From Gemmatimonadota bacterium (GTDB lineage Bacteria; ARS69): DNA of 62,584 nt. The notes beneath the pieces were generated by a model that made no database searches, was not told where the DNA came from, and was given only the letters and a program-made list of their open reading frames with translations. The stretch is taken from positions 1 through 62,584 of the forward strand of contig JASLLL010000014.1 in the NCBI GenBank assembly GCA_030747075.1. The letters are read 5' to 3'. Shown one piece after another: positions 1 to 62,584 of this stretch (positions are counted from its first letter, which is position 1; the number at the start of each line of letters is the position of its first letter). Position numbers and translations under genes: made by a program.

Positions 1-396
1 GCATTCGACCGGATCATTCAGGCGGGCGGTTTTGTGTCCGTGAACACCGGCGGGTCACCGGACGCCAACGCGCTCCCCATCTCGAAAACGGATGCCGATC
101 GCGCATTCGACGCGGCGGCATGCATCGGATGCGGGGCGTGTGTGGCGGCGTGCCGAAACGCATCCGCCATGCTTTTCGTCGGGGCAAAGGTCACCCAGTT
201 CGCGCACCTCCCGCAGGGGCAGCCCGAACGGACTCGACGCGTGCTGGCCATGGTGGAGCGCATGGATCTCGAAGGATTCGGGAACTGCTCGAACCACTAC
301 GAATGCGAGGCCGCCTGCCCGAAGGAGATCGGGCGGGAAGTGATCGCCGAGATGAACCGCGATTATCTGAAGGCGGGACTCGTCTCCGGTTCGTGA
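1..396 (+). CDS. sdhB: Fumarate reductase/succinate dehydrogenase iron-sulfur subunit (5' truncated by window edge)
   Basis: The reading frame is open from base 1, so the start lies outside the window; 131 C-terminal residues are visible. They hold a CxxCxxCxxxC cluster ligand set ([11 protein letters not shown]) and a second Cys group ([12 protein letters not shown]). That is the arrangement of the [4Fe-4S] and [3Fe-4S] centres in the C-terminal domain of the electron-transfer subunit of complex II. By family knowledge the protein passes electrons between the flavoprotein and the membrane quinone site. The preceding subunits would be upstream. Whether it works as succinate dehydrogenase or fumarate reductase cannot be told from this fragment. 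asnB follows 39 nt later on the same strand. Confidence 0.9.
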
Positions 397-435
397 CGGT
401 CCCGCTGAACCCGCCTGTTCCGGAGGAGTGATCCT

Positions 436-2394
436 GTGTGCGGCATTGCCGGCATTGTTCCGCGCTCGCCCGCAGATCCGGATCGCCTCCGGAGCCTGAT
501 CGGGAAGATGACCACGGCGCTGGCCCATCGCGGCCCCGACGACGAGGGCTTCCTTGTCACGCCGCGGATTGCGCTGGGGATGCGCCGTCTGTCCATCATC
601 GATGTCCACGGCGGTGCCCAGCCCATCACCACAGGAGACGGCCGCCGGACGATCGTCTACAACGGCGAGGTGTACAACCACCACAAGATCCGTCGCGAAC
701 TGGAGTCTGCCGGACACGCCTTTTCCACGCAGTCCGATACCGAGGTGGTGCTTCATGCATTCGACGCATGGGGCGACGACGGTATTCGTCACCTGGAAGG
801 CATGTTCGCCTTCGCCATCTGGGATGACCGTTCGGGATGCCTCACACTGGCCCGCGACTGGATGGGCCAGAAGTCGCTCTTCTTCGCGGAGACGACCGAA
901 GGCTGGATCTTCGCGTCCGAGGTGAAGGCACTCCTGGCCTCGGGACTGGTGCGGGCGGAGGTGGATCTCGAGACCCTCTCGCATTCCATGTCCCTTCGGT
1001 ATCTCCCGGGCCGGGGAACTCTTTTCGCGGGGATCTCCAAGGTCCCGCCCGCGCACCGCGTCCGTGTGAACGAGTCCGAGCGAACTTTCAAGAGCCTGTG
1101 GAGTCCCTCTTTCGGCCCCAAACACACCGGGTCGGAAACAGACATCCTCGACGAACTCGACGAGGTCCTGACGAGAGCCGTCGCCACGCACCTGGAGAGC
1201 GAGGTCCCGCTCGGCGCGTTTCTCTCCGGCGGGATCGACAGCAGCCTGGTGGTCGCCATGGCTGCGAAACAGCTGAACCAGCCGCTGCGAACATTCAGCA
1301 TTGGCGTGGACGACTCGTCCCAGAGCGAGCTCCCCTGGGCGCGACAGGTGGCGGACCGTTACGCCACCGACCATTTCGAGCACATTGAGAAGCCGAACAT
1401 CGCCCGCCTCGCGCCGCGCATGGTAGACGCCATGGACGAACCCGTGGATCCGCTGGCCGCGGGGGTCTACACCGTCTCCCGGATCACCTCCGATCATGTC
1501 ACCGTCGTGCTGGGCGGCGACGGCGGCGACGAGCTCTTTGCCGGCTACGATCGCTATGTCGGACAGGAACTCGCCGGTCTCTATGCGCGGATTCCCGCAC
1601 CCCTCCGTCGAGGTCTCTTTCGCCCGCTGATTCGCCGGTTCCCCGACAGCTTCGGGTACAACAGCCCGGCCGCCAGGCTGCGCTGGCTGGACCGGATGTC
1701 GGACCTGTCCGGCGTCGAGCGGTATGCCGAAAGTGCGTCCTTCCTGCGCTTCGGACACGAGATGAAGCGCGCGCTCTTCACCGAGCGCAGCTGGTCGCGG
1801 GTCGGCGCAATCGAAAGCGAACGCCTCCTCGACGAGTACTTCTCCGACGACTCACCCCGCCACTTTCTGGACTGCATGCTGCACGCGGACTGCTCCACGC
1901 GGTTCGCTGAACACCAGCTTCCCATTGTGGATCGAATGACGATGGCGTTCGGTCTGGAGGCGCGCAGTCCGCTTCTCGACCGGAGCGTGGTGAACTTCGC
2001 GCGGAGGATCCCCGCGTCCATGCATCTGAAACGCCGGCGCATCAAGCACATGCTCCGCGAGGTCGCCGCACGCCACCTTCCGAAGAGTCTGGCCCGGCGG
2101 AAGAAGCAAGGGTTCGGCTTTCCGCTGGCCCTCTGGTTCCGCGAGGACCTGCGGGGGCTCGCGTTTCAGGTGGCCCGCGACAGCCACCTGGCCGAGGCGG
2201 GGATCCTGCGGCGCTGGGAAATGGAACGCCTTGCCCGGGAACACGCGGACGGGCGACTCGACCACAACTACCGCCTGTGGATGCTCTTCACGCTGGAACT
2301 CTGGTTCCGCCGTTTCATCGAGGGCGCTTCGGTGAACGAACTGGAGGAATGGGTGGACGACGCCCTGTCCACAACCCACGGAGGACGAGGATGA
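436..2394 (+). CDS. asnB: Asparagine synthase (glutamine-hydrolysing), AsnB type
   Basis: 652 residues. The protein opens with MCGIAG, so Cys2 is the N-terminal nucleophile of a class II glutaminase domain (about residues 2-200). The synthetase domain carries the pyrophosphatase loop SGGIDSS at residues 264-270. The length and two-domain order match AsnB enzymes that make asparagine from aspartate, ATP and glutamine in the cytoplasm. Paralogues of this length also amidate other carboxylates in glycan clusters, which is worth noting because a glycan-type operon lies convergently downstream. The start is fixed by Cys2. The stop overlaps the rlmB start (ATGA), so the two are translationally coupled. 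Confidence 0.93.
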   Translation: MCGIAGIVPRSPADPDRLRSLIGKMTTALAHRGPDDEGFLVTPRIALGMRRLSIIDVHGGAQPITTGDGRRTIVYNGEVYNHHKIRRELESAGHAFSTQSDTEVVLHAFDAWGDDGIRHLEGMFAFAIWDDRSGCLTLARDWMGQKSLFFAETTEGWIFASEVKALLASGLVRAEVDLETLSHSMSLRYLPGRGTLFAGISKVPPAHRVRVNESERTFKSLWSPSFGPKHTGSETDILDELDEVLTRAVATHLESEVPLGAFLSGGIDSSLVVAMAAKQLNQPLRTFSIGVDDSSQSELPWARQVADRYATDHFEHIEKPNIARLAPRMVDAMDEPVDPLAAGVYTVSRITSDHVTVVLGGDGGDELFAGYDRYVGQELAGLYARIPAPLRRGLFRPLIRRFPDSFGYNSPAARLRWLDRMSDLSGVERYAESASFLRFGHEMKRALFTERSWSRVGAIESERLLDEYFSDDSPRHFLDCMLHADCSTRFAEHQLPIVDRMTMAFGLEARSPLLDRSVVNFARRIPASMHLKRRRIKHMLREVAARHLPKSLARRKKQGFGFPLALWFREDLRGLAFQVARDSHLAEAGILRRWEMERLAREHADGRLDHNYRLWMLFTLELWFRRFIEGASVNELEEWVDDALSTTHGGRG

Positions 2395-3131
2395 CGAAGC
2401 CGAGCCGCGAGTATCTCTACGGACTCAACCCGGCGTTTGAGGTGTTCCGTGCGAAGCGACGAAGAGTCCTGCGCGCGCTCCTGTTGGATGACAAGGGCCG
2501 CAACCCGCGACTGGCGAAGCTGGCCGCCCTCGCCGGGAAGCATGGCGTGACCGTCGAGCGGGTGGATCGCGGGCGACTTCACGACCTTGCGCGGAGCCGC
2601 GAGCATCAGGGGGTGGTGCTCCAGGCGGAGCCGTACGCCTACACCGATTCCGGGAAACTCTTCGCACGGCCGCGTCTCCTGCTGCTGGACAATGTGGAAG
2701 ACCCGCACAATGTCGGCGCCATCCTTCGGAGTGCGGAAATCTTCGGGTTCGACTCGGTCCTTCTGCCGACAAGGGGCGTCCCCGAGATTTACCCTTCCGT
2801 GGTCAAAGTCTCCGCGGGGGCGACCGAGTTTCTCGCCATCGCCCGCGACTCGACCACCAATCGTTATGTGGTGACTGCTCGCGAACACGGGTTTCGCGTG
2901 GTCGCCCTGGACGGCGGAGGGCCCGACGGACTCCGCGAAACAGCCGCGGCCCTTTCCGACGAGAGGGTGCTCCTCGTCATCGGCGGGGAGAACCATGCCG
3001 TGGGCCAGTTTGTGCTGAACAGCGCGGACCATGTGGTGCGCATCGCGCAGGAAGGGCGGGTGAACTCGCTGAACGCCTCGGTGGCTGCGGGGATCGCCCT
3101 GTTCGCCTTTTCCGCGAAAGGCGCGGACTAA
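2391..3131 (+). CDS. rlmB: 23S rRNA 2'-O-methyltransferase of the SpoU/TrmH family (RlmB-like)
   Basis: 246 residues from the ATG at 2391, chosen because GGAGGACGAGG lies directly upstream and the start overlaps the asnB stop. An in-frame open stretch extends further upstream but lies inside asnB. The N-terminal substrate-binding segment begins with YLYGLNPAFEV, followed by the SPOUT knot. The family motifs are DNVEDPHNVGAILRSAE, VIGGENHAVG and SLNASVAAGIA. The family methylates a ribose in 23S rRNA, typically G2251, using SAM. The stop codon overlaps tail to tail with the stop of the minus-strand gene next door, leaving no intergenic terminator. Confidence 0.88.
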   Translation: MTKPSREYLYGLNPAFEVFRAKRRRVLRALLLDDKGRNPRLAKLAALAGKHGVTVERVDRGRLHDLARSREHQGVVLQAEPYAYTDSGKLFARPRLLLLDNVEDPHNVGAILRSAEIFGFDSVLLPTRGVPEIYPSVVKVSAGATEFLAIARDSTTNRYVVTAREHGFRVVALDGGGPDGLRETAAALSDERVLLVIGGENHAVGQFVLNSADHVVRIAQEGRVNSLNASVAAGIALFAFSAKGAD

Positions 3132-5212
3132 CCGCCGATTCGCCGCACCATGCGCCGCAGAAAATCCCTGGCGCGGCTCCGTATCCCCGGCCGGGGCAGT
3201 TCCACCACGCAGGGCGCGGACCACTGACCGGCATTCCCCGCGTCGTCCACCCACCGGACGCGATACGCACGGCGCGCACCGCGCGGCAGCCCCGCGTCCT
3301 CGAGAAGAACCCCGCGGAGTCCGGTTCCCGGAAGCGGGCGCCACAAGTCTCCATCCGCGTTTCGACCCTGCCATTCCGCGGCCCTGAGATCTCCGTCGCG
3401 AACCCCGGTGGCCCAGAGGATGACCGCCGTCGGGAAGCGACGATGAAGGCGGACCGTTGCCTCGTCCGGTGATTCGTCCGGCACGCGGACGCGGACCTCG
3501 CCGGACGCCCGGCCGTCGGGGTACACCACGCGATAGCGAAGATCCACGCCCGGAGGAGCGGTCTCGTCGCGAAACCTCCCCGCAACCGTCACGGCGAGGC
3601 GACGCAGCGAGTCTTCTCCCACCCCCCGCCGGACTTCCACCGCGCGGCCCCTCTCCCCTCCCCACGAAAGAACGACCGCCTGGCCATCCGCCACTGCACG
3701 AAGTTCGGGGAGCGCCGAGGCCGCGACAGACACCTCCCCGGGCTCCGCCGTGCTTCCCGTCGCGGCTGCGGGTTCCCTCACCACGACCGCCGCCCACGCG
3801 TCCACGAACGGCCCCGCCTCCCACTCCGCACACCCGCCACGCACGGGAACTTCCCGCGTCTCCAGGATGCCCCGGCGTGGATCCCACTCCTCCACCTCCG
3901 CCATCCCGTCCGGCCACGGGAGACCGGCCAGCGCCACGCGACCGGGTGAAAAGCGGACGCCTGCCTGCCCGGGGGCCGCCTCCAGGAAGACCGCCGCCAT
4001 CCTCTCCCCCACCAGCGCACGCCGCCCCTCCGGCGGCACGGGGGCCTCCGAGACCACCTCCGGGGACGGCCGCAGGCCCGGGAACTCCTCCCCGAGTGCC
4101 GCGGCGAAGTCCGCCAGCACGACGAAGTCCTCCCCCGGCGCCTCCGAGATCCAGCAGGCATCCATCCCGAAGTCCGCATACCCCGCGTTGCACTGGTTCT
4201 TCGCCATGAGCATCCGCCAGTACATCCTCCGGCTCCGCGCGCGAAAGTCCGGGCGACCCGCGACCGTCAGATCCCGCACTCCGTAGAAGTAGGTTCGCTC
4301 CTTCGCCTGCGCGTCCCACTCGATATTCCGGACGCCCAGCGTCGGCTTGCCAAACTCCCTGCGCACCTCCAGGTGCCGGTCGTAGCGCCCCCGATCCAGA
4401 AACGCCAGTTCCATGCGCGGGTTCGAGAGTGACGCGCCGCCCTCGGCGCGATTTCGCCCCTCATCGTTCAGGCCGATCAGCACATCCATTCCCGTCCGCG
4501 CCTCCCACGCGTCCACTTCGTCGAGCATGGCCTCCACCCACTCCGCGGACAGGCCGGTGCCATTCCCGATTTCGTTCATCAGGTCGTAGAAGACATTCCC
4601 GATGTCTCCCGTCGCATCAAGAAAGCGCCGCACATGCTCCCGCTGATGAGCGATGAGCGCGGGGTTCTCTCCGGGGAAGATCACGAACCGGCCCGGTCCC
4701 GCATCTGCGGCCAGCGCCGGATTCGTATTTCGGTCCGGGTGGTAATAGGAGTCGGCGAACTCCTTCTTCCATGCGACCGCCTGCCACATCTGCAGATGAA
4801 CGAAAATGCCGTGCCGGTCGAGCGCAAGGCACGCTTCCCGAAGCCGTTCGAAGTAGCCGGGGTGGAACCGGGTCAGGTCGAAGCGCGCGGGGTCGCCTCC
4901 CGCGCGATGAAAGAGCTCCGCGAACTGCTCCCCGGTCGCATGGCTGGGCGGATAGCCGCGTACGATCGTGACCCCCCGGCCCGCCGCCCATTCGGCAAAG
5001 TCGCGAATGTCGAAGGAGCCTTCCCCGCCACGCTCGACCGGAAGACGACAGAAGAGACGCTGAGGTCCGATGCCGTACGCGAAGATCGGCACTCCGTCGC
5101 GCGCAATCCACGCCGCCGGGGTGTCGGCATCCCGGATCTCCAGTGGGCCGCCCGCGGAGACCGTTCCACACGCCAGGAACAGCCCGGCCAGCACTCTACG
5201 GAGCACGCGCAT
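3128..5212 (-). CDS. Secreted glycoside-hydrolase-like protein (TIM-barrel) with C-terminal Ig-like regions
   Basis: 694 residues from the ATG at 5212; the longer open frame upstream overlaps the acyltransferase gene. A signal peptide is visible (MRVLRRVLAGLFLACGTVSA). Residues from about 20 to 400 read as a clan GH-A type barrel. There is a Trp/aromatic-rich region (HLQMWQAVAWKKEF) and YDLMNEIGNG, whose Asn-Glu pair is the usual acid/base position. The C-terminal third has two beta-rich fibronectin/Ig-like modules. I cannot assign a substrate. It is the last gene of the fkbH/glycosyltransferase operon, 20 nt after the acyltransferase, so an enzyme that trims or processes the surface glycan is a sensible inference. 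Confidence 0.7.
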   Translation of the reverse strand: MRVLRRVLAGLFLACGTVSAGGPLEIRDADTPAAWIARDGVPIFAYGIGPQRLFCRLPVERGGEGSFDIRDFAEWAAGRGVTIVRGYPPSHATGEQFAELFHRAGGDPARFDLTRFHPGYFERLREACLALDRHGIFVHLQMWQAVAWKKEFADSYYHPDRNTNPALAADAGPGRFVIFPGENPALIAHQREHVRRFLDATGDIGNVFYDLMNEIGNGTGLSAEWVEAMLDEVDAWEARTGMDVLIGLNDEGRNRAEGGASLSNPRMELAFLDRGRYDRHLEVRREFGKPTLGVRNIEWDAQAKERTYFYGVRDLTVAGRPDFRARSRRMYWRMLMAKNQCNAGYADFGMDACWISEAPGEDFVVLADFAAALGEEFPGLRPSPEVVSEAPVPPEGRRALVGERMAAVFLEAAPGQAGVRFSPGRVALAGLPWPDGMAEVEEWDPRRGILETREVPVRGGCAEWEAGPFVDAWAAVVVREPAAATGSTAEPGEVSVAASALPELRAVADGQAVVLSWGGERGRAVEVRRGVGEDSLRRLAVTVAGRFRDETAPPGVDLRYRVVYPDGRASGEVRVRVPDESPDEATVRLHRRFPTAVILWATGVRDGDLRAAEWQGRNADGDLWRPLPGTGLRGVLLEDAGLPRGARRAYRVRWVDDAGNAGQWSAPCVVELPRPGIRSRARDFLRRMVRRIGG

Positions 5213-5232
5213 CACGCCCTCCCCGGGGCGAC

Positions 5233-5757
5233 TCACCTCCGGGTGAAGATCACCCGGGCCGGATTCCCTTCGACGACCGCACCCTCCGGCACATCGGAAG
5301 TCACGATGGACCCCGCGACCGCGATGGCATCGGCGCCCATCGTGACGCCGTCCAGCACCACACACTGCGCTCCGAGCCATACACGATCGTGAATCCGGAT
5401 GCCGCGGCTCTCCGTCCCCTGATCGGGAAGCGGAACGCCCAGCTTCTCATAGCGGTAGTTGTTTCCCACGATGACGCAACCCGGCCCGATGAGCACATCG
5501 TCCCCGAGCGTCACCCCCCCCGCCCCGGATGACAGGAAACAGTGCGAGGCAATCTGCGTCCGGAGCCCTGTCACGAAAGGACCGCCGACCTTCACCTTGG
5601 TGAATGCGCTGATGACGGTTCCGCGGCCAAGGCGCGCGGAGGGCGAGAACTCCACTTCAGAACGCGCGCTCACCATCGCGCCGCAGCGCATCCAGTACAG
5701 AATCTGGACGACAAACCCGGGAAGAAGCGTACGCCGGAGCGCCGTGCCGATCTTCAC
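5233..5757 (-). CDS. Left-handed beta-helix (hexapeptide) acyltransferase
   Basis: 174 residues from a GTG at 5757 that overlaps the ACP stop (GTGA), the usual spacing in this operon. Hexapeptide-repeat turns are visible through the middle (ARLGRGTVISAF, LGDDVLIGPGCVIVGNNY, IHDRVWLGAQCVVLDGVTMG). It ends with the typical VVEGNPARVI closing segment of WbbJ/serine-acetyltransferase-like enzymes. The family transfers acetyl or other acyl groups to sugar hydroxyls or amines. Placement directly after a free-standing acyl carrier protein suggests it may take the acyl unit from that ACP and not from acetyl-CoA; this is inference. Confidence 0.82.
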   Translation of the reverse strand: MKIGTALRRTLLPGFVVQILYWMRCGAMVSARSEVEFSPSARLGRGTVISAFTKVKVGGPFVTGLRTQIASHCFLSSGAGGVTLGDDVLIGPGCVIVGNNYRYEKLGVPLPDQGTESRGIRIHDRVWLGAQCVVLDGVTMGADAIAVAGSIVTSDVPEGAVVEGNPARVIFTRR

Positions 5758-5981
5758 GCGCTCTCTCCTTCCACCAGCTTCGCGATCCGCTCCACTCCGT
5801 CCATCGAGGCGATCTCCTCCATCGTGAACGACGCGCCGAACTCCCTCTCGACGGCGGTCACCACCCGCAGGTGCGCAAGTGAAGTCCACTCCGGCACATT
5901 CTCCCGCATCGCACCCGAGAGGAGCGCCGACGCATCCACCTCCAGCACTTCCGCCACGATACGCGCCACGCTCTCCTTCAC
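5754..5981 (-). CDS. Acyl carrier protein
   Basis: 75 residues with the four-helix ACP pattern. The phosphopantetheine attachment region reads EWTSLAHLRVV with Ser34 as the likely attachment site; the common Asp before it (DSL) is Thr here. The GTG start at 5981 is supported by AGGAG seven nt upstream. It sits between fkbH (12 nt before) and the acyltransferase (4-nt overlap after), so it is a dedicated carrier and not the fatty-acid AcpP. In known FkbH systems such a protein carries a D-glyceryl thioester made from 1,3-bisphosphoglycerate; that role is inferred here from the neighbour. Confidence 0.85.
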   Translation of the reverse strand: MKESVARIVAEVLEVDASALLSGAMRENVPEWTSLAHLRVVTAVEREFGASFTMEEIASMDGVERIAKLVEGESA

Positions 5982-5993
5982 GCCAGTCTCCTC

Positions 5994-7814
5994 TCAGTCC
6001 CGGATCACCCGGACCCACGCCGGACCCTCGGGGAGTGTTTCCATCTTGTGCTGGAAGCACTCACCCGCTTCGCCGCGCCCCGCAGACACGAACCCGTTTC
6101 GAACAAAGAACTCACGGCACGGCTCGTTTCTATCCGTCGGAGTGAAGAGACCGCGCGCGATTCGTGCGCCGTTCTCTTTCCACTCCCGGAGAATACACCA
6201 GAGCACCGCATCTTCCACGCCCCGACCCAGCACGCGGCATGACAGAAGGAGACCGGTGATCTCCACGGCCTTCTCTTCGACGCTCCGGCTGAGGCACACG
6301 CCGCACAGCCCGCTGTCTCCAAACCGATCCGTGACCGAGGCGGTGTGCAGGGCACCGTGCGGGTCTTCCCGAAAGCTCTCTACCTCGGCAAGGCTCCATC
6401 GGAGCGTCGTCGTGTTGAACTGGTTTGTCTTCTGCATGAGCTGGTGGACTCGATCGATCTCACCGTCCCGCACCCGATGAAGCGTCACTTCGGTGCGCAG
6501 CGTCATGAGGTACTCTTCCAGATCCGCGGTCTTGCTCCGCGCCTTGCGCCGCTTCTTGTCGGCTGCAACCATGCGTCCCCGTGCGCGATCTTCGTCCGTC
6601 AGAGAGAGCGTATCGAAGTCCGTCAGTGCGCCCAGAAAACGCGCGTACTCCGATGGGTCCCGGGGGAGTTCCGGCACCAGCACCTCCGGCAGACGGTGCC
6701 GCACATTTCCTCGCTCGACCGGGTTGTCGTCCAGGAAGACCAGACTGTCGAGGCCGATCCCGATCTCCGAGGCCAGCTCCCGCAAGTGCTCTACTTTGTC
6801 GCGCCAGTCGATCCGCATCGCGGCGAAGTGGTCCGGGCGAAGCAGTTGGTGCTCATGCCGCTCCAGTACTTCCATGGCGTCCGCCTCGTTGTTCCGGCTG
6901 CTCACCGCCAGAATCACGCCCCGTTCAAAGAGGCGGAGTACGGCGCGCTGAAACGCCGCGAACGGCGCGCCCGCGGCACCTGGCCCCAGGTCCACCCCTC
7001 TCGCGCCGCGTTCCCCGACAATCCCGCCCCAGAGCGTGTTGTCCAGATCCAGCACGAGGCACTTGCGGTTCCTTCCCGTGAGCGGCTTGACCGTCCGAAG
7101 GTACTCCCTCACGAGCGCCGCATGGTGTTCCTCCGCCACGGGAATGCGCCCGCGCTCCCACAGCCGGGGATCTCGAAGCCGCGCCTTCCCGACCCGCTTC
7201 GCAAACGCGTCCATCGGGAAGACGAAGAGTGCGCGCTCTTCTTCCGCAGCCGCACCCAATGCGTCATTCATGGAGACCACGCGCTTCGCCATCCCCTCTT
7301 CGGCGTCTTCCGGAACGAGGAAGTCGTGCACCAGCACGATCCCCTCCCCCTCCGACGCCAGGCGGCGACACAAGCCGACGAACTCCGTGAACGCCCCCGG
7401 CACGCCCTCGTCCGCAGGGTCCTCCAGTGCCAGCGTCTCCCCGTGAACGACGAGCAGCGTGAGGTGAGGCGCGAAGGCGTGGAGGCCGGAATCGGCGCTC
7501 AGTATCTCCTGCGCGTACTGGCCGAAAGGCGCGTTGTAGAAGGCCGGATCGAAGCCATGAGCGCGCCACACGACCTCCGCGAAGGCACGCGTGTAGTCCA
7601 TGGTCGCATCTCCGAGCAATGCCACGCGCACGGGAACGCCGCGATCCTCTCCGGGTGCCGTGGGAGGCAGGGCGCGAAATCGCTTTTCCAGCTTCCAGAC
7701 ACGCGTGGAATCGGGGTTCGCGGCGGCGGCGACGGCCCACGCGGCGAACGCGCCGGGGACATCTCCGGCATCCCGAAGAGCGTCTCCGCGGGCGATTTCG
7801 TCCTGCGAACTCAC
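5994..7814 (-). CDS. fkbH: FkbH-like protein (HAD-family glyceryl-S-ACP synthase)
   Basis: 606 residues from a GTG at 7814 overlapping the epimerase stop. Order of parts: an N-terminal SGNH-like segment (LLGDATMDYTRAF), the HAD motif CLVLDLDNTLWGGIVGE with Asp256 and Asp258, and a C-terminal GNAT-like domain from about residue 450 containing QKTNQFNTTTLRW. This is the full FkbH architecture. Characterised members load a glyceryl unit from 1,3-bisphosphoglycerate onto an ACP and remove the phosphate. They are best known from polyketide pathways (methoxymalonyl, tartrolon, tetronate types), but there is no polyketide synthase here. The partner ACP is the next gene. Confidence 0.9.
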   Translation of the reverse strand: MSSQDEIARGDALRDAGDVPGAFAAWAVAAAANPDSTRVWKLEKRFRALPPTAPGEDRGVPVRVALLGDATMDYTRAFAEVVWRAHGFDPAFYNAPFGQYAQEILSADSGLHAFAPHLTLLVVHGETLALEDPADEGVPGAFTEFVGLCRRLASEGEGIVLVHDFLVPEDAEEGMAKRVVSMNDALGAAAEEERALFVFPMDAFAKRVGKARLRDPRLWERGRIPVAEEHHAALVREYLRTVKPLTGRNRKCLVLDLDNTLWGGIVGERGARGVDLGPGAAGAPFAAFQRAVLRLFERGVILAVSSRNNEADAMEVLERHEHQLLRPDHFAAMRIDWRDKVEHLRELASEIGIGLDSLVFLDDNPVERGNVRHRLPEVLVPELPRDPSEYARFLGALTDFDTLSLTDEDRARGRMVAADKKRRKARSKTADLEEYLMTLRTEVTLHRVRDGEIDRVHQLMQKTNQFNTTTLRWSLAEVESFREDPHGALHTASVTDRFGDSGLCGVCLSRSVEEKAVEITGLLLSCRVLGRGVEDAVLWCILREWKENGARIARGLFTPTDRNEPCREFFVRNGFVSAGRGEAGECFQHKMETLPEGPAWVRVIRD

Positions 7815-8836
7815 GACGGTCCGTCCGCGCTCACGCCCGGAAGCATCCCCCGCTCGATGTACCAGGCCGCAGTCCGGCGAAGCCCCTCGTCCAGATCCAC
7901 GAGCGGCGCATACCCCAGTTCCTTCTTCGCGTGGGAAATATCGAACGCACGCGTCTTGCGAAACCAGTCGGCACGGCGCGGAAAGAGCGGAGGGCGAAGC
8001 CGAAACGGGCGACACACCGCTTCGCATACGACCGAGGGAACCCAGAGCATCCAGAACGGAAAGTGCGGAATCCGCACCTCGGCGTGAATGGCACGCGCTG
8101 CCGCGCGCACGAGGTGCTCAATGGAGTGGCAGTCCTCATCCCCGATCAGGTACACGCCCCCCACGGCCTCCTCCCGATCCATCGAGAGTTCGAAGGCCTG
8201 CACGAGATTGTCGATGTAAACCGGGTGGTAGGAGGTGGTGCCGTCTCCGAACATCGGGAAGATGCCGGACGCCACCCTCCGGAAGATCATGTAGAAGCGC
8301 TCGGGATCTCCGGGGCCGTAGATCGCCGTCGGGCGAAGCACCACGGTGGGCAGCCCCTTCTCCGCAATGGGCGCGAGCGCCCGTTCGCCCTCCCACTTGG
8401 TGTACTCGTAGTAGTCCTGCGGATTGACGGGAGAAGACTCCGTTCCGGGCGGATCCTCCACCAGCCCGTGGACTCCTTCCGTGCTGCAATAGACAAACCG
8501 CTCCACACCCTCGGCCAGCGAGGCCTCGGCCACTCTCTCCACCCCCCGGACATTGACATCCCAGTAGACTTCGCGCGAAGCCATCACATCCCGGAATGCG
8601 GCCGCCAGATGAAACACCACCCGACACCCTCGGACGGCCTCCCGGACCTCGTCTTCGTCCGTGACGGAACCAATCCGGATCTCGGCGCCCGCGGCCTCCA
8701 GTTCGTCGCGGAAGATCCCGGGGCTTTTGTCCAGAACGCGGACGGCTTCGCCACGCTCCAGAAGACGCTGCACGAGGTGGCTTCCGGTAAACCCGGTGCC
8801 TCCGGTGACGAGGATCTTCCCGATCTCTCCTGTCAC
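7811..8836 (-). CDS. NAD-dependent epimerase/dehydratase (extended SDR)
   Basis: 341 residues from a GTG at 8836 that overlaps the glycosyltransferase stop by 4 nt. The Rossmann motif GGTGFTGSHL sits at the N-terminus and the SDR catalytic YxxxK is present as YEYTK. The family oxidises, epimerises or reduces nucleotide-sugars or 3-beta-hydroxy substrates with NAD(P). The C-terminal part is closest in style to the 3-beta-HSD/UDP-glucose 4-epimerase group. The exact substrate cannot be read from sequence. Its place between a glycosyltransferase and fkbH points to preparing or modifying the sugar that receives the glyceryl unit. Confidence 0.85.
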   Translation of the reverse strand: MTGEIGKILVTGGTGFTGSHLVQRLLERGEAVRVLDKSPGIFRDELEAAGAEIRIGSVTDEDEVREAVRGCRVVFHLAAAFRDVMASREVYWDVNVRGVERVAEASLAEGVERFVYCSTEGVHGLVEDPPGTESSPVNPQDYYEYTKWEGERALAPIAEKGLPTVVLRPTAIYGPGDPERFYMIFRRVASGIFPMFGDGTTSYHPVYIDNLVQAFELSMDREEAVGGVYLIGDEDCHSIEHLVRAAARAIHAEVRIPHFPFWMLWVPSVVCEAVCRPFRLRPPLFPRRADWFRKTRAFDISHAKKELGYAPLVDLDEGLRRTAAWYIERGMLPGVSADGPS

Positions 8837-10050
8837 GATCCAGCCCCTTCGCCTTCGGCGCCGGATCCCGATGCCGAGATCAGCCGCTCATAGACACGCG
8901 CCACGCGATCGCGGCTGTTGTCCCAGCAGCACACCTCGGACGCTCTCTTCCGAAGCGCGGCGCCGAGTTCCGGGAGCTCATCCGGACGCTTCATGGTCGA
9001 CAAGACCGCCTCCGCAAACGCCTCCGCCGACCGGTCCCGCGCGTACACCCCAAGATCCCCGAGAATCTCCCGGTTGGGTCCGCTCTCGAAGACAATCGTC
9101 CCCAGCCCGGCCGCCATGTAATAGAACAGCTTGATGTTCCCTTCCGTCTCGGAGACCTTCGGTGAAACTGCCAGGTCCGACAGTGCCAGATAGGCTCCGG
9201 TCCCCACATAGTCCACACGCCCCGTGAAGAGGACCCGCTCTCCGATCCCGCGTCGCGCCGCGTCCTCCCGAAGGGCTTCTTCGCCCGGGTATCCCATGAC
9301 CAGGAAGAACGCGTCCGGGCGGTCGCGCAGCACAATCTGCGCCGCGTCGAGAAGCGTGTCCACGCCCTGATGCTTCGTCAGGACGCCCATGAACACGATG
9401 ACCGTCGCATCCGCGGGAATCCCGGCCGCCTCGCGCGAGAGGCCGCCTTCGCCGTTGAAGAAGTGCGCCCCCACCGCATCCGGCACCACCGTGACCTGGT
9501 CACCATCCACACCGAAACGCCCGGTGGCGTCTTCCGCCATCGCGGCGGAACTGGCGAAGATCCCGTCGGGCATCCGGTCGATGCACCCCTCCGCCCACTC
9601 CAGGAATCGATACAGCGGACGGAAGCGGCCGCCAAACCCGTGATCGTCCAGTTCCAGCGTCAGACTCCCCTGAAAATCCGCAATGCAGGGAATCGAGAAC
9701 AGGCGACCGAGCACCGACCCGATCAACGCACCCTCGTGCAGATGCCCATGGATGATGTCGGGCTTCATCTCTCGAACCACCGAAATGCACCGGAAGAAGA
9801 GAAGCACATCCAGGTAGAGTTTCTGCCATGACGGCCCCGGACCGAGCTTTCGATACCACGGGACATTCAAGATCCGGTGCGTGGGGAAGTCGTCGATGTC
9901 CCGACCGTTGTGGTAGGTGCAGATCTCGATACGGTATCCGAGATCCCGCAGAAGCCGGGCCTCTTCGTAGATGCGCACATGGCATCCCCGGTCCGCGAAG
10001 AAGGGGGTCGGGGCGATCATGAGCACCGATCGACCGGAGGGCGGACTCAC
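8833..10050 (-). CDS. Glycosyltransferase family 4 (GT-B fold)
   Basis: 405 residues from a GTG at 10050 overlapping the glpD stop; the longer upstream frame lies inside glpD. The N-terminal acceptor domain begins MIAPTPFFADRGCHVRIYEE, the loop style of GT4 enzymes. The C-terminal donor domain has VTVVPDAVG, VIVFMGVLTKHQGVD and the ExE-type segment SETEGNIKLFYYMAAGLG. Such enzymes act at the cytoplasmic face, moving a sugar from an NDP-sugar to a lipid or glycan. The operon context suggests a cell-surface glycan or glycolipid. Confidence 0.88.
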   Translation of the reverse strand: MSPPSGRSVLMIAPTPFFADRGCHVRIYEEARLLRDLGYRIEICTYHNGRDIDDFPTHRILNVPWYRKLGPGPSWQKLYLDVLLFFRCISVVREMKPDIIHGHLHEGALIGSVLGRLFSIPCIADFQGSLTLELDDHGFGGRFRPLYRFLEWAEGCIDRMPDGIFASSAAMAEDATGRFGVDGDQVTVVPDAVGAHFFNGEGGLSREAAGIPADATVIVFMGVLTKHQGVDTLLDAAQIVLRDRPDAFFLVMGYPGEEALREDAARRGIGERVLFTGRVDYVGTGAYLALSDLAVSPKVSETEGNIKLFYYMAAGLGTIVFESGPNREILGDLGVYARDRSAEAFAEAVLSTMKRPDELPELGAALRKRASEVCCWDNSRDRVARVYERLISASGSGAEGEGAGS

Positions 10051-11726
10051 TCGAACATCCTCCCGAACATGGACTCCACCTGTGCCAGTTCGCTCTGCAC
10101 GCGCCGATCGTCCCAACCCGACTCCCGGGCGAGAAGAGCGGCACAGTCCTCCAGACATTCCCGTCCGGGGTGCCCGATCGTACCCAGTCCGGTTCTCCGG
10201 AACACCACATCCGCAAGCGTCCCGGCCATTTCCGCTCTCGCGGCGTGCACGACAGCGGCACGAAGGACTGGAAGCCCGGGAGCCACGGGTCGCCCCAGCG
10301 AGGGGTCCTCTTCCGCGAGGGCCAGGACACTCCCGTACCCGGAGCCGAAAGTATAAGCGAGTTCCCGCATCGCCGCTTCCCCGGAATCAGCGGTCGCCTC
10401 CCGGGCAGCGGCATCGGCGAAGGCGACCGGGTCTTTGATGTCGCCACCCGGAAGGCAGGTCGTGCGCGAAAGCGACGGCGAGTTCGACGGGGCGACTCCC
10501 TGCTTCGCAAGCAGCGCATCGACGGCCTTTTCCGCCAGGAGCCGCGCCGTCGTGAACTTCGCCCCGAGAACCGTCCACATTCCCCCCACACCATCGGTCG
10601 CCGCATGGTCCCAGATGCGGTACTCCCCGCTTCCCTGGTACAGCCCGGCCCGGGCGGTTCGATTCACCAGCGGATAGAGTCCCCCCCATGCAAAGCGGAC
10701 ATCCTCGGCGGACGGCGGGTCGTTCGGCCAGGCGGTCGCCAGATCGGCAAGGAAGGCGTCGATGTCGCGGGCACGCGGCGCCACTTCGTCGAGATCGCCG
10801 GTGAAGGGAACATCGGTGGTTCCCGCCAGCGTGCAACCCCGCCAGGGAATCAGAAAGACATGACGACCGCCGCGCCCCAGGACTGCCCCCTGCCGGGCGC
10901 GCGTGGCCAGCGCAATGGCCCGGCCCTGCGTGAGGGGCCGAAGGACCAGGTGAATCCCCCGGGAGTGCGCCATGCGGATGTGCCGTGAACCGTCACGAAG
11001 CAGGCCCGCCATCTTCATGGCCCACGGTCCGGTGGCATTCACGGTGGTCTTCGCACGGATCTCCTGTGTGTCTGCGCCCCCTTCGGCATCCTCGACCCGC
11101 ACTCCGATCACACGGCCTTCCCGGCGAAGGAAGGCGGTGACGCACGCATGGTTGGCAAGGTCTGCGCCGCGTTCCGCCGCCCCGGAGAGAAACGCAAGCG
11201 TCACTCGCTCCGAACTGTGCATCCCGTACTCGGGGTAAAGTGCGGAACCGGTGAGGCCGTCGTCCGGGATTCCCGGCTCCAGCTGAAGAGTCTCCGCCCG
11301 CGAGAGAATCCGGAAGCGGTCCACGCCCGCGTCCCCGTCGATGCGCCCGCCCGCGCCACGCGTGAGGATGTCGTAAGCGGCCATGCCCGATGCGAGAAGC
11401 GCCTTCCCCCGCCGAAACCCGCGATAGGCGGGAACGAGGAACGGCACCGGGCGGATGAGATGCGGCGCGATGCGCAGGAAGATGCGGCGCTCCGCGGCGG
11501 ACTCACGGACCTTGCCGGGCAGCCCTTGCTGCAAGTACCGGATGCCGCCGTGAATGAGCTTCGATGACGCGGCGGAAGTCGCCGCGCCGAAGTCCGACTT
11601 CTCCACCAGAGCGACCGACAGCCCGCGCAGAGTCGCCTCCCACGCCAGGCAGGCACCGGTAATCCCGCCCCCCACAATCAGGAGGTCGTACTCCTGATTG
11701 CTCATGCGGTGGAGACTGCGCTTCAT
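10047..11726 (-). CDS. glpD: FAD-dependent glycerol-3-phosphate dehydrogenase
   Basis: 559 residues. The dinucleotide motif is DLLIVGGGITGACLAWEA, followed by SKLIHGGIRYLQQG, the GlpD hallmark, and a C-terminal GlpD cap domain. The family oxidises glycerol-3-phosphate to DHAP and feeds electrons to quinone at the membrane. I chose the ATG at 11726 over the one seven codons later because GGGAGAG precedes only the first. It heads the seven-gene glycan/fkbH operon, overlapping the glycosyltransferase by 4 nt. That is unusual company for a catabolic gene and may mean local supply of three-carbon units for the FkbH step (inference). Confidence 0.9.
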   Translation of the reverse strand: MKRSLHRMSNQEYDLLIVGGGITGACLAWEATLRGLSVALVEKSDFGAATSAASSKLIHGGIRYLQQGLPGKVRESAAERRIFLRIAPHLIRPVPFLVPAYRGFRRGKALLASGMAAYDILTRGAGGRIDGDAGVDRFRILSRAETLQLEPGIPDDGLTGSALYPEYGMHSSERVTLAFLSGAAERGADLANHACVTAFLRREGRVIGVRVEDAEGGADTQEIRAKTTVNATGPWAMKMAGLLRDGSRHIRMAHSRGIHLVLRPLTQGRAIALATRARQGAVLGRGGRHVFLIPWRGCTLAGTTDVPFTGDLDEVAPRARDIDAFLADLATAWPNDPPSAEDVRFAWGGLYPLVNRTARAGLYQGSGEYRIWDHAATDGVGGMWTVLGAKFTTARLLAEKAVDALLAKQGVAPSNSPSLSRTTCLPGGDIKDPVAFADAAAREATADSGEAAMRELAYTFGSGYGSVLALAEEDPSLGRPVAPGLPVLRAAVVHAARAEMAGTLADVVFRRTGLGTIGHPGRECLEDCAALLARESGWDDRRVQSELAQVESMFGRMFE

Positions 11727-11875
11727 GGGCTCTCCCGAGGTGGTGAAACCGGGTCCGATCCGACGGATCCTCTGGAAGTTATCGGCATGAAAATGGACAG
11801 TCTATCCCTTTGCGTTGCCCGGCGATTGTGCGAAACTTCCCGCCGAGTGCCATCCCGCCCCTGTTCGGAGAAGTC

Positions 11876-12109
11876 ATGCCTTACGCAAAACACCCCTGGA
11901 TCGGCCTACTGGAAGAGGGAACGCACGCCTTCTGCGCCTGCGGAGAAACGGGGAAAGCACCCTTTTGCGACGGGAACCACGCGCGCACGGGCAAGGCTCA
12001 AGGCCCAGTGATCGCTTCGGCACCGGCGCGGGAGAATCACGCCGTCTGCATGTGCGGGGCAACGGCAAACTCACCGTGGTGCGACGGAGCCCACAAGAAC
12101 CTGCCCTGA
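11876..12109 (+). CDS. Double CDGSH-type iron-sulfur protein
   Basis: 77 residues from an ATG preceded by GGAGAAG. Two CDGSH motifs are complete: CACGETGKAPFCDGNH and CMCGATANSPWCDGAH. Each offers the three Cys and one His that hold a labile [2Fe-2S] cluster. Tandem bacterial members of the mitoNEET class fold as a small soluble protein with pseudo-twofold symmetry and probably handle redox or cluster transfer. No signal or membrane anchor is present. It is divergent from glpD and just upstream of an enoyl-CoA hydratase gene. Confidence 0.88.
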   Translation: MPYAKHPWIGLLEEGTHAFCACGETGKAPFCDGNHARTGKAQGPVIASAPARENHAVCMCGATANSPWCDGAHKNLP

Positions 12110-12197
12110 GGCGGGGCCGGGATCTTCGTCCACCGCTGACACGCTCCGACGGGCTGGACTGAGTGCCGGCCCGTCGGAACAGGGAGATCGGAAGACC

Positions 12198-12980
12198 ATG
12201 TCAGATCGCGTTGTGACCACGGAGCAGGACGGAGCCGTCGGAACGATCACGCTCAATCGCCCGAAGGCCAACAGCTACAACCTCGCCTTCATGGAGGATC
12301 TCAACACCTCGATCGATGAGATGATCTCCAACGACTCCGTGAAGACGGTCGTCATGAAGAGCGCGCTGGACGGTTTCTTTTCCGCCGGAGCGGACATCAA
12401 GGCGTTCCGCGCAAACACCACGGAAGAGAACATGAAGATGATTCGATTCGCCCACGCGACCCTTCGGAAGATGGGAGACTCCTCCAAGGTCTTCATCGCG
12501 GCCATCGGAGGGCACACACTGGGCGGCGGACTGGAGATCGCACTGGCCTGCGACCTTCGCACCGCGGGCGACGGCGCGTTCCGCATGGGGCTTCCCGAAG
12601 TCACGCTGGGGCTTCTTCCCGGCAACGGCGGAACGCAGCGTCTCCCCCGGCTCATCGGGCGGACCCGCGCGCTCTCGATGATGCTCACGGGAGAGACGGT
12701 CCCGCCTGCGCGTGCCCACGAACTGGGATTCGTCGACTGGATCTTCCCGCAGGATTCGTATCTGGCCGACACGCTCGTGATGGCGCGGAAGCTCGCGACG
12801 GGAGCCACGGTCGCCATGGCTTCGATCAAGCGCTGCATCTTCGACGGGATGGAAATGCCGCTCTCCGAGGCGCTGGACATGGAGCGCGAAGCCATCGGCC
12901 CGCTCTTCGACACGGACGACGCAAAGGAAGGCTTTGCCGCCTTCGCCGAGAAGCGGAAGGCGGTCTTCACGGGCCGGTAG
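12198..12980 (+). CDS. Enoyl-CoA hydratase/isomerase (crotonase family)
   Basis: 260 residues, the normal length. The oxyanion-hole segments are FFSAGADIKAF and GHTLGGGLEIALACD. The catalytic region is MGLPEVTLGLLPGNGGTQRLPRLIG, with the Glu of LPEV in the usual general-acid position. The family adds water to, or isomerises, acyl-CoA double bonds; the precise substrate is not readable. The ATG start has GGGAGA about 10 nt upstream. The gamma-carbonic-anhydrase-like gene follows 31 nt later. In PaaY-type pairs such LbH proteins act beside CoA metabolism, so a shared operon is plausible. Confidence 0.87.
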   Translation: MSDRVVTTEQDGAVGTITLNRPKANSYNLAFMEDLNTSIDEMISNDSVKTVVMKSALDGFFSAGADIKAFRANTTEENMKMIRFAHATLRKMGDSSKVFIAAIGGHTLGGGLEIALACDLRTAGDGAFRMGLPEVTLGLLPGNGGTQRLPRLIGRTRALSMMLTGETVPPARAHELGFVDWIFPQDSYLADTLVMARKLATGATVAMASIKRCIFDGMEMPLSEALDMEREAIGPLFDTDDAKEGFAAFAEKRKAVFTGR

Positions 12981-13011
12981 AGCCGTGACTGAACACGAGG
13001 CAGGAGCAATC

Positions 13012-13539
13012 ATGGCTCATATCGTGACCGTGCTGGGCAAGACGCCGAAGATCCACCCGTCCGCTTTCGTCGCCCCCAACGCGACGCTGATTGGAGATGT
13101 CGTGGTGGAAGCCGGGGCCAACATCTGGTTCGGCGTGGTTCTTCGAGCGGATCAAAACCGGATTCGCATCGGGGAACGCTCCAGCATCCAGGACAACACG
13201 GTGGTGCACTGCAATGAGCCAAACGGCACGATCATCGGCCGGGAGGTGACGATCGGGCACGCGGTCGTGATGGAGGGATGCGAGATCCGCGACAGGGCGC
13301 TCATCGGGATGAACGCCACCATCCTCGACGGCGCCCTCGTCGGAGAAGACGCACTGGTGGCCGCCGGTTCGGTCGTGAAGGAGAATGGCCGCGTCGATCC
13401 GGGGACATTCGTCGCCGGCGTTCCGGCGCGGCTACGCGGGGAACTCTCCGAAAAGGCCCGCGCGGAAGCCGCCAGCGCGACGGGACATTACCAGCGTCTG
13501 ATGGCACTTTACGCCGAATCCGGCGAGGATCACGGCTGA
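13012..13539 (+). CDS. Gamma-carbonic-anhydrase-like LbH protein (PaaY/YrdA family)
   Basis: 175 residues from the ATG at 13012, preceded by CAGGAGCAATC. Hexapeptide repeats run through most of the chain and the C-terminal helix carries GVPARLRGELSE. Two metal-ligand histidines are present (NTVVHCNE and TIGHAVV). The third canonical His, in GHxxxxHGC, is Glu here (GHAVVMEGC). Family members bind Zn or similar metals as trimers. Some are carbonic anhydrases and PaaY is a CoA-thioesterase. With the altered ligand I would not claim carbonic anhydrase activity. Confidence 0.82.
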   Translation: MAHIVTVLGKTPKIHPSAFVAPNATLIGDVVVEAGANIWFGVVLRADQNRIRIGERSSIQDNTVVHCNEPNGTIIGREVTIGHAVVMEGCEIRDRALIGMNATILDGALVGEDALVAAGSVVKENGRVDPGTFVAGVPARLRGELSEKARAEAASATGHYQRLMALYAESGEDHG

Positions 13540-13853
13540 CCCTGCCGCCTCAGCCGCGGAAGCGGCCTGGCCTTGCGCCGTTTCCCCAATCTTGCTGCCC
13601 ACTCCCTCTTTGAATCTCCCCTTTACAGATTCTGTCAGACTGTGGCACTTTGCGCGCTGGCGGGAGATTCCCGTAACCTCGGCGCGACCCGGAGCCCTGC
13701 GGATGAGCCTTTCCGCACCGGGAAGCACACCCGGAAGGGAAACACGGCCGGGGGGTGGATGTGGTGAGGGTCCTCCCGGACCATTCGGGAGGACGGGTGA
13801 GGGATCCCGGGCTGCTCGGGATCCGGCGATTCCCCTTGAGGAGGGTTTCTTGC
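13540..13853 (+). other. 314-nt intergenic/leader region upstream of a small outer-membrane protein gene
   Basis: No coding frame is convincing here. It holds a short palindrome ACAGATTCTGT at 13625-13635 and two tandem perfect hairpins at 13770-13824 (listed separately). The strong ribosome-binding site GAGGAGG lies near 13838-13844, ten nt before the ATG. No convincing -35/-10 pair was found, so the transcription start is unknown. Confidence 0.6.
13770..13824 (+). other. Tandem stem-loops in the 5' leader
   Basis: Two perfect hairpins with 7-nt loops sit 7 nt apart. The first is GTCCTCCCG / CGGGAGGAC (13770-13794) and the second is GGATCCCG / CGGGATCC (13802-13824, with G at 13801 in the spacer). 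Neither is followed by a T-tract, so they are not intrinsic terminators. The second ends 13 nt before the ribosome-binding site of the gene at 13854. Confidence 0.75.
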
Positions 13854-14351
13854 ATGCGTAAGTCCATTCTCGTGATTGCGGCTGTGATGCTGATGGCCTG
13901 TCCGGTGTTCGCCGAGGGCTGGGGTCTGGGTTACATGACGGACACGGCTCCGATCGGTCTCTTCTACGATATGAGCGAGACCATGACCCTGAACGCCAAT
14001 GTTGGCTACAACAGCTGGGACACCGAGACGGTGGGCGAGCTCGAGACCGAGACCGCCATCGACGCCCGACTGCTCTTTGAGCTCGTGAGCGGTGATCGCT
14101 CCGGACTGCATGTGGCGCCGGGCTTCACCTGGACGAACGGCTCCTATGTGGAGACGGACGACGGCCAGACCAACTTCGACATTCAGCTCTGGCTGATGGC
14201 GAACTGGGATGCCACGGACAATGTCACGCTCTGGTTCGGCCACGGCCTCAACATCATGAATGACAGCCCCGTCGTGGGTGAGAGCACCACCAACTACGGC
14301 ACGGTCGGTGCGAACAGCTCCAACCTGGGCTTCACCTTCTGGTGGAACTAG
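13854..14351 (+). CDS. Small secreted outer-membrane beta-barrel-like protein
   Basis: 165 residues from the ATG at 13854 behind GAGGAGGGTTTCTT. A clean signal peptide (MRKSILVIAAVMLMACPVFA) is followed by alternating polar/aromatic strands (LTLNANVGYNSW-like, DIQLWLMANWD, VTLWFGHGLNI). The chain ends in FTFWWN, close to the C-terminal aromatic signature of barrel proteins. I do not recognise the family. The structured leader and strong terminator suggest an abundant, separately regulated single-gene transcript. Confidence 0.72.
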   Translation: MRKSILVIAAVMLMACPVFAEGWGLGYMTDTAPIGLFYDMSETMTLNANVGYNSWDTETVGELETETAIDARLLFELVSGDRSGLHVAPGFTWTNGSYVETDDGQTNFDIQLWLMANWDATDNVTLWFGHGLNIMNDSPVVGESTTNYGTVGANSSNLGFTFWWN

Positions 14352-14385
14352 GAGCGCGTGACCCTTCGGGGTCGTGAAGAGTGCG

Positions 14386-14418
14386 AACCCCCCGCCGGCT
14401 TGCCGACGGGGGGTTTTT
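14386..14418 (+). terminator. Rho-independent terminator
   Basis: A 9-bp stem AACCCCCCG / CGGGGGGTT with an inner CGGC/GCCG extension is followed by TTTTT. It lies 34 nt after the stop of the small outer-membrane protein gene. Confidence 0.93.
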
Positions 14419-14442
14419 CGCAGGTGAAGGAGTGAGTGGCTG

Positions 14443-15564
14443 TCAGTAGACAAACCCCGCACCGATCCGCAGCGGGCCGGACTCTTCCCCGCCGCCTCCC
14501 GTCCGCACCGTCCAGTCCAGTTTCAGGACCACCGACGGATCCGGCAAGAGATCCACGCCGAAGGTCAGCGCGTCCCGCGCGAGGTCCGCATCGGCAGCGA
14601 ACCCGGGGGGAACCTCGTGGTGGAGGTCCATCGTCTCCCAGCGCCCCCACAAGTATGCGGTCCAGCCTTCCGGACACGCAGGCGGGTTCACCAGCTCACG
14701 GCCGAGTTCCGCATACCCGCCCCACTGCGCTTCCGGCACGGTTTCGCCCTTCTCGACACTGACCGCGTCAGCATCCCCGATGGAGACGCCCACCGCGAGA
14801 AGGCGCCCCGTCCACGACCCACGGCGAAGCTCCATATGTCCCTCCGAAACGACGGTCGCGACGGCAACCTCGCGACCGTCGAACTCCCGCCCCTGCCCGG
14901 CGTGCCCGGCGTGGATCGACCCGCCCCATCGCAAGCCGCCGCTCCGGTGGTCGAACGACGCGACGACCGCCGCGTTCCGGGCACGCGCGTGGTTCCCCTT
15001 CTGGCGACCCCCGCGAATCCCGCCCTTGCCGTAGCCCTGGGCATCCGGTGCGGTGACCACCATCAGGTCCCACGACACGCCCGCCAGGCCGCCCCCGCGC
15101 AGGCCCGCGCCCAGCTCGCGCCAGGTTGTCGGGATGAGCGAGCGCTCCACTGCCGGACGGCGGTTCCCACGGCGGAAGGGCGGTTCGTGAACGCGGTTCA
15201 CAAAGCCCATCGGGATCGGGACGAGCCCCAGGCGAAGCGTGGCCGCCTCGGATGCCTGAACATCCAGATAGGCAAACTCCAGTGCGACCGACCCCGACTT
15301 TCCCGCCGGGTTGGACGAGGTGGTCCCGTGCTCGAACTCCACCTCGGCCATGAGATCCACACCGCCTGAGTAATGCCGCTCGGCCAGCAGCACGAATCGA
15401 TGGAAGTCCGCTGACGCCTCTCCCCCGTCCGCGGTGGTCGGGACGTCCAGGCGGAACTCGCCATAGCCCCCGAAGGACGGGGAGTCGGCCTCTCCGGCCT
15501 CGGCCGAAGCGGTCACGGCCACGGCCACGATTCCTCCCACAATCAGAACTCTCATTACTCTCAT
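14443..15564 (-). CDS. Outer-membrane porin-like protein (OprP/OprO-style)
   Basis: 373 residues from the ATG at 15564, preceded by AGGAG with a 7-nt gap; another ATG lies three codons in. The signal peptide is MRVLIVGGIVAVAVTASAEA. The mature part reads as amphipathic strands, with FGGYGEFRLDV at the start and PLRIGAGFVY, a C-terminal aromatic, at the end. There are strand pairs typical of phosphate-selective-porin-like barrels (LRLGLVPIPMGFVNRVHEPPF). The solute is unknown. It is divergent from the FMN-binding gene across a symmetric operator-like region, so the two are likely co-regulated. Confidence 0.75.
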   Translation of the reverse strand: MRVMRVLIVGGIVAVAVTASAEAGEADSPSFGGYGEFRLDVPTTADGGEASADFHRFVLLAERHYSGGVDLMAEVEFEHGTTSSNPAGKSGSVALEFAYLDVQASEAATLRLGLVPIPMGFVNRVHEPPFRRGNRRPAVERSLIPTTWRELGAGLRGGGLAGVSWDLMVVTAPDAQGYGKGGIRGGRQKGNHARARNAAVVASFDHRSGGLRWGGSIHAGHAGQGREFDGREVAVATVVSEGHMELRRGSWTGRLLAVGVSIGDADAVSVEKGETVPEAQWGGYAELGRELVNPPACPEGWTAYLWGRWETMDLHHEVPPGFAADADLARDALTFGVDLLPDPSVVLKLDWTVRTGGGGEESGPLRIGAGFVY

Positions 15565-15628
15565 TTCCGTTCTCCTGTGACCGGGATGGGTTGCGCTCTC
15601 GCCCGGGGCCACTGCCGAGCGAAGGCGC

Positions 15629-15657
15629 AACCTAGCGGGGCGAGGGGGGAGTGTCAA
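15629..15657 (-). promoter_or_regulatory. Promoter for the porin gene
   Basis: On the minus strand, a perfect -35 TTGACA (15652-15657), a 17-nt spacer, and the -10 TAGGTT (15629-15634). It lies 65 nt upstream of the porin start. Confidence 0.6.
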
Positions 15658-15687
15658 GTGCCCTCAACTTTGTGATCCGCACTTGAC
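15653..15687. promoter_or_regulatory. Operator-like inverted repeat overlapping both -35 boxes
   Basis: GTCAAGTGC, 17 nt, GCACTTGAC: a perfect 9-bp inverted repeat. The left arm contains most of the minus-strand -35 and the right arm most of the plus-strand -35, so a dimeric regulator bound here would cover both promoters. Arm symmetry may partly follow from the two outward-facing TTGAC boxes, but the shared GTGC extension does not. Confidence 0.6.
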
Positions 15688-15711
15688 CCCGGCATGGCTC
15701 CCCCGTATTGT
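15683..15711 (+). promoter_or_regulatory. Promoter for the FMN-binding/membrane protein pair
   Basis: -35 TTGACC (15683-15688), a 17-nt spacer, -10 TATTGT (15706-15711). The expected transcription start is near 15718. Confidence 0.65.
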
Positions 15712-16022
15712 GTCGGTTGTGTTGCAGAGATTGTTGTTGGGAACCAAGGGCCGGGTGTTCTGGCCTCGAAGAGAGCCATCGGGGCGCACGACGGCCCATT
15801 CAGGGGTGTATTTCATTGCAGGTCAACAGCGTGGACTCTATGGAACGCGGGCGCCCGGCTCTCAGTCGAGCCAGAGGCCGCCTGGTCAATCCCCCCCGCG
15901 GAGAGGACGGGCCGGCGGAATACGGCGGGTTGGGTATTCAATCTGCCGACAAACCGTCCGATTCGGCTGTTTCCCGCCTGATTCGCTTGCGCGACCAACC
16001 GTGGGCCCGAGCGCCTGAGACC

Positions 16023-16592
16023 GTGGCAGAGACGGAACTTAGCGCGACGGAGACGCCTGGAGGGAAGCGCAGGGCAAAACAACAATCCTCGCAACACAAC
16101 TCTCGTATTCCGCTTCTGGCGGTTCTCCTGACCGCTTTCGTCGCGTCCGTGGCCTCCTCCCGCGTCCTGGTGACCGCTGACGAGGCACTCCAAACCGCCT
16201 TTCCAGGGGGCGTCATGGGGCAGAGTCCCCATCCCCGGATCCCCACGCTGCGGGAGGCGCGTTCGGCGGACGGCCGCCTGCTCGGCTGGGCCTGGTTCGA
16301 TACGCGTCGCGTGCGGAACCAGCCCCAGACGATCCTCGTGACCGCTTCGCCGGATGGCGCCCTTCTGGATCTGCGGCTGGTCGCGTTCCATGAACCGTGG
16401 GAGTACCGCCCGCCCGCCGCGTGGCTCCGCCGTCTGTCTGCGCACCGGTTCGAGGAGGAGTTGCCGCCGCCGGATCGCATCGACACGCTCACCGGCGCCA
16501 CATACACCGCCCGCGCTGCCGTCGCGACCGTCCGGCGCGCGCGGGAAGTTGCCTCGTCCCTCGCGCGCCCCACCGGCGCCGACCTTCCCTAG
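16023..16592 (+). CDS. FMN-binding domain protein (RnfG/NosR-type), membrane-anchored
   Basis: 189 residues from a GTG at 16023. An ATG at 15840 in the same frame would add 61 residues; I prefer the shorter form because it puts the single hydrophobic segment (LLAVLLTAFVASVASS) near the N-terminus, but this is not settled. The C-terminal domain ends with DTLTGATYTARAAV. TGAT is the motif in which Thr carries covalent FMN in Rnf/Nqr/NosR proteins. It is probably periplasmic and redox-active. The next gene, 9 nt on, is a four-helix membrane protein that may be its partner. Confidence 0.75.
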   Translation: MAETELSATETPGGKRRAKQQSSQHNSRIPLLAVLLTAFVASVASSRVLVTADEALQTAFPGGVMGQSPHPRIPTLREARSADGRLLGWAWFDTRRVRNQPQTILVTASPDGALLDLRLVAFHEPWEYRPPAAWLRRLSAHRFEEELPPPDRIDTLTGATYTARAAVATVRRAREVASSLARPTGADLP

Positions 16593-16601
16593 GGGGTCTT
16601 C

Positions 16602-17180
16602 TTGCGCTTCTTCGCCAGCCCGGACCGTCCGCAGGGAGGAACACTCCGGCTCATCCTCCTCTTCTTTCTTGTGTTCGTGCTGCTCTTCTGGGCGACGAGC
16701 TTCGTACTCTACTTCCAGCGAATGTCGCTGAGCCCCGCCTCCGTCATCGACTACTACCTGGGCGCCGCGGATGTGGAGTTCGGTCGCCCCGCGCGCCCGT
16801 TGGGATCGATGGCCGAGACGGCGCACTTCCACCTGTTCGCCATGGGGATGCTCGTGATGACGCTGACCCACCTGCTCGTCTTCCTGCCGCTGCGCGAGGG
16901 CGTGAAGCAGGCGCTCGTCGCGGTGACCTTCGCGGCGGCGATGCTGGACGAAGGCGCGGGGTGGCTCGTGCGGTTCGTCCACCCGGGGTTTGCGTGGGCG
17001 AAGGTGGCGGGGTTCCTCCTGCTGCAGGCGTCGCTGGGGGGGCTGACGCTGGCGCTGCTCGCGGGAGTGGCGCGCAGGCCCGGGCGGCCGCGCGCCGGCG
17101 ACCGCCCGTGCCCCGTGTCTGCCGGTGCTACTGCGCCTCGTCCGCCCAGCCGTCAGGAAGGCAGTCCGGGGGCGTCATGA
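16602..17180 (+). CDS. Four-helix membrane protein, possible redox partner
   Basis: 192 residues from a TTG at 16602, supported by AGGGGG seven nt upstream. Four hydrophobic segments are visible (near residues 18-38, 74-94, 100-118, 132-155). Histidines lie in or near the second helix (AETAHFHLFAMGMLVMTLTH), which could bind haem. The C-terminal 40 residues are Pro/Arg-rich and probably disordered. No family recognised. Coupling to the FMN-binding gene suggests a small transmembrane electron-transfer unit (inference). Its 3' end overlaps the sppA gene on the other strand by 53 nt. Confidence 0.65.
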   Translation: MRFFASPDRPQGGTLRLILLFFLVFVLLFWATSFVLYFQRMSLSPASVIDYYLGAADVEFGRPARPLGSMAETAHFHLFAMGMLVMTLTHLLVFLPLREGVKQALVAVTFAAAMLDEGAGWLVRFVHPGFAWAKVAGFLLLQASLGGLTLALLAGVARRPGRPRAGDRPCPVSAGATAPRPPSRQEGSPGAS

Positions 17181-19689
17181 CGAGCGGCCGTCCGGGAGAC
17201 TCCACCATCGCTTCCAGATAGGTCCTCTCGTAGGCGCGGGTCTCGGGGCGCGACCCGGCAAACCCCGGCAACCAGTGCCCGGCGATCCGCTCCAGCACTC
17301 CCATTCCCAGCCCCACGCCGAAGTCCAGAGTGATGAGCTTCCGCTTCGGGAACTCCATGACGAGTGCCGTCTCGTCCGGCCCGATCCCCGCGGCCTCGCG
17401 GGCTTCGGCCAGCGCGTCGTCCAGTGAACCAATGTCGTCGCAGAGCCCAAGCTCCACCGCGTCGGCGCCCATCCAGACCCGCCCCTGGGCAATGCGCCGC
17501 ACTTCCTCCTCGGGAAGCCCGCGCGCAACCGCCACGCGCCCCACGAAGTCACCATAGGTCGAGACGAGCATCTCCCCGATCCGGGCGCGTTCCTCTTCGT
17601 CCAGATTCCGCTTCGGCAGACGAATCACGCCGAACCAGCCCGTGCCTGCAGTGAGGTCCGCATGGGCGCCGCGCTGCACGCCGTCCGAGTGGAACCCGGT
17701 CTTCTCGCCCAGCCCGTTGTCCCAGACCCAGCCACCGATCACGCCGATAGAACCGGTCACGGTCACCGGGGTCGTCAGAATCCGGTCGGCGTCCATGCTG
17801 ATCCAGTAGCCGCCCGACGCCGCGACATTCCCCTGGCTCACGATGACCGGCTTGTTCTCGTCGCGACACTTCGTCAGCCCTTCGGCCACCAGATCGCTCG
17901 GAAGGGCACCCCCGCCCGGCGAGTCCGCGCGCAGAACGACCGCCGCCACATCCTTTCGCTTGGCCAGTTCCCGAAGGTGTTTGCCGGTGGCGCGTCCGCG
18001 AATGCCGGAATCCATGGCACACGGCCCGATCGCATACACCAGCGCGATCCGATCCGGCTTCCCCCAGACCGAGCCCGGGTGCCACTCGCGCAGGTCCGCG
18101 CCGGATTCGAGCTTCGCGAGCTTCATCCCGTCGCGCTCCTCCTTCAGCCATTCGCCGAGGTCATGCCAGCGGGCAACGGCATCCGCCAGCCCCTCCTCCA
18201 CCGCCTCCCGCGCAGGGAACCTGAGCTTCCCGTCCACCATCGCGTCGAACTCCCGCTCCGAGAGCCCGCGACCCTCACAGACGGCGCGGCGCGTCTCTTC
18301 GTAGAGAACATCCGCAATCCGGCCGAGCTGCTCGCGGTCCGCGTCCGACATGTCCGCCCGCGAGAATCCTTCAAGGGCCGACTTGTACTTGAAGTGGCGC
18401 CACTCCTCGAATCCGACTCCGACCTTTGCCAGCGCGTCCTTCATGTAGGTGCGGTGCAGGGCCACTCCCGGGAGCTCCACCAATCCCTCCGGATCGATCG
18501 TCACGCGGTCCGCCACGGAGGCCAGTGCCATCCCGTTCATGCCGACGCGATCCAGATGGATGTAGACCTCCTTCCCTGCCTCGTGGAACTCGGAGAGCTT
18601 CCGCGACAGCTCCCACAGAAGCGAGACGCGCCCGGAAAGCCCCGCGATGTTGACGGCCACGCCGGAAGCGGACCCGTCCTGGAGAATCCTGTCCAGGTGC
18701 CGGGAGAGATCCCGCCACGCCACCCGCTTCTCGTCTCCCCATCGGTTCGACTGGTATGCCAGCGTCTTGTTCTCCAGGTTGACGGGCACCACCCGGTCGG
18801 CGCCTCGCAGCGGCCGAAAGAGGCTATGCACAGGGATGCCGCGGTACGGCGCGTTCGAATGGAGGAGATTCGTGGTGCGAACCTCCTCGCCCCCGGCGTC
18901 ACGGTGGCTCGTCGCCGACATTCCGAATGCATCCAGCGCCACACCCAGCGTCAGCGAGTACTCCGTGTCACCCGCCGCGTCTTCCCTCGCACGCACGCCC
19001 AGACGCGCCCCCCGGTAGGGCCGCAGTTCGGCGCCCGCCGTCCAGTGCCCGTCGAGCAGGTCGTCCGAGTCGTCCGCCAGCGCATAATCCCCGAAGACCG
19101 TCAGGAACTCCGTGCCGAACGGACGCACGCCGAGCCCGCCCACGAGGTTGCGGCGATCGGATTCCGCCGAAAGGAAGGATGACGCGGACAGGGAGAGATG
19201 ACGGAACGGGCGATGAACCGATCCGAGCGCCAGCCCCTTCTCCCGGTTCCCGTCGGACACCGCCCCGCTCGACCAGCGCCACGCCGCGCCCCAGTAGCGC
19301 CCGCCGTCTCCTCCCGCCAGTCCGATCTGCCAGTCGCGCAGCGCACGGATGCCTCCCGATACACTATCCCCCCACGCCCACTCTTCCACGGAGAACCCCA
19401 GCCCGCCGCCGAGCGAGAGCCCCCAGTGGTCGAGCCGCCCGTCGATGTCGCCCGAGTCATCCCACCAGAACGCCACATCCCCGTCCGGCGCCATGCCCCA
19501 GCAGGCGGGATTCGAAATCCCCCCGGGCGCGCCGGAGAGCACACCGGGTGTTGCAGACAGAAGATCCCAGCGTGCCGCGTCGGGCACGGGGGGGCCTGCG
19601 GCAAGCGAAAGCGCGGGGAGTATCAGGAGCACCCCCGACAGCGCGCCCGCGCTCCGGAGCCTCGTGTGGATCATGCGAGAGAGAGCCAT
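17128..19689 (-). CDS. sppA: Signal peptide peptidase SppA (S49) with N-terminal barrel-like extension
   Basis: 853 residues from the ATG at 19689 (GGAAAGGA upstream). After a signal peptide (ALSGVLLILPALSLAAG) comes a segment of about 260 residues with strand-like repeats and a GGISNPACWG motif of the sort seen at the start of PorV/FadL-like barrels. Two S49 domains follow. The catalytic dyad is Lys436 (FKYKSALEGF) and Ser625 (NVAASGGYW), 189 residues apart, as in long SppA enzymes. Usual SppA proteins are inner-membrane anchored and about 600 residues, so the N-terminal part is extra. Family role: cutting up left-over signal peptides or membrane fragments. It follows the sulfatase-like gene by 92 nt. 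Confidence 0.87.
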   Translation of the reverse strand: MALSRMIHTRLRSAGALSGVLLILPALSLAAGPPVPDAARWDLLSATPGVLSGAPGGISNPACWGMAPDGDVAFWWDDSGDIDGRLDHWGLSLGGGLGFSVEEWAWGDSVSGGIRALRDWQIGLAGGDGGRYWGAAWRWSSGAVSDGNREKGLALGSVHRPFRHLSLSASSFLSAESDRRNLVGGLGVRPFGTEFLTVFGDYALADDSDDLLDGHWTAGAELRPYRGARLGVRAREDAAGDTEYSLTLGVALDAFGMSATSHRDAGGEEVRTTNLLHSNAPYRGIPVHSLFRPLRGADRVVPVNLENKTLAYQSNRWGDEKRVAWRDLSRHLDRILQDGSASGVAVNIAGLSGRVSLLWELSRKLSEFHEAGKEVYIHLDRVGMNGMALASVADRVTIDPEGLVELPGVALHRTYMKDALAKVGVGFEEWRHFKYKSALEGFSRADMSDADREQLGRIADVLYEETRRAVCEGRGLSEREFDAMVDGKLRFPAREAVEEGLADAVARWHDLGEWLKEERDGMKLAKLESGADLREWHPGSVWGKPDRIALVYAIGPCAMDSGIRGRATGKHLRELAKRKDVAAVVLRADSPGGGALPSDLVAEGLTKCRDENKPVIVSQGNVAASGGYWISMDADRILTTPVTVTGSIGVIGGWVWDNGLGEKTGFHSDGVQRGAHADLTAGTGWFGVIRLPKRNLDEEERARIGEMLVSTYGDFVGRVAVARGLPEEEVRRIAQGRVWMGADAVELGLCDDIGSLDDALAEAREAAGIGPDETALVMEFPKRKLITLDFGVGLGMGVLERIAGHWLPGFAGSRPETRAYERTYLEAMVESPGRPLVMTPPDCLPDGWADEAQ

Positions 19690-19781
19690 GTCGGAAGTCC
19701 TTTCCTCGGGGAGTTGAGACTGTTCAGGGGGAGGAAGAGCGTACCCAGGCCCGTGCCATGCTGCCAGAGAATCCACGCTCC

Positions 19782-21086
19782 TCAGTCAATGTAGCCCAGT
19801 GCCCGCAGCCGATCCGCCAGTTCAGGATCCAGATCCTCCGGGGGCCGGTCGGACACCTCCTCTTCCATCCCGGACCCCAGCGCCCGGGCCGCCGCCGCCA
19901 GCAGCGAATCCGCCTTCTCCGGCAGCGTCACGGCGAGATTCCGCGTTTCTCCGGGGTCCGCGGCCAGATCGAAGAGCTCCGTCCCCCCGGGGCCGCTCAC
20001 GACCTTCCACGAATCCTCGATCCACGACTTCATTCCCCGAATCTCGCTCGCGGCCGGGAGCGCGCGAGGGCGCTCCCCCCGGACACGCCGCAAGAGGCTC
20101 ACGCCCCGGAAGCTCTCCGGTGCCGCCACTCCCGCCAGTTCCAGGAGTGTCGGCGCAATGTCCAGGTTCCGCACGGCGTTCGGCACGCGCACACCGCTCG
20201 CCCCCCCGGGAATCCGCAGAATCAGCGGCACATGCACCAGTTCCTGATAGAGCGTGTGCGAGTGCAGCACCGACCCGTGGTCGAAGAACTCCTCTCCGTG
20301 ATCGGAAGCGATCGCGACGACGGTCCGCCCGGCCAGATCCCGCTCGTCCAGAAGCCGAAGAAGCCGCCCCACTTCCGAGTCCACGCTTCGAATCTCCGCG
20401 TCGTAGAGCGCAAGAAGATGGCGACGATCCGCTTCCGACAATCCCACCTCTCCCTGAAAGTCCGCGTATTCCTTGATGCGCCGAATCTGCCGGCACACCA
20501 CCCGCGTCCGGTCACCACGCAAGTCTCCCTTGTAGCCGGGATCAAACCGCTGCTCCAGCGCGGACGGCGGCGAGTACGGCAGATGCACTCCGTAGGTATG
20601 GAGGAATGCGAAGAAGCGCCCTCCGGTCACACCGTCCAGCCATTCGTCCAGAAGGCCAATGCTCCGGCCCAGCCCGTCGGGGGTCTCCTCGCTCCGGTCA
20701 AAACCGCGCGCAAAGCCGAGTTTTGCCGAGATGTTCCCCCCACCGGTGAAGGCGGCGGTCGCGAACCCGGAGTCCCGGAAACACTCCGCCAGAACGGGCG
20801 ACTGTTTCGAAACCGCCGAAGCCTCCCGCGACTGGAAGAGCGACCGATGCGACGGCGTCGTCATGGTGGACTGCGCGATGCACCGGTCAAAGGACACTCC
20901 GCGACGGGCCAGCCGGTCGAGATGCGGACTCGTCCCCGTCGGGTTTCCGTACGCGCCCAGGCGGTCCGCCCGCAGCGTGTCGAGTGACACGAGCACGACG
21001 CTGCGCGCGGGAGGCACCCCCTCCCGCGAACAGGACAGCGGAAGGAGGATGGCCAGTGCGACCGGAAGGAGGAATCGAAAGCTCAT
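19782..21086 (-). CDS. Sulfatase-fold lipoprotein (alkaline phosphatase superfamily) with Thr at the nucleophile position
   Basis: 434 residues from the ATG at 21086; a GTG three codons upstream is possible. The lipoprotein signal ends LLPLSC, so Cys19 would be lipidated. The fold markers are SLDTLRADRLGAYG near the N-terminus and IASDHGEEFFDHG in the second half, both metal-binding regions of sulfatases. The formylglycine motif C/S-x-P-S-R is replaced by TTPSH, giving Thr76. That fits phosphotransferase or phosphodiesterase members better than true sulfatases. Substrate unknown. No Shine-Dalgarno sequence is seen, and a promoter-like pair ends 7 nt before the ATG. Confidence 0.82.
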   Translation of the reverse strand: MSFRFLLPVALAILLPLSCSREGVPPARSVVLVSLDTLRADRLGAYGNPTGTSPHLDRLARRGVSFDRCIAQSTMTTPSHRSLFQSREASAVSKQSPVLAECFRDSGFATAAFTGGGNISAKLGFARGFDRSEETPDGLGRSIGLLDEWLDGVTGGRFFAFLHTYGVHLPYSPPSALEQRFDPGYKGDLRGDRTRVVCRQIRRIKEYADFQGEVGLSEADRRHLLALYDAEIRSVDSEVGRLLRLLDERDLAGRTVVAIASDHGEEFFDHGSVLHSHTLYQELVHVPLILRIPGGASGVRVPNAVRNLDIAPTLLELAGVAAPESFRGVSLLRRVRGERPRALPAASEIRGMKSWIEDSWKVVSGPGGTELFDLAADPGETRNLAVTLPEKADSLLAAAARALGSGMEEEVSDRPPEDLDPELADRLRALGYID

Positions 21087-21093
21087 AACGCGC

Positions 21094-21123
21094 ACGCTAG
21101 CCGCGCTGCAAAGAGACCGTCAA
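21094..21123 (-). promoter_or_regulatory. Candidate promoter of the sulfatase-fold gene (leaderless)
   Basis: -35 TTGACG (21118-21123), 18-nt spacer, -10 TAGCGT (21094-21099). The -10 ends 7 nt before the ATG, so transcription would begin at or next to the start codon. Confidence 0.4.
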
Positions 21124-21176
21124 GGGGCGTGAAGGGCAAAGCGGCACCCTCCCGGCAAAGCGGGACGCCCGCTGAC

Positions 21177-21210
21177 AAAAGAGCCCCCGTCCACCGTGGA
21201 AGGGGGCTCT
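21177..21210 (-). terminator. Rho-independent terminator after the subtilase gene
   Basis: Perfect 9-bp stem AGAGCCCCC / GGGGGCTCT with an inner TCCAC/GTGGA extension. It is followed on the minus strand by TTTT and lies 22 nt after the subtilase stop. Confidence 0.92.
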
Positions 21211-21232
21211 CTCGCACCAGGACAAGCGGGCG

Positions 21233-24200
21233 CTACCGGAGCAGCACCACTTTTCGCGTTTCGTCGAAGTCCCCCGCGGTCAGGCGGTAGAAGTAGATCC
21301 CGCCCGCCACGCGTCGTCCGCCGGAGTCCGTGCCGTCCCACACCGCCGTGTGGCTGCCCGGCGAAACCGACCCCTCCGTCAGCGTCCGGACCGCGCGCCC
21401 CGCGATGTCGTACACGCGAAGGACCGCACTCCCGTCACCCTCCGGGATATCGAACGAAATGGAGGTCGTCCCCCGGAACGGATTCGGGCGCGGAGCCCCC
21501 AGTGCCATCTCTTCCGGCAACCCTGTCATCGCGGCCCCGGTGGACGACTGCACCGTCAGCGTGACCGGAACATCCACGGAACCGCCCGGATCGTTGCTGG
21601 CGATGGTGATCGTACCGGTGTACACCGCCTCGGCCAGCCCCGCCGCGTCCAGGTCCACGGTGAGATCCGCACTCGCTCCGGGAACCACCGTACCCGCCAG
21701 TGGCGACACCACCAGCCACGGAGCCGGAGGCTCGGCAGCCGCGAACTGAATGGCCAGATTGTTGTGCAGATAGCCGGACACCCCCATCAACACCTCCAGC
21801 CCGTCCGTACCGGTGGGATCCTCGATCCCCACGGTGCAGCTGGCGTCGCTGGCGACGATTGCGTACTGGTACACAATGCTCCCGTCGGCGTTCAGGATGA
21901 TCTGGAAGGTTTCCGGATTGCCCGAGTAGTAGTGGTGGATGCCGTCCCACTCCACAATGAACCGAGCGTTCGCGACATCCGCGTAATAGTAGATGGTGCC
22001 ACCCGAACTCGGGTTGAGGTCGTCCCAGAACCCGGCCAGAAGGGCGTTCGGATCCGAGCTGTTCGGGATCCCCTGGTTCGTGTAGGTGGTCGCGCTCGAA
22101 GTGAACGACAGCCAGCCGTTGGAACAGATCCGCACCGAGTCATACACGGTCCCGTAGAAGTTGAAGCTGAAGCCAAGCCCATACGGTCCGACATTCCAGT
22201 CGTCTCCGACGGAAACCGCCGTCCCGATCGCATTGATCTCCTCCCACGCATAGATCGGCCCGCCCGGCTCGTCGCTGTCAATCCAGCTGTAGCCGAACGC
22301 ATCCGGTCCGCCCTGCCCCGCGATCGGGGCTTCCCCGACGCGAGGATCGTCCTCCCCCTTGGCGAGGTCGATCGTCTCTCGCTGGCGGGCTTTCGGCCCC
22401 GCCGTGACCCAGCTGATGCTGTAGTCGAGATCCGCGTCGCCGGAGTTCGTGAGCGTGACGGTGCTCTGTGCGAACCCGTTCGGCTCCACCGTCTCCGCGA
22501 CGAGCGCGGGCGCCACCGAGAGTTCCGGCCGCGGGATGGGACCGAGCGTCGGGAAGGTGATGTAGTCCACCCAGGCCGCATCCGATCCGGTGTCCACCGA
22601 TCCATCCTTCGTGTACTTCCAGGTGAAGGTATGCGTCCCTGCCGTCACGGGCACGACCGCTTCCGACCAGCCCACGGTTCCGGACCACCCTCCCGCCTGC
22701 CCCCCGTCCACGAAGAACTCGAGGTAGTCGTAGTTGGCCTCGGATGACACCAGATACCAGAAGGAGAGGTCTCCACTCGCGTCAACATGCACATCCAGCG
22801 AGAGCACCGACTCCTGATTGTGCGTGATGGAACCCGACCGCGCCGAGTACGAACCCTCGTAGGCGGTCGATGCATCCACCGTCCAGTCGGCCGAACCGCT
22901 GTGCGCCCACGGGTACATACTGAAGTCACCCGTCTCGAAGTCCTCGCGGTAGAGAACGGGCAGGTTGAAGTGGAGGAGAGAATCCGCCAGAAGCGTCACC
23001 GTCTCCTGCGCTGCGCCCACTCCGCTTGCAGAGGCGCGGACTTCATAGGTTCCGCCTTGCGGGAGGAACAGTTCGTAAGCCCCGGTGGGATCGCTCATGG
23101 CCGGTGCCACGGGCGTCCCGAGCGCTTCGATCGTCGCGCTGTCCTGCGGCGCACCGGTCGGGCCGTACACAAAGCCGTGGAGCCTGGCCTGCGGCGCGGT
23201 GGTGAGCGCGTGACTGGCGTCGGTGACGGAGTCCTCCACGACCGTGACGGACAGTGTGTCCGGCAAGTATCCGAAGAACGAGAATGCCAGACTGTGCGGC
23301 TCCGCGGACAGCATCATGGAGAAAAGTCCCGTACTGTCGGTGCTCACACTCTGGAAACCACCGACATCGGCGACCACGGCTCCCTCGATCGGCAACCCGG
23401 TCCCTGAATCGGTGACATACCCTTCCACCGTACCCAGTCCACCCATGACGGCGAGCACCGCATTGTACGCGTTGATCATCCCGCGACCGTAGGTGTTCTC
23501 CTCTCCCGGGTCGCCGAGGTCGGTCGCCGTGTTCATGAGAACCGTCTTGATCGTCACTACATCCACATTGGGATTCGCGCTCCGCATCAGTGCCACCACA
23601 CCGGCCACATGAGGACCGGCCATGGAGGTTCCGGACAGGTACTGGTACCCGCCCCCCGGTTGGGCGCTGTAGATGTCTTCGCCCGGAGCCACCACTTCCG
23701 GCTTCACCGCGAAAGCTCCGCCGCAGCCGGAAGGGCCGCGACTGGAGAAGCCGCTGATGGCATACGGAGCGGTGGGAAGCGTGGAGCCGACGCTGAAGCA
23801 GTTCGTCTCCGAGTCCGCACGATCGGCCGGGCTTCGCAGGGAGGTGCTGCCCGATCCTTCATTCCCCGCCGACCAGGTAAGGACCACGCCTGCCGCCTCG
23901 CAGTTGTCGATCGCGGTCCACCAGCGACTGTCGCAGTCGTAGTAGCCCGAGAAGCCTTCATTGACGCCCCACGAGTTCTGCACGACATCGGGGACTTCGT
24001 CCATGGTCGCGGGATTCCCGTCCGGGTCCGCGAACCACTCCAGAGACGCGATCACATCATTGTCGAACTCCGTACCGGTCCCCTGATAGATCGCGTTGCT
24101 CGCGATCCAGACCGCCCCGGGAGCCACGCCGATGGTGTCGTCGAGGGCCAGTCCCGCAATCGTCCCCATGACATGGGTGCCGTGCCCGAGATAGTGCTGG

Positions 24201-24886
24201 TCCGCGGGTGTGGCGTCGCCAAGGTCTGCGGAATCCAGCCAGCACTCCGCCACTGGTTCCGTGTTCCCGCGCCAGCGTGCGGAAAGCGAGGGATGGGACA
24301 GATCCACGCCGGTGTCCATGTTGCCGACGATCGCCCCGGTGCCGTCAACGCCGAGCTCGGTCCACACGCGGTCCGCTTCGATCGCCTGGACGCCCGGCGT
24401 CATGCCGATACCCCGTGCGTCGCGACCCTTGCTCTCCCCGGGAGCCACCGGTTCGATCAGCTCCACGACCAGATCCGCCTCTACTCGCTCCACATCCGCG
24501 CGGGCCGCGATCTCCCGTACAGCGGCCACCGTCGCCTTCACTACCACCGCGTTCACGATCCAGTGCGCCGTCCAGCCGCGCACACCGCCACCCGACACGC
24601 TCCGTGACTCCAGATCCGCCAGCAGCCCCGCCTGCGAATCCGCAGCGCGACTCTGAAGTTCGCCGATGACCGCCCGGTGCCGGGCCTCCATCGTCGCTTC
24701 GCGGCGACGAAGCGCTCGATCCATGGCGGGCACATCCGCCTGATCCGCAAGCACCACGAGCACTTTGAGCTCGTCCGCATCGGAAAGGCCGTCCATCTGC
24801 CGCTCCAGTCCGGGCGCAATCACCCCGGCCTGGACCGTCGAACACAGAAGGAAAATCGCGGAGGCAAGAATCGGCAGCAGTTTCAT
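21233..24886 (-). CDS. Secreted subtilisin-like serine protease (S8) with multidomain tail and FlgD/Ig-like C-terminus
   Basis: 1217 residues. Signal peptide ends near residue 20 (FLLCSTVQA). An I9-like propeptide spans about 25-145. The catalytic triad is Asp191 (NMDTGVDLSHP), His235 (GHGTHVMG) and Ser421 (GTSMAGPHVAG), with Asn342 in SAGNEGSG for the oxyanion hole. After it come a carboxypeptidase-regulatory-like domain (about 485-630), a MAM/jelly-roll-like region (ending near the tryptophan-rich AWVDYITFP), Ig-like domains, and a C-terminal FlgD-type fold. The fold starts PRPNPFRG and ends KVVLLR. The tail resembles sorting domains of type IX cargo. Monocistronic: a terminator follows. 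Confidence 0.9.
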   Translation of the reverse strand: MKLLPILASAIFLLCSTVQAGVIAPGLERQMDGLSDADELKVLVVLADQADVPAMDRALRRREATMEARHRAVIGELQSRAADSQAGLLADLESRSVSGGGVRGWTAHWIVNAVVVKATVAAVREIAARADVERVEADLVVELIEPVAPGESKGRDARGIGMTPGVQAIEADRVWTELGVDGTGAIVGNMDTGVDLSHPSLSARWRGNTEPVAECWLDSADLGDATPADQHYLGHGTHVMGTIAGLALDDTIGVAPGAVWIASNAIYQGTGTEFDNDVIASLEWFADPDGNPATMDEVPDVVQNSWGVNEGFSGYYDCDSRWWTAIDNCEAAGVVLTWSAGNEGSGSTSLRSPADRADSETNCFSVGSTLPTAPYAISGFSSRGPSGCGGAFAVKPEVVAPGEDIYSAQPGGGYQYLSGTSMAGPHVAGVVALMRSANPNVDVVTIKTVLMNTATDLGDPGEENTYGRGMINAYNAVLAVMGGLGTVEGYVTDSGTGLPIEGAVVADVGGFQSVSTDSTGLFSMMLSAEPHSLAFSFFGYLPDTLSVTVVEDSVTDASHALTTAPQARLHGFVYGPTGAPQDSATIEALGTPVAPAMSDPTGAYELFLPQGGTYEVRASASGVGAAQETVTLLADSLLHFNLPVLYREDFETGDFSMYPWAHSGSADWTVDASTAYEGSYSARSGSITHNQESVLSLDVHVDASGDLSFWYLVSSEANYDYLEFFVDGGQAGGWSGTVGWSEAVVPVTAGTHTFTWKYTKDGSVDTGSDAAWVDYITFPTLGPIPRPELSVAPALVAETVEPNGFAQSTVTLTNSGDADLDYSISWVTAGPKARQRETIDLAKGEDDPRVGEAPIAGQGGPDAFGYSWIDSDEPGGPIYAWEEINAIGTAVSVGDDWNVGPYGLGFSFNFYGTVYDSVRICSNGWLSFTSSATTYTNQGIPNSSDPNALLAGFWDDLNPSSGGTIYYYADVANARFIVEWDGIHHYYSGNPETFQIILNADGSIVYQYAIVASDASCTVGIEDPTGTDGLEVLMGVSGYLHNNLAIQFAAAEPPAPWLVVSPLAGTVVPGASADLTVDLDAAGLAEAVYTGTITIASNDPGGSVDVPVTLTVQSSTGAAMTGLPEEMALGAPRPNPFRGTTSISFDIPEGDGSAVLRVYDIAGRAVRTLTEGSVSPGSHTAVWDGTDSGGRRVAGGIYFYRLTAGDFDETRKVVLLR

Positions 24887-25058
24887 GGAGAGTCCTTTCG
24901 GAACGACCCGTCACGGATGAATGCGGTACCGGTCGCGGCCTTCACCAGGGGGCGCTCCCCGGCGGCGCGGGACACGGCACGCATAGTCACTAAGCCGTTC
25001 AAGAATACCAGAAACGGACGGGAAGCGGGAGGCTACCGGCAAGCCCATCCGGCAGATC

Positions 25059-28798
<3,740 letters not shown>

Positions 28799-28807
28799 CC
28801 TCGTCTC

Positions 28808-31800
28808 CTAGAACAATGCTCGCGCCTGGACGCGCGCCAGATGACGCGTGGGAATCCCCTCCAGCGACCGGCCGGAGTACGACAACGACGCCGACACCGA
28901 ATCCGACAGACGCACTTCGGCGGTCGTCCGCCACTCCAGCTCATTCTCGTCCCGGGTCCGGAATCGCATCCCCGTATCCGCGCCCCCGGCCTCCAGCGGA
29001 TGAGTCCACGACAGTCTTCCCGACACCCGCCCCCCGGCCCCCACCGAGGAGCTGCCTTCCAGCGCCACGGACGCGCCTTTGATGAAGCTCCCGCCTTCTT
29101 CATTCCGCTCGGAAACCCACGCGGCCACTCCCGACAGGCGCCGCGCAGGATGCGGCTGCCAGACCAGTTCCTCGCGAATCTCCAGCAGGCGAATGTCGAA
29201 CTCCGCCGCTCCCCGATCCGACCGCGACTGCGTCTGCCAGGTTCCCTGTGTCTCCAGCGTCCACCGGTTGTTCAGTGCGTTGCGTGCTCGAAGAACACGC
29301 CGGGTGGTGACGATCTCCACGCGCTCGGGGTCCGCACGGTTGTCTTCCGCATCGATCCTCTCCAGGCGCCCGGTGACCGAGAACCGGGCCGCCCCCGGAA
29401 AGAGCGTGGCTTCCTGTCGAAGGAGGATCTTTCCGTAGACCGTGGTGTCGTCCCGCTGGTACTTCGCCAGATCCAGAAGGTAGATCGAAGTCCGGTCGGC
29501 GGCCGTTGTCTCTTCCTGCACCCGAATCACGGTCTCCGCCTCTACCTTCGACAGGATTCGCCGGAGTGCCGAGTCCGCACTCTCCGCAGCACCGCGGGAC
29601 CTTCTGGACCTCCCGCCGACGCGCACCCGGGCACTCGCGGAAACGGCCAGTGTCGGCTCTTCGGTGGCGGAACTTCCCGCCACGCGGTCGGTGAAAACGC
29701 GGGAAGTCGCTTCGTAGGCATAGTCCCCGCGCAAGAGACCGCCGAGGTTTTCGTGGGAAAGATCCCCGCGCAGGAGATGGGTGACGCGGTCCTCTCCCGG
29801 GCGCCCTTCGACCACATCCAGCGCACGCCGGATCCACGAGAAGCGCGCGCGGAAGGATCGCGACGGGGAAGCCTCGCCGCGAAGTTCCGCAGTCCGCCCG
29901 ATCGACTGCCGGACCCACTCCCCGAGCGCTGAATCCACGACATCCGTTCGCCGCCACCCCAGCCGCGCGCGCGCCGAGTATCCCCGCCCCGGCTTCCAGT
30001 CGAGAGACGCACCGAGTTCCTCGTCGTCCTCCCCCCGGGTGCGCGCTCCGCTCTCCCGGTCCTCCCGCCACTCCTTCCACCACGACACGCCCGGATGGAA
30101 CGGACCCAGTCTCCCGATGACCTCGCCGCGCTGCCGAAGGAGATCACCCACCGCACCCCCCGACGAGGAAGTCCGGTCCTCCCGGCGCACGGACTCCACG
30201 CGCAGCGTGGCACTCTCGATGCGCCCCCCCTTCCACGAGGCGGAACCCTCACGGCGCTCACTGGCGAAACGCCCCGTCCGATCCATCCGGCCCCACGCGC
30301 CTCCCAGCGCCCAGCGCCCCGGACGCTCCAGACGGGTCTCGACCTGGGTGACCGCTTCGTCGGTGCGCGTGGTGTCGGTGAAGTTCCACACCTCGCCAAG
30401 GAACGCGCCTCGCGTGCGTCCCATCGACACGAAGGAAGCCTCCTCCGTTCGATGGGACGCGGTGGAGTGCCAGCGCAGCGCGTCCTTCGCCCGATCCGCG
30501 CCCCCGGGATCGAACGACAGCGTGACATTCCCGGCCCGGCCCGTGTTGTCGCCGTCGTCGACAGAACTGAGCGTGTTCGCGTCTTCCCGGCTCACCGCGG
30601 CGTCCATCGACAGGTGAAACGCTTCCCCGGCCTCAAGGCGAACGCCGACATCGGCCAGGGCGGCACTCCGGGGCGCCGCCAGTTCGACATAAGGCGCATA
30701 CTCCCCCAGCCCGGGGCCGACCCATCGGAAGTAAGTCAGCCCGGTATCGAGATCCCGGTCGCGCTCATACGCCCGCAACGAATCCGCCCCCCCGCGGGAG
30801 AACGAGACTTCGCAGCTTCCACTGTCCCGCCCCGCGTATTCAAAGTGCCCGTCGATCTGGTGGTAGTCTCCGTCCTCCAGATCGCACACCCACCCGGGCA
30901 CGACCACCGTGGTATCACCCGCCTGCTGCATCTCCAGGCGACGCTCATCGGTGAGCGTTACGCGCAACGGATCGTGGCCGTCCGTCTCCGCGGCGAAGGA
31001 CGCTCCGACCTGAACCCTCCGGCCTTCCGATGAGTACTTCGTCTCCCCGAAGTAGAAGCTGCGGCGGTACTCCTGCTCCGCCACCTCAAAGTCGACGGCA
31101 ATCTCCGAGTCCTCGGTCACCAGAACCCGATTGGTGAACTCCACCTCCCCGCGCGAGTAGTCGATGACATAGTCGTGGTTCTCACCGCGCGTGAGTGCGC
31201 GCCCGTCGAGCCACACCTTCTCCGACCCCGCCACGATCACGCCCTCCGGGTTTTCACCGTCGCCGGCCAGCACATACGGACCCTGCTTCCCTTCCATGCC
31301 GCGGAACTCGGCCTTCCGGAAGTTGCCACGCGCGCCTGCCCCGATCCCGCGGACGCTCACGCCCCCCGCCTTCACCACCGCCTCCGCCCCGGAGAGACGG
31401 CGGTCGAAGTCTCCGAACGCGCTCCCGCTGCGACCCGCCACGAAGTCTCCGAGCGTGGCGGAACCCCGTCGGCTCTCCACGCGAATGAGAACTTCGTCCA
31501 GCTCTTCCAGCCGCCTTGTGTTTCCTTCCGGCTGGAGAGGAATGTCCTGATCGGAGAGAAGCGCGGTGACGCGGACATGGTCGCCAACATCCCCGCGAAC
31601 CTGCACACGCAGCGACTGCTCCACCGCGGCGTCCTTGTTCGAGCCGACCTCCATCGCCAGCGTCTTGGCCCCGGTGATGCGAAGACCCGCGCCCGGCGAT
31701 GGCTGCTCGCCCCCCTCGCGGGAAGCGGATGGGGTCCCTTCCGGAAGCGCCGTCGCACCCTCGGGCGAAGCTTCTCCGCGCACCAGCGAAGTGAACTCCC

Positions 31801-32122
31801 GCGGAAGGTCCACCGGCACCCACGAGTAGCTCACCGACACGCCCCCCGGCGGCTGAATCCCATCCGCCCACCGGAGAAGCCCCGCGTCCGGGTCGAGCCG
31901 GTAGTCCACTTCGCGCGCCCGCAGTTCGCCGTCCACCCGAACCACCTCCGACCCGACCAGGAGGAATCGATGCGCCAGAACCAGGACACCGCCCTCCGGG
32001 GGTTCGGCAAAGACCTCTGTGGTCTCCGGAGCCGCCATCGCTGCGAACGCTTCCGCGGCCGCCCCTACGCAGAAGGCCGCCAGGATCGCCGCCGAGGCAC
32101 GAGTCAAGCGGCAGGCCGTCAA
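28808..32122 (-). CDS. Very large outer-membrane protein, SprA-flavoured (candidate export channel component)
   Basis: 1104 residues from a TTG at 32122 overlapping the NHL gene stop; that start gives a signal-like segment (AAILAAFCVGAAAEAFA). The first half carries SEVVRVDGELRAREVDYRLD and GENHDYVIDYSRGEVEFTN, plus ITGAKTLAMEVGSNKDA. These 'add label, restate, define DY..G.V' strand motifs remind me of SprA/Sov, the type IX channel, which is about twice as long. The second half is a long run of arginine/aromatic beta strands ending in RVQARALF with terminal Phe, as a barrel would. Homology to SprA is my impression and not shown. It lies between an NHL protein and an Omp85 in the porU/porV cluster. 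Confidence 0.6.
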   Translation of the reverse strand: MTACRLTRASAAILAAFCVGAAAEAFAAMAAPETTEVFAEPPEGGVLVLAHRFLLVGSEVVRVDGELRAREVDYRLDPDAGLLRWADGIQPPGGVSVSYSWVPVDLPREFTSLVRGEASPEGATALPEGTPSASREGGEQPSPGAGLRITGAKTLAMEVGSNKDAAVEQSLRVQVRGDVGDHVRVTALLSDQDIPLQPEGNTRRLEELDEVLIRVESRRGSATLGDFVAGRSGSAFGDFDRRLSGAEAVVKAGGVSVRGIGAGARGNFRKAEFRGMEGKQGPYVLAGDGENPEGVIVAGSEKVWLDGRALTRGENHDYVIDYSRGEVEFTNRVLVTEDSEIAVDFEVAEQEYRRSFYFGETKYSSEGRRVQVGASFAAETDGHDPLRVTLTDERRLEMQQAGDTTVVVPGWVCDLEDGDYHQIDGHFEYAGRDSGSCEVSFSRGGADSLRAYERDRDLDTGLTYFRWVGPGLGEYAPYVELAAPRSAALADVGVRLEAGEAFHLSMDAAVSREDANTLSSVDDGDNTGRAGNVTLSFDPGGADRAKDALRWHSTASHRTEEASFVSMGRTRGAFLGEVWNFTDTTRTDEAVTQVETRLERPGRWALGGAWGRMDRTGRFASERREGSASWKGGRIESATLRVESVRREDRTSSSGGAVGDLLRQRGEVIGRLGPFHPGVSWWKEWREDRESGARTRGEDDEELGASLDWKPGRGYSARARLGWRRTDVVDSALGEWVRQSIGRTAELRGEASPSRSFRARFSWIRRALDVVEGRPGEDRVTHLLRGDLSHENLGGLLRGDYAYEATSRVFTDRVAGSSATEEPTLAVSASARVRVGGRSRRSRGAAESADSALRRILSKVEAETVIRVQEETTAADRTSIYLLDLAKYQRDDTTVYGKILLRQEATLFPGAARFSVTGRLERIDAEDNRADPERVEIVTTRRVLRARNALNNRWTLETQGTWQTQSRSDRGAAEFDIRLLEIREELVWQPHPARRLSGVAAWVSERNEEGGSFIKGASVALEGSSSVGAGGRVSGRLSWTHPLEAGGADTGMRFRTRDENELEWRTTAEVRLSDSVSASLSYSGRSLEGIPTRHLARVQARALF

Positions 32123-33093
32123 CGGGCGCGGGTTTCCGTCAGGATGCGGAAGACCTCCACGGCTTCGCGCTCTCGATCCACGACAAAGACTCGCCCGTCC
32201 TCCGCGACCGCCACATCCACGGGAGCCAGGAACCGGCCGGGAGCGTCGCCCCGCTCGCCAAAGGAAAAGAGCGGCACTCCCGCCGGGGTGAAGATGCGCA
32301 CTCGCGCGGCCCCCGCGTCGGCCACGAACACATTTCCGCGAGCGCCCACATCGATCCCCGTCGGATCCACGAAGCCCTCGCCGCCCTGCCAGGAGGCTCG
32401 CCAGTTTCCGAGCGCGTCGAAGACCTGGATCCGGCGATTCCCTCGATCCACGACAAAGACGCGCCCGTCCGGACCGACCGCCACGCCAGCGGGGTCACGA
32501 AAGCGCCCCGGCTCCTCACCGAGCCCGCCGAGCTTGCCGACCGGCTCCCCGGTCGGCGCGAAAACCCAGACGCAATGCGACAACGCATCCGAAAAGTAGA
32601 GACGCCCCTCCGCATCGGTGTCCATCCGCACGGGCCGCACGAGTTCTTCGTCGGAGAAACCCGCCCCGGCGCGAAACGGAAACACAACGCCCACCGGCGA
32701 CTCATCCGAGATGGAGAACTCTTGAATCCGGTCATTCCCGAAATCCACGACGAAGAGCCGAAACCCTCCTCGGGCACAGACATCCGTCGGGTCGACGAAC
32801 TCCCCGTCGTCCCATCCGTAGCCGCCGAGCTCCCGCACGAAACGCCCGGCCGGAGAGAAGAGACACACACGATGATTCCCGGTGTCCGCGACGAACACCT
32901 GCCCCAGGGGATCGGTGGAGACTCCCTCCGGCGCGCGAAACCCGGGGGAGTCCGGCAGCGACTGGAGCGACGCCTCGTGGCGTGCCACGAAGTACGCGCC
33001 GTGGTCGGCGGAGTCCTGCTCTGCGGAAGAAGCACCGAGCACAGTCGGAGCCAGCAGGACTACGAAAGCGGTGGAGAGGATCCGGGATTCCAC
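32119..33093 (-). CDS. Secreted NHL-repeat beta-propeller protein
   Basis: 324 residues from a GTG at 33093, preceded by GGAGGT and giving a good signal peptide (STAFVVLLAPTVLGASS). The longer open frame upstream enters the next gene and lacks a usable start. About five or six NHL repeats are seen, for example FRAPEGVSTDPLGQVFVAD, FRDPAGVAVGPDGRVFVVD and FVDPTGIDVGARGNVFVAD. NHL propellers are binding platforms, not enzymes as a rule. It overlaps the large barrel gene by 4 nt, so the two are probably made together, perhaps as a periplasmic partner. Confidence 0.82.
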   Translation of the reverse strand: MESRILSTAFVVLLAPTVLGASSAEQDSADHGAYFVARHEASLQSLPDSPGFRAPEGVSTDPLGQVFVADTGNHRVCLFSPAGRFVRELGGYGWDDGEFVDPTDVCARGGFRLFVVDFGNDRIQEFSISDESPVGVVFPFRAGAGFSDEELVRPVRMDTDAEGRLYFSDALSHCVWVFAPTGEPVGKLGGLGEEPGRFRDPAGVAVGPDGRVFVVDRGNRRIQVFDALGNWRASWQGGEGFVDPTGIDVGARGNVFVADAGAARVRIFTPAGVPLFSFGERGDAPGRFLAPVDVAVAEDGRVFVVDREREAVEVFRILTETRAR

Positions 33094-33137
33094 TCTTGGC
33101 GCGACCTCCGGGATCAAAGGGACGCGTCGGCGGGAAG

Positions 33138-33887
33138 TCAGTACCGTGCCGTCACCACGGGTCCCACGACAAGACCGCTTCCGGTCGGCGTGGGGCCCAT
33201 GCGCCACTCCAGCGTGGCCTGTTCCTCCCGAACCCGACGGTTGTGCCCTCGGGTGACGGCCAGAGCATCCACCAGGGACACCAGCCTGTTGAAGATAGCC
33301 GCTCCGATAGCCAGACGCGAGTTCCGAAACGCGCGTTCGCTTCCCGAGCGCAGCACGCGGAAGCGCACCCGCGCGTCGTCGTCCGGCCAGGACCAGTAGG
33401 CCTCCGACCCGTACCACCGTGTCTGAGAAAGGAACTCGTCCTGCGCGGCGGGATCATCCGGGAAGCGCAGTCGCGCGTCGCGGCGGACGATGTCCAGCCA
33501 CTCCTCCTGCGACAACCAGTGCCCGATGTGCTCGTAATAGTCCGAACCAGCCGACGGGTTCGCCCCGCCGTGGAGCACGGCATAATCGATCATCCGGTCC
33601 CGGCGAATGGCTCCCCGATATCGGTGGATGGCAAAAGTGGTCCAGACTGCCGTTTCCACAATCTGAAAGACCGTGGCTCTTCTCGTATGACCCACATAAC
33701 GCTGGCCAAGTCCCGGAAACAGGGCGGACGACGCCAGCGCACGCGCCACCGACTTCTCCGCGGTGGAGGCACTGGGCGGGGCCGCGTCCACCCAGTCCCA
33801 GTCTCCCGCAGGCGGGGGAGGCGCCGCCAGGACGGAAGCCGCTCCCAGCGCGACCAGCAGCACCAGTCCCGCGGTGAGTCGCTTCAT
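33138..33887 (-). CDS. DUF5683-type membrane-associated protein
   Basis: 249 residues from an ATG at 33887 that overlaps the M6 protease stop (ATGA). Signal or anchor at the N-terminus (RLTAGLVLLVALGAASVLA). The segment SSALFPGLGQRYVGHTRRA followed by a hydrophobic stretch (TVFQIVETAVWTTFAI) is the pattern of DUF5683 proteins common in Bacteroidetes and relatives. The C-terminal half has RLAIGAAIFNRLVSLVDALAV, another membrane-type helix. Function unknown. Its place within the porU/porV operon makes a role in envelope export or assembly plausible. Confidence 0.7.
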   Translation of the reverse strand: MKRLTAGLVLLVALGAASVLAAPPPPAGDWDWVDAAPPSASTAEKSVARALASSALFPGLGQRYVGHTRRATVFQIVETAVWTTFAIHRYRGAIRRDRMIDYAVLHGGANPSAGSDYYEHIGHWLSQEEWLDIVRRDARLRFPDDPAAQDEFLSQTRWYGSEAYWSWPDDDARVRFRVLRSGSERAFRNSRLAIGAAIFNRLVSLVDALAVTRGHNRRVREEQATLEWRMGPTPTGSGLVVGPVVTARY

Positions 33888-36800
33888 CGGATCACCGCCA
33901 GTTTCTGCGTAATCTGTTCTTCCCGCGTTCCGGACAGCGCCTGCACGGAGCACAGGTACACCCCGCTCGCAAGGTCGGCCACCGGGAAAGTGATCACATT
34001 CTCCGTCGCGGACAGCGTCGGTCCCGAAAGGCTCAACATCTCCGCGCCGGAGAGGTCGTACACGGTGAGCCGCACCTGCGTCGACGGATCCGGACTTGGC
34101 CCGAGCGTATACCGAACGGTCACGCTTCCGTGGCTGTCGAATGCGGGATTCGGGTAGATGGTGACCGGACCGGCCAGAACTCCGCCCTCCTCATCCGGGA
34201 AGAGGGGAAGCCGCTCCGCCGGATACGATCCGTGGAGTCCCGGCCCACCGCCCAGCATGGGCCATGCGGGATTGGTCCGCGATGCAAAGCCGCCCGTGGT
34301 CCAGGCATAGACTCTCCCGTCGGTGCATCGTGCGAACAGTTCCATACGACCATCCCCGTCCGCATCGGCCACCGCCGGGACGGATGCCATCGGGCCACCG
34401 ACCGGAATCGGGAATGCCTCCAGCAGGATCCCCGACCCGCTGTACGCACGCACGGTGAAGTCCGGAGCGCCGAGGACCACATCCTGCCGCCCGTCGCCAT
34501 CCACATCCGCAATGGCCGCTCCCGGGAGAGGCAGGCCGGTCGGCGGGTGATCCACGGTCTCAATCTGAATCGGCCACCCCGGCGGATGAGTTCCGTTGTA
34601 GTTGAACAAGTGGCAGGTCCCCTCTCCCGATGGAACGGCAATCTCCAAGAGCCCGTCCCCGTCCACATCGCCGAAGGCGGGGGCTCCTCCGATCGGGGCG
34701 TCCACTCGAAGCGGCCAGCCATTCATCATCGCGCCGTCTCGATCGAGAAGCGCCATCCACCCACCCTCGGTGGCCAGAAGGATCTCGGAATCGTTCACGC
34801 CGGGCGTGCGGTCCATGTCCGCAATCCCGACGAAGACGGTACCGCTCTCCGGTTCGTCCATCGCGTGTCCAATCCGGAGAATCCGCCGCCCCTGCGCGTT
34901 GAATCGCTGAATGTGAACGCTGTCACCATGCTGATACGCCACGAGCCCGTCGAGAAGGCCGTCGTCGTTCAGATCTCCGAACGCCAGCGTCGGGAACAGG
35001 GAATCCACCGCCACCGAACCAAGGAGCGGTTTGGAGAAGTTCGTGGCGAGCGCACCCCCCGACAGGTCATAGCCCACAAGGTGACCCGCGAGCGTCGCCG
35101 CATAGACTTCGTCCGTACCGTCGCCGTCCAGATCGGCAGGCACGACCGGGGTCGTCGGGCGGCCAGCCGCCCCGAGAAACAGCACCTGCCCCGCCGAGTC
35201 CGCGGCGGCCACGGGCGTGCCATCGTCGTTCCAGCAGTACACGGCACCCGAATCCGTATACGCGACGACCTCCAGCCGGCCGTCTCCATCCACATCGCCC
35301 ATCGCGGGAGATGCCTGAAGAGCTCCATTCACGCGCCCGGGAGGCGCTGGCGCGGGCCACGAACCGGCCGGATTCACTTCTCCGTCTCCGTCCGTGTCCG
35401 CATGCCGGAAGAGGAAGACGGAACTGTCTGCGAACACCGCAACCTCTCCGAGACCATCCGCATCCACATCGGCAATCACCGGCGCTGTCGCGCCCCCGCT
35501 GCCGTAGCTCCCCACCTGCACCGGCCATCCGCGCGGCTTGGAGGAGAACCCGAAGTCCATCGTGACGGTGCTGTCCCGGGGGCCGATGTTCCTGATGGAG
35601 ATACTCGACGCAGTTCCGAGATTGCTGTCCGAGTTCGGGCGCGTATGGGGTGTGAAGTCCGCGTTGTTGTCCGCATGGAAGGTCTCGCGGTCCGTTCCCA
35701 TGGGGAAGTACGAATACGGGCTCCCGATGTCCACGATCCCGTCAGCCTCCTCGATCGTCACCCCCCGCTTGTCGTAGAGAACATTGATTCCGCGTCCCGC
35801 CGCGAAGTTCGCCAGAATCTGCCGCTCGTCGATGTGCCAGATCAGCACCCCGGGATCGATCAGGAGATCGTAGTTGTGACTGACCTCTTCGGTAGTGGCG
35901 TCGATCGGACCGAGAACCACTCCGGTGGAGTCGTCCTGATCGAGAGCCGTGTTGAACCCGGTTTCAAGACTCCCGCCATCCAGGTTGTCCACTCGATTCT
36001 CCACCAGGAAGTACTCCGTCGCACTGATCGGCAGTTCGTACCACTTGGCGGTGCCGGGAGGCAGCCCCCGCGACGGATCCTGGATGGCACGGAGCTTCGC
36101 GCGCGGGAAGTCCTCGGTCACGGTGACAGGACTGATCCCGAACTGGTACAGCAAGAGCCACCTCGACCACGCTCCCACGGCGGACGGCAAGACGCCGACC
36201 ACCTCCACGGTGTCATCCTGCGCGGGAGTCATCAGCATGACGCGAGTGAGATTCCCGCTGTCCATCAGGTCGTAGTAGGCGACGGTCGGGGTGAACCTCT
36301 CCACATTGTAGATGTCGAAGAGTCCGAGCTGGTGCCCCGTCTCGTGAGCGATCCCGCCATTCAGCGCCGTCAGAAACCCGTCCTGCGAAGAGGTCTCCGG
36401 GAAGACCATGCCTGTGGTAATGGTGTCCGCCGTATCGGTAACGACCACATCGGAGTCAGTCAGCGAGATCGAGAATGTGGGGAGGTCGTAGGGGGAATTC
36501 TGAAAGACATCGTTCTGCCAGTCACTTCCCGCGTGCATGACGAAGAAGATGTCCCAATCGGCCCAGACGAGATCGGAGTCTGCATCGGCGGCCACGATGG
36601 CATCGCGGAAGAGATTCGTGAGTCCTTCCACAGTGAAGAAGTCGTCTTCGGTTTCCGGGCCGTAGTCCGCCATGTCCGGAAGTTCGTACGCGCCCCAGCG
36701 CTGGTTTCTCGGGAAGACGGTACCCTCGATCTTGATGTTCCCGTAGCTCATGGAGAGCCAGTACCGCTGCAGCGCCTCCATGTGCGCCTGGAAGAACGCA

Positions 36801-37240
36801 TCATCGTGCGGAGGCGGATCGATGAAAATGGTCGCGGGGTCCGGGTTTTCGCGCATCATCCGGCCGTCCCCGGTCGTGAGGTCTCCCTTGGAGTCCTCCG
36901 CGAACTCAATCCGGAGTGCCGCCGCTTTCACGACCAGCGTCTCGCCTCCGTCCCGCGTGAAGGACGGACGCCGCTCCAGCGCACGCCGCGCGAAGACCGG
37001 TGTGACCGGCCCCAGATCCAGATCCAGCCGCCGGTGACGACGCTCCACTCCCTCGGCCGATCGGAGGGAGGCTTCATTCGCGCGGGAGTTTCCCTTCCCG
37101 GGGTAGCCGGCTGCAGGGAGCTTCCCCGCGCGGGCGCCATTCGGCGGTCCCATACTGACTGCGCCCAGCGCAATCAACAGCGCCAGCGTGAGGAGCGGCC
37201 GCAGGCTTCGGCCCGTTCGCTCCCGACTTCTCTCGTCCAA
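33884..37240 (-). CDS. Secreted M6-family metalloprotease with FG-GAP repeats and sorting-type C-terminus
   Basis: 1118 residues from a TTG at 37240, giving a signal peptide (PLLTLALLIALGAVSM). The zinc site is HETGHQLGLFD (His299, Glu300, His303), as in immune-inhibitor-A-type M6 peptidases. The peptidase region covers about 100-590. A propeller-like array of FG-GAP/VCBS repeats follows (IADVDADGLGEVAVF, MGDVDGDGRLEVVAY, FGDVDGDGLLEIAVP). The last 90 residues form an Ig-like module starting YPNPAFDS and ending KLAVIR. It is encoded between porV and the DUF5683 gene, so it is either a dedicated cargo or a processing protease of the system. Confidence 0.85.
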   Translation of the reverse strand: MDERSRERTGRSLRPLLTLALLIALGAVSMGPPNGARAGKLPAAGYPGKGNSRANEASLRSAEGVERRHRRLDLDLGPVTPVFARRALERRPSFTRDGGETLVVKAAALRIEFAEDSKGDLTTGDGRMMRENPDPATIFIDPPPHDDAFFQAHMEALQRYWLSMSYGNIKIEGTVFPRNQRWGAYELPDMADYGPETEDDFFTVEGLTNLFRDAIVAADADSDLVWADWDIFFVMHAGSDWQNDVFQNSPYDLPTFSISLTDSDVVVTDTADTITTGMVFPETSSQDGFLTALNGGIAHETGHQLGLFDIYNVERFTPTVAYYDLMDSGNLTRVMLMTPAQDDTVEVVGVLPSAVGAWSRWLLLYQFGISPVTVTEDFPRAKLRAIQDPSRGLPPGTAKWYELPISATEYFLVENRVDNLDGGSLETGFNTALDQDDSTGVVLGPIDATTEEVSHNYDLLIDPGVLIWHIDERQILANFAAGRGINVLYDKRGVTIEEADGIVDIGSPYSYFPMGTDRETFHADNNADFTPHTRPNSDSNLGTASSISIRNIGPRDSTVTMDFGFSSKPRGWPVQVGSYGSGGATAPVIADVDADGLGEVAVFADSSVFLFRHADTDGDGEVNPAGSWPAPAPPGRVNGALQASPAMGDVDGDGRLEVVAYTDSGAVYCWNDDGTPVAAADSAGQVLFLGAAGRPTTPVVPADLDGDGTDEVYAATLAGHLVGYDLSGGALATNFSKPLLGSVAVDSLFPTLAFGDLNDDGLLDGLVAYQHGDSVHIQRFNAQGRRILRIGHAMDEPESGTVFVGIADMDRTPGVNDSEILLATEGGWMALLDRDGAMMNGWPLRVDAPIGGAPAFGDVDGDGLLEIAVPSGEGTCHLFNYNGTHPPGWPIQIETVDHPPTGLPLPGAAIADVDGDGRQDVVLGAPDFTVRAYSGSGILLEAFPIPVGGPMASVPAVADADGDGRMELFARCTDGRVYAWTTGGFASRTNPAWPMLGGGPGLHGSYPAERLPLFPDEEGGVLAGPVTIYPNPAFDSHGSVTVRYTLGPSPDPSTQVRLTVYDLSGAEMLSLSGPTLSATENVITFPVADLASGVYLCSVQALSGTREEQITQKLAVIR

Positions 37241-37270
37241 CTGGGGCGTCTCGCTTTCTCGACCGGGCCT

Positions 37271-37297
37271 CCGTCCCCCTTTTTCGGAAGGGGACGG
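37271..37297 (-). other. Intergenic stem-loop after the porV-like gene
   Basis: Perfect 8-bp inverted repeat CCGTCCCC / GGGGACGG with an 11-nt loop, located between porV-like and the M6 protease gene. No T-tract follows, so read-through is expected; it may stabilise the upstream mRNA. Confidence 0.55.
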
Positions 37298-37313
37298 TCC
37301 TGGTACCGGAGAT

Positions 37314-38357
37314 TTAGAACTCGTACGAAAGAGAGAACCTCTTCACATCGTCGAGTCCTGTGGCCTGAGGGTACCCGGCAAAATCGATTCGTGCCGACGC
37401 GTAGGAGACCCCGATCCCGTAGGTGTAGTCGGTGATGTCTCCCGTCTGATCATGAACCCACCCGGCTCGAAGGAACACGAAATCCGCGAAGGAGTACTCC
37501 ATGCCGTAGTTGTAGATGATGTCCTTGAACTCGTCACTGAGGCTCTCGTCCGTCCATGCCGTGAAGAGCGCCTTCCACGCCGGGTCCACCGAGAACTCCT
37601 CCGTCCCGGTCCCTCCGCGCTGCCGGACGAGCACCTTGTTCACATCCGCGACCACCGAGATTCGATGCACATCATTCTCGAAGGGAGTCACGCCCAGCCC
37701 CATGCGGAAGTTGAGTGGAAGCGGATTGGGGCTTCCGTTGTCCACGAACTTCAGCGCAGGCCCCATGTTCTGAATGGCCAGAGCCCAGCGCAGGCCCCAC
37801 GGTCCGAGATCATGACCGTGAACGCCCATGTCGATGGCCCAGGTGATTCCCTGCCCCTCTTCCAGTTCTCCGATCTCCGGGGAAAGATAACTCAACAGGA
37901 TCTTCGCCCCCGCGCCCGCCGCGAAGTGAGACGAAATCTCCGTTCCCCAGCCGCCGCCGATCCCCATCTCCCAGGATGTGAACTCGCGCAGGCGAATCCC
38001 CGAGGCATCCGTCGCCTCGCTGGTCCCGTAGGTCAGAAACATGATGTTCCCGCCGACTCCTCCGATGCCCTCCATCCATTTCGCGTACGATGCGTACTCG
38101 AAGTAGACATCGTCCGTGAGGTCCGGGACCGGCGCGAAGTGCATGCCTGTCAGCGACGGACCCCGGATGTACCCGAGATTCGCCGGGTTCCAGTAGACAC
38201 CATCCGCACCGCTCGCTTCGGTAATGTGCGCGCCGCCCATTCCCGAGGCCCGGGCTCCCATGCTGAACAGAAGCCATGGAGTCACCGATTCGGAAACGGC
38301 CCCCGCCGCCACCGGGACCAGAAGAACCACCGCCAGAACACTGAGAATCTTCCGCAT
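37314..38357 (-). CDS. porV: PorV/PorQ-family outer-membrane protein (type IX secretion component)
   Basis: 347 residues from the ATG at 38357 (GGAAAGGGAAG upstream). Signal peptide KILSVLAVVLLVPVAAGA. The mature N-terminus has the family mark LLFSMGARASGMGGAHITEASGADGVYWNPANL, broken here as MGARASGMGGAHI and YWNPANLG. It ends FSLSYEF with a terminal Phe. PorV is a FadL-like barrel that shuttles cargo from the type IX channel to the PorU protease on the cell surface. The PorU-like gene lies immediately upstream in the same operon, 45 nt away, which strengthens the call. Confidence 0.85.
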   Translation of the reverse strand: MRKILSVLAVVLLVPVAAGAVSESVTPWLLFSMGARASGMGGAHITEASGADGVYWNPANLGYIRGPSLTGMHFAPVPDLTDDVYFEYASYAKWMEGIGGVGGNIMFLTYGTSEATDASGIRLREFTSWEMGIGGGWGTEISSHFAAGAGAKILLSYLSPEIGELEEGQGITWAIDMGVHGHDLGPWGLRWALAIQNMGPALKFVDNGSPNPLPLNFRMGLGVTPFENDVHRISVVADVNKVLVRQRGGTGTEEFSVDPAWKALFTAWTDESLSDEFKDIIYNYGMEYSFADFVFLRAGWVHDQTGDITDYTYGIGVSYASARIDFAGYPQATGLDDVKRFSLSYEF

Positions 38358-38378
38358 GACCAGGTCTTCCCTTTCCGA

Positions 38379-38402
38379 TTGCCGCCTGCCTGCAGGAGGC
38401 AA
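38379..38402 (-). other. Intergenic stem-loop between porU-like and porV-like genes
   Basis: TTGCC-G-CCTG ... CAGG-A-GGCAA: a nine-pair stem with one mismatch and a 4-nt loop. It abuts the porU stop, and no T-tract follows. Confidence 0.5.
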
Positions 38403-41400
38403 CTAGCGCATCTGCACGACACGCCCGATGAACTCGTCCGTCGTTCGACTCCCGCCCGGGACATCAAACTCCGCTTCGAGGAGATAAATGTAGGTTCCAT
38501 TGGCCATGGGCGTTCCGTTCGAGTCATGCCCATTCCAGATGATGCGACCCTCTCCAGCAGACACGGAGACAGGCCCCCTCTCCCTGACTTTTCGGCCGGT
38601 TACCGTGAACACCTTGAGCGTGACCTCCGCAGCCTGCGTCACGCGAAACACGAACGCCACCTCATCCGAGAACGGGTTCGGGTATACCGCGGTGAAGGCT
38701 TCGTCGATTTCGAAATCCGTGGTTGGAAGAACCACACGGAAACTTGCCGATTCAATGGTTCGGTTGCCGACATTGTCGAACGCCTTCACCACGATCGTAT
38801 GGTCTCCGGAACCCAGAGGCAAGACGCGCCGGACACGACCGGTCGTGGAAGTTCCGTCCTGATAGATGAAGTCCTCAAAGAGATCCACGCGCTCATGGTC
38901 GTCCACATCCACTTCCAGCCGGGCGAACTGAGGATGAGGCCGCAGATTGATCCCGCTGGAATCCGCGAGATCCACCAGGAGAACGGGCTTGTCGGTGAAG
39001 AGATAGTCTCCGCTCACGAAACTGTCATACCCCTCAAATGAGATGCGAAGACCCGGTCCTTCGGAATCTTCCACCTGCTCCGGCGAAATCGTGGGCGCGA
39101 CGACCAGGGAGTCGTACCCCCCGGAACCGTCACGCAGAAGATCGTCTTCCAGAGCAAACACGCTGACGCGGCCACTGTTCCCGGAAAGCACGCCCTGCGA
39201 CAGGAAGAACTTCACTTCGAACTCGCCCGCCGTGATCGGCGTATCTCCCCGGAAGGAGGTCGGGCCTTCAATCCGATAGGGAATGTGCTTCTCCACGCCG
39301 TAATAGTCCGTGTAGTCGTAGCCGGTCGTGTCCGCGGTTTCCGTCGTCATGACGAATGCCGTCCCGTTGAACGCGGGCGAACCGTGCGTTCCGTCCACGG
39401 TCTGCCCGTTTTCATCCACCACGCGCCCCCGAATGACCCGAAGCGTGCCCTCCGTGTAGCTGGAGTCCACGGTCGTGGAGTCGAACCGGACGAAGTACTC
39501 GCCGAAGCGTACTTCCATCGCGGGATCTCCAAGGACCACATACTTCTCGTTGTTGATCCTCACCGGAACACTCGACGGCATCATCATCTTGGCTTCCATT
39601 GCCGACAGCCCCACGGACTTCACCGCCCGGGAGTTGGTTTCCACCAGATACGGCGTTCCGAACATCGCCTGAAGCCAGAACTTGTTCAGCGCGGCATTCG
39701 TTCCGGCCTGCACGAGCCCACCGGATGCAAAGGTCACCGCCGCGCCTCCGTCGGGATGGAACAGGAGAAGCTCGCACATGCTGTCTCCGCCCAGTAGATC
39801 GAACCGGCTCACCGTGCACGAGAATGTGGAGAAGAGAGGAGTCCGGGTCTCGTTCAAGAGCTCCGGGATCTTCTGAGACACAAAGACCTCCTCGTGAGCC
39901 ATCGTGTTCTGATCCCCGTGCCCCGTGTAGGTCACCATGAGCGCTCCCCGGGTGAACTCCTCGATGAACGCTTGCTGGGCCTCGGGCTTCTTCCCGAAGT
40001 CGTTTCTGGGGTACTCGGTGAGGTAGATCTTCACGCGCTCCAGAGCGGTGGGCAGGTACCCGTTCGCGAGGGCCTCCACCTGCGTCGTATGAAATGACTC
40101 GCGCGCGGAGTCCGTGTCCGTGCGCTCGTCATCCGCAACCATGACGACCCGATTCTGCCAGTGTCCCGGAGTTTCGTAGTTCAGTTGCGATTCCAGCTTG
40201 TCCAGCATGACATCCAACTCCGCCGTGGTGGAAACCGGGAAGCGCCCGATCACGACATCGAGAGCCGGTTGAGCCCCCGCGCTGTCGTAGTCCGCGGTCT
40301 CCAGATAGCCGAAGAAGTCATCCGTCGCGTAGAAGGACCCGTTGTCACCGCCCTCGTACTGAGTGTTGATCTGGCGATAACGATTGTTGTACGGGAGAAT
40401 GTAATTCTCCGGACTGCCGGAGAGGTTCTGTTTCACATCAAAGACCGCGTCTCCAACCAGCACCACATACAGCGGGCTCACCGACCAGCTTTCCAGCGCA
40501 TAGGCCAGAAAGTCCCGGATGGCGGAAGGATCCTGCATGCCCCACCCGAACTCATTGAACACGGACTCGATGTCCACCACCGCCGTCGTGTACGGATGAG
40601 GGGCAAAACCCGCACGAAGCGAGGCAAGACGCTCAGCGCCTTCCCGGAACTTCGAGTGGGTAATGACCAGATACTCCGCGGCCCGCGCGGGACTCCGGAG
40701 GCCGACGATCTCGACCGTCTCCGCCGGGGGAAGCGAGAGAAACCCGGCAGGTGACACGCAGGTGTACCAGCGAACACCGCTGCCCGGCGAATCCGACATG
40801 CGCACACCATGCGGCGACAGCGCCTCGGAGACGGTGTAGTCGGTGAGGCGTACCGTTTCGTGGGCGTCCGTCACATCGAACAGAAGGATGTCGTCCGGAG
40901 CCGCATCAAAGCCGGAGAGGAGGTAGTCCGAGACGCTGTCCGCAGGATCGGAGTACCAGGACAACGAGTGTCCCCCCTCCGCCTCCAGCGCCCTCTCGTA
41001 CTCCACCTCAAACCAGGCGAGGTAAAGATGGTCGGAGAAGGTCGCTCCCTCGGAACTTGCGTTGATGACCAGCGAGTTCGTTCCGTCTTGCAGCGTGGAT
41101 ACGCTCCCCGACAGATCCATCGTCGCGAGGTACGCGGAGTGCGTCCAGACCGTATCCGCGGCCAACCCTCCCTGAAGATAGAGCTCAACATCCCGCTGGG
41201 GTGCCGTAAGACTCCCCTGGAAGCTGTAGAGTCGCGCCCTGACCATTGCTTCCGGAGATGTTGCGCGATCCAGAAACATGGAGTACGACCGGTTGTCTCC
41301 CCTGCCGAAAAGGGACTCCCACATCCAGCCGTCTTCATCCCGATGCTTGAAACTCTCCAGATTGTCTTCTTCGAAGTGAATCCGATGCGGTGCCGTGGTC

Positions 41401-42551
41401 GCATAGGAAGTGGCGCTCGCCGCCGCGCTGCGCGTGGTCATCCGCGCCGGAGGATCCACGAACGACCCGCCCCAGGTGATCCAGTAGGTGGTCTCCCGGT
41501 TGTACGGGTTGTCGATGTGGTCGGTGCGGGCCAGGGACGAAGAATACTCCGCCCCCCAGGCCGAAGGGCCGAGCGCATGGAAGACAAAACGGTCACTCAG
41601 ATCAAAAACGCTGTCCCCGTCGCCGAGATCCAGAAGGGCACACTCGGACATGAACTCAGGACGCGCGACCGAATAATCCTCCGGCAGTTCGATCCCGGAC
41701 CCGGAAAACACACGAATGGTCGTCGGGTCCACCGATCCCGGATCCACGCCGACATCGTTGAAGGTAAAGTAGTCCAGCTGGTACATCCCCCCCGCCTGGA
41801 TGGGCACCTTCAACCAGACCGGCGCCGAACCGAAGGAGTCCCCGAGACCCCGGACTCCCCCCGCCCGGCGCGGAGTCCGCCAGCGACGAGCCGTTCGAGC
41901 ATTCAGGAGAGCCGAATCGAAGGCCGCTTCGAAGTCCGCTGCATCCCGACGCGGAATGCCCGCCCGACTCGTCTCCGGCCTGGAAAAGTCCAACCGGACG
42001 ATGAAGCGCTCCGCCCATACGAGCTCCCTCGACCCCGCGTCATGCCGAACGGGATGGAAGACCAGCCGGGCCACTCGTTGCCCCCTCACGCTCGAGGTTC
42101 CCGCAATCTCCGCCCATGGGTGCGAGCGGATCGCGGCACTCCCGGGCGCGTCGTCCGATTCGTCCATCCGGGTGCTCAAGGCATAGGGAAAGGGGCTGCG
42201 GGTCACGGAAACCGCAGACACCGTGACTTTCGGGATCTCCCCGGGGGGAATGCCCAGAAGCCCTACGGCCGATGGCAGGTCCGCCTCTCCCGGCCTGGCC
42301 AGATGCACCGCCCGGCTGAAAGTGGGCCGCTTGGTAGCTCCGCGACCGGGGACATCTTCCAGCGCCCGCTCGGGCAGCGTCCATTCGACGACCAGTGATC
42401 GCTCGTCGGAGGAGATCACACGAATCCCTGACGCTTCCGCGGCGAGGGCCGACGGCTGCAAGAGAAGCCCCACCGGAGAGAGTGCACTCAGGACGGCCCC
42501 CACAAGAACCGCCGCCGCTGGTTTGGATCCCGCAAGATGGAGTTTCCGCAT
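38403..42551 (-). CDS. porU: C25 gingipain-like peptidase, PorU-type
   Basis: 1382 residues from the ATG at 42551 with signal peptide (AAAVLVGAVLSALSPVGLLL). The catalytic pair is His878 in VTYTGHGDQNT and Cys912 in FSTFSCTVSRFD, the gingipain/PorU arrangement. Upstream are N-terminal beta domains with YWITWGGSF typical of PorU. Behind the protease are Ig-like regions and a FlgD-type C-terminal fold (VYPNPFSDEV ... IGRVVQMR). In Bacteroidetes PorU is the surface sortase that removes cargo C-terminal domains and attaches A-LPS. It is directly followed by porV. No convincing promoter was found between it and accA. Confidence 0.85.
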   Translation of the reverse strand: MRKLHLAGSKPAAAVLVGAVLSALSPVGLLLQPSALAAEASGIRVISSDERSLVVEWTLPERALEDVPGRGATKRPTFSRAVHLARPGEADLPSAVGLLGIPPGEIPKVTVSAVSVTRSPFPYALSTRMDESDDAPGSAAIRSHPWAEIAGTSSVRGQRVARLVFHPVRHDAGSRELVWAERFIVRLDFSRPETSRAGIPRRDAADFEAAFDSALLNARTARRWRTPRRAGGVRGLGDSFGSAPVWLKVPIQAGGMYQLDYFTFNDVGVDPGSVDPTTIRVFSGSGIELPEDYSVARPEFMSECALLDLGDGDSVFDLSDRFVFHALGPSAWGAEYSSSLARTDHIDNPYNRETTYWITWGGSFVDPPARMTTRSAAASATSYATTAPHRIHFEEDNLESFKHRDEDGWMWESLFGRGDNRSYSMFLDRATSPEAMVRARLYSFQGSLTAPQRDVELYLQGGLAADTVWTHSAYLATMDLSGSVSTLQDGTNSLVINASSEGATFSDHLYLAWFEVEYERALEAEGGHSLSWYSDPADSVSDYLLSGFDAAPDDILLFDVTDAHETVRLTDYTVSEALSPHGVRMSDSPGSGVRWYTCVSPAGFLSLPPAETVEIVGLRSPARAAEYLVITHSKFREGAERLASLRAGFAPHPYTTAVVDIESVFNEFGWGMQDPSAIRDFLAYALESWSVSPLYVVLVGDAVFDVKQNLSGSPENYILPYNNRYRQINTQYEGGDNGSFYATDDFFGYLETADYDSAGAQPALDVVIGRFPVSTTAELDVMLDKLESQLNYETPGHWQNRVVMVADDERTDTDSARESFHTTQVEALANGYLPTALERVKIYLTEYPRNDFGKKPEAQQAFIEEFTRGALMVTYTGHGDQNTMAHEEVFVSQKIPELLNETRTPLFSTFSCTVSRFDLLGGDSMCELLLFHPDGGAAVTFASGGLVQAGTNAALNKFWLQAMFGTPYLVETNSRAVKSVGLSAMEAKMMMPSSVPVRINNEKYVVLGDPAMEVRFGEYFVRFDSTTVDSSYTEGTLRVIRGRVVDENGQTVDGTHGSPAFNGTAFVMTTETADTTGYDYTDYYGVEKHIPYRIEGPTSFRGDTPITAGEFEVKFFLSQGVLSGNSGRVSVFALEDDLLRDGSGGYDSLVVAPTISPEQVEDSEGPGLRISFEGYDSFVSGDYLFTDKPVLLVDLADSSGINLRPHPQFARLEVDVDDHERVDLFEDFIYQDGTSTTGRVRRVLPLGSGDHTIVVKAFDNVGNRTIESASFRVVLPTTDFEIDEAFTAVYPNPFSDEVAFVFRVTQAAEVTLKVFTVTGRKVRERGPVSVSAGEGRIIWNGHDSNGTPMANGTYIYLLEAEFDVPGGSRTTDEFIGRVVQMR

Positions 42552-42679
42552 TCGTGTTCCAGGTTCTGAAAGTGGTAACCGAACGGCCCCTGCGGACGGG
42601 AAAGAAACCGTGTCCGCGCCGAGCCCGCGCACACGGATCGTACGCAGGGGGTTGAACTTGCAACGATCCCTGAAAACTG

Positions 42680-43675
42680 TCAAGACGCCCCCCCGCCCCG
42701 GAGAACGCCGTCCTCCAAGTATCGGCCCATCCGCGAGTACTTCTCCATGCGATTCGCCAGAAGCTCCTCCACCGGAACGGCGGCCAGATCGGTGAATGCC
42801 GTCTCCAGTACATCTCCCACCAGCCGTGCCGCTTCCGCGGGATCCCGGTGGGCGCCGCCCTCCGGTTCCGGGATGACCCCGTCCACAATCCCAAGCTCCT
42901 CCACATCGGGCGCGGTCACGCGCAGGGCCTCGGCCGCGTCCTTGGCCTTCGCCCGGTCTCCCCACAGGATGGCGGCACACCCTTCCGGAGAGATCACCGA
43001 GTAAACCGCGTGCTGAAGAATGTAGATCCGGTCACAGACCGCCATGGCCAGCGCCCCGCCGCTTCCGCCTTCGCCGATCACCACCCCGACAATCGGAACG
43101 GGTAGACGCGCCATGACAAACAGATTCCGCGCGATGGCCTCGGACTGGCCTCGCTCTTCCGCCTCCACGCCGGGGAACGCGCCCTGCGTATCGATCAGGC
43201 TCAGGATCGGGCGACCGAACCTCCCCGCCAGTTCCATGAGGCGCATGGCCTTCCGGTAGCCTTCCGGGTGGGGCATGCCGAAGTTCCGTGCCAGCCGTTC
43301 CTTGAGATCCCGCCCCTTCTGGTGCCCCAGCACCATGACCTTTCGCCCCCGGAATCCCGCGATACCCCCCACAATGGCCCCGTCGTCCCCGAAACGGCGA
43401 TCCCCGTGGAGTTCGCAGAAACCCGTGGTCATCCGGTCGATATAATCGAGTGCCTGCGGGCGTTTTGAGTGCCGGGCAAGCTGAACCGTCTGCCACCGCG
43501 TCAGCCTGGAGAAAATGCGGTGACGAAGCTGTTCCGCCTTCCCTTCGAGCTTCTGCAGCTCATCGCGAACCTCGAACTCCTCGCTGGAAGCAAGATCCTC
43601 CAGTTCGCGGATCTTGGTCTCCAGTTCCACAAGAGGTTGCTCGAAGTCCAACCAGCCTCCCGATCCCTCGCTCAT
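42680..43675 (-). CDS. accA: Acetyl-CoA carboxylase carboxyltransferase subunit alpha
   Basis: 331 residues from the ATG at 43675; GGAG lies six nt upstream of this codon, favouring it over two in-frame starts just before. Family marks: FEQPLVELETKIRELE, RPQALDYIDRMTTGF, and the oxyanion-type VIGEGGSGGALAMAVCD. With AccD it moves CO2 from biotin to acetyl-CoA, the first step of fatty-acid synthesis. accD is not in the window. It shares its transcript with the upstream outer-membrane protein gene and has no evident link to the export cluster downstream. Confidence 0.95.
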   Translation of the reverse strand: MSEGSGGWLDFEQPLVELETKIRELEDLASSEEFEVRDELQKLEGKAEQLRHRIFSRLTRWQTVQLARHSKRPQALDYIDRMTTGFCELHGDRRFGDDGAIVGGIAGFRGRKVMVLGHQKGRDLKERLARNFGMPHPEGYRKAMRLMELAGRFGRPILSLIDTQGAFPGVEAEERGQSEAIARNLFVMARLPVPIVGVVIGEGGSGGALAMAVCDRIYILQHAVYSVISPEGCAAILWGDRAKAKDAAEALRVTAPDVEELGIVDGVIPEPEGGAHRDPAEAARLVGDVLETAFTDLAAVPVEELLANRMEKYSRMGRYLEDGVLRGGGAS

Positions 43676-43730
43676 GCACATCTCCACACGATGGAAGCGG
43701 GCGATCGATCCGCCCGGACGAAGCGCGGCC

Positions 43731-44573
43731 TCAGAAGGACTCCGCGTACGATAGCGTGAACTCCCGGCCCCAGCCCTCGTCGACCAGAACTTCCGCGAGA
43801 CCCGGATCCAGCTTCTCGGAGTTGCGCAGCATATCCCGGATCACGAAGCGCACCTCCACATCGGGGGCAAGACTCCATCGGAATGCGGCATTGAAGTAGC
43901 CCCGCCCGCGACCGTAGACCCCATCGGAAAGGTCGTCGTTCGTGGCAAGATCGTACTCCAGCACCATACTCCAGGCATCCCCGAGGCTCTTCTCCGCGCC
44001 CACGAAGAGCGTGGGGTCGGAGTCGTCCAGATCTTCCAGCGATCGGCTCACTCCGCTGTGGATGGAGAGGTCTCCGCCCACCGCGTAGTTCTTCGAGAGC
44101 ACCGCATAAACGCCCCGGGACTTGAACTGGTATCGGGCCAGTCCGGTGTCGTAGTACCCGGCGCCCTGTGTATCCACTCCCATGACGAAAGCCGGCATGG
44201 TGTAGGTCTCTTCCGCAACGCGGACTTTCATCAGAATCCCCGGGTGAGGGTTCCAGTCCGGCTCGCCATCCCCGATCACCTTCAGCCCGCCGAAACCGGC
44301 CCCCACCGTGATCCAGTCCTGCAGGCCGATGTCCACGCGAAACTCCACGCCGCCTCCCGGGAAGACCCGGGCCCGCGATTCAAATGTGCCGGGAGGCAGA
44401 AGCCCCGCCGTCGGGGAATCCACCAGGACACGGGATGGCACCAGGAAACCGGTGGAAGCGGTCTCGTCGGCAAGTGCACCTGCCCACGGCAGGAGGAGAA
44501 GAAGACAAGCCGCCGCCCCAACCCGACTGCGGGGGCTGAAAGTGATCCCTGATCTGCTCGCGAATCCGGTCAT
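43731..44573 (-). CDS. Outer-membrane protein, YjbH-like
   Basis: 280 residues from the ATG at 44573, behind a near-consensus GGAGGAACCG. Signal peptide VGAAACLLLLLPWAGALA. Mature start VDSPTAGLLPPGTFESRARVF, then DIGLQDWITVGAGFGG and KSRGVYAVLSKNYAVGG. These resemble YjbH-type lipo/outer-membrane proteins linked to exopolysaccharide. It ends FTLSYAESF. It is probably a barrel, and its function is unknown. Its own promoter lies 86 nt upstream. Confidence 0.72.
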   Translation of the reverse strand: MTGFASRSGITFSPRSRVGAAACLLLLLPWAGALADETASTGFLVPSRVLVDSPTAGLLPPGTFESRARVFPGGGVEFRVDIGLQDWITVGAGFGGLKVIGDGEPDWNPHPGILMKVRVAEETYTMPAFVMGVDTQGAGYYDTGLARYQFKSRGVYAVLSKNYAVGGDLSIHSGVSRSLEDLDDSDPTLFVGAEKSLGDAWSMVLEYDLATNDDLSDGVYGRGRGYFNAAFRWSLAPDVEVRFVIRDMLRNSEKLDPGLAEVLVDEGWGREFTLSYAESF

Positions 44574-44658
44574 CGGTTCCTCCGGTGGGAAATGCCCCTC
44601 CGCCGCGCCCGGCACGCATCCGGAGCGGGACGCGGGCGGGCCACTCCCGGCGCCGGGG

Positions 44659-44688
44659 ACGGTATCAGACCCGTTTTCGGAATGTCAA
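44659..44688 (-). promoter_or_regulatory. Promoter for the YjbH-like/accA transcript
   Basis: Perfect -35 TTGACA (44683-44688), 18-nt spacer, -10 TACCGT (44659-44664). It lies in the 145-nt gap after dnaE. Confidence 0.5.
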
Positions 44689-44718
44689 CGAACCCTCTCC
44701 GCGGAGCGCCCATTGCCC

Positions 44719-47700
44719 TTACCTCTGCCCCGGACGCCCTCTGCGGCCTTCGCGAACCCCGGCGGGCCATCGCCCCGCGAGGCGGACGGCGTTCTCCCCC
44801 ACCAGTCCCTCCAGTTCCTCCAGAGTTTCCTCATCCGCCCGGAGCCGCACAGCGGTGACCTCCACCGGGACCATATTCCCGTCGGAGAGCCCCACGCGCA
44901 GCACGGTGGGGAGCCCCCCGAGGCGACGGCGACCGATTTCCTTCACCTTCTCCACGAACACATCGCCCACTTCTGAGTCGATCACATCGAGCACGATCCT
45001 CTCGGTGAGCCCCTCCGCCACGGAATCGAGCGGCATGGCGCGGTTCAGCAGAATCTTGGGCTCCCCTTCGTCCTTCACGGAAAGCGTCCCCCCGATCAGG
45101 ACCATCGAATCCACGGCCAGCGTTTCGGCGCAATCTCGATACGGCTCCGAGAAGACCAGCGCCTCCACGGTTCCCGTGAAGTCCTCCAGTTCCACAAACG
45201 CCATTCGGTTCCCACGCCGATCCAGCTTGGTTCGGACGGCGACCACCAGCGCCCCGAGGATCATGTCCGTCCCGTCGGTTCGGTTCTCCAGATCATCCGT
45301 CCGGGCCGTCGCGAAGGAGCGAATCTCCCGCCGCCACCGGGACAACGGGTGCCCGGAGAAGTAGAAACCCAGCACCGCTTTCTCCCGGTGGAGAAGGTCG
45401 GATTTCGTCCACTCTTCCACCTCGGGAAGCCCATCCCGGAATGGAACGACGGTGGAGTCTCCGATTCCTTCGCCGAACAGAGAGGTCTGCCCGAGGTCTC
45501 TCTCCCGCTGAAGCCGCGCAGCGTGTCCCATGGCATCGAACACGGCCTCAAACACTTCGGCGCGGTGAGTGCCGAAGGAATCCAGCGCCCCGGCCTGGAC
45601 GAGGCTTTCCACGACACGCCGGTTGAGAACCTTCGAGTCCAGCCTCGTGACGAAGTCGATCAGCGACCCGAACTCTCCGTCTTGCGAGCGAATCTCCAGA
45701 ACCCGCTCGACCGCACCGACACCCACATTCTTGACGGCCGCCATTCCGAAGATGATCGCGCCGTCCCGCACGATAAAGCCCGTCTCTGAACGATTGACAT
45801 CGGGCGGCACAAGACAAAGCCCCATTCGCCGGGCCTCTTCCATCAGGACGGGCATCCGTTTCGACTTCGTCATTTCCGAAGTCAGCGTGGCCGCCAGGAA
45901 CTCCGCCGGATGGTTGGCCTTGAGCCATGCCGTCTGAACCGAAAGGACGGCGTACGCCACCGAGTGGGACTTGTTGAAGCCGTATCCCGCAAAGTGCGCC
46001 ATCAGATCGAAGACCTTCCCGGCAACCCCTTCGGCGATCCCCCGCCCCACACACCCCGCCACGAACTTCTCCCGCTGGCGGTCCATCTCCTCGATCTTCT
46101 TCTTCCCCATCGCCCGACGCAGAAGGTCCGCTTCTCCGAGAGAGAAGCCCGCCATCCGCGCAGCGATGGCCATGACCTGCTCCTGATAGAGAATGACGCC
46201 GTGCGTGTCGCGGAGGATGGGTTCCATCTCGGGATGCAGCACCTGAACTTCGCGGCGGCCGTGCTTCCGGTCGATGAACTCCTTGTCCATCCCCGCACCC
46301 AGCGGCCCGGGTCGATGGAGCGCATTGACCGCGACGATATCGTTGAATCCGGTGGGGCGGAGGCTCCGGAGCATCGAGCGCATTCCACCGCTCTCCAACT
46401 GAAAGACGCCCACCGTCTCGCCGGACGCCAGGAGTTCGTAGGTTGCCGGATCGTCATGCGGGATTTCGGCCGGGGTGATCGTCTGCCCGAGTCGTGCGTT
46501 GACCATGTCCAGCGCGCGCTGCACAACCGTCAGCGTGCGCAACGCCAGAAAGTCCATCTTGAGCAGTCCGACATCCTCCACGCACTTCATGTCGTACTGC
46601 GTGGTGATCTCATCCCGCCCGGACTTGAAGAGCGGAACGAAATCGGTGAGGTCTCCCGGCGCCACCACCACGCCTGCCGCATGAGTCGAGGCGTGTCGGG
46701 ACAGCCCCTCCAGCACCCGCGCGTGCCCTACCAGTCGGCGGAAGGTGGCGTCGTCCCGCTCCAGCCGCTCGAAGTCCGGATTCATGGAGAAGGCCTTCGC
46801 GAGCGTCATGTCGGGATCATCGGGCACCATCTTCGCGATGCGGTCCACATCCCCGAACGGCACCTTGAGAACGCGGCCCACATCCCGAATCACCGCCCGC
46901 GCAGCCATGCACCCGAAGGTGATGATCTGCGAGACGCTCTCCTTCCCGTACTTGTTCACGACATAGTCGATGATCTCCGCGCGCCGCTCGTAGCAGAAGT
47001 CGATGTCGATATCCGGCATCGACACGCGCTCGGGATTGAGGAACCGCTCAAAGAGAAGCCCGTGGGCGATCGGGTCCACATCCGTAATCTCAAGGCAGTA
47101 CGCAACCAGAGACCCCGCCGCGGAACCCCGGCCCGGGCCGACGGGAATGCCCCGGTCCTTCGCCGCATGGATGAAGTCCCGCACGATCAGGAAGTATCCC
47201 GGGTAGCCCATCTGCGTGATGACGCCCAGTTCGTACTCAAGGCGTTTACGAACCGTCTCGTCCGCCGATGGATACCGGGCCGCCATCCCCTCGTGCGCCA
47301 GCCCGGCGAGGTACTCCGCTTCGCCCTTCGCCCCCTCGGGAATCGGAAAGCGGGGCATTCGGTTGACGCCCAGTTCCAGTTCCAGATTGCACCGCTCCGC
47401 GACCTCCAGCGTGTTCGTGACCGCTTCCGGAATGTCACGGAAAAGCTCCTTCATCTCGTCGGCGGTCTTGAAGTAGAGCTGGTCCGTGCTCATTCGGAGG
47501 CGCTTCGGGTCGTCAAACTCCTTGCCGGTCCCGATGCAGATCAGGATGTCGTGAGACTCCGCATCCGACTGCGCCCCGTAGTGGCAGTCGTTGGTGGCCA
47601 CCATCTTCGCACCCGAGCGGTCGGCGATCCGCCGAAGCATGGGGATGACGCGGCGCTCTTCGTCGATGTCGTGATCCTGAACCTCCACATAGACATTCTC

Positions 47701-48216
47701 CGCGCCGAGCATGTCCTGATAGGTCCCGAGGATCCGAAGCGCCTCGTCTTCCTTCTCCTCCAGAAGAAGCGACGGAACCTCTCCCTGAAGGCAGGCCGTC
47801 AGCGCAATCAGTCCTTCGGAGTGACGCGAAAGAAGTTCATGGTCGATCCGCGGGCGGTAGTAGAACCCCTCGAGGTATGCGGCCGAAGTCAGCTTCATGA
47901 GGTTGCGATACCCCGCCGCGTCCCGGGCCAGCAGCACCAGGTGATGCGTGCGTGGACCGCCGCCCCTGGTGGGGATCCGATCGGTGCGGCTTCCCGTGGT
48001 GATGTACACTTCGCACCCGAGGATGGGCTTGACGCCCTGCTTGCGCGCCTCCTTGTAGAACTCCACGCATCCATGCATGGCGCCGTGATCGGTGATCGCC
48101 AGCGCGGGCATTCCGCACTCTCTGGCGCGGGCCACGAGATCCCGGATTCGGTTTGCACCGTCGAGAAGGCTGAACTCGGTATGGTTGTGCAGATGTACGA
48201 AGTCGCAGTGCTTCAA
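44719..48216 (-). CDS. dnaE: DNA polymerase III alpha subunit
   Basis: 1165 residues, a normal DnaE length, from a TTG at 48216 with TGGAGGAATC upstream; it overlaps the M23 gene stop by 4 nt. The N-terminal PHP domain begins FVHLHNHTEFSLLDGA. The catalytic palm has PDIDIDFCYERR and GPGRGSAAGSLVAYCL. There is an HhH region (KMDFLALRTLTV) and a C-terminal OB fold (MAFVELEDFTGTVEALVF). It is the replicative polymerase. No proofreading DEDD domain is fused. Coupling to a secreted wall hydrolase gene is a chance-looking neighbourhood. Confidence 0.97.
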   Translation of the reverse strand: MKHCDFVHLHNHTEFSLLDGANRIRDLVARARECGMPALAITDHGAMHGCVEFYKEARKQGVKPILGCEVYITTGSRTDRIPTRGGGPRTHHLVLLARDAAGYRNLMKLTSAAYLEGFYYRPRIDHELLSRHSEGLIALTACLQGEVPSLLLEEKEDEALRILGTYQDMLGAENVYVEVQDHDIDEERRVIPMLRRIADRSGAKMVATNDCHYGAQSDAESHDILICIGTGKEFDDPKRLRMSTDQLYFKTADEMKELFRDIPEAVTNTLEVAERCNLELELGVNRMPRFPIPEGAKGEAEYLAGLAHEGMAARYPSADETVRKRLEYELGVITQMGYPGYFLIVRDFIHAAKDRGIPVGPGRGSAAGSLVAYCLEITDVDPIAHGLLFERFLNPERVSMPDIDIDFCYERRAEIIDYVVNKYGKESVSQIITFGCMAARAVIRDVGRVLKVPFGDVDRIAKMVPDDPDMTLAKAFSMNPDFERLERDDATFRRLVGHARVLEGLSRHASTHAAGVVVAPGDLTDFVPLFKSGRDEITTQYDMKCVEDVGLLKMDFLALRTLTVVQRALDMVNARLGQTITPAEIPHDDPATYELLASGETVGVFQLESGGMRSMLRSLRPTGFNDIVAVNALHRPGPLGAGMDKEFIDRKHGRREVQVLHPEMEPILRDTHGVILYQEQVMAIAARMAGFSLGEADLLRRAMGKKKIEEMDRQREKFVAGCVGRGIAEGVAGKVFDLMAHFAGYGFNKSHSVAYAVLSVQTAWLKANHPAEFLAATLTSEMTKSKRMPVLMEEARRMGLCLVPPDVNRSETGFIVRDGAIIFGMAAVKNVGVGAVERVLEIRSQDGEFGSLIDFVTRLDSKVLNRRVVESLVQAGALDSFGTHRAEVFEAVFDAMGHAARLQRERDLGQTSLFGEGIGDSTVVPFRDGLPEVEEWTKSDLLHREKAVLGFYFSGHPLSRWRREIRSFATARTDDLENRTDGTDMILGALVVAVRTKLDRRGNRMAFVELEDFTGTVEALVFSEPYRDCAETLAVDSMVLIGGTLSVKDEGEPKILLNRAMPLDSVAEGLTERIVLDVIDSEVGDVFVEKVKEIGRRRLGGLPTVLRVGLSDGNMVPVEVTAVRLRADEETLEELEGLVGENAVRLAGRWPAGVREGRRGRPGQR

Positions 48217-50465
48217 GATTCCTCCAGAACAAGCTCAAGCTCCGATGCCACCCGGTTTCCGCACCGGTCCGCCACGACGATCTTCACACGGACGGACTCT
48301 CCGCGAGGCACGGAAGCCGGGAAGCGCGCAGCGACCTCTCCCGTCTCCGTGTCGAGTTCGACAATGGTCGGCAGACCTTCCACGAGAACCTCGACGCCAT
48401 CGCAGTCCACGCCCGCGCCGTCGTCCCGCAGAGTGAATCGAAACACGAAGTCGTCAGCTCGATGCTCCAGCCGACCCGGTTCGATGATCGGGGGGATCGA
48501 ATCCTCGAACAGCCCCACGGGCAGCGGGGTTCGAACCTCGGCGACCCAAGCTTCCAGGGCGGGTTCCCACGCCCCGCCGATGGTACCGAAACCATCCCGT
48601 TCCTGCACGAAAAGTCCGAGCCGAAGCGGGTCAAAACTCCCGGGGCCGGGCGCGATGGCGACGGAGCACGGCACCGCCGGAGAGATGCACCCCGTATCCA
48701 GCCGAAAGAGAGAGCTTGCCGGGCGAAGGGCGCCGTCCTCCGGCGGCGGGATCTCGTGGAGCCGCGCGAAGACGGGACGGCGAAAGGCCCCGTCCGGGAG
48801 CGTCCATGTGCCGAGGCCCGAGGGAGAGATCAGAAGGGTCCGCCCGTCCACCCGAGCCGTGCCCGGAACCGGGAGTGCGGGAAGGCGGGCCGGACGCCCC
48901 CAGGGGTCCGCGCCGAGACCCGCGGCGGGCAGCGTGGAACTCCGGGGCGCGTCCGCGGGAAGGACCAGCCGAAGCCCGCCTCGCCCCCACGGCTCCGCGC
49001 CGGGAAAGTCCCCGGGCGCGCCTTCCCGGGGGAAGAGTAGCTCCAGCCATGCACCCGCTGTGACGACCGTCGGTGTGGAGAACACGACCTCCGCCGGCGG
49101 GTGCCCGGGAGTCGCCCGGACTACCGGGGCACTCTCCACGCCCAGCGCATCCATCGCCCAGACGCGGACGAGAGCCGGTACGCCCGCCAGAGCGAAGCAC
49201 GCACCGAACGCGCCCGTCTCGCCCACCGGGAGATCCACGGGTGCGCTCCAGTTTCGGCCTTCGTCCGTGGACCATTCCATGCGAACCCGCCGGACGGCGC
49301 GCCCCGGTCTGTCCACGACGCCCAGGACTTCCATCGAATCCGCCGAAGTCCCTCCCGGGGCCAGCGCAAGGAGCGCCACGCCCGGCGGCGGCGCGAACGA
49401 CAAGACCACGGTCAGACCGCCCTCGTTTCCGGCAGCGTCGTGTGCGCGAATCTCCAGCGTGCGGACCCGCTCCCCCGGGGCTTCGCCCGAAAGCGCCCCG
49501 TCTCCCGAGGGAGCAAACGCACCGGAGGCAGCCTCGGCTTCCGAAGTCCAGAGCCGGTGGAAGCGCCCCCGCCCTTCGTACGAATAGCGGGGATCCACCC
49601 GAAGGTCCATCTTCCCCGCATCCGCAAAGTCGAAGCGGTCGTAGTCGATGCTCCACCGTTCCTCGCCGTCTTCCAGAAGCGCCAGGCGCGACGGCCCCAG
49701 CCCCCGACGGCAGCCGGAGGTCGTTTCCTCGACTTCGACCTCGATTCCGATCATCCCGCGCACGGGCACGGGCTCACCGCGTGTCCCGGAGGCGAAGCGC
49801 TTCGCGGGGAACAGCACGGTCCCCGCTTTCCCCTCGACGGCGGATCCCGGTTCGAGCGGCACCAGCCCCACGCGGACGATCCCGGGAGGGGAGTCATCCC
49901 TAACGCCAAACCCGTGTGCCAGCGGGTCCATGGGCCGCTCGTCGATGTCGCGGACTTCGAAGTGCAGATGCGGCACACCCACGCCGGACTGGCCCGTGTA
50001 GGCCACCACCTCCCCCCGGGAAACGGGGAGGCTCCCCGGTGCGAACTCGTAGTCCAGGTACGCGTCCCCCGCGGCGTCCTGAAGAGCGCGAACGGAGTCC
50101 GCCGCCGCTCCGGCAAAGCGGGACAGGTGGGCGTAGACGGCAGTTCGTCCATCGTGAAGCCGAAGGTAGACCGCTTTCCCGTAGCCGTAGCAGGACACGC
50201 GAACGCGTGAGATCTCGCCATCGGCCACCGCCCGGCACTCGTAACCGACGCGCCCCCAAGTGGAAATGTCGATCCCCGAGTGGAAATGCCCGGGGCGGAA
50301 CTCCGCGAAGGAGGAAGTGACGCACCAGCCAGCATCCGTTGGCCAGACGGCAGGAGGGCTTCCGGCGGCACAGCGACCGGCCCATCCGGCGAAAGCCAGC
50401 GGAAGAACGACGCTCAGAACGGCTGAAAGGAGTGGTCGGCAGGGCCGGTGGGCGGGATTTCTCAT
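48213..50465 (-). CDS. Secreted M23 metallopeptidase (murein endopeptidase-like)
   Basis: 750 residues from the ATG at 50465. Signal segment LLSAVLSVVLPLAFAGWAG. The LytM domain sits at about residues 60-190 with the zinc ligands in HFHSGIDIS and HLHFEVRDIDERP, followed by DPLAHGF. The remaining 550 residues are Ig-like modules, probably for wall or surface binding. The family cuts peptide cross-links in peptidoglycan or activates amidases. No Shine-Dalgarno sequence precedes the ATG; a strong promoter ends 10 nt before it, suggesting a nearly leaderless message. Confidence 0.87.
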   Translation of the reverse strand: MRNPAHRPCRPLLSAVLSVVLPLAFAGWAGRCAAGSPPAVWPTDAGWCVTSSFAEFRPGHFHSGIDISTWGRVGYECRAVADGEISRVRVSCYGYGKAVYLRLHDGRTAVYAHLSRFAGAAADSVRALQDAAGDAYLDYEFAPGSLPVSRGEVVAYTGQSGVGVPHLHFEVRDIDERPMDPLAHGFGVRDDSPPGIVRVGLVPLEPGSAVEGKAGTVLFPAKRFASGTRGEPVPVRGMIGIEVEVEETTSGCRRGLGPSRLALLEDGEERWSIDYDRFDFADAGKMDLRVDPRYSYEGRGRFHRLWTSEAEAASGAFAPSGDGALSGEAPGERVRTLEIRAHDAAGNEGGLTVVLSFAPPPGVALLALAPGGTSADSMEVLGVVDRPGRAVRRVRMEWSTDEGRNWSAPVDLPVGETGAFGACFALAGVPALVRVWAMDALGVESAPVVRATPGHPPAEVVFSTPTVVTAGAWLELLFPREGAPGDFPGAEPWGRGGLRLVLPADAPRSSTLPAAGLGADPWGRPARLPALPVPGTARVDGRTLLISPSGLGTWTLPDGAFRRPVFARLHEIPPPEDGALRPASSLFRLDTGCISPAVPCSVAIAPGPGSFDPLRLGLFVQERDGFGTIGGAWEPALEAWVAEVRTPLPVGLFEDSIPPIIEPGRLEHRADDFVFRFTLRDDGAGVDCDGVEVLVEGLPTIVELDTETGEVAARFPASVPRGESVRVKIVVADRCGNRVASELELVLEES

Positions 50466-50475
50466 GCGTGAATCG

Positions 50476-50503
50476 ATTATCACCGCTGCGCAGGGGGTGT
50501 CAA
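50476..50503 (-). promoter_or_regulatory. Promoter of the M23-dnaE operon
   Basis: Perfect -35 TTGACA (50498-50503), 16-nt spacer, -10 GATAAT (50476-50481; 5 of 6). The expected start lies only 3-4 nt before the ATG. Confidence 0.7.
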
Positions 50504-50521
50504 GACGCGTCGCCCTCACGC

Positions 50522-50551
50522 TTGCCCGCCCTTCCGAAGGCGTGATATCTT
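50522..50551 (+). promoter_or_regulatory. Promoter of the PpiD/SurA-like gene
   Basis: -35 TTGCCC (50522-50527), 18-nt spacer, -10 TATCTT (50546-50551) with an upstream TG (extended form). It is divergent from the M23 promoter. Confidence 0.55.
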
Positions 50552-50608
50552 CGCCGGGCTTTCCGCGAACCGGAACCTTTCTGCGCTGAGACTCACGGGA
50601 GATCCGCC

Positions 50609-52456
50609 ATGCTGATGAACACTCTCAGGGAGAAGACCCGCGTGGTCCTCTTCCTCGCCCTGGTCGCCTTTCTCGGGCTGATCTTCTTCGACTGGGGCAT
50701 GCAGTCCACGCGAGGCGGAGGCCCGGGGGGCGGCGGTGCCATTGGGAAGGTGAACGGACAGGACATCCCGTTCGATTCCTACCGCGCCACTCGGCAGAAC
50801 ACCGTCCGCGAGTTCGAGCAGGGCACCGGGCGCTCGCCCGACGACGCGGACCTGGAGCGCATCGAATCCCAGACATGGCTCACGCTCATCCAGGAAACGC
50901 TGCTCGTTCAGAGCGTCAAGAAGTACGGGATCGGGGCCTCGGATGCGGAAGTGCTGGAAGTGCTCCGGAGCAACCCGCCCGCCATCCTGCGTTCCCAGTT
51001 CGTCAACGAAGAGGGGCAGTTCGACGCCGTCGCCTATCAGCGGGCCATGGCGGACCCGTCCATCGACTGGTCGGGCGTGGAGCAGTACATCCGATCCACG
51101 ATGCCCATGGACAAGCTCGTGGCCTATGTCGGGATGAATGCGCGCGTCACCTCCGCGGAGGTCCGCTCCCAGTTCGACCGCCAGCATGAAACCGCGCGCG
51201 TGAAGCATGTCACTTCGCTCATCAGCGCGGTGGAACTGGAGGAGGCGGACGAGACGCCGCCTGAGACCGCGCTCACCGCCTACTACGAATCCCATCGCGA
51301 GGACTTCCAGATCGGGGAGCAGGCCGTACTGGAAGTGATCCAGTTTCCGAAGACACCCTCTCCGGCGGATTCCGAAGAGGTTCGTCAGGATCTCCTGGAC
51401 CTGCGGGAGATGGCCCTCGAAGGAACGGACTTCGCGGATCTCGCCACGGAGTGGTCGGAAGAACCCGCGTCTGCGGAGCGCGGCGGAGATCTGGGGTTCT
51501 TCGGCGTCGGGGAGATGCCCCCCGCTCTGGAGAGCGCGGCCATGGGGCTTGATCCCGGAGAGATCTCCGAAGTCGTCCGGACGGACTTCGGCCTGCACAT
51601 TGTGAAGGTGGAAGAGAAGAAGACCGAAGAGGATCGAGACCTCGTCCGGGCGCGACACATCCTGATGCGCGTCGAGCCTTCCCGGAAGACCATCATGAAG
51701 GCGGCGGCCCGGAGCGACGACTTTGCCGCCGCGCTCGCCGAGGGCGGTGACTTCGCGAAGACCGCGGACGAGTTCGGCATCGAGCTGGTCCGAACGGACC
51801 CCTTCACCCGGAGCGAGCGCGTGCCGGGCATCGGGTACCTGCGAGGCGTCCGCAACCTGGCATTCCGCGAAGATCCGGGCGCGACCTCTCCGGATCCTGA
51901 GGAGAATGATCAAGGCTTCTTCCTGTACCGGCTCGTGGAGCGGATTCCCGCCCATGCCCAGCCAATGGACGAGGTACTGGACACGGTCCGCGCTTATGTC
52001 GTCCGCGAACTCCGTGCCACCCGGGCGCAGGAGGCGCTGGAGGCCGCCGTCGCCGCATCGGACGGATCGCTCGAGGGAATCGCGCGAGAGCTGGGAACGG
52101 AGATCAAGACGCCCAAGGAGTTCACGCGGGATTCGTTCGTCCCGGGAGTCGGCGTCCGAAACGACTTCAGCGCGGCGGCATTCTCCATGGATCCCGGATC
52201 CGTATCCGAAGTCCTGGAGACCGACCGGGGCTTCCATGTCCTGATGGTGGAAGAGCGAATCCCGGGCGAGGAAGCCCTTTTCGTCGAGAAGCAGGCGGAG
52301 ATCCGCAACCGGCTCATCGGTGACAAGCGGCAGCGCCTCCTGGCGGGCTGGCTGGAGCAGCTTCTGGTGAACGCGGAGATCGAGGACTTCCGTACGCGGT
52401 CCGAGACCCTGTGGACGCCGGACGACGCCGTGCTGTCCTACCTGCGAGAGAACTGA
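50609..52456 (+). CDS. PpiD/SurA-type periplasmic peptidyl-prolyl isomerase
   Basis: 615 residues. A short cytoplasmic start (MLMNTLREKTR) and one membrane helix (VVLFLALVAFLGLIFF) anchor it, as in PpiD. A SurA_N-like helical domain follows (GKVNGQDIPFDSYRATRQN). The parvulin domain is around residues 235-335, with GGDLGFFGVGEMPPALE and IVKVEE. A second parvulin-like repeat (FSMDPGSVSEVLETDRGFHV) lies near the C-terminus. It helps fold proteins as they leave the Sec channel, including outer-membrane proteins, which this window has in plenty. RBS: GGGAGATCCGCC before ATG. Confidence 0.87.
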   Translation: MLMNTLREKTRVVLFLALVAFLGLIFFDWGMQSTRGGGPGGGGAIGKVNGQDIPFDSYRATRQNTVREFEQGTGRSPDDADLERIESQTWLTLIQETLLVQSVKKYGIGASDAEVLEVLRSNPPAILRSQFVNEEGQFDAVAYQRAMADPSIDWSGVEQYIRSTMPMDKLVAYVGMNARVTSAEVRSQFDRQHETARVKHVTSLISAVELEEADETPPETALTAYYESHREDFQIGEQAVLEVIQFPKTPSPADSEEVRQDLLDLREMALEGTDFADLATEWSEEPASAERGGDLGFFGVGEMPPALESAAMGLDPGEISEVVRTDFGLHIVKVEEKKTEEDRDLVRARHILMRVEPSRKTIMKAAARSDDFAAALAEGGDFAKTADEFGIELVRTDPFTRSERVPGIGYLRGVRNLAFREDPGATSPDPEENDQGFFLYRLVERIPAHAQPMDEVLDTVRAYVVRELRATRAQEALEAAVAASDGSLEGIARELGTEIKTPKEFTRDSFVPGVGVRNDFSAAAFSMDPGSVSEVLETDRGFHVLMVEERIPGEEALFVEKQAEIRNRLIGDKRQRLLAGWLEQLLVNAEIEDFRTRSETLWTPDDAVLSYLREN

Positions 52457-52491
52457 CCGGAGACGCCCTCGCGGACCCGCCTTTCCGGGTG

Positions 52492-52516
52492 GTCGCCCCG
52501 GCTCACCGGCGGCGAC
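52492..52516. terminator. Hairpin between convergent genes (possible bidirectional terminator)
   Basis: GTCGCC-CCGG / CCGG-C-GGCGAC: a ten-pair stem with one bulge and a CTCA loop. It lies between the PpiD-like stop and the tatA stop. No T-tract on either side, so intrinsic termination is uncertain. Confidence 0.4.
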
Positions 52517-52542
52517 AGCCCGGACGGGCGCCGCATGAGGTG

Positions 52543-52842
52543 CTAGACCGGGTCGTCCATTCCCTTGGGGACTTCCGGCGAGTCCGTGTCCTTCGCGGAG
52601 GTCTCATCCCGGATCCCTGTGGGCAAAGACTCCTTCCCCGCCTTCGGAGTTTCCCCGGACTCCGCCTCCCGCACCGCTTCGGCCAGGTTCATTTCGCGCT
52701 GCATCTCGGTGGAGAGCTTGCGAACCTCGCGGATGCCCTTCCCGATCCCGCGCGCCACCTCGGGGATCTTCTTCGGGCCGAACACCAGAAGCACAATCAG
52801 GAAGATGAGGATGAGTTCCATTCCGCCGATACCGCCCGGCAT
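52543..52842 (-). CDS. tatA: Sec-independent protein translocase TatA/TatB
   Basis: 99 residues with the family plan: one N-terminal helix (ELILIFLIVLLVFGP), the Phe-Gly hinge, then an amphipathic helix (KKIPEVARGIGKGIREVRK) and an acidic tail. GAGGAGGAGACGGAC precedes the ATG. It forms part of the channel that exports folded proteins. Length is between typical TatA and TatB, so the choice is open. No tatC is in the window. It ends the fol/pan operon. Confidence 0.9.
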   Translation of the reverse strand: MPGGIGGMELILIFLIVLLVFGPKKIPEVARGIGKGIREVRKLSTEMQREMNLAEAVREAESGETPKAGKESLPTGIRDETSAKDTDSPEVPKGMDDPV

Positions 52843-52857
52843 GTCCGTCTCCTCCTC

Positions 52858-53124
52858 TTAGTACCAGCGAAGCAGGTAGGTGGCGAAGACCACCCCCAGC
52901 ACCGCCATCAGATTGATCTTCACGGTGAAGCCGACCGTGAAGGACAACGCGACAAGATTCACTGTGGCCGGGCCCACGGAAGTACCGACAGACAGAAGGA
53001 AGAACTCCTTCACCACGCCGTCCGGGAGAATGAGGCCAATGGCCTCTCCGACAATCGCCCCGATGAGGAGTCCCAGTATAATCCCGAACACGAGAATGCC
53101 GGGACTTCGATGGCGAACCGTCAT
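52858..53124 (-). CDS. DUF4321 two-helix membrane protein
   Basis: 88 residues with two hydrophobic segments (ILVFGIILGLLIGAIVG and LMAVLGVVFATYLLRWY). The family pattern is LP-GVVKEFF ... VGFTVKINLMAVLG. Function unknown. The start overlaps the LytR_C stop (ATGA), and tatA follows 15 nt later, so it belongs to the same transcript. Conserved association with tatA-like and envelope genes would suggest an envelope role, but this is inference. Confidence 0.8.
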   Translation of the reverse strand: MTVRHRSPGILVFGIILGLLIGAIVGEAIGLILPDGVVKEFFLLSVGTSVGPATVNLVALSFTVGFTVKINLMAVLGVVFATYLLRWY

Positions 53125-53522
53125 GCTCCCTCCTTCCGGGCCGTCGCCCGATCCTTCCCGAGGATGACCGTCACATCCAGCAGGATGTCCGTGTTCCTCT
53201 GCTGGACGGAGGGCTCCACTCCCAGTGCGGATGCGACGCGCCGCGCGTACTCCGGCTGCCCGACACGATCCAGCACAAGTGTCCGCTCGTAATCGAAGCG
53301 TCGCGCGTTCCCGATGGCGACGACATCAAAGCCCACATCCCTCAGTTCTTCCGCAAGAATCAGCCCCGCGCCGGACTCCCCGCTGCCGTTGAGCACTTCC
53401 ACGCGAATGGGCGAACCGTCAGTGCGAAGCGACTCCGCTCGCTCACCCTTCCCGGACGACAGAAGAAACACGAAACCGACTGCGGCTGCGACAACCCCTC
53501 CGATGAGCCCGGCGGCTTTCAC
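53121..53522 (-). CDS. LytR_C-domain membrane-anchored protein
   Basis: 133 residues from a GTG at 53522 overlapping the HIT gene stop. One N-terminal membrane helix (AAGLIGGVVAAAVGFVFLL), then the LytR C-terminal domain with IRVEVLNGSGESGAGLILAEELRDVGFDV cut here as VEVLNGSGESGAG and LRDVGFDVV. The LytR-CpsA-Psr catalytic domain is absent, so this is the accessory domain alone. Such proteins sit at the outer face of the inner membrane; the role is unclear. Confidence 0.8.
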   Translation of the reverse strand: MKAAGLIGGVVAAAVGFVFLLSSGKGERAESLRTDGSPIRVEVLNGSGESGAGLILAEELRDVGFDVVAIGNARRFDYERTLVLDRVGQPEYARRVASALGVEPSVQQRNTDILLDVTVILGKDRATARKEGA

Positions 53523-54061
53523 TCCGCCCCCTCCTTCTTCTCCAGCTCCGCAATGACGCCCTCGCGGATGCGAGACCAGGTGGCCTCCAGCGCCTCCGGC
53601 AGCACCTTGGTTTCTGCCGTCACGGGCATGAAGTTGGTGTCGCCGGTCCACCGCGGCACCAGATGGAGGTGCAGGTGATCCGGGATTCCCGCCCCCGCGA
53701 CGCGGCCCAGATTCATCCCCAGATTGAACCCGTGGGGCTGGTGGGTGGAATCCAGAACGCGCTGCATGAGCGCGGCCAGTTCCATGACTTCCGAAGCCTC
53801 CTTCGAACTGAACTCGCCGAACTCGGACACATGGCGTTTCGGGACGACCATCATGTGCCCGTTATTGTACGGGTAGAGATTCAGGACCACGAAGCAGGTA
53901 TCCCCCCGATGCAGCACGAGATTTCCGGGGCCGTCTTCTTCCTCAAGGAGTGTGCAGAAGATGCAGCCGTCTGTGGGTTCGCCGATGGAGCGGATGTACT
54001 TCATTCGCCAGGTGGCCCAGAGCCGCGTGAGGAGTGTTCCTTCCGCGTCCCGGCCACTCAT
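53519..54061 (-). CDS. HIT-family nucleotide hydrolase/transferase
   Basis: 180 residues from the ATG at 54061, which overlaps the next gene's stop. HIT motif HLHLHLVPRW with the catalytic middle His. An upstream CIFC (CIFCTLLEE) and PYNNGHMMVVPKRHV are typical of the bacterial FHIT/APH1-like group. They hydrolyse or phosphorolyse dinucleoside polyphosphates such as Ap4A. Cytoplasmic. Embedded in the fol/pan operon by 4-nt overlaps on both sides. Confidence 0.9.
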   Translation of the reverse strand: MSGRDAEGTLLTRLWATWRMKYIRSIGEPTDGCIFCTLLEEEDGPGNLVLHRGDTCFVVLNLYPYNNGHMMVVPKRHVSEFGEFSSKEASEVMELAALMQRVLDSTHQPHGFNLGMNLGRVAGAGIPDHLHLHLVPRWTGDTNFMPVTAETKVLPEALEATWSRIREGVIAELEKKEGAE

Positions 54062-54804
54062 GATCCCTCCCGCTCCAGAATCTCGCACGCTTCCCGGAGT
54101 TGATCCGGATTGTTCACGCCGAGGATCTCTTCCGGCTGCGCTGCCGCGACGGCCACCGCTTTCTTCCCGGCGCGCCGGAGAATGCCGACGGCATCGGTCA
54201 GGTAGTATTCGCCCTGTGCGTTGTTCGCCCCGATGCGTGCAAGAGCGGAGAGAAGGTCCTCCCGACAGAAGCAGTAGACGCCGGAGTTGACTTCATCGAT
54301 CGCGCGCTGATCTACGGTGGCGTCTTTTTCCTCCACGATGCCGATGAAGTCACCGTCGTCATTGCGCACGATCCGACCGTACCCGAAGGGATCGGCAAAC
54401 CGGGCGGTGAGCACGGTCACGGCGGCACCACTCTCCTGATGCCGGGCAAGGAGCGTGGCCAGCGTGCTTCCTCGAAGAAGCGGCGTGTCTCCGGCCAGCA
54501 CCAGCACATCCCCATCCGCCTCGCCGAGAAGAGGCGCGGCACGGCGTACGGCATCGGCAGTGCCCAGACGCTCCGTCTGGACGACAAACTCCCAGCCTTC
54601 TTCGCGGAAGGCGTCCCGCACGAGATCCGCGCCGTTCCCGATCACGACGATGATCCGCGCCGCACCCGACTCGCGTGCCGCACGACCGACATGCGCCAGC
54701 AGAGGTTCTCCCGCCGCTTCGTGCAGCACCTTGGGCAGGTCGGACTTCATCCGCTTGCCCTCCCCCGCCGCGAGAATCACCGCCACTCCGTCTGTTTCCG
54801 TCAC
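54058..54804 (-). CDS. Stand-alone UDP-GlcNAc pyrophosphorylase-like nucleotidyltransferase (GlmU N-terminal domain only)
   Basis: 248 residues from a GTG at 54804 that overlaps the panC stop. Signature loop ILAAGEGKRMKSDLPKVLH, then QTERLGTADAVRRAAP, VLAGDTPLL and EVNSGVYCF, all as in GlmU. It ends right after GVNNPDQLREACE, where GlmU normally continues into its acetyltransferase beta-helix. So only uridylyl transfer is expected, and acetylation must come from another protein or not be needed. The ending is clean, with no sign of a frameshift. Confidence 0.87.
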   Translation of the reverse strand: MTETDGVAVILAAGEGKRMKSDLPKVLHEAAGEPLLAHVGRAARESGAARIIVVIGNGADLVRDAFREEGWEFVVQTERLGTADAVRRAAPLLGEADGDVLVLAGDTPLLRGSTLATLLARHQESGAAVTVLTARFADPFGYGRIVRNDDGDFIGIVEEKDATVDQRAIDEVNSGVYCFCREDLLSALARIGANNAQGEYYLTDAVGILRRAGKKAVAVAAAQPEEILGVNNPDQLREACEILEREGS

Positions 54805-55682
54805 GACCCTTCTCCCGTTCCGTCTCCGTCGGCGACCGCCGACCCCAGAGACACATTGTCGATCAGTCGCCCCGCGCCCACGCCAACGGCCACGGCCAGG
54901 AGCGCGGGAGCGTCCCCGCCAGGCCAGGGCCCGATCGTCTCATTGTCCACAATCTCCACATACTCCTCCGACAGAAGAGGCTCTCCCGCCAGTTCGCTCC
55001 GCACTGCCGAAACGAGCTGCGCCGCGGAGCGTTCGCCGGACGCATAGAGTTCTTCCGCCGCGCGAATCCCCCGGGGAATGGCCGCCGCCGCGTGCCTCTC
55101 CTCCGGCGAGAGGTAGGCGTTCCGCGAACTCATGGCCAGACCGTCACTCTCCCGCACGGTGGGCGCCGTCAGGATGCGCCCCGGCAGGCGAAGATCCGCA
55201 GCCAGCCGCTTGACGATCAGCGCCTGCTGGGCGTCCTTCTCTCCGAACACTGAGAAGTCCGGCCGGACGATGTTCAGCAGCGTCGCCACCACCGTCGCCA
55301 CGCCTTCGAAGTGGCCGGAGCGAACGCGACCGCAAAGCCCCGCTTCCAGTGGTTTCACACGAACCGTGGTCGCAAATCCGTCCGGGTAGATCTCTGGAAC
55401 CGACGGAGCGAAGAACACCGACGCCCCCGCCTCCTCTGCAAGCTGAAGATCCCGGGGCCGATCCCGCGGATAGGTTCCGAAGTCCTCTCCCTGGCCAAAC
55501 TGCCGTGGATTCACGAAGACCGAGACCACCACCGACGCCCCGCGGCGCCGTGCAAATCTCACCAGCGAGAGGTGGCCTTCATGGAGCGCACCCATGGTCG
55601 GGACGAACCCCACCGGGTGGCCGCCCTCGCGGATTGCGGAAACCGCCCGGCGGACTTCCTCAACCGTCTTCGCGATCTCCAC
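54801..55682 (-). CDS. panC: Pantothenate synthetase
   Basis: 293 residues from a GTG at 55682, chosen because GGAGG lies seven nt upstream; a GTG eight codons earlier is possible. Family motifs: VPTMGALHEGHLSLVR (HxGH), SVFVNPRQFGQGEDF, FGEKDAQQALIVKRLAADL and MSSRNAYLS. It joins pantoate to beta-alanine using ATP. It overlaps panB by 23 nt, so the two pantothenate steps are co-expressed. Confidence 0.95.
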   Translation of the reverse strand: MEIAKTVEEVRRAVSAIREGGHPVGFVPTMGALHEGHLSLVRFARRRGASVVVSVFVNPRQFGQGEDFGTYPRDRPRDLQLAEEAGASVFFAPSVPEIYPDGFATTVRVKPLEAGLCGRVRSGHFEGVATVVATLLNIVRPDFSVFGEKDAQQALIVKRLAADLRLPGRILTAPTVRESDGLAMSSRNAYLSPEERHAAAAIPRGIRAAEELYASGERSAAQLVSAVRSELAGEPLLSEEYVEIVDNETIGPWPGGDAPALLAVAVGVGAGRLIDNVSLGSAVADGDGTGEGS

Positions 55683-56493
55683 GGTCGGGCCTCCGCTCTC
55701 CGGCACTGTAGCTGTGCTCCAGGTCAGGGAAAGCGCCGTCTCGGACTTCGACCCGGAAACGCCGCAGCGCCTCCACCATCACGCGGCCGACCTCTGCGTA
55801 CCGCTTCACAAACCGCGGCTGGATTCCGTTCTCCAGACCGAGAATGTCGTGGAACACCAGGACCTGCCCGTCGCAGTGCGGTCCCGCCCCGATCCCGATT
55901 GTGGGAATGTCCACCGCAGCGGTGATCTCTGCGGCCAGTTCGTAGGGGATCCCCTCCAGAACCATGGAGAAACACCCCGCGCCCTCCAGCAGGGTGGCGT
56001 CTTCGATCAGTCGCTTGCGGGAAGTACGGTCCTTCCCCTGCACGCGATACCCGCCGAAACGGTGGATCGACTGCGGCGTGAGCCCCAGGTGTCCCATGAC
56101 CGGGATGGAAGCATCCGTCAGGCCGCCGATGACATCCAGGAACTCCCGGCCGCCCTCCAGCTTGACCGCCTGCGCGCGCCCTTCCTTGATGAGCCGGCCC
56201 GCGTTCCGCACGGCGTCATGCCGCCCGGACTGGAACGAAAGAAAGGGCATGTCCGCGATCACAAAAGCGCGCGGCCGGGCGCGCGTTACCATACGCGCGT
56301 GGTAGACCATGTCGTCCAGCGTGACCGGGAGGGTGTTCTCGTGCCCCTGCACGACCATCCCGAGCGAGTCCCCCACCAGGAGCGCATCCACGCCCGCTTC
56401 GTCGCAGATGCGCGCGGAGGGGTAGTCGTAGGCGGTGACCACGGTGATCCGCTCTCCACGCCGCTTCATGGCGTGCAGCGTTCTCACGGACAC
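55660..56493 (-). CDS. panB: 3-methyl-2-oxobutanoate hydroxymethyltransferase
   Basis: 277 residues from a GTG at 56493 (GAGAGAAG upstream). TIM-barrel marks: VVTAYDYPSARICDEAGVD, LLVGDSLGMVVQGHENTLP, GHLGLTPQS and TIGIGAGPHCDGQVLVFHD, containing metal and ketopantoate contacts. It makes ketopantoate from 2-ketoisovalerate and methylene-tetrahydrofolate. The folate cofactor links it to folB/folK upstream in the same transcript. Confidence 0.96.
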   Translation of the reverse strand: MSVRTLHAMKRRGERITVVTAYDYPSARICDEAGVDALLVGDSLGMVVQGHENTLPVTLDDMVYHARMVTRARPRAFVIADMPFLSFQSGRHDAVRNAGRLIKEGRAQAVKLEGGREFLDVIGGLTDASIPVMGHLGLTPQSIHRFGGYRVQGKDRTSRKRLIEDATLLEGAGCFSMVLEGIPYELAAEITAAVDIPTIGIGAGPHCDGQVLVFHDILGLENGIQPRFVKRYAEVGRVMVEALRRFRVEVRDGAFPDLEHSYSAGERRPDRGDREDG

Positions 56494-56548
56494 CGGCGAC
56501 TTCTCTCGTGCGATGGGAACCCCCTCCTTCCGGAGCGGCCAGTGTACC

Positions 56549-56569
56549 CGACCGGGACCGGCCCGGTCG
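56549..56569 (-). other. Stem-loop between deoxynucleoside kinase and panB genes
   Basis: Perfect 8-bp stem CGACCGGG / CCCGGTCG with a 5-nt loop, 11 nt after the kinase stop. No T-tract, so probably a processing or pausing site and not a full terminator. Confidence 0.45.
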
Positions 56570-56580
56570 AGGTGTGCGGT

Positions 56581-57219
56581 TTAGACTGCGCCTACATAGT
56601 GGGTGCCGGAAGCGTGGCGACGAATCATCGAAAGAAGTCCTTCGTAGTCGCTGTCGCTTCCAACGAGATCCAGTTCATTCGTGTTGACGATCAGAAGCGG
56701 GGTCTCCTCGTAATGGAAGAAGAAGTGGTTGTAGGCTTCGGAGAGCGTTTCCAGGTACTCGCTGGAGATGTTCCGTTCAAACGGTCGTCCGCGATGCTTG
56801 ATCCGATTCAGAAGCGTGTCCGTCGTGGCTTGCAGGTAGACGACAAGATCCGGCCGCGTCAATCGGGCCTCCAGGAGCGGAACAATGGTCCGGTAGAGGC
56901 TCAGTTCGTCCTCGCCCAGATTGATCGTGGCGAAGATGCGGTCCTTGGCGAAGAGATAGTCGGCCACGACGCGTTCGCGGAAGAGATCCCGCTGCGAAAG
57001 TTCCCGTTGCTGCCGGTAACGGGACAGCAGGAAGAAGATCTGCGTCTGGAAAGAATAAGAGTCCGGGTCGTCATAGAACCGCGCGAGGAAAGGGTTCTCC
57101 TCCACAACTTCCAGCACTTCGACGGCACTGAGCGACTTGGCGAGACGGTGCGTCAGTGTCGTCTTGCCCACTCCGATCACACCTTCCACCGCAATGTAGC
57201 GATTCTCGCGCTCCGTCAT
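56581..57219 (-). CDS. Deoxynucleoside kinase (dAK/dGK family)
   Basis: 212 residues from the ATG at 57219, which overlaps the folK stop and follows GGGAGGGGAAG. P-loop EGVIGVGKTTLTHRLA, then VVEENPFLARFYDD, and the lid region RPFERNISSEYLETL. These enzymes phosphorylate deoxyadenosine or deoxyguanosine in salvage. Which base is preferred is not readable. Operon partner of folK and panB. Confidence 0.9.
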   Translation of the reverse strand: MTERENRYIAVEGVIGVGKTTLTHRLAKSLSAVEVLEVVEENPFLARFYDDPDSYSFQTQIFFLLSRYRQQRELSQRDLFRERVVADYLFAKDRIFATINLGEDELSLYRTIVPLLEARLTRPDLVVYLQATTDTLLNRIKHRGRPFERNISSEYLETLSEAYNHFFFHYEETPLLIVNTNELDLVGSDSDYEGLLSMIRRHASGTHYVGAV

Positions 57220-57743
57220 ACCGCTTCCCCTCCCGTCCATCCGGGAAGCGGACCGATTCTGCGGCATGGAGTCCAGCGACCCGAGGCTGCCAGCTCATCA
57301 CGCATTTCTCTGGCGGTCTTCCCCTCGACCGGGTGTCGCCAGTTCGGGTGAATCTCTGCAAGCGGCTCCAGCACAAAGCTCCGGTCGCGGATGCCCGGAT
57401 GAGGCAGGTTCAGCGTGGAGTCATTCGCGATGGAGTCGCCATGCCACAACAGGTCCAGATCCAGCACGCGCGGCCCCCAGTGCTCCCCCCGCACGCGCCC
57501 GGCCTCATGCTCCAGTTCGTGCAGGCGGTCCAGCAGGCATTCGGGAGAGAGGTCGGTCCGGATGACCGCCACGGCATTGACGAAAGGCGGTTGCTCCGGA
57601 CCGCCCACAGGTGCCGTATCGAACAGGCCCGACAGCGTGACGGAAGCGGCGCTGTCTTCGGCGGCCAACGCATTCAAGGCCCGGAGAAACGCGGAGGCGG
57701 GATCTCCAAGGTTGGCTCCCAGTGCCACGCCTGCCTCGATCAC
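57216..57743 (-). CDS. folK: 2-amino-4-hydroxy-6-hydroxymethyldihydropteridine pyrophosphokinase
   Basis: 175 residues from a GTG at 57743 overlapping the folB stop. Start VALGANLGDP, then LSGLFDTAPVGGPEQPPFVNAV and the signature WGPRVLDLDLLWHGD followed by LNLPHPGIRDRSFVL. It transfers pyrophosphate from ATP to the pterin in folate synthesis. folB-folK order matches the pathway order. Confidence 0.95.
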   Translation of the reverse strand: MIEAGVALGANLGDPASAFLRALNALAAEDSAASVTLSGLFDTAPVGGPEQPPFVNAVAVIRTDLSPECLLDRLHELEHEAGRVRGEHWGPRVLDLDLLWHGDSIANDSTLNLPHPGIRDRSFVLEPLAEIHPNWRHPVEGKTAREMRDELAASGRWTPCRRIGPLPGWTGGEAV

Positions 57744-58114
57744 GGCTTGATGCTCCCCCGCTCCACTTCGATTTCCACGCACCCCAGGTTGGGGCAGAAG
57801 GGAATGCTCGGCTTCCGCAGACGAATGCGCACGCCGTCCACCGGAAAGCGGTCGAGGATGGTCTCGGCCAGATCGACCGCGAGCGCCTCCACCAGCGAAA
57901 AGCGATCTCCCCGGACAACTTCTTCCACGAAGGCGTAAACCTCCTCGTAGTTGACGGCATCGGCAAGGTCGTCACTGTGGGCCGCCGCCTCGATGTCCGC
58001 GAAGAGGTCTACATCCACCTCGAATCGCTGGCCCATTTCCTTCTCAGCCGGGTGGTAGCCGTGGTGGCCCACAAGCCCGATTCCGGACAGCGTGATGCGG
58101 CTCAGATCGCTCAT
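57740..58114 (-). CDS. folB: Dihydroneopterin aldolase
   Basis: 124 residues. LSGIGLVGHHGYHPAEKEMGQ carries the substrate-binding part, DAVNYEEVYAFVEEVV the conserved Tyr-Glu, and FSLVEALAVDLAETIL the helix. The C-terminal VRIRLRKPSIPF holds the catalytic Lys region. It cleaves dihydroneopterin to hydroxymethyl-dihydropterin. First gene of the ten-gene operon. Its ribosome-binding site lies within an inverted repeat. Confidence 0.95.
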   Translation of the reverse strand: MSDLSRITLSGIGLVGHHGYHPAEKEMGQRFEVDVDLFADIEAAAHSDDLADAVNYEEVYAFVEEVVRGDRFSLVEALAVDLAETILDRFPVDGVRIRLRKPSIPFCPNLGCVEIEVERGSIKP

Positions 58115-58146
58115 CCTGCCCCCCTGCGGAAACCCGAAGGGGCAGG
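58115..58146 (-). promoter_or_regulatory. Inverted repeat covering the folB ribosome-binding site
   Basis: CCTGCCCC / GGGGCAGG, a perfect 8-bp repeat with a 16-nt loop. It ends at the base before the folB ATG. In the mRNA the purine-rich arm is the Shine-Dalgarno region, so folding would block ribosome entry. Confidence 0.5.
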
Positions 58147-58174
58147 TTACTCGATCCCCCCGGGATTATCTTCG

Positions 58175-58213
58175 AAAAACACCAACGCCCCACCCGACGA
58201 AACGGATGGGGCG
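58175..58213 (-). terminator. Rho-independent terminator after groEL
   Basis: Stem CGCCCCA / TGGGGCG with a 14-nt loop, then TTGGTGTTTTT on the minus strand. It lies 48 nt after the groEL stop. Confidence 0.8.
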
Positions 58214-58260
58214 CGGTGCGGGAGCGTCGATGGGACGCGCCCGGTCTGGCAGGTGGCGGG

Positions 58261-60278
<2,018 letters not shown>

Positions 60279-60375
60279 CCTGACTTCCTCCTTCGAGGTT
60301 TTTCCCCGCTCCTCCAGGCCCGGATTCGCCGGTCCGAAGGGGCTGAGGGACGGTTTTCTCCGTCGGGGGAGCCGC

Positions 60376-60402
60376 TTGGCACCAACCCACGGAGAGTGCT
60401 AA
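60376..60402 (-). promoter_or_regulatory. CIRCE-like HrcA operator
   Basis: On the minus strand TTAGCACTC, 9 nt, TGGTGCCAA. The first half is a perfect CIRCE half-site and the 9-nt spacing is exact; the second half matches 6 of 9 against GAGTGCTAA. Placed between the groES promoter and gene, as in HrcA-controlled operons. Confidence 0.8.
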
Positions 60403-60420
60403 CAGCGTCAGCGTGGTGGC

Positions 60421-60449
60421 AAAATACTCCGGCGCCGGTGCGGTGTCAA
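60421..60449 (-). promoter_or_regulatory. groES-groEL promoter
   Basis: Perfect -35 TTGACA (60444-60449), 17-nt spacer, -10 TATTTT (60421-60426). The CIRCE-like site begins about 18 nt downstream of the -10. Confidence 0.8.
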
Positions 60450-60595
60450 CCCCCGCGATGCGCCCGGCAGTTCCACGGTGTTCGGAAGATTGTGGGTGGG
60501 AAGTGTGAGCCGGGTGGATACGCCCAGGTGCTTCACGATGGCTGTCCCCTCTGCGTGGATTGCGCATCTCGGTACGACCCAATGCGTTGGCTCCT

Positions 60596-60615
60596 GGAAG
60601 GTTCGTCGCGAGGGT
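60596..60615 (+). repeat. Direct repeat copy A
   Basis: GGAAGGTTCGTCGCGAGGGT, identical to the copy at 60703-60722. Similarity continues some 7 nt further (TGTTCCGG-like against TTTGCCGG-like). Confidence 0.85.
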
Positions 60616-60688
60616 GTTCCGGATAGTGCCACCGGGGTACACAATCCCGCCCTTCTTCCCCCTCCCCCCCTCTCCCACCCGCTCCGAA

Positions 60689-60867
60689 GGATCGCGCCGC
60701 CCGGAAGGTTCGTCGCGAGGGTTTGCCGGGGGGCGGCTGACAAGACGATGAGGTGGGATCAACCGGAGGCGGGGCCTGAGCCCCGTCGAGGATTGAGTCC
60801 GCCTCCATCGACGCAGTCAGGCGCCCCCCGGCGAAGCCGCAGCAGAACCTGCCGGGCGGCGCGATCC
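60689..60867. repeat. 179-nt imperfect palindrome
   Basis: The outer arms are a perfect 16-nt inverted repeat GGATCGCGCCGCCCGG (60689-60704) and its complement (60852-60867). Next inward are GCCGGGGGGCG (60725-60735) and its complement (60822-60832). The centre is CGGGGC-CTGA-GCCCCG (60770-60785). All three pairs share one centre near 60778. The right end stops 2 nt before the stop codon of the minus-strand lipoprotein-like gene. Confidence 0.85.
60703..60722 (+). repeat. Direct repeat copy B
   Basis: Same 20-mer as copy A, 107 nt downstream. It overlaps the left arm of the palindrome; the right arm has a diverged inverted copy (AGGTTC core). Confidence 0.85.
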
Positions 60868-60869
60868 TA

Positions 60870-61493
60870 CTAGAAGACGGGGACATCCACCGCCACACCG
60901 CCGACGATGTGGAGCGAGACGCCGAGTTCCCAGTCGAAGTTCGTTTCCTCTCCCGTGGGAAGCGACGCTCCCGTCACGGAATAGGTGATCGACACGGCCG
61001 GACTGGCCCCGAGCTGCGCGGCGGTCAGGACATCGGCAAGCGCCCCGTTCAGGAGGTCCACGCCGTCGGAGTCCAACAGGTCCATGACATCAATCCAGTC
61101 CGTCCCGATCCCGGCCGGTGCGTCCAGACCCACCACGAGATTCACAACCGGGCCGCCGTCCCGCGCCAGAGTCACCAGGGCTCCGTTCACCTCGCGTGCA
61201 GGATTCGGGTCCGGACTGGTGATCCGGTAGCTGATCCCCGACACCCGAATGCTCCGAATGTCATCCACCGACACGCCGTTCTCCGAGAGGATGGCGTTCA
61301 GGTCCACCTCGGCGGCAAGATCGTGCGTCGCCGCGTCATCGATGGCATTGACGGAACCGCGCGCTTCGAAGGCGGTCGTGGTCATCCCGCCGAGAACCAG
61401 ATCCACCACGCGCTCCTCCACGCAGGTCGGCGCCAGGAGCGGAAGTGCCAGCAGTCCGACAAGTCCGATTTTCCCGAGAGTCATTCGCCTCAT
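60870..61493 (-). CDS. Lipoprotein-like secreted protein of unknown function
   Basis: 207 residues from the ATG at 61493 behind GGGAGGGAATAG. Signal with a lipobox-like end (LLALPLLAPTC, Cys24). The rest is a single beta-rich domain with VSGISYRITSPDPNPAREVNGAL and no cysteine afterwards. I do not recognise the family. It follows the DUF6588 gene by 15 nt, so the two outer-envelope proteins are probably co-expressed. Confidence 0.7.
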   Translation of the reverse strand: MRRMTLGKIGLVGLLALPLLAPTCVEERVVDLVLGGMTTTAFEARGSVNAIDDAATHDLAAEVDLNAILSENGVSVDDIRSIRVSGISYRITSPDPNPAREVNGALVTLARDGGPVVNLVVGLDAPAGIGTDWIDVMDLLDSDGVDLLNGALADVLTAAQLGASPAVSITYSVTGASLPTGEETNFDWELGVSLHIVGGVAVDVPVF

Positions 61494-61508
61494 GTTTCTA
61501 TTCCCTCC

Positions 61509-62402
61509 CTAGATTCCGAAGCTGATTCCGGCGGCAAAGCCGTTCACCGCAGCGATGTTCGCCTCGGCGTGGATTTTCAGGATGGGGAGGTTGAGTCCGG
61601 CACCGACTGTCAGATGCGGATTCGTCTCCCGATCGAAGGCGATTTCCACGGCCTGGCCGAGCGTCTCCTCCGTGTAGCTGGCTTCCATGGTGAAGGAGTC
61701 GATCCCGATCGAGGCATAGGGTTCGACCGAGATGATCATCCCGAACTTCTTGCTGGCGGTCACATCCACATGCAGTGCCGTGGCCGTAAGCAGGTCATCG
61801 CCCAGTTGGAGGCTCTGCCAGAAGGCGCCCGCCGCAAGATCCACCGGCAGCCCGGGAAGGTACCTGGAGATGCTGTGCTGGCCGCCCAGGCCGAGCAGGC
61901 GGAAGTTGCCGAACTCGGAGTCCCCGAGGTCCAGCGACACATAGCGCACCACGGCCCGGGTTCCGAGTACGGACCCCACCGTCAGCTGTGGTACACCCGT
62001 CAGCAGCCGGTCCAGATCGAAGCCGCCCGGCAATGCGATCTCTACGCCCGCGGGACCTTCCGAGTAGACCGAAGCCGTATCACCAATGACCGTCGGCGCG
62101 TCCACCGGGGAGAACCCGTCCGGGAGGGTCGGGGAGTAGGTGCGATCGTCGTCGGAGAACTGCACCATGACTCCGTTGATATCCAGCGAGAAGTTCAACC
62201 CGACAAAGGGAACATTTCCCGACCGGAAGATGGCGGAGTTCAAGGACGCCCCCAGAGCCGATGAGAGCGGCTGGAGGTAGGCGGTCGCGTAGCTCTCGGC
62301 CATCGAGCTCAAGTTCGACTCCAGCTGAGCGAACGAGGGCGCGGAGAGAAGAGCGACCAGAAGAACCGCCATGAGCGCGGCACGAAGCGAACGGAGCATC
62401 AT
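61509..62402 (-). CDS. DUF6588-type outer-membrane protein
   Basis: 297 residues from the first of two adjacent ATGs at 62402, with AGGAGGT six nt upstream. Signal peptide AALMAVLLVALLSAPSFAQ. The mature start MAESYATAYLQPLSSALGASLNSAIF is the DUF6588 pattern, and strands follow through FAAGISFGI at the end. Probably a barrel; function unknown. Confidence 0.75.
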   Translation of the reverse strand: MMLRSLRAALMAVLLVALLSAPSFAQLESNLSSMAESYATAYLQPLSSALGASLNSAIFRSGNVPFVGLNFSLDINGVMVQFSDDDRTYSPTLPDGFSPVDAPTVIGDTASVYSEGPAGVEIALPGGFDLDRLLTGVPQLTVGSVLGTRAVVRYVSLDLGDSEFGNFRLLGLGGQHSISRYLPGLPVDLAAGAFWQSLQLGDDLLTATALHVDVTASKKFGMIISVEPYASIGIDSFTMEASYTEETLGQAVEIAFDRETNPHLTVGAGLNLPILKIHAEANIAAVNGFAAGISFGI

Positions 62403-62476
62403 GCGTAGACCTCCTGAATGTGTATAGGGGGTGATTTCATTGCCGGGGAGGATGATGGAAGGCGCAGGCTCCCGCG

Positions 62477-62584
62477 TCAAGTCCCCCGTGTTGTATCGGC
62501 AGAAGGACGGCCCGAGGATACCCCCAACCGCCGATCAATCAGAAGGAGCCCCCGAAGCGTCAGGTTACTGTCCACCCGGGTCAG
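62477..62584 (-). CDS. Probable C-terminus of type III pantothenate kinase (5' truncated by window edge)
   Basis: 35 codons in an open minus-strand frame run in from the window edge to a TGA. The stretch VDSNLTLRGLLLIDRRLG resembles the C-terminal end of CoaX proteins (consensus style VDPxLTLxGLxxIxxR). Only the tail is visible, so the call is tentative. CoaX would be the next step after PanC. Confidence 0.4.
   Translation of the reverse strand: MTRVDSNLTLRGLLLIDRRLGVSSGRPSADTTRGT

Follow-up and report, generated by a model that had tools for sequence, protein, structure and literature searches.

A conserved type IX secretion locus in a Gemmatimonadota bacterium encodes a predicted short giant barrel that is likely related to SprA

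A cluster of seven genes in a Gemmatimonadota bacterium (GenBank assembly GCA_030747075.1), carried on contig JASLLL010000014.1, whose 62,584 nucleotides we call the window, is a genuine and conserved variant of type IX secretion. On our best reading it encodes the outer-membrane and surface half of the system together with a second, short barrel of the SprA type. We put at about one half the probability that this explanation holds as a whole, that is, an outer-membrane half of type IX with an accessory SprA-type barrel and its Omp85 and NHL helpers. A broader proposition, which we consider quite unlikely, is that the short barrel is a second and so far unrecognised translocon-type component of type IX systems across much of the FCB superphylum, the model genus Flavobacterium included, and operates outside the classical Bacteroidota with SprA, PorV and PorU and no PorL/PorM rotary motor. 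A second family with approximately the strand number of SprA, half its length and an FCB-wide range would change the list of type IX parts, and it is in this family and its reach, rather than in a missing channel, that the interest of the locus lies.

Results

Genes of the locus

All seven cluster genes, between positions 27098 and 42551, are co-directional on the minus strand (Table 1). Overlaps of 4 nt join the barrel and NHL genes (32119-32122), the DUF5683-like and M6 genes (33884-33887), and the Omp85 gene and a LigA gene (27098-27101). The Omp85 gene is part of the unit, though it lies outside the interval 28808-42551 first delimited. An earlier note on this DNA had listed PorU, PorV, an M6 protease, DUF5683, an NHL protein and a 1104-residue barrel as a co-directional set with 4-nt overlaps, and profile scores, open reading frames and motifs confirm that this set is real. 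The note's proposal of a type IX-like export locus is sustained by PorU and PorV scores over curated family cut-offs, by cargo with a type A tail and by the presence of SprA in the genome.

Table 1. Genes of the type IX cluster and a nearby putative cargo gene (positions in the window).
Feature	Position	Strand	Evidence
PorU, type IX sortase, C25 protease	38403..42551	-	NF033707, 542 bits (cut-off 420)
PorV, FadL-like shuttle for type A cargo in the outer membrane	37314..38357	-	NF033709, PF19572
M6 metalloprotease, FG-GAP repeats and type A sorting tail	33884..37240	-	TIGR04183, HETGH motif
DUF5683-like helical protein	33138..33887	-	Homologue passing PF18935 cut-off; AlphaFold2
NHL beta-propeller with signal peptide	32119..33117 (start 33117 or 33093)	-	PF01436
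SprA-related short giant barrel, 1104 aa	28808..32122	-	AlphaFold2, Foldseek, hhalign
Omp85/BamA-like protein, two POTRA matches	27098..28798	-	PF07244, PF01103
S8 subtilase carrying a CTD tail; probable cargo of the type IX system, close to the cluster	21233..24886	-	PF00082, TIGR04183

The PorU reading frame starts with ATG at 42551 and has a propeptide-like N-terminus and an FlgD/CTD-like C-terminus. A residue check places its catalytic dyad at His878 (in GHG) and Cys912 (in TFSC), exactly where the earlier note had put these residues, and the dyad region aligns with Porphyromonas gingivalis PorU (PDB 6za2, E 9e-44). The adjacent carrier passes the PorV/PorQ family model NF033709 (195 bits, cut-off 90) and PF19572 (54 bits, cut-off 27). 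It reaches 139 bits with the PorV equivalog NF033710, below the cut-off of 250, and 65 and 30 bits with the PorQ and PorV2 models. Cut-off scores assign it to the PorV family; best match and neighbour suggest that it is PorV itself.

Judging from its type A sorting tail (TIGR04183, 28.2 bits, cut-off 23), the M6 protease is a probable type IX cargo. It scores 202 bits with NF052323, below the cut-off of 600, and the label of that family, "inactivated M6", was rejected because this protein and most of its relatives keep an intact HExxH motif; the window copy aligns as HETGHxxGxxD. In two Zixibacteria the M6 homologue has lost HExxH. The S8 subtilase combines a catalytic domain match of 161 bits (PF00082) with a CTD tail of 30 bits (TIGR04183, cut-off 23).

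The DUF5683-like protein of the window matches PF18935 weakly (13.9 bits, E 0.06, gathering score 26.7), and a homologue in another locus, L079, passes that cut-off with 30 bits. The window protein has a signal peptide and an SxxxPGxGQ motif. Its AlphaFold2 model is confident and helical (pLDDT 86) and found no match among PDB folds. The window locus holds one such copy, and the loci of most other phyla hold two. The NHL protein scores 100 bits with PF01436 and matches NHL/TRIM propellers in the PDB (E 9e-44). The Omp85 protein passes the superfamily domain (57 bits, cut-off 24), falls under the cut-off of the BamA model TIGR03303 (108 bits against 297) and matches BamA in the PDB (E 5e-16); by these scores it resembles BamA, which points to a role in assembly and not to a channel for export.

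SprA is encoded elsewhere in the same genome

The earlier note had suggested that the NHL, large-barrel and Omp85 genes could supply the channel of a reduced or rearranged system. This is not supported: a full-length SprA, a 2022-aa reading frame, lies on contig C7 of the same genome (5286-11351; 550.7 bits joined, cut-off 200), and the Omp85 protein is BamA-like. With a full-length SprA present, the 1104-aa protein is no substitute for the channel. The wider genome check proposed in the note was thus split in its outcome, as full-length SprA was found, the PorL, PorM and PorN profiles gave no match, and the cluster proved to be conserved.

A predicted giant barrel distantly matched to SprA

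The 1104-aa protein passes no named family in Pfam and NCBIfam, its best match being 29 bits to SprA (TIGR04189, cut-off 200), and we found no description of its family in the open literature searched. A PDB profile search returned nothing significant and a viral fold library nothing useful. PorF (PG0534), described as a 92-kDa TonB-receptor-like protein (PMC5445135), was dropped as a possible identity on that description only. The protein has a signal peptide, an Ig-like N-terminal domain and a terminal phenylalanine; 73 homologues have a median length of 1134 aa, and 71 of the 73 also end in phenylalanine.

An AlphaFold2 model built with these homologues (mean pLDDT 86.3, pTM 0.75) predicts a giant beta-barrel, in keeping with the earlier description of the protein as barrel-like. 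Outside the inserts the model has 39 strands with 7 or more residues; over the whole chain, 37 strands have 9 or more. From these counts we estimate about 36-38 barrel strands. Two inserts occupy residues about 275-351 and 386-485, after about strands 8 and 10. For SprA, said to be the largest known outer-membrane barrel made of a single chain, the count is 36 strands, with caps inserted between strands 7 and 8 and between strands 11 and 12 (PMC9127263).

In a Foldseek search of the model against the PDB, SprA entries take the first four places (E from 5e-11 to 1e-8) and TonB receptors rank after them; TM-scores to SprA are low (0.21-0.26), so that this is a ranking and not a superposition. 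Alignment of the barrel profile with a profile of 21 SprA sequences by hhalign gave three collinear matches: the first strands (162-275, E 1.4e-5 as a slice), a cap segment (280-378, probability 97%, E 1.6e-10) and the C-terminal strands (E 3.5e-4). As controls, reversed SprA, Omp85, PorV, NHL and M6 profiles reached E 0.03-0.6 against the whole profile; with the C-terminal slice, reversed SprA did no better than 0.016. These alignments make common ancestry of the barrel and SprA likely, mainly on the strength of the N-terminal third, with descent of the whole chain not proven. The predicted barrel shares with the SprA/Sov translocon (TIGR04189; PDB 6h3i, 8gl8) an approximate strand number, an early cap-type insert, local profile homology and the terminal strands. 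It differs in having half the length (1104 against 2022 aa in this genome), in scoring 29 bits where the SprA cut-off is 200, and in forming a separate family that coexists with SprA. The domain of about 100 residues that matches SprA in the cap segment recurs at the barrel's own N-terminus.

The cluster is conserved across the FCB superphylum

A scan of genome contigs recovered at least 589 confirmed barrel loci across the FCB superphylum, 80 of which were kept. Among the loci listed are Zixibacteria, KSB1, Calditrichota, Krumholzibacteriota, Neomarinimicrobiota, Ignavibacteria, Cloacimonadota, Latescibacterota and Bacteroidota. The order PorV-M6-DUF5683-NHL-barrel-Omp85 is complete in 12 of the loci kept (Zixibacteria, Krumholzibacteriota and other MAGs), with PorU upstream of PorV wherever the DNA reaches that far, and relatives belonging to several families have homologues of the window proteins in matching order. 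Comparison with related genomes, as the earlier note had advised, thus extends the order to other phyla, with at least 12 full loci; since homologues stand in the same order in many genomes, the cluster is not due to chance. Its most conserved sub-cluster is NHL-barrel-Omp85, and both partners flank the barrel in 27 of the 56 loci whose DNA extends far enough to tell. Most of the Bacteroidota loci retrieved carry a lone barrel gene, with no NHL, Omp85 or PorU/V gene beside it. The barrel family tree largely follows phyla and places the window protein beside M3-22_Bin_282, then Krumholzibacteriota and related MAGs.

We surveyed 144 genomes, mostly one per family, with a barrel threshold of at least 200 bits. 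The barrel was found in 33, SprA in 40 and both in 31 (Fisher p 4e-21, kinship ignored); PorU exceeded its cut-off in 28 genomes, 27 of which also carry the barrel. In a set of 118 Bacteroidota genomes the barrel occurs in 76, all 76 with SprA, while 15 of the 91 SprA-positive genomes have no barrel, which shows that the barrel is not essential to the type IX system. The co-occurrence is confounded by phylogeny, both genes being FCB traits and the SprA-negative Bacteroidota coming nearly all from one family, and we therefore take it as supporting evidence only.

PorL, PorM and PorN profiles find no match

Among the window genes examined, no porK, porL, porM or porN was recognised, as the earlier note had reported, and the profiles for PorL (TIGR03513), PorM (TIGR03517) and PorN (TIGR03523) found no match in the genome, which is 100% complete. 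PorM and PorN profiles matched one of the 144 genomes (G062) and none of the 40 that are SprA-positive. Among the 38 genomes tested with PorL, the four PorM-positive controls alone exceeded the cut-off. Clustering of 19 SprA neighbourhoods revealed no shared motor-like family; what was recognised there was a glutaminyl-cyclase-type M28 enzyme and LptF/G-like genes. By these profiles the PorL/M motor is undetected in this genome, with profile divergence possible.

The locus resembles the type IX system of Bacteroidota (SprA/Sov, PorV, PorU, PorKLMN) in its adjacent PorU and PorV, the SprA of the genome and the type A-tailed cargo. It differs in having no detectable PorL/M/N and in an additional conserved module, DUF5683-NHL-short barrel-Omp85. 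Sov, PorU and PorV without PorK, L, M and N have been reported from Bacteroidetes "Incertae sedis" (PMC7323717), and possible type IX systems from other FCB phyla (PMC11285876); given these precedents, the motor-less pattern is an extension and not a first report. The genomes of the former study are Bacteroidetes only, and its accessible text does not describe the short-barrel cluster.

Discussion

In the mechanism that we favour, the genes of the cluster would function together. CTD cargo such as the M6 protease and the nearby S8 subtilase would cross the outer membrane through the SprA encoded on another contig, and would then be carried by PorV and processed by the PorU sortase. The 1104-aa barrel would most likely act beside SprA, as an accessory translocon or as a docking barrel for carrier-bound proteins. 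BamA and BamB assemble ordinary outer-membrane barrels. By analogy, the Omp85 and NHL proteins, probably co-transcribed with the barrel, would most likely be helpers that insert or stabilise an unusually large one. As in the BAM complex (BamA with the BamB propeller; BamADGH in Bacteroidota), a POTRA-bearing Omp85 protein and an exported propeller are encoded together here; unlike it, the propeller is of the NHL and not the BamB type, the Omp85 protein has about two POTRA domains, and its BamA score is 108 against 297.

The PorU, PorV and SprA steps are those of the known pathway, in which cargo binds PorV at the lateral opening of SprA and its release takes energy; in Flavobacterium johnsoniae this energy has been shown to come from the motor (PMC10994853). 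The finding that 40 SprA-positive relatives have no detectable PorM or PorN raises the question of how release is powered outside the classical Bacteroidota, and we infer that some other energy source would replace PorLM. Alternatively, a motor could exist whose sequences have drifted beyond the reach of the TIGR profiles, and the system would then be ordinary and complete as to energy. This is possible, though we lean against it. The profiles were built on Bacteroidota, and three genomes of the Bacteroidota set with very high SprA scores (G150, G177 and G232) also have no GldM/GldL match; yet no PorM or PorN appears in any of the 40 SprA-positive relatives, no PorL exceeds the cut-off in those tested, and control genomes score far over it.

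Two other readings concern the role of the barrel. It may itself translocate proteins through a lateral gate of its own, serving PorV or a PorV-like carrier and a subset of cargo; this is the channel role raised in the earlier note, but alongside SprA. Cap-like inserts close in position to those of SprA and linkage to PorV and PorU in several lineages point that way, but SprA is also present, and the gene stands alone in most Bacteroidota loci retrieved; we regard this reading as unlikely. Alternatively, the barrel may have an unrelated function in the outer membrane (uptake, adhesion or envelope structure), its linkage to PorU and PorV being incidental and its likeness to SprA reflecting a widespread cap-type beta-domain. 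In favour of this are the lone gene of most Bacteroidota loci, a strongest SprA match that spans only about 100 residues of a domain also found at the barrel's N-terminus, and the two or three genomes that carry the barrel but give no SprA match at the threshold used. The two further collinear matches (first strands and C-terminal strands), the near-perfect co-occurrence with SprA and the PorU/PorV linkage kept in several phyla argue against it, and we hold it doubtful to a similar degree.

We consider it very unlikely that Omp85, NHL and barrel form a dedicated BAM variant that inserts SprA-size barrels, with the barrel as a subunit and not a client: they are the most conserved sub-cluster, and the BAM complexes of Bacteroidota, which are adapted to complex outer-membrane proteins, include a further barrel subunit, BamG, but from F. 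johnsoniae the purified complex is reported with no subunits beyond BamA, D, G, H, M and P (PMC12611786), although the barrel family occurs in Flavobacterium species.

The role of the short barrel that we favour, beside SprA, is directly testable through its homologues in Flavobacterium: F. rivuli and F. zepuense are among the barrel-family hosts listed.

Distribution of SprA, the short barrel and GldL, GldM and GldN

GldL, GldM and GldN were all matched in G062, a single-contig Bacteroidota genome in which neither SprA, the full-length type IX translocon, nor the short barrel, the SprA-related family of the window's 1104-residue protein, had a match. Three other compared genomes (G041, G096 and G111, the last with a weak match) carry the short barrel and gave no match to SprA at the threshold applied; they may have either a diverged SprA or the short barrel without SprA. 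An in-frame TAA lies within the match to the C-terminal part of SprA in a further genome (G013:C79:21684-22175).

Genes near SprA and PorU

SprA is directly adjoined by an M28 enzyme in 9 of 19 SprA neighbourhoods, although the Q-rule has been described as Bacteroidetes-specific (PMC5837995); the best solved match of this glutamine-cyclotransferase-like enzyme is the glutamine cyclotransferase 6qro (E 4e-47). Eight of the 19 have an LptF/G-like gene pair, assigned by eye, next to SprA. Across AccA from PorU lies the gene of a probable outer-membrane protein to which neither Pfam nor NCBIfam gives any match. The catalytic motif of the M6 protease (window 33884-37240) is intact in most lineages, but its HExxH is gone in the two Zixibacteria (L033, L034).

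Coordinates of the features discussed
Feature	Location	Remarks
M28 enzyme	L021:4308-5231 (G000:C7, window's own genome)	adjoins SprA
M28 enzyme, other SprA loci	L143, L145, L147, L149, L150, L156, L159, L160	
LptF/G-like pair	L021:11461-13922 and 7 further SprA loci	divergent to SprA; by eye
GldL/GldM/GldN region of G062	G062:C1:3472730-3476068	
Probable outer-membrane protein, 294 aa	window 43731-44615	signal peptide, terminal Phe
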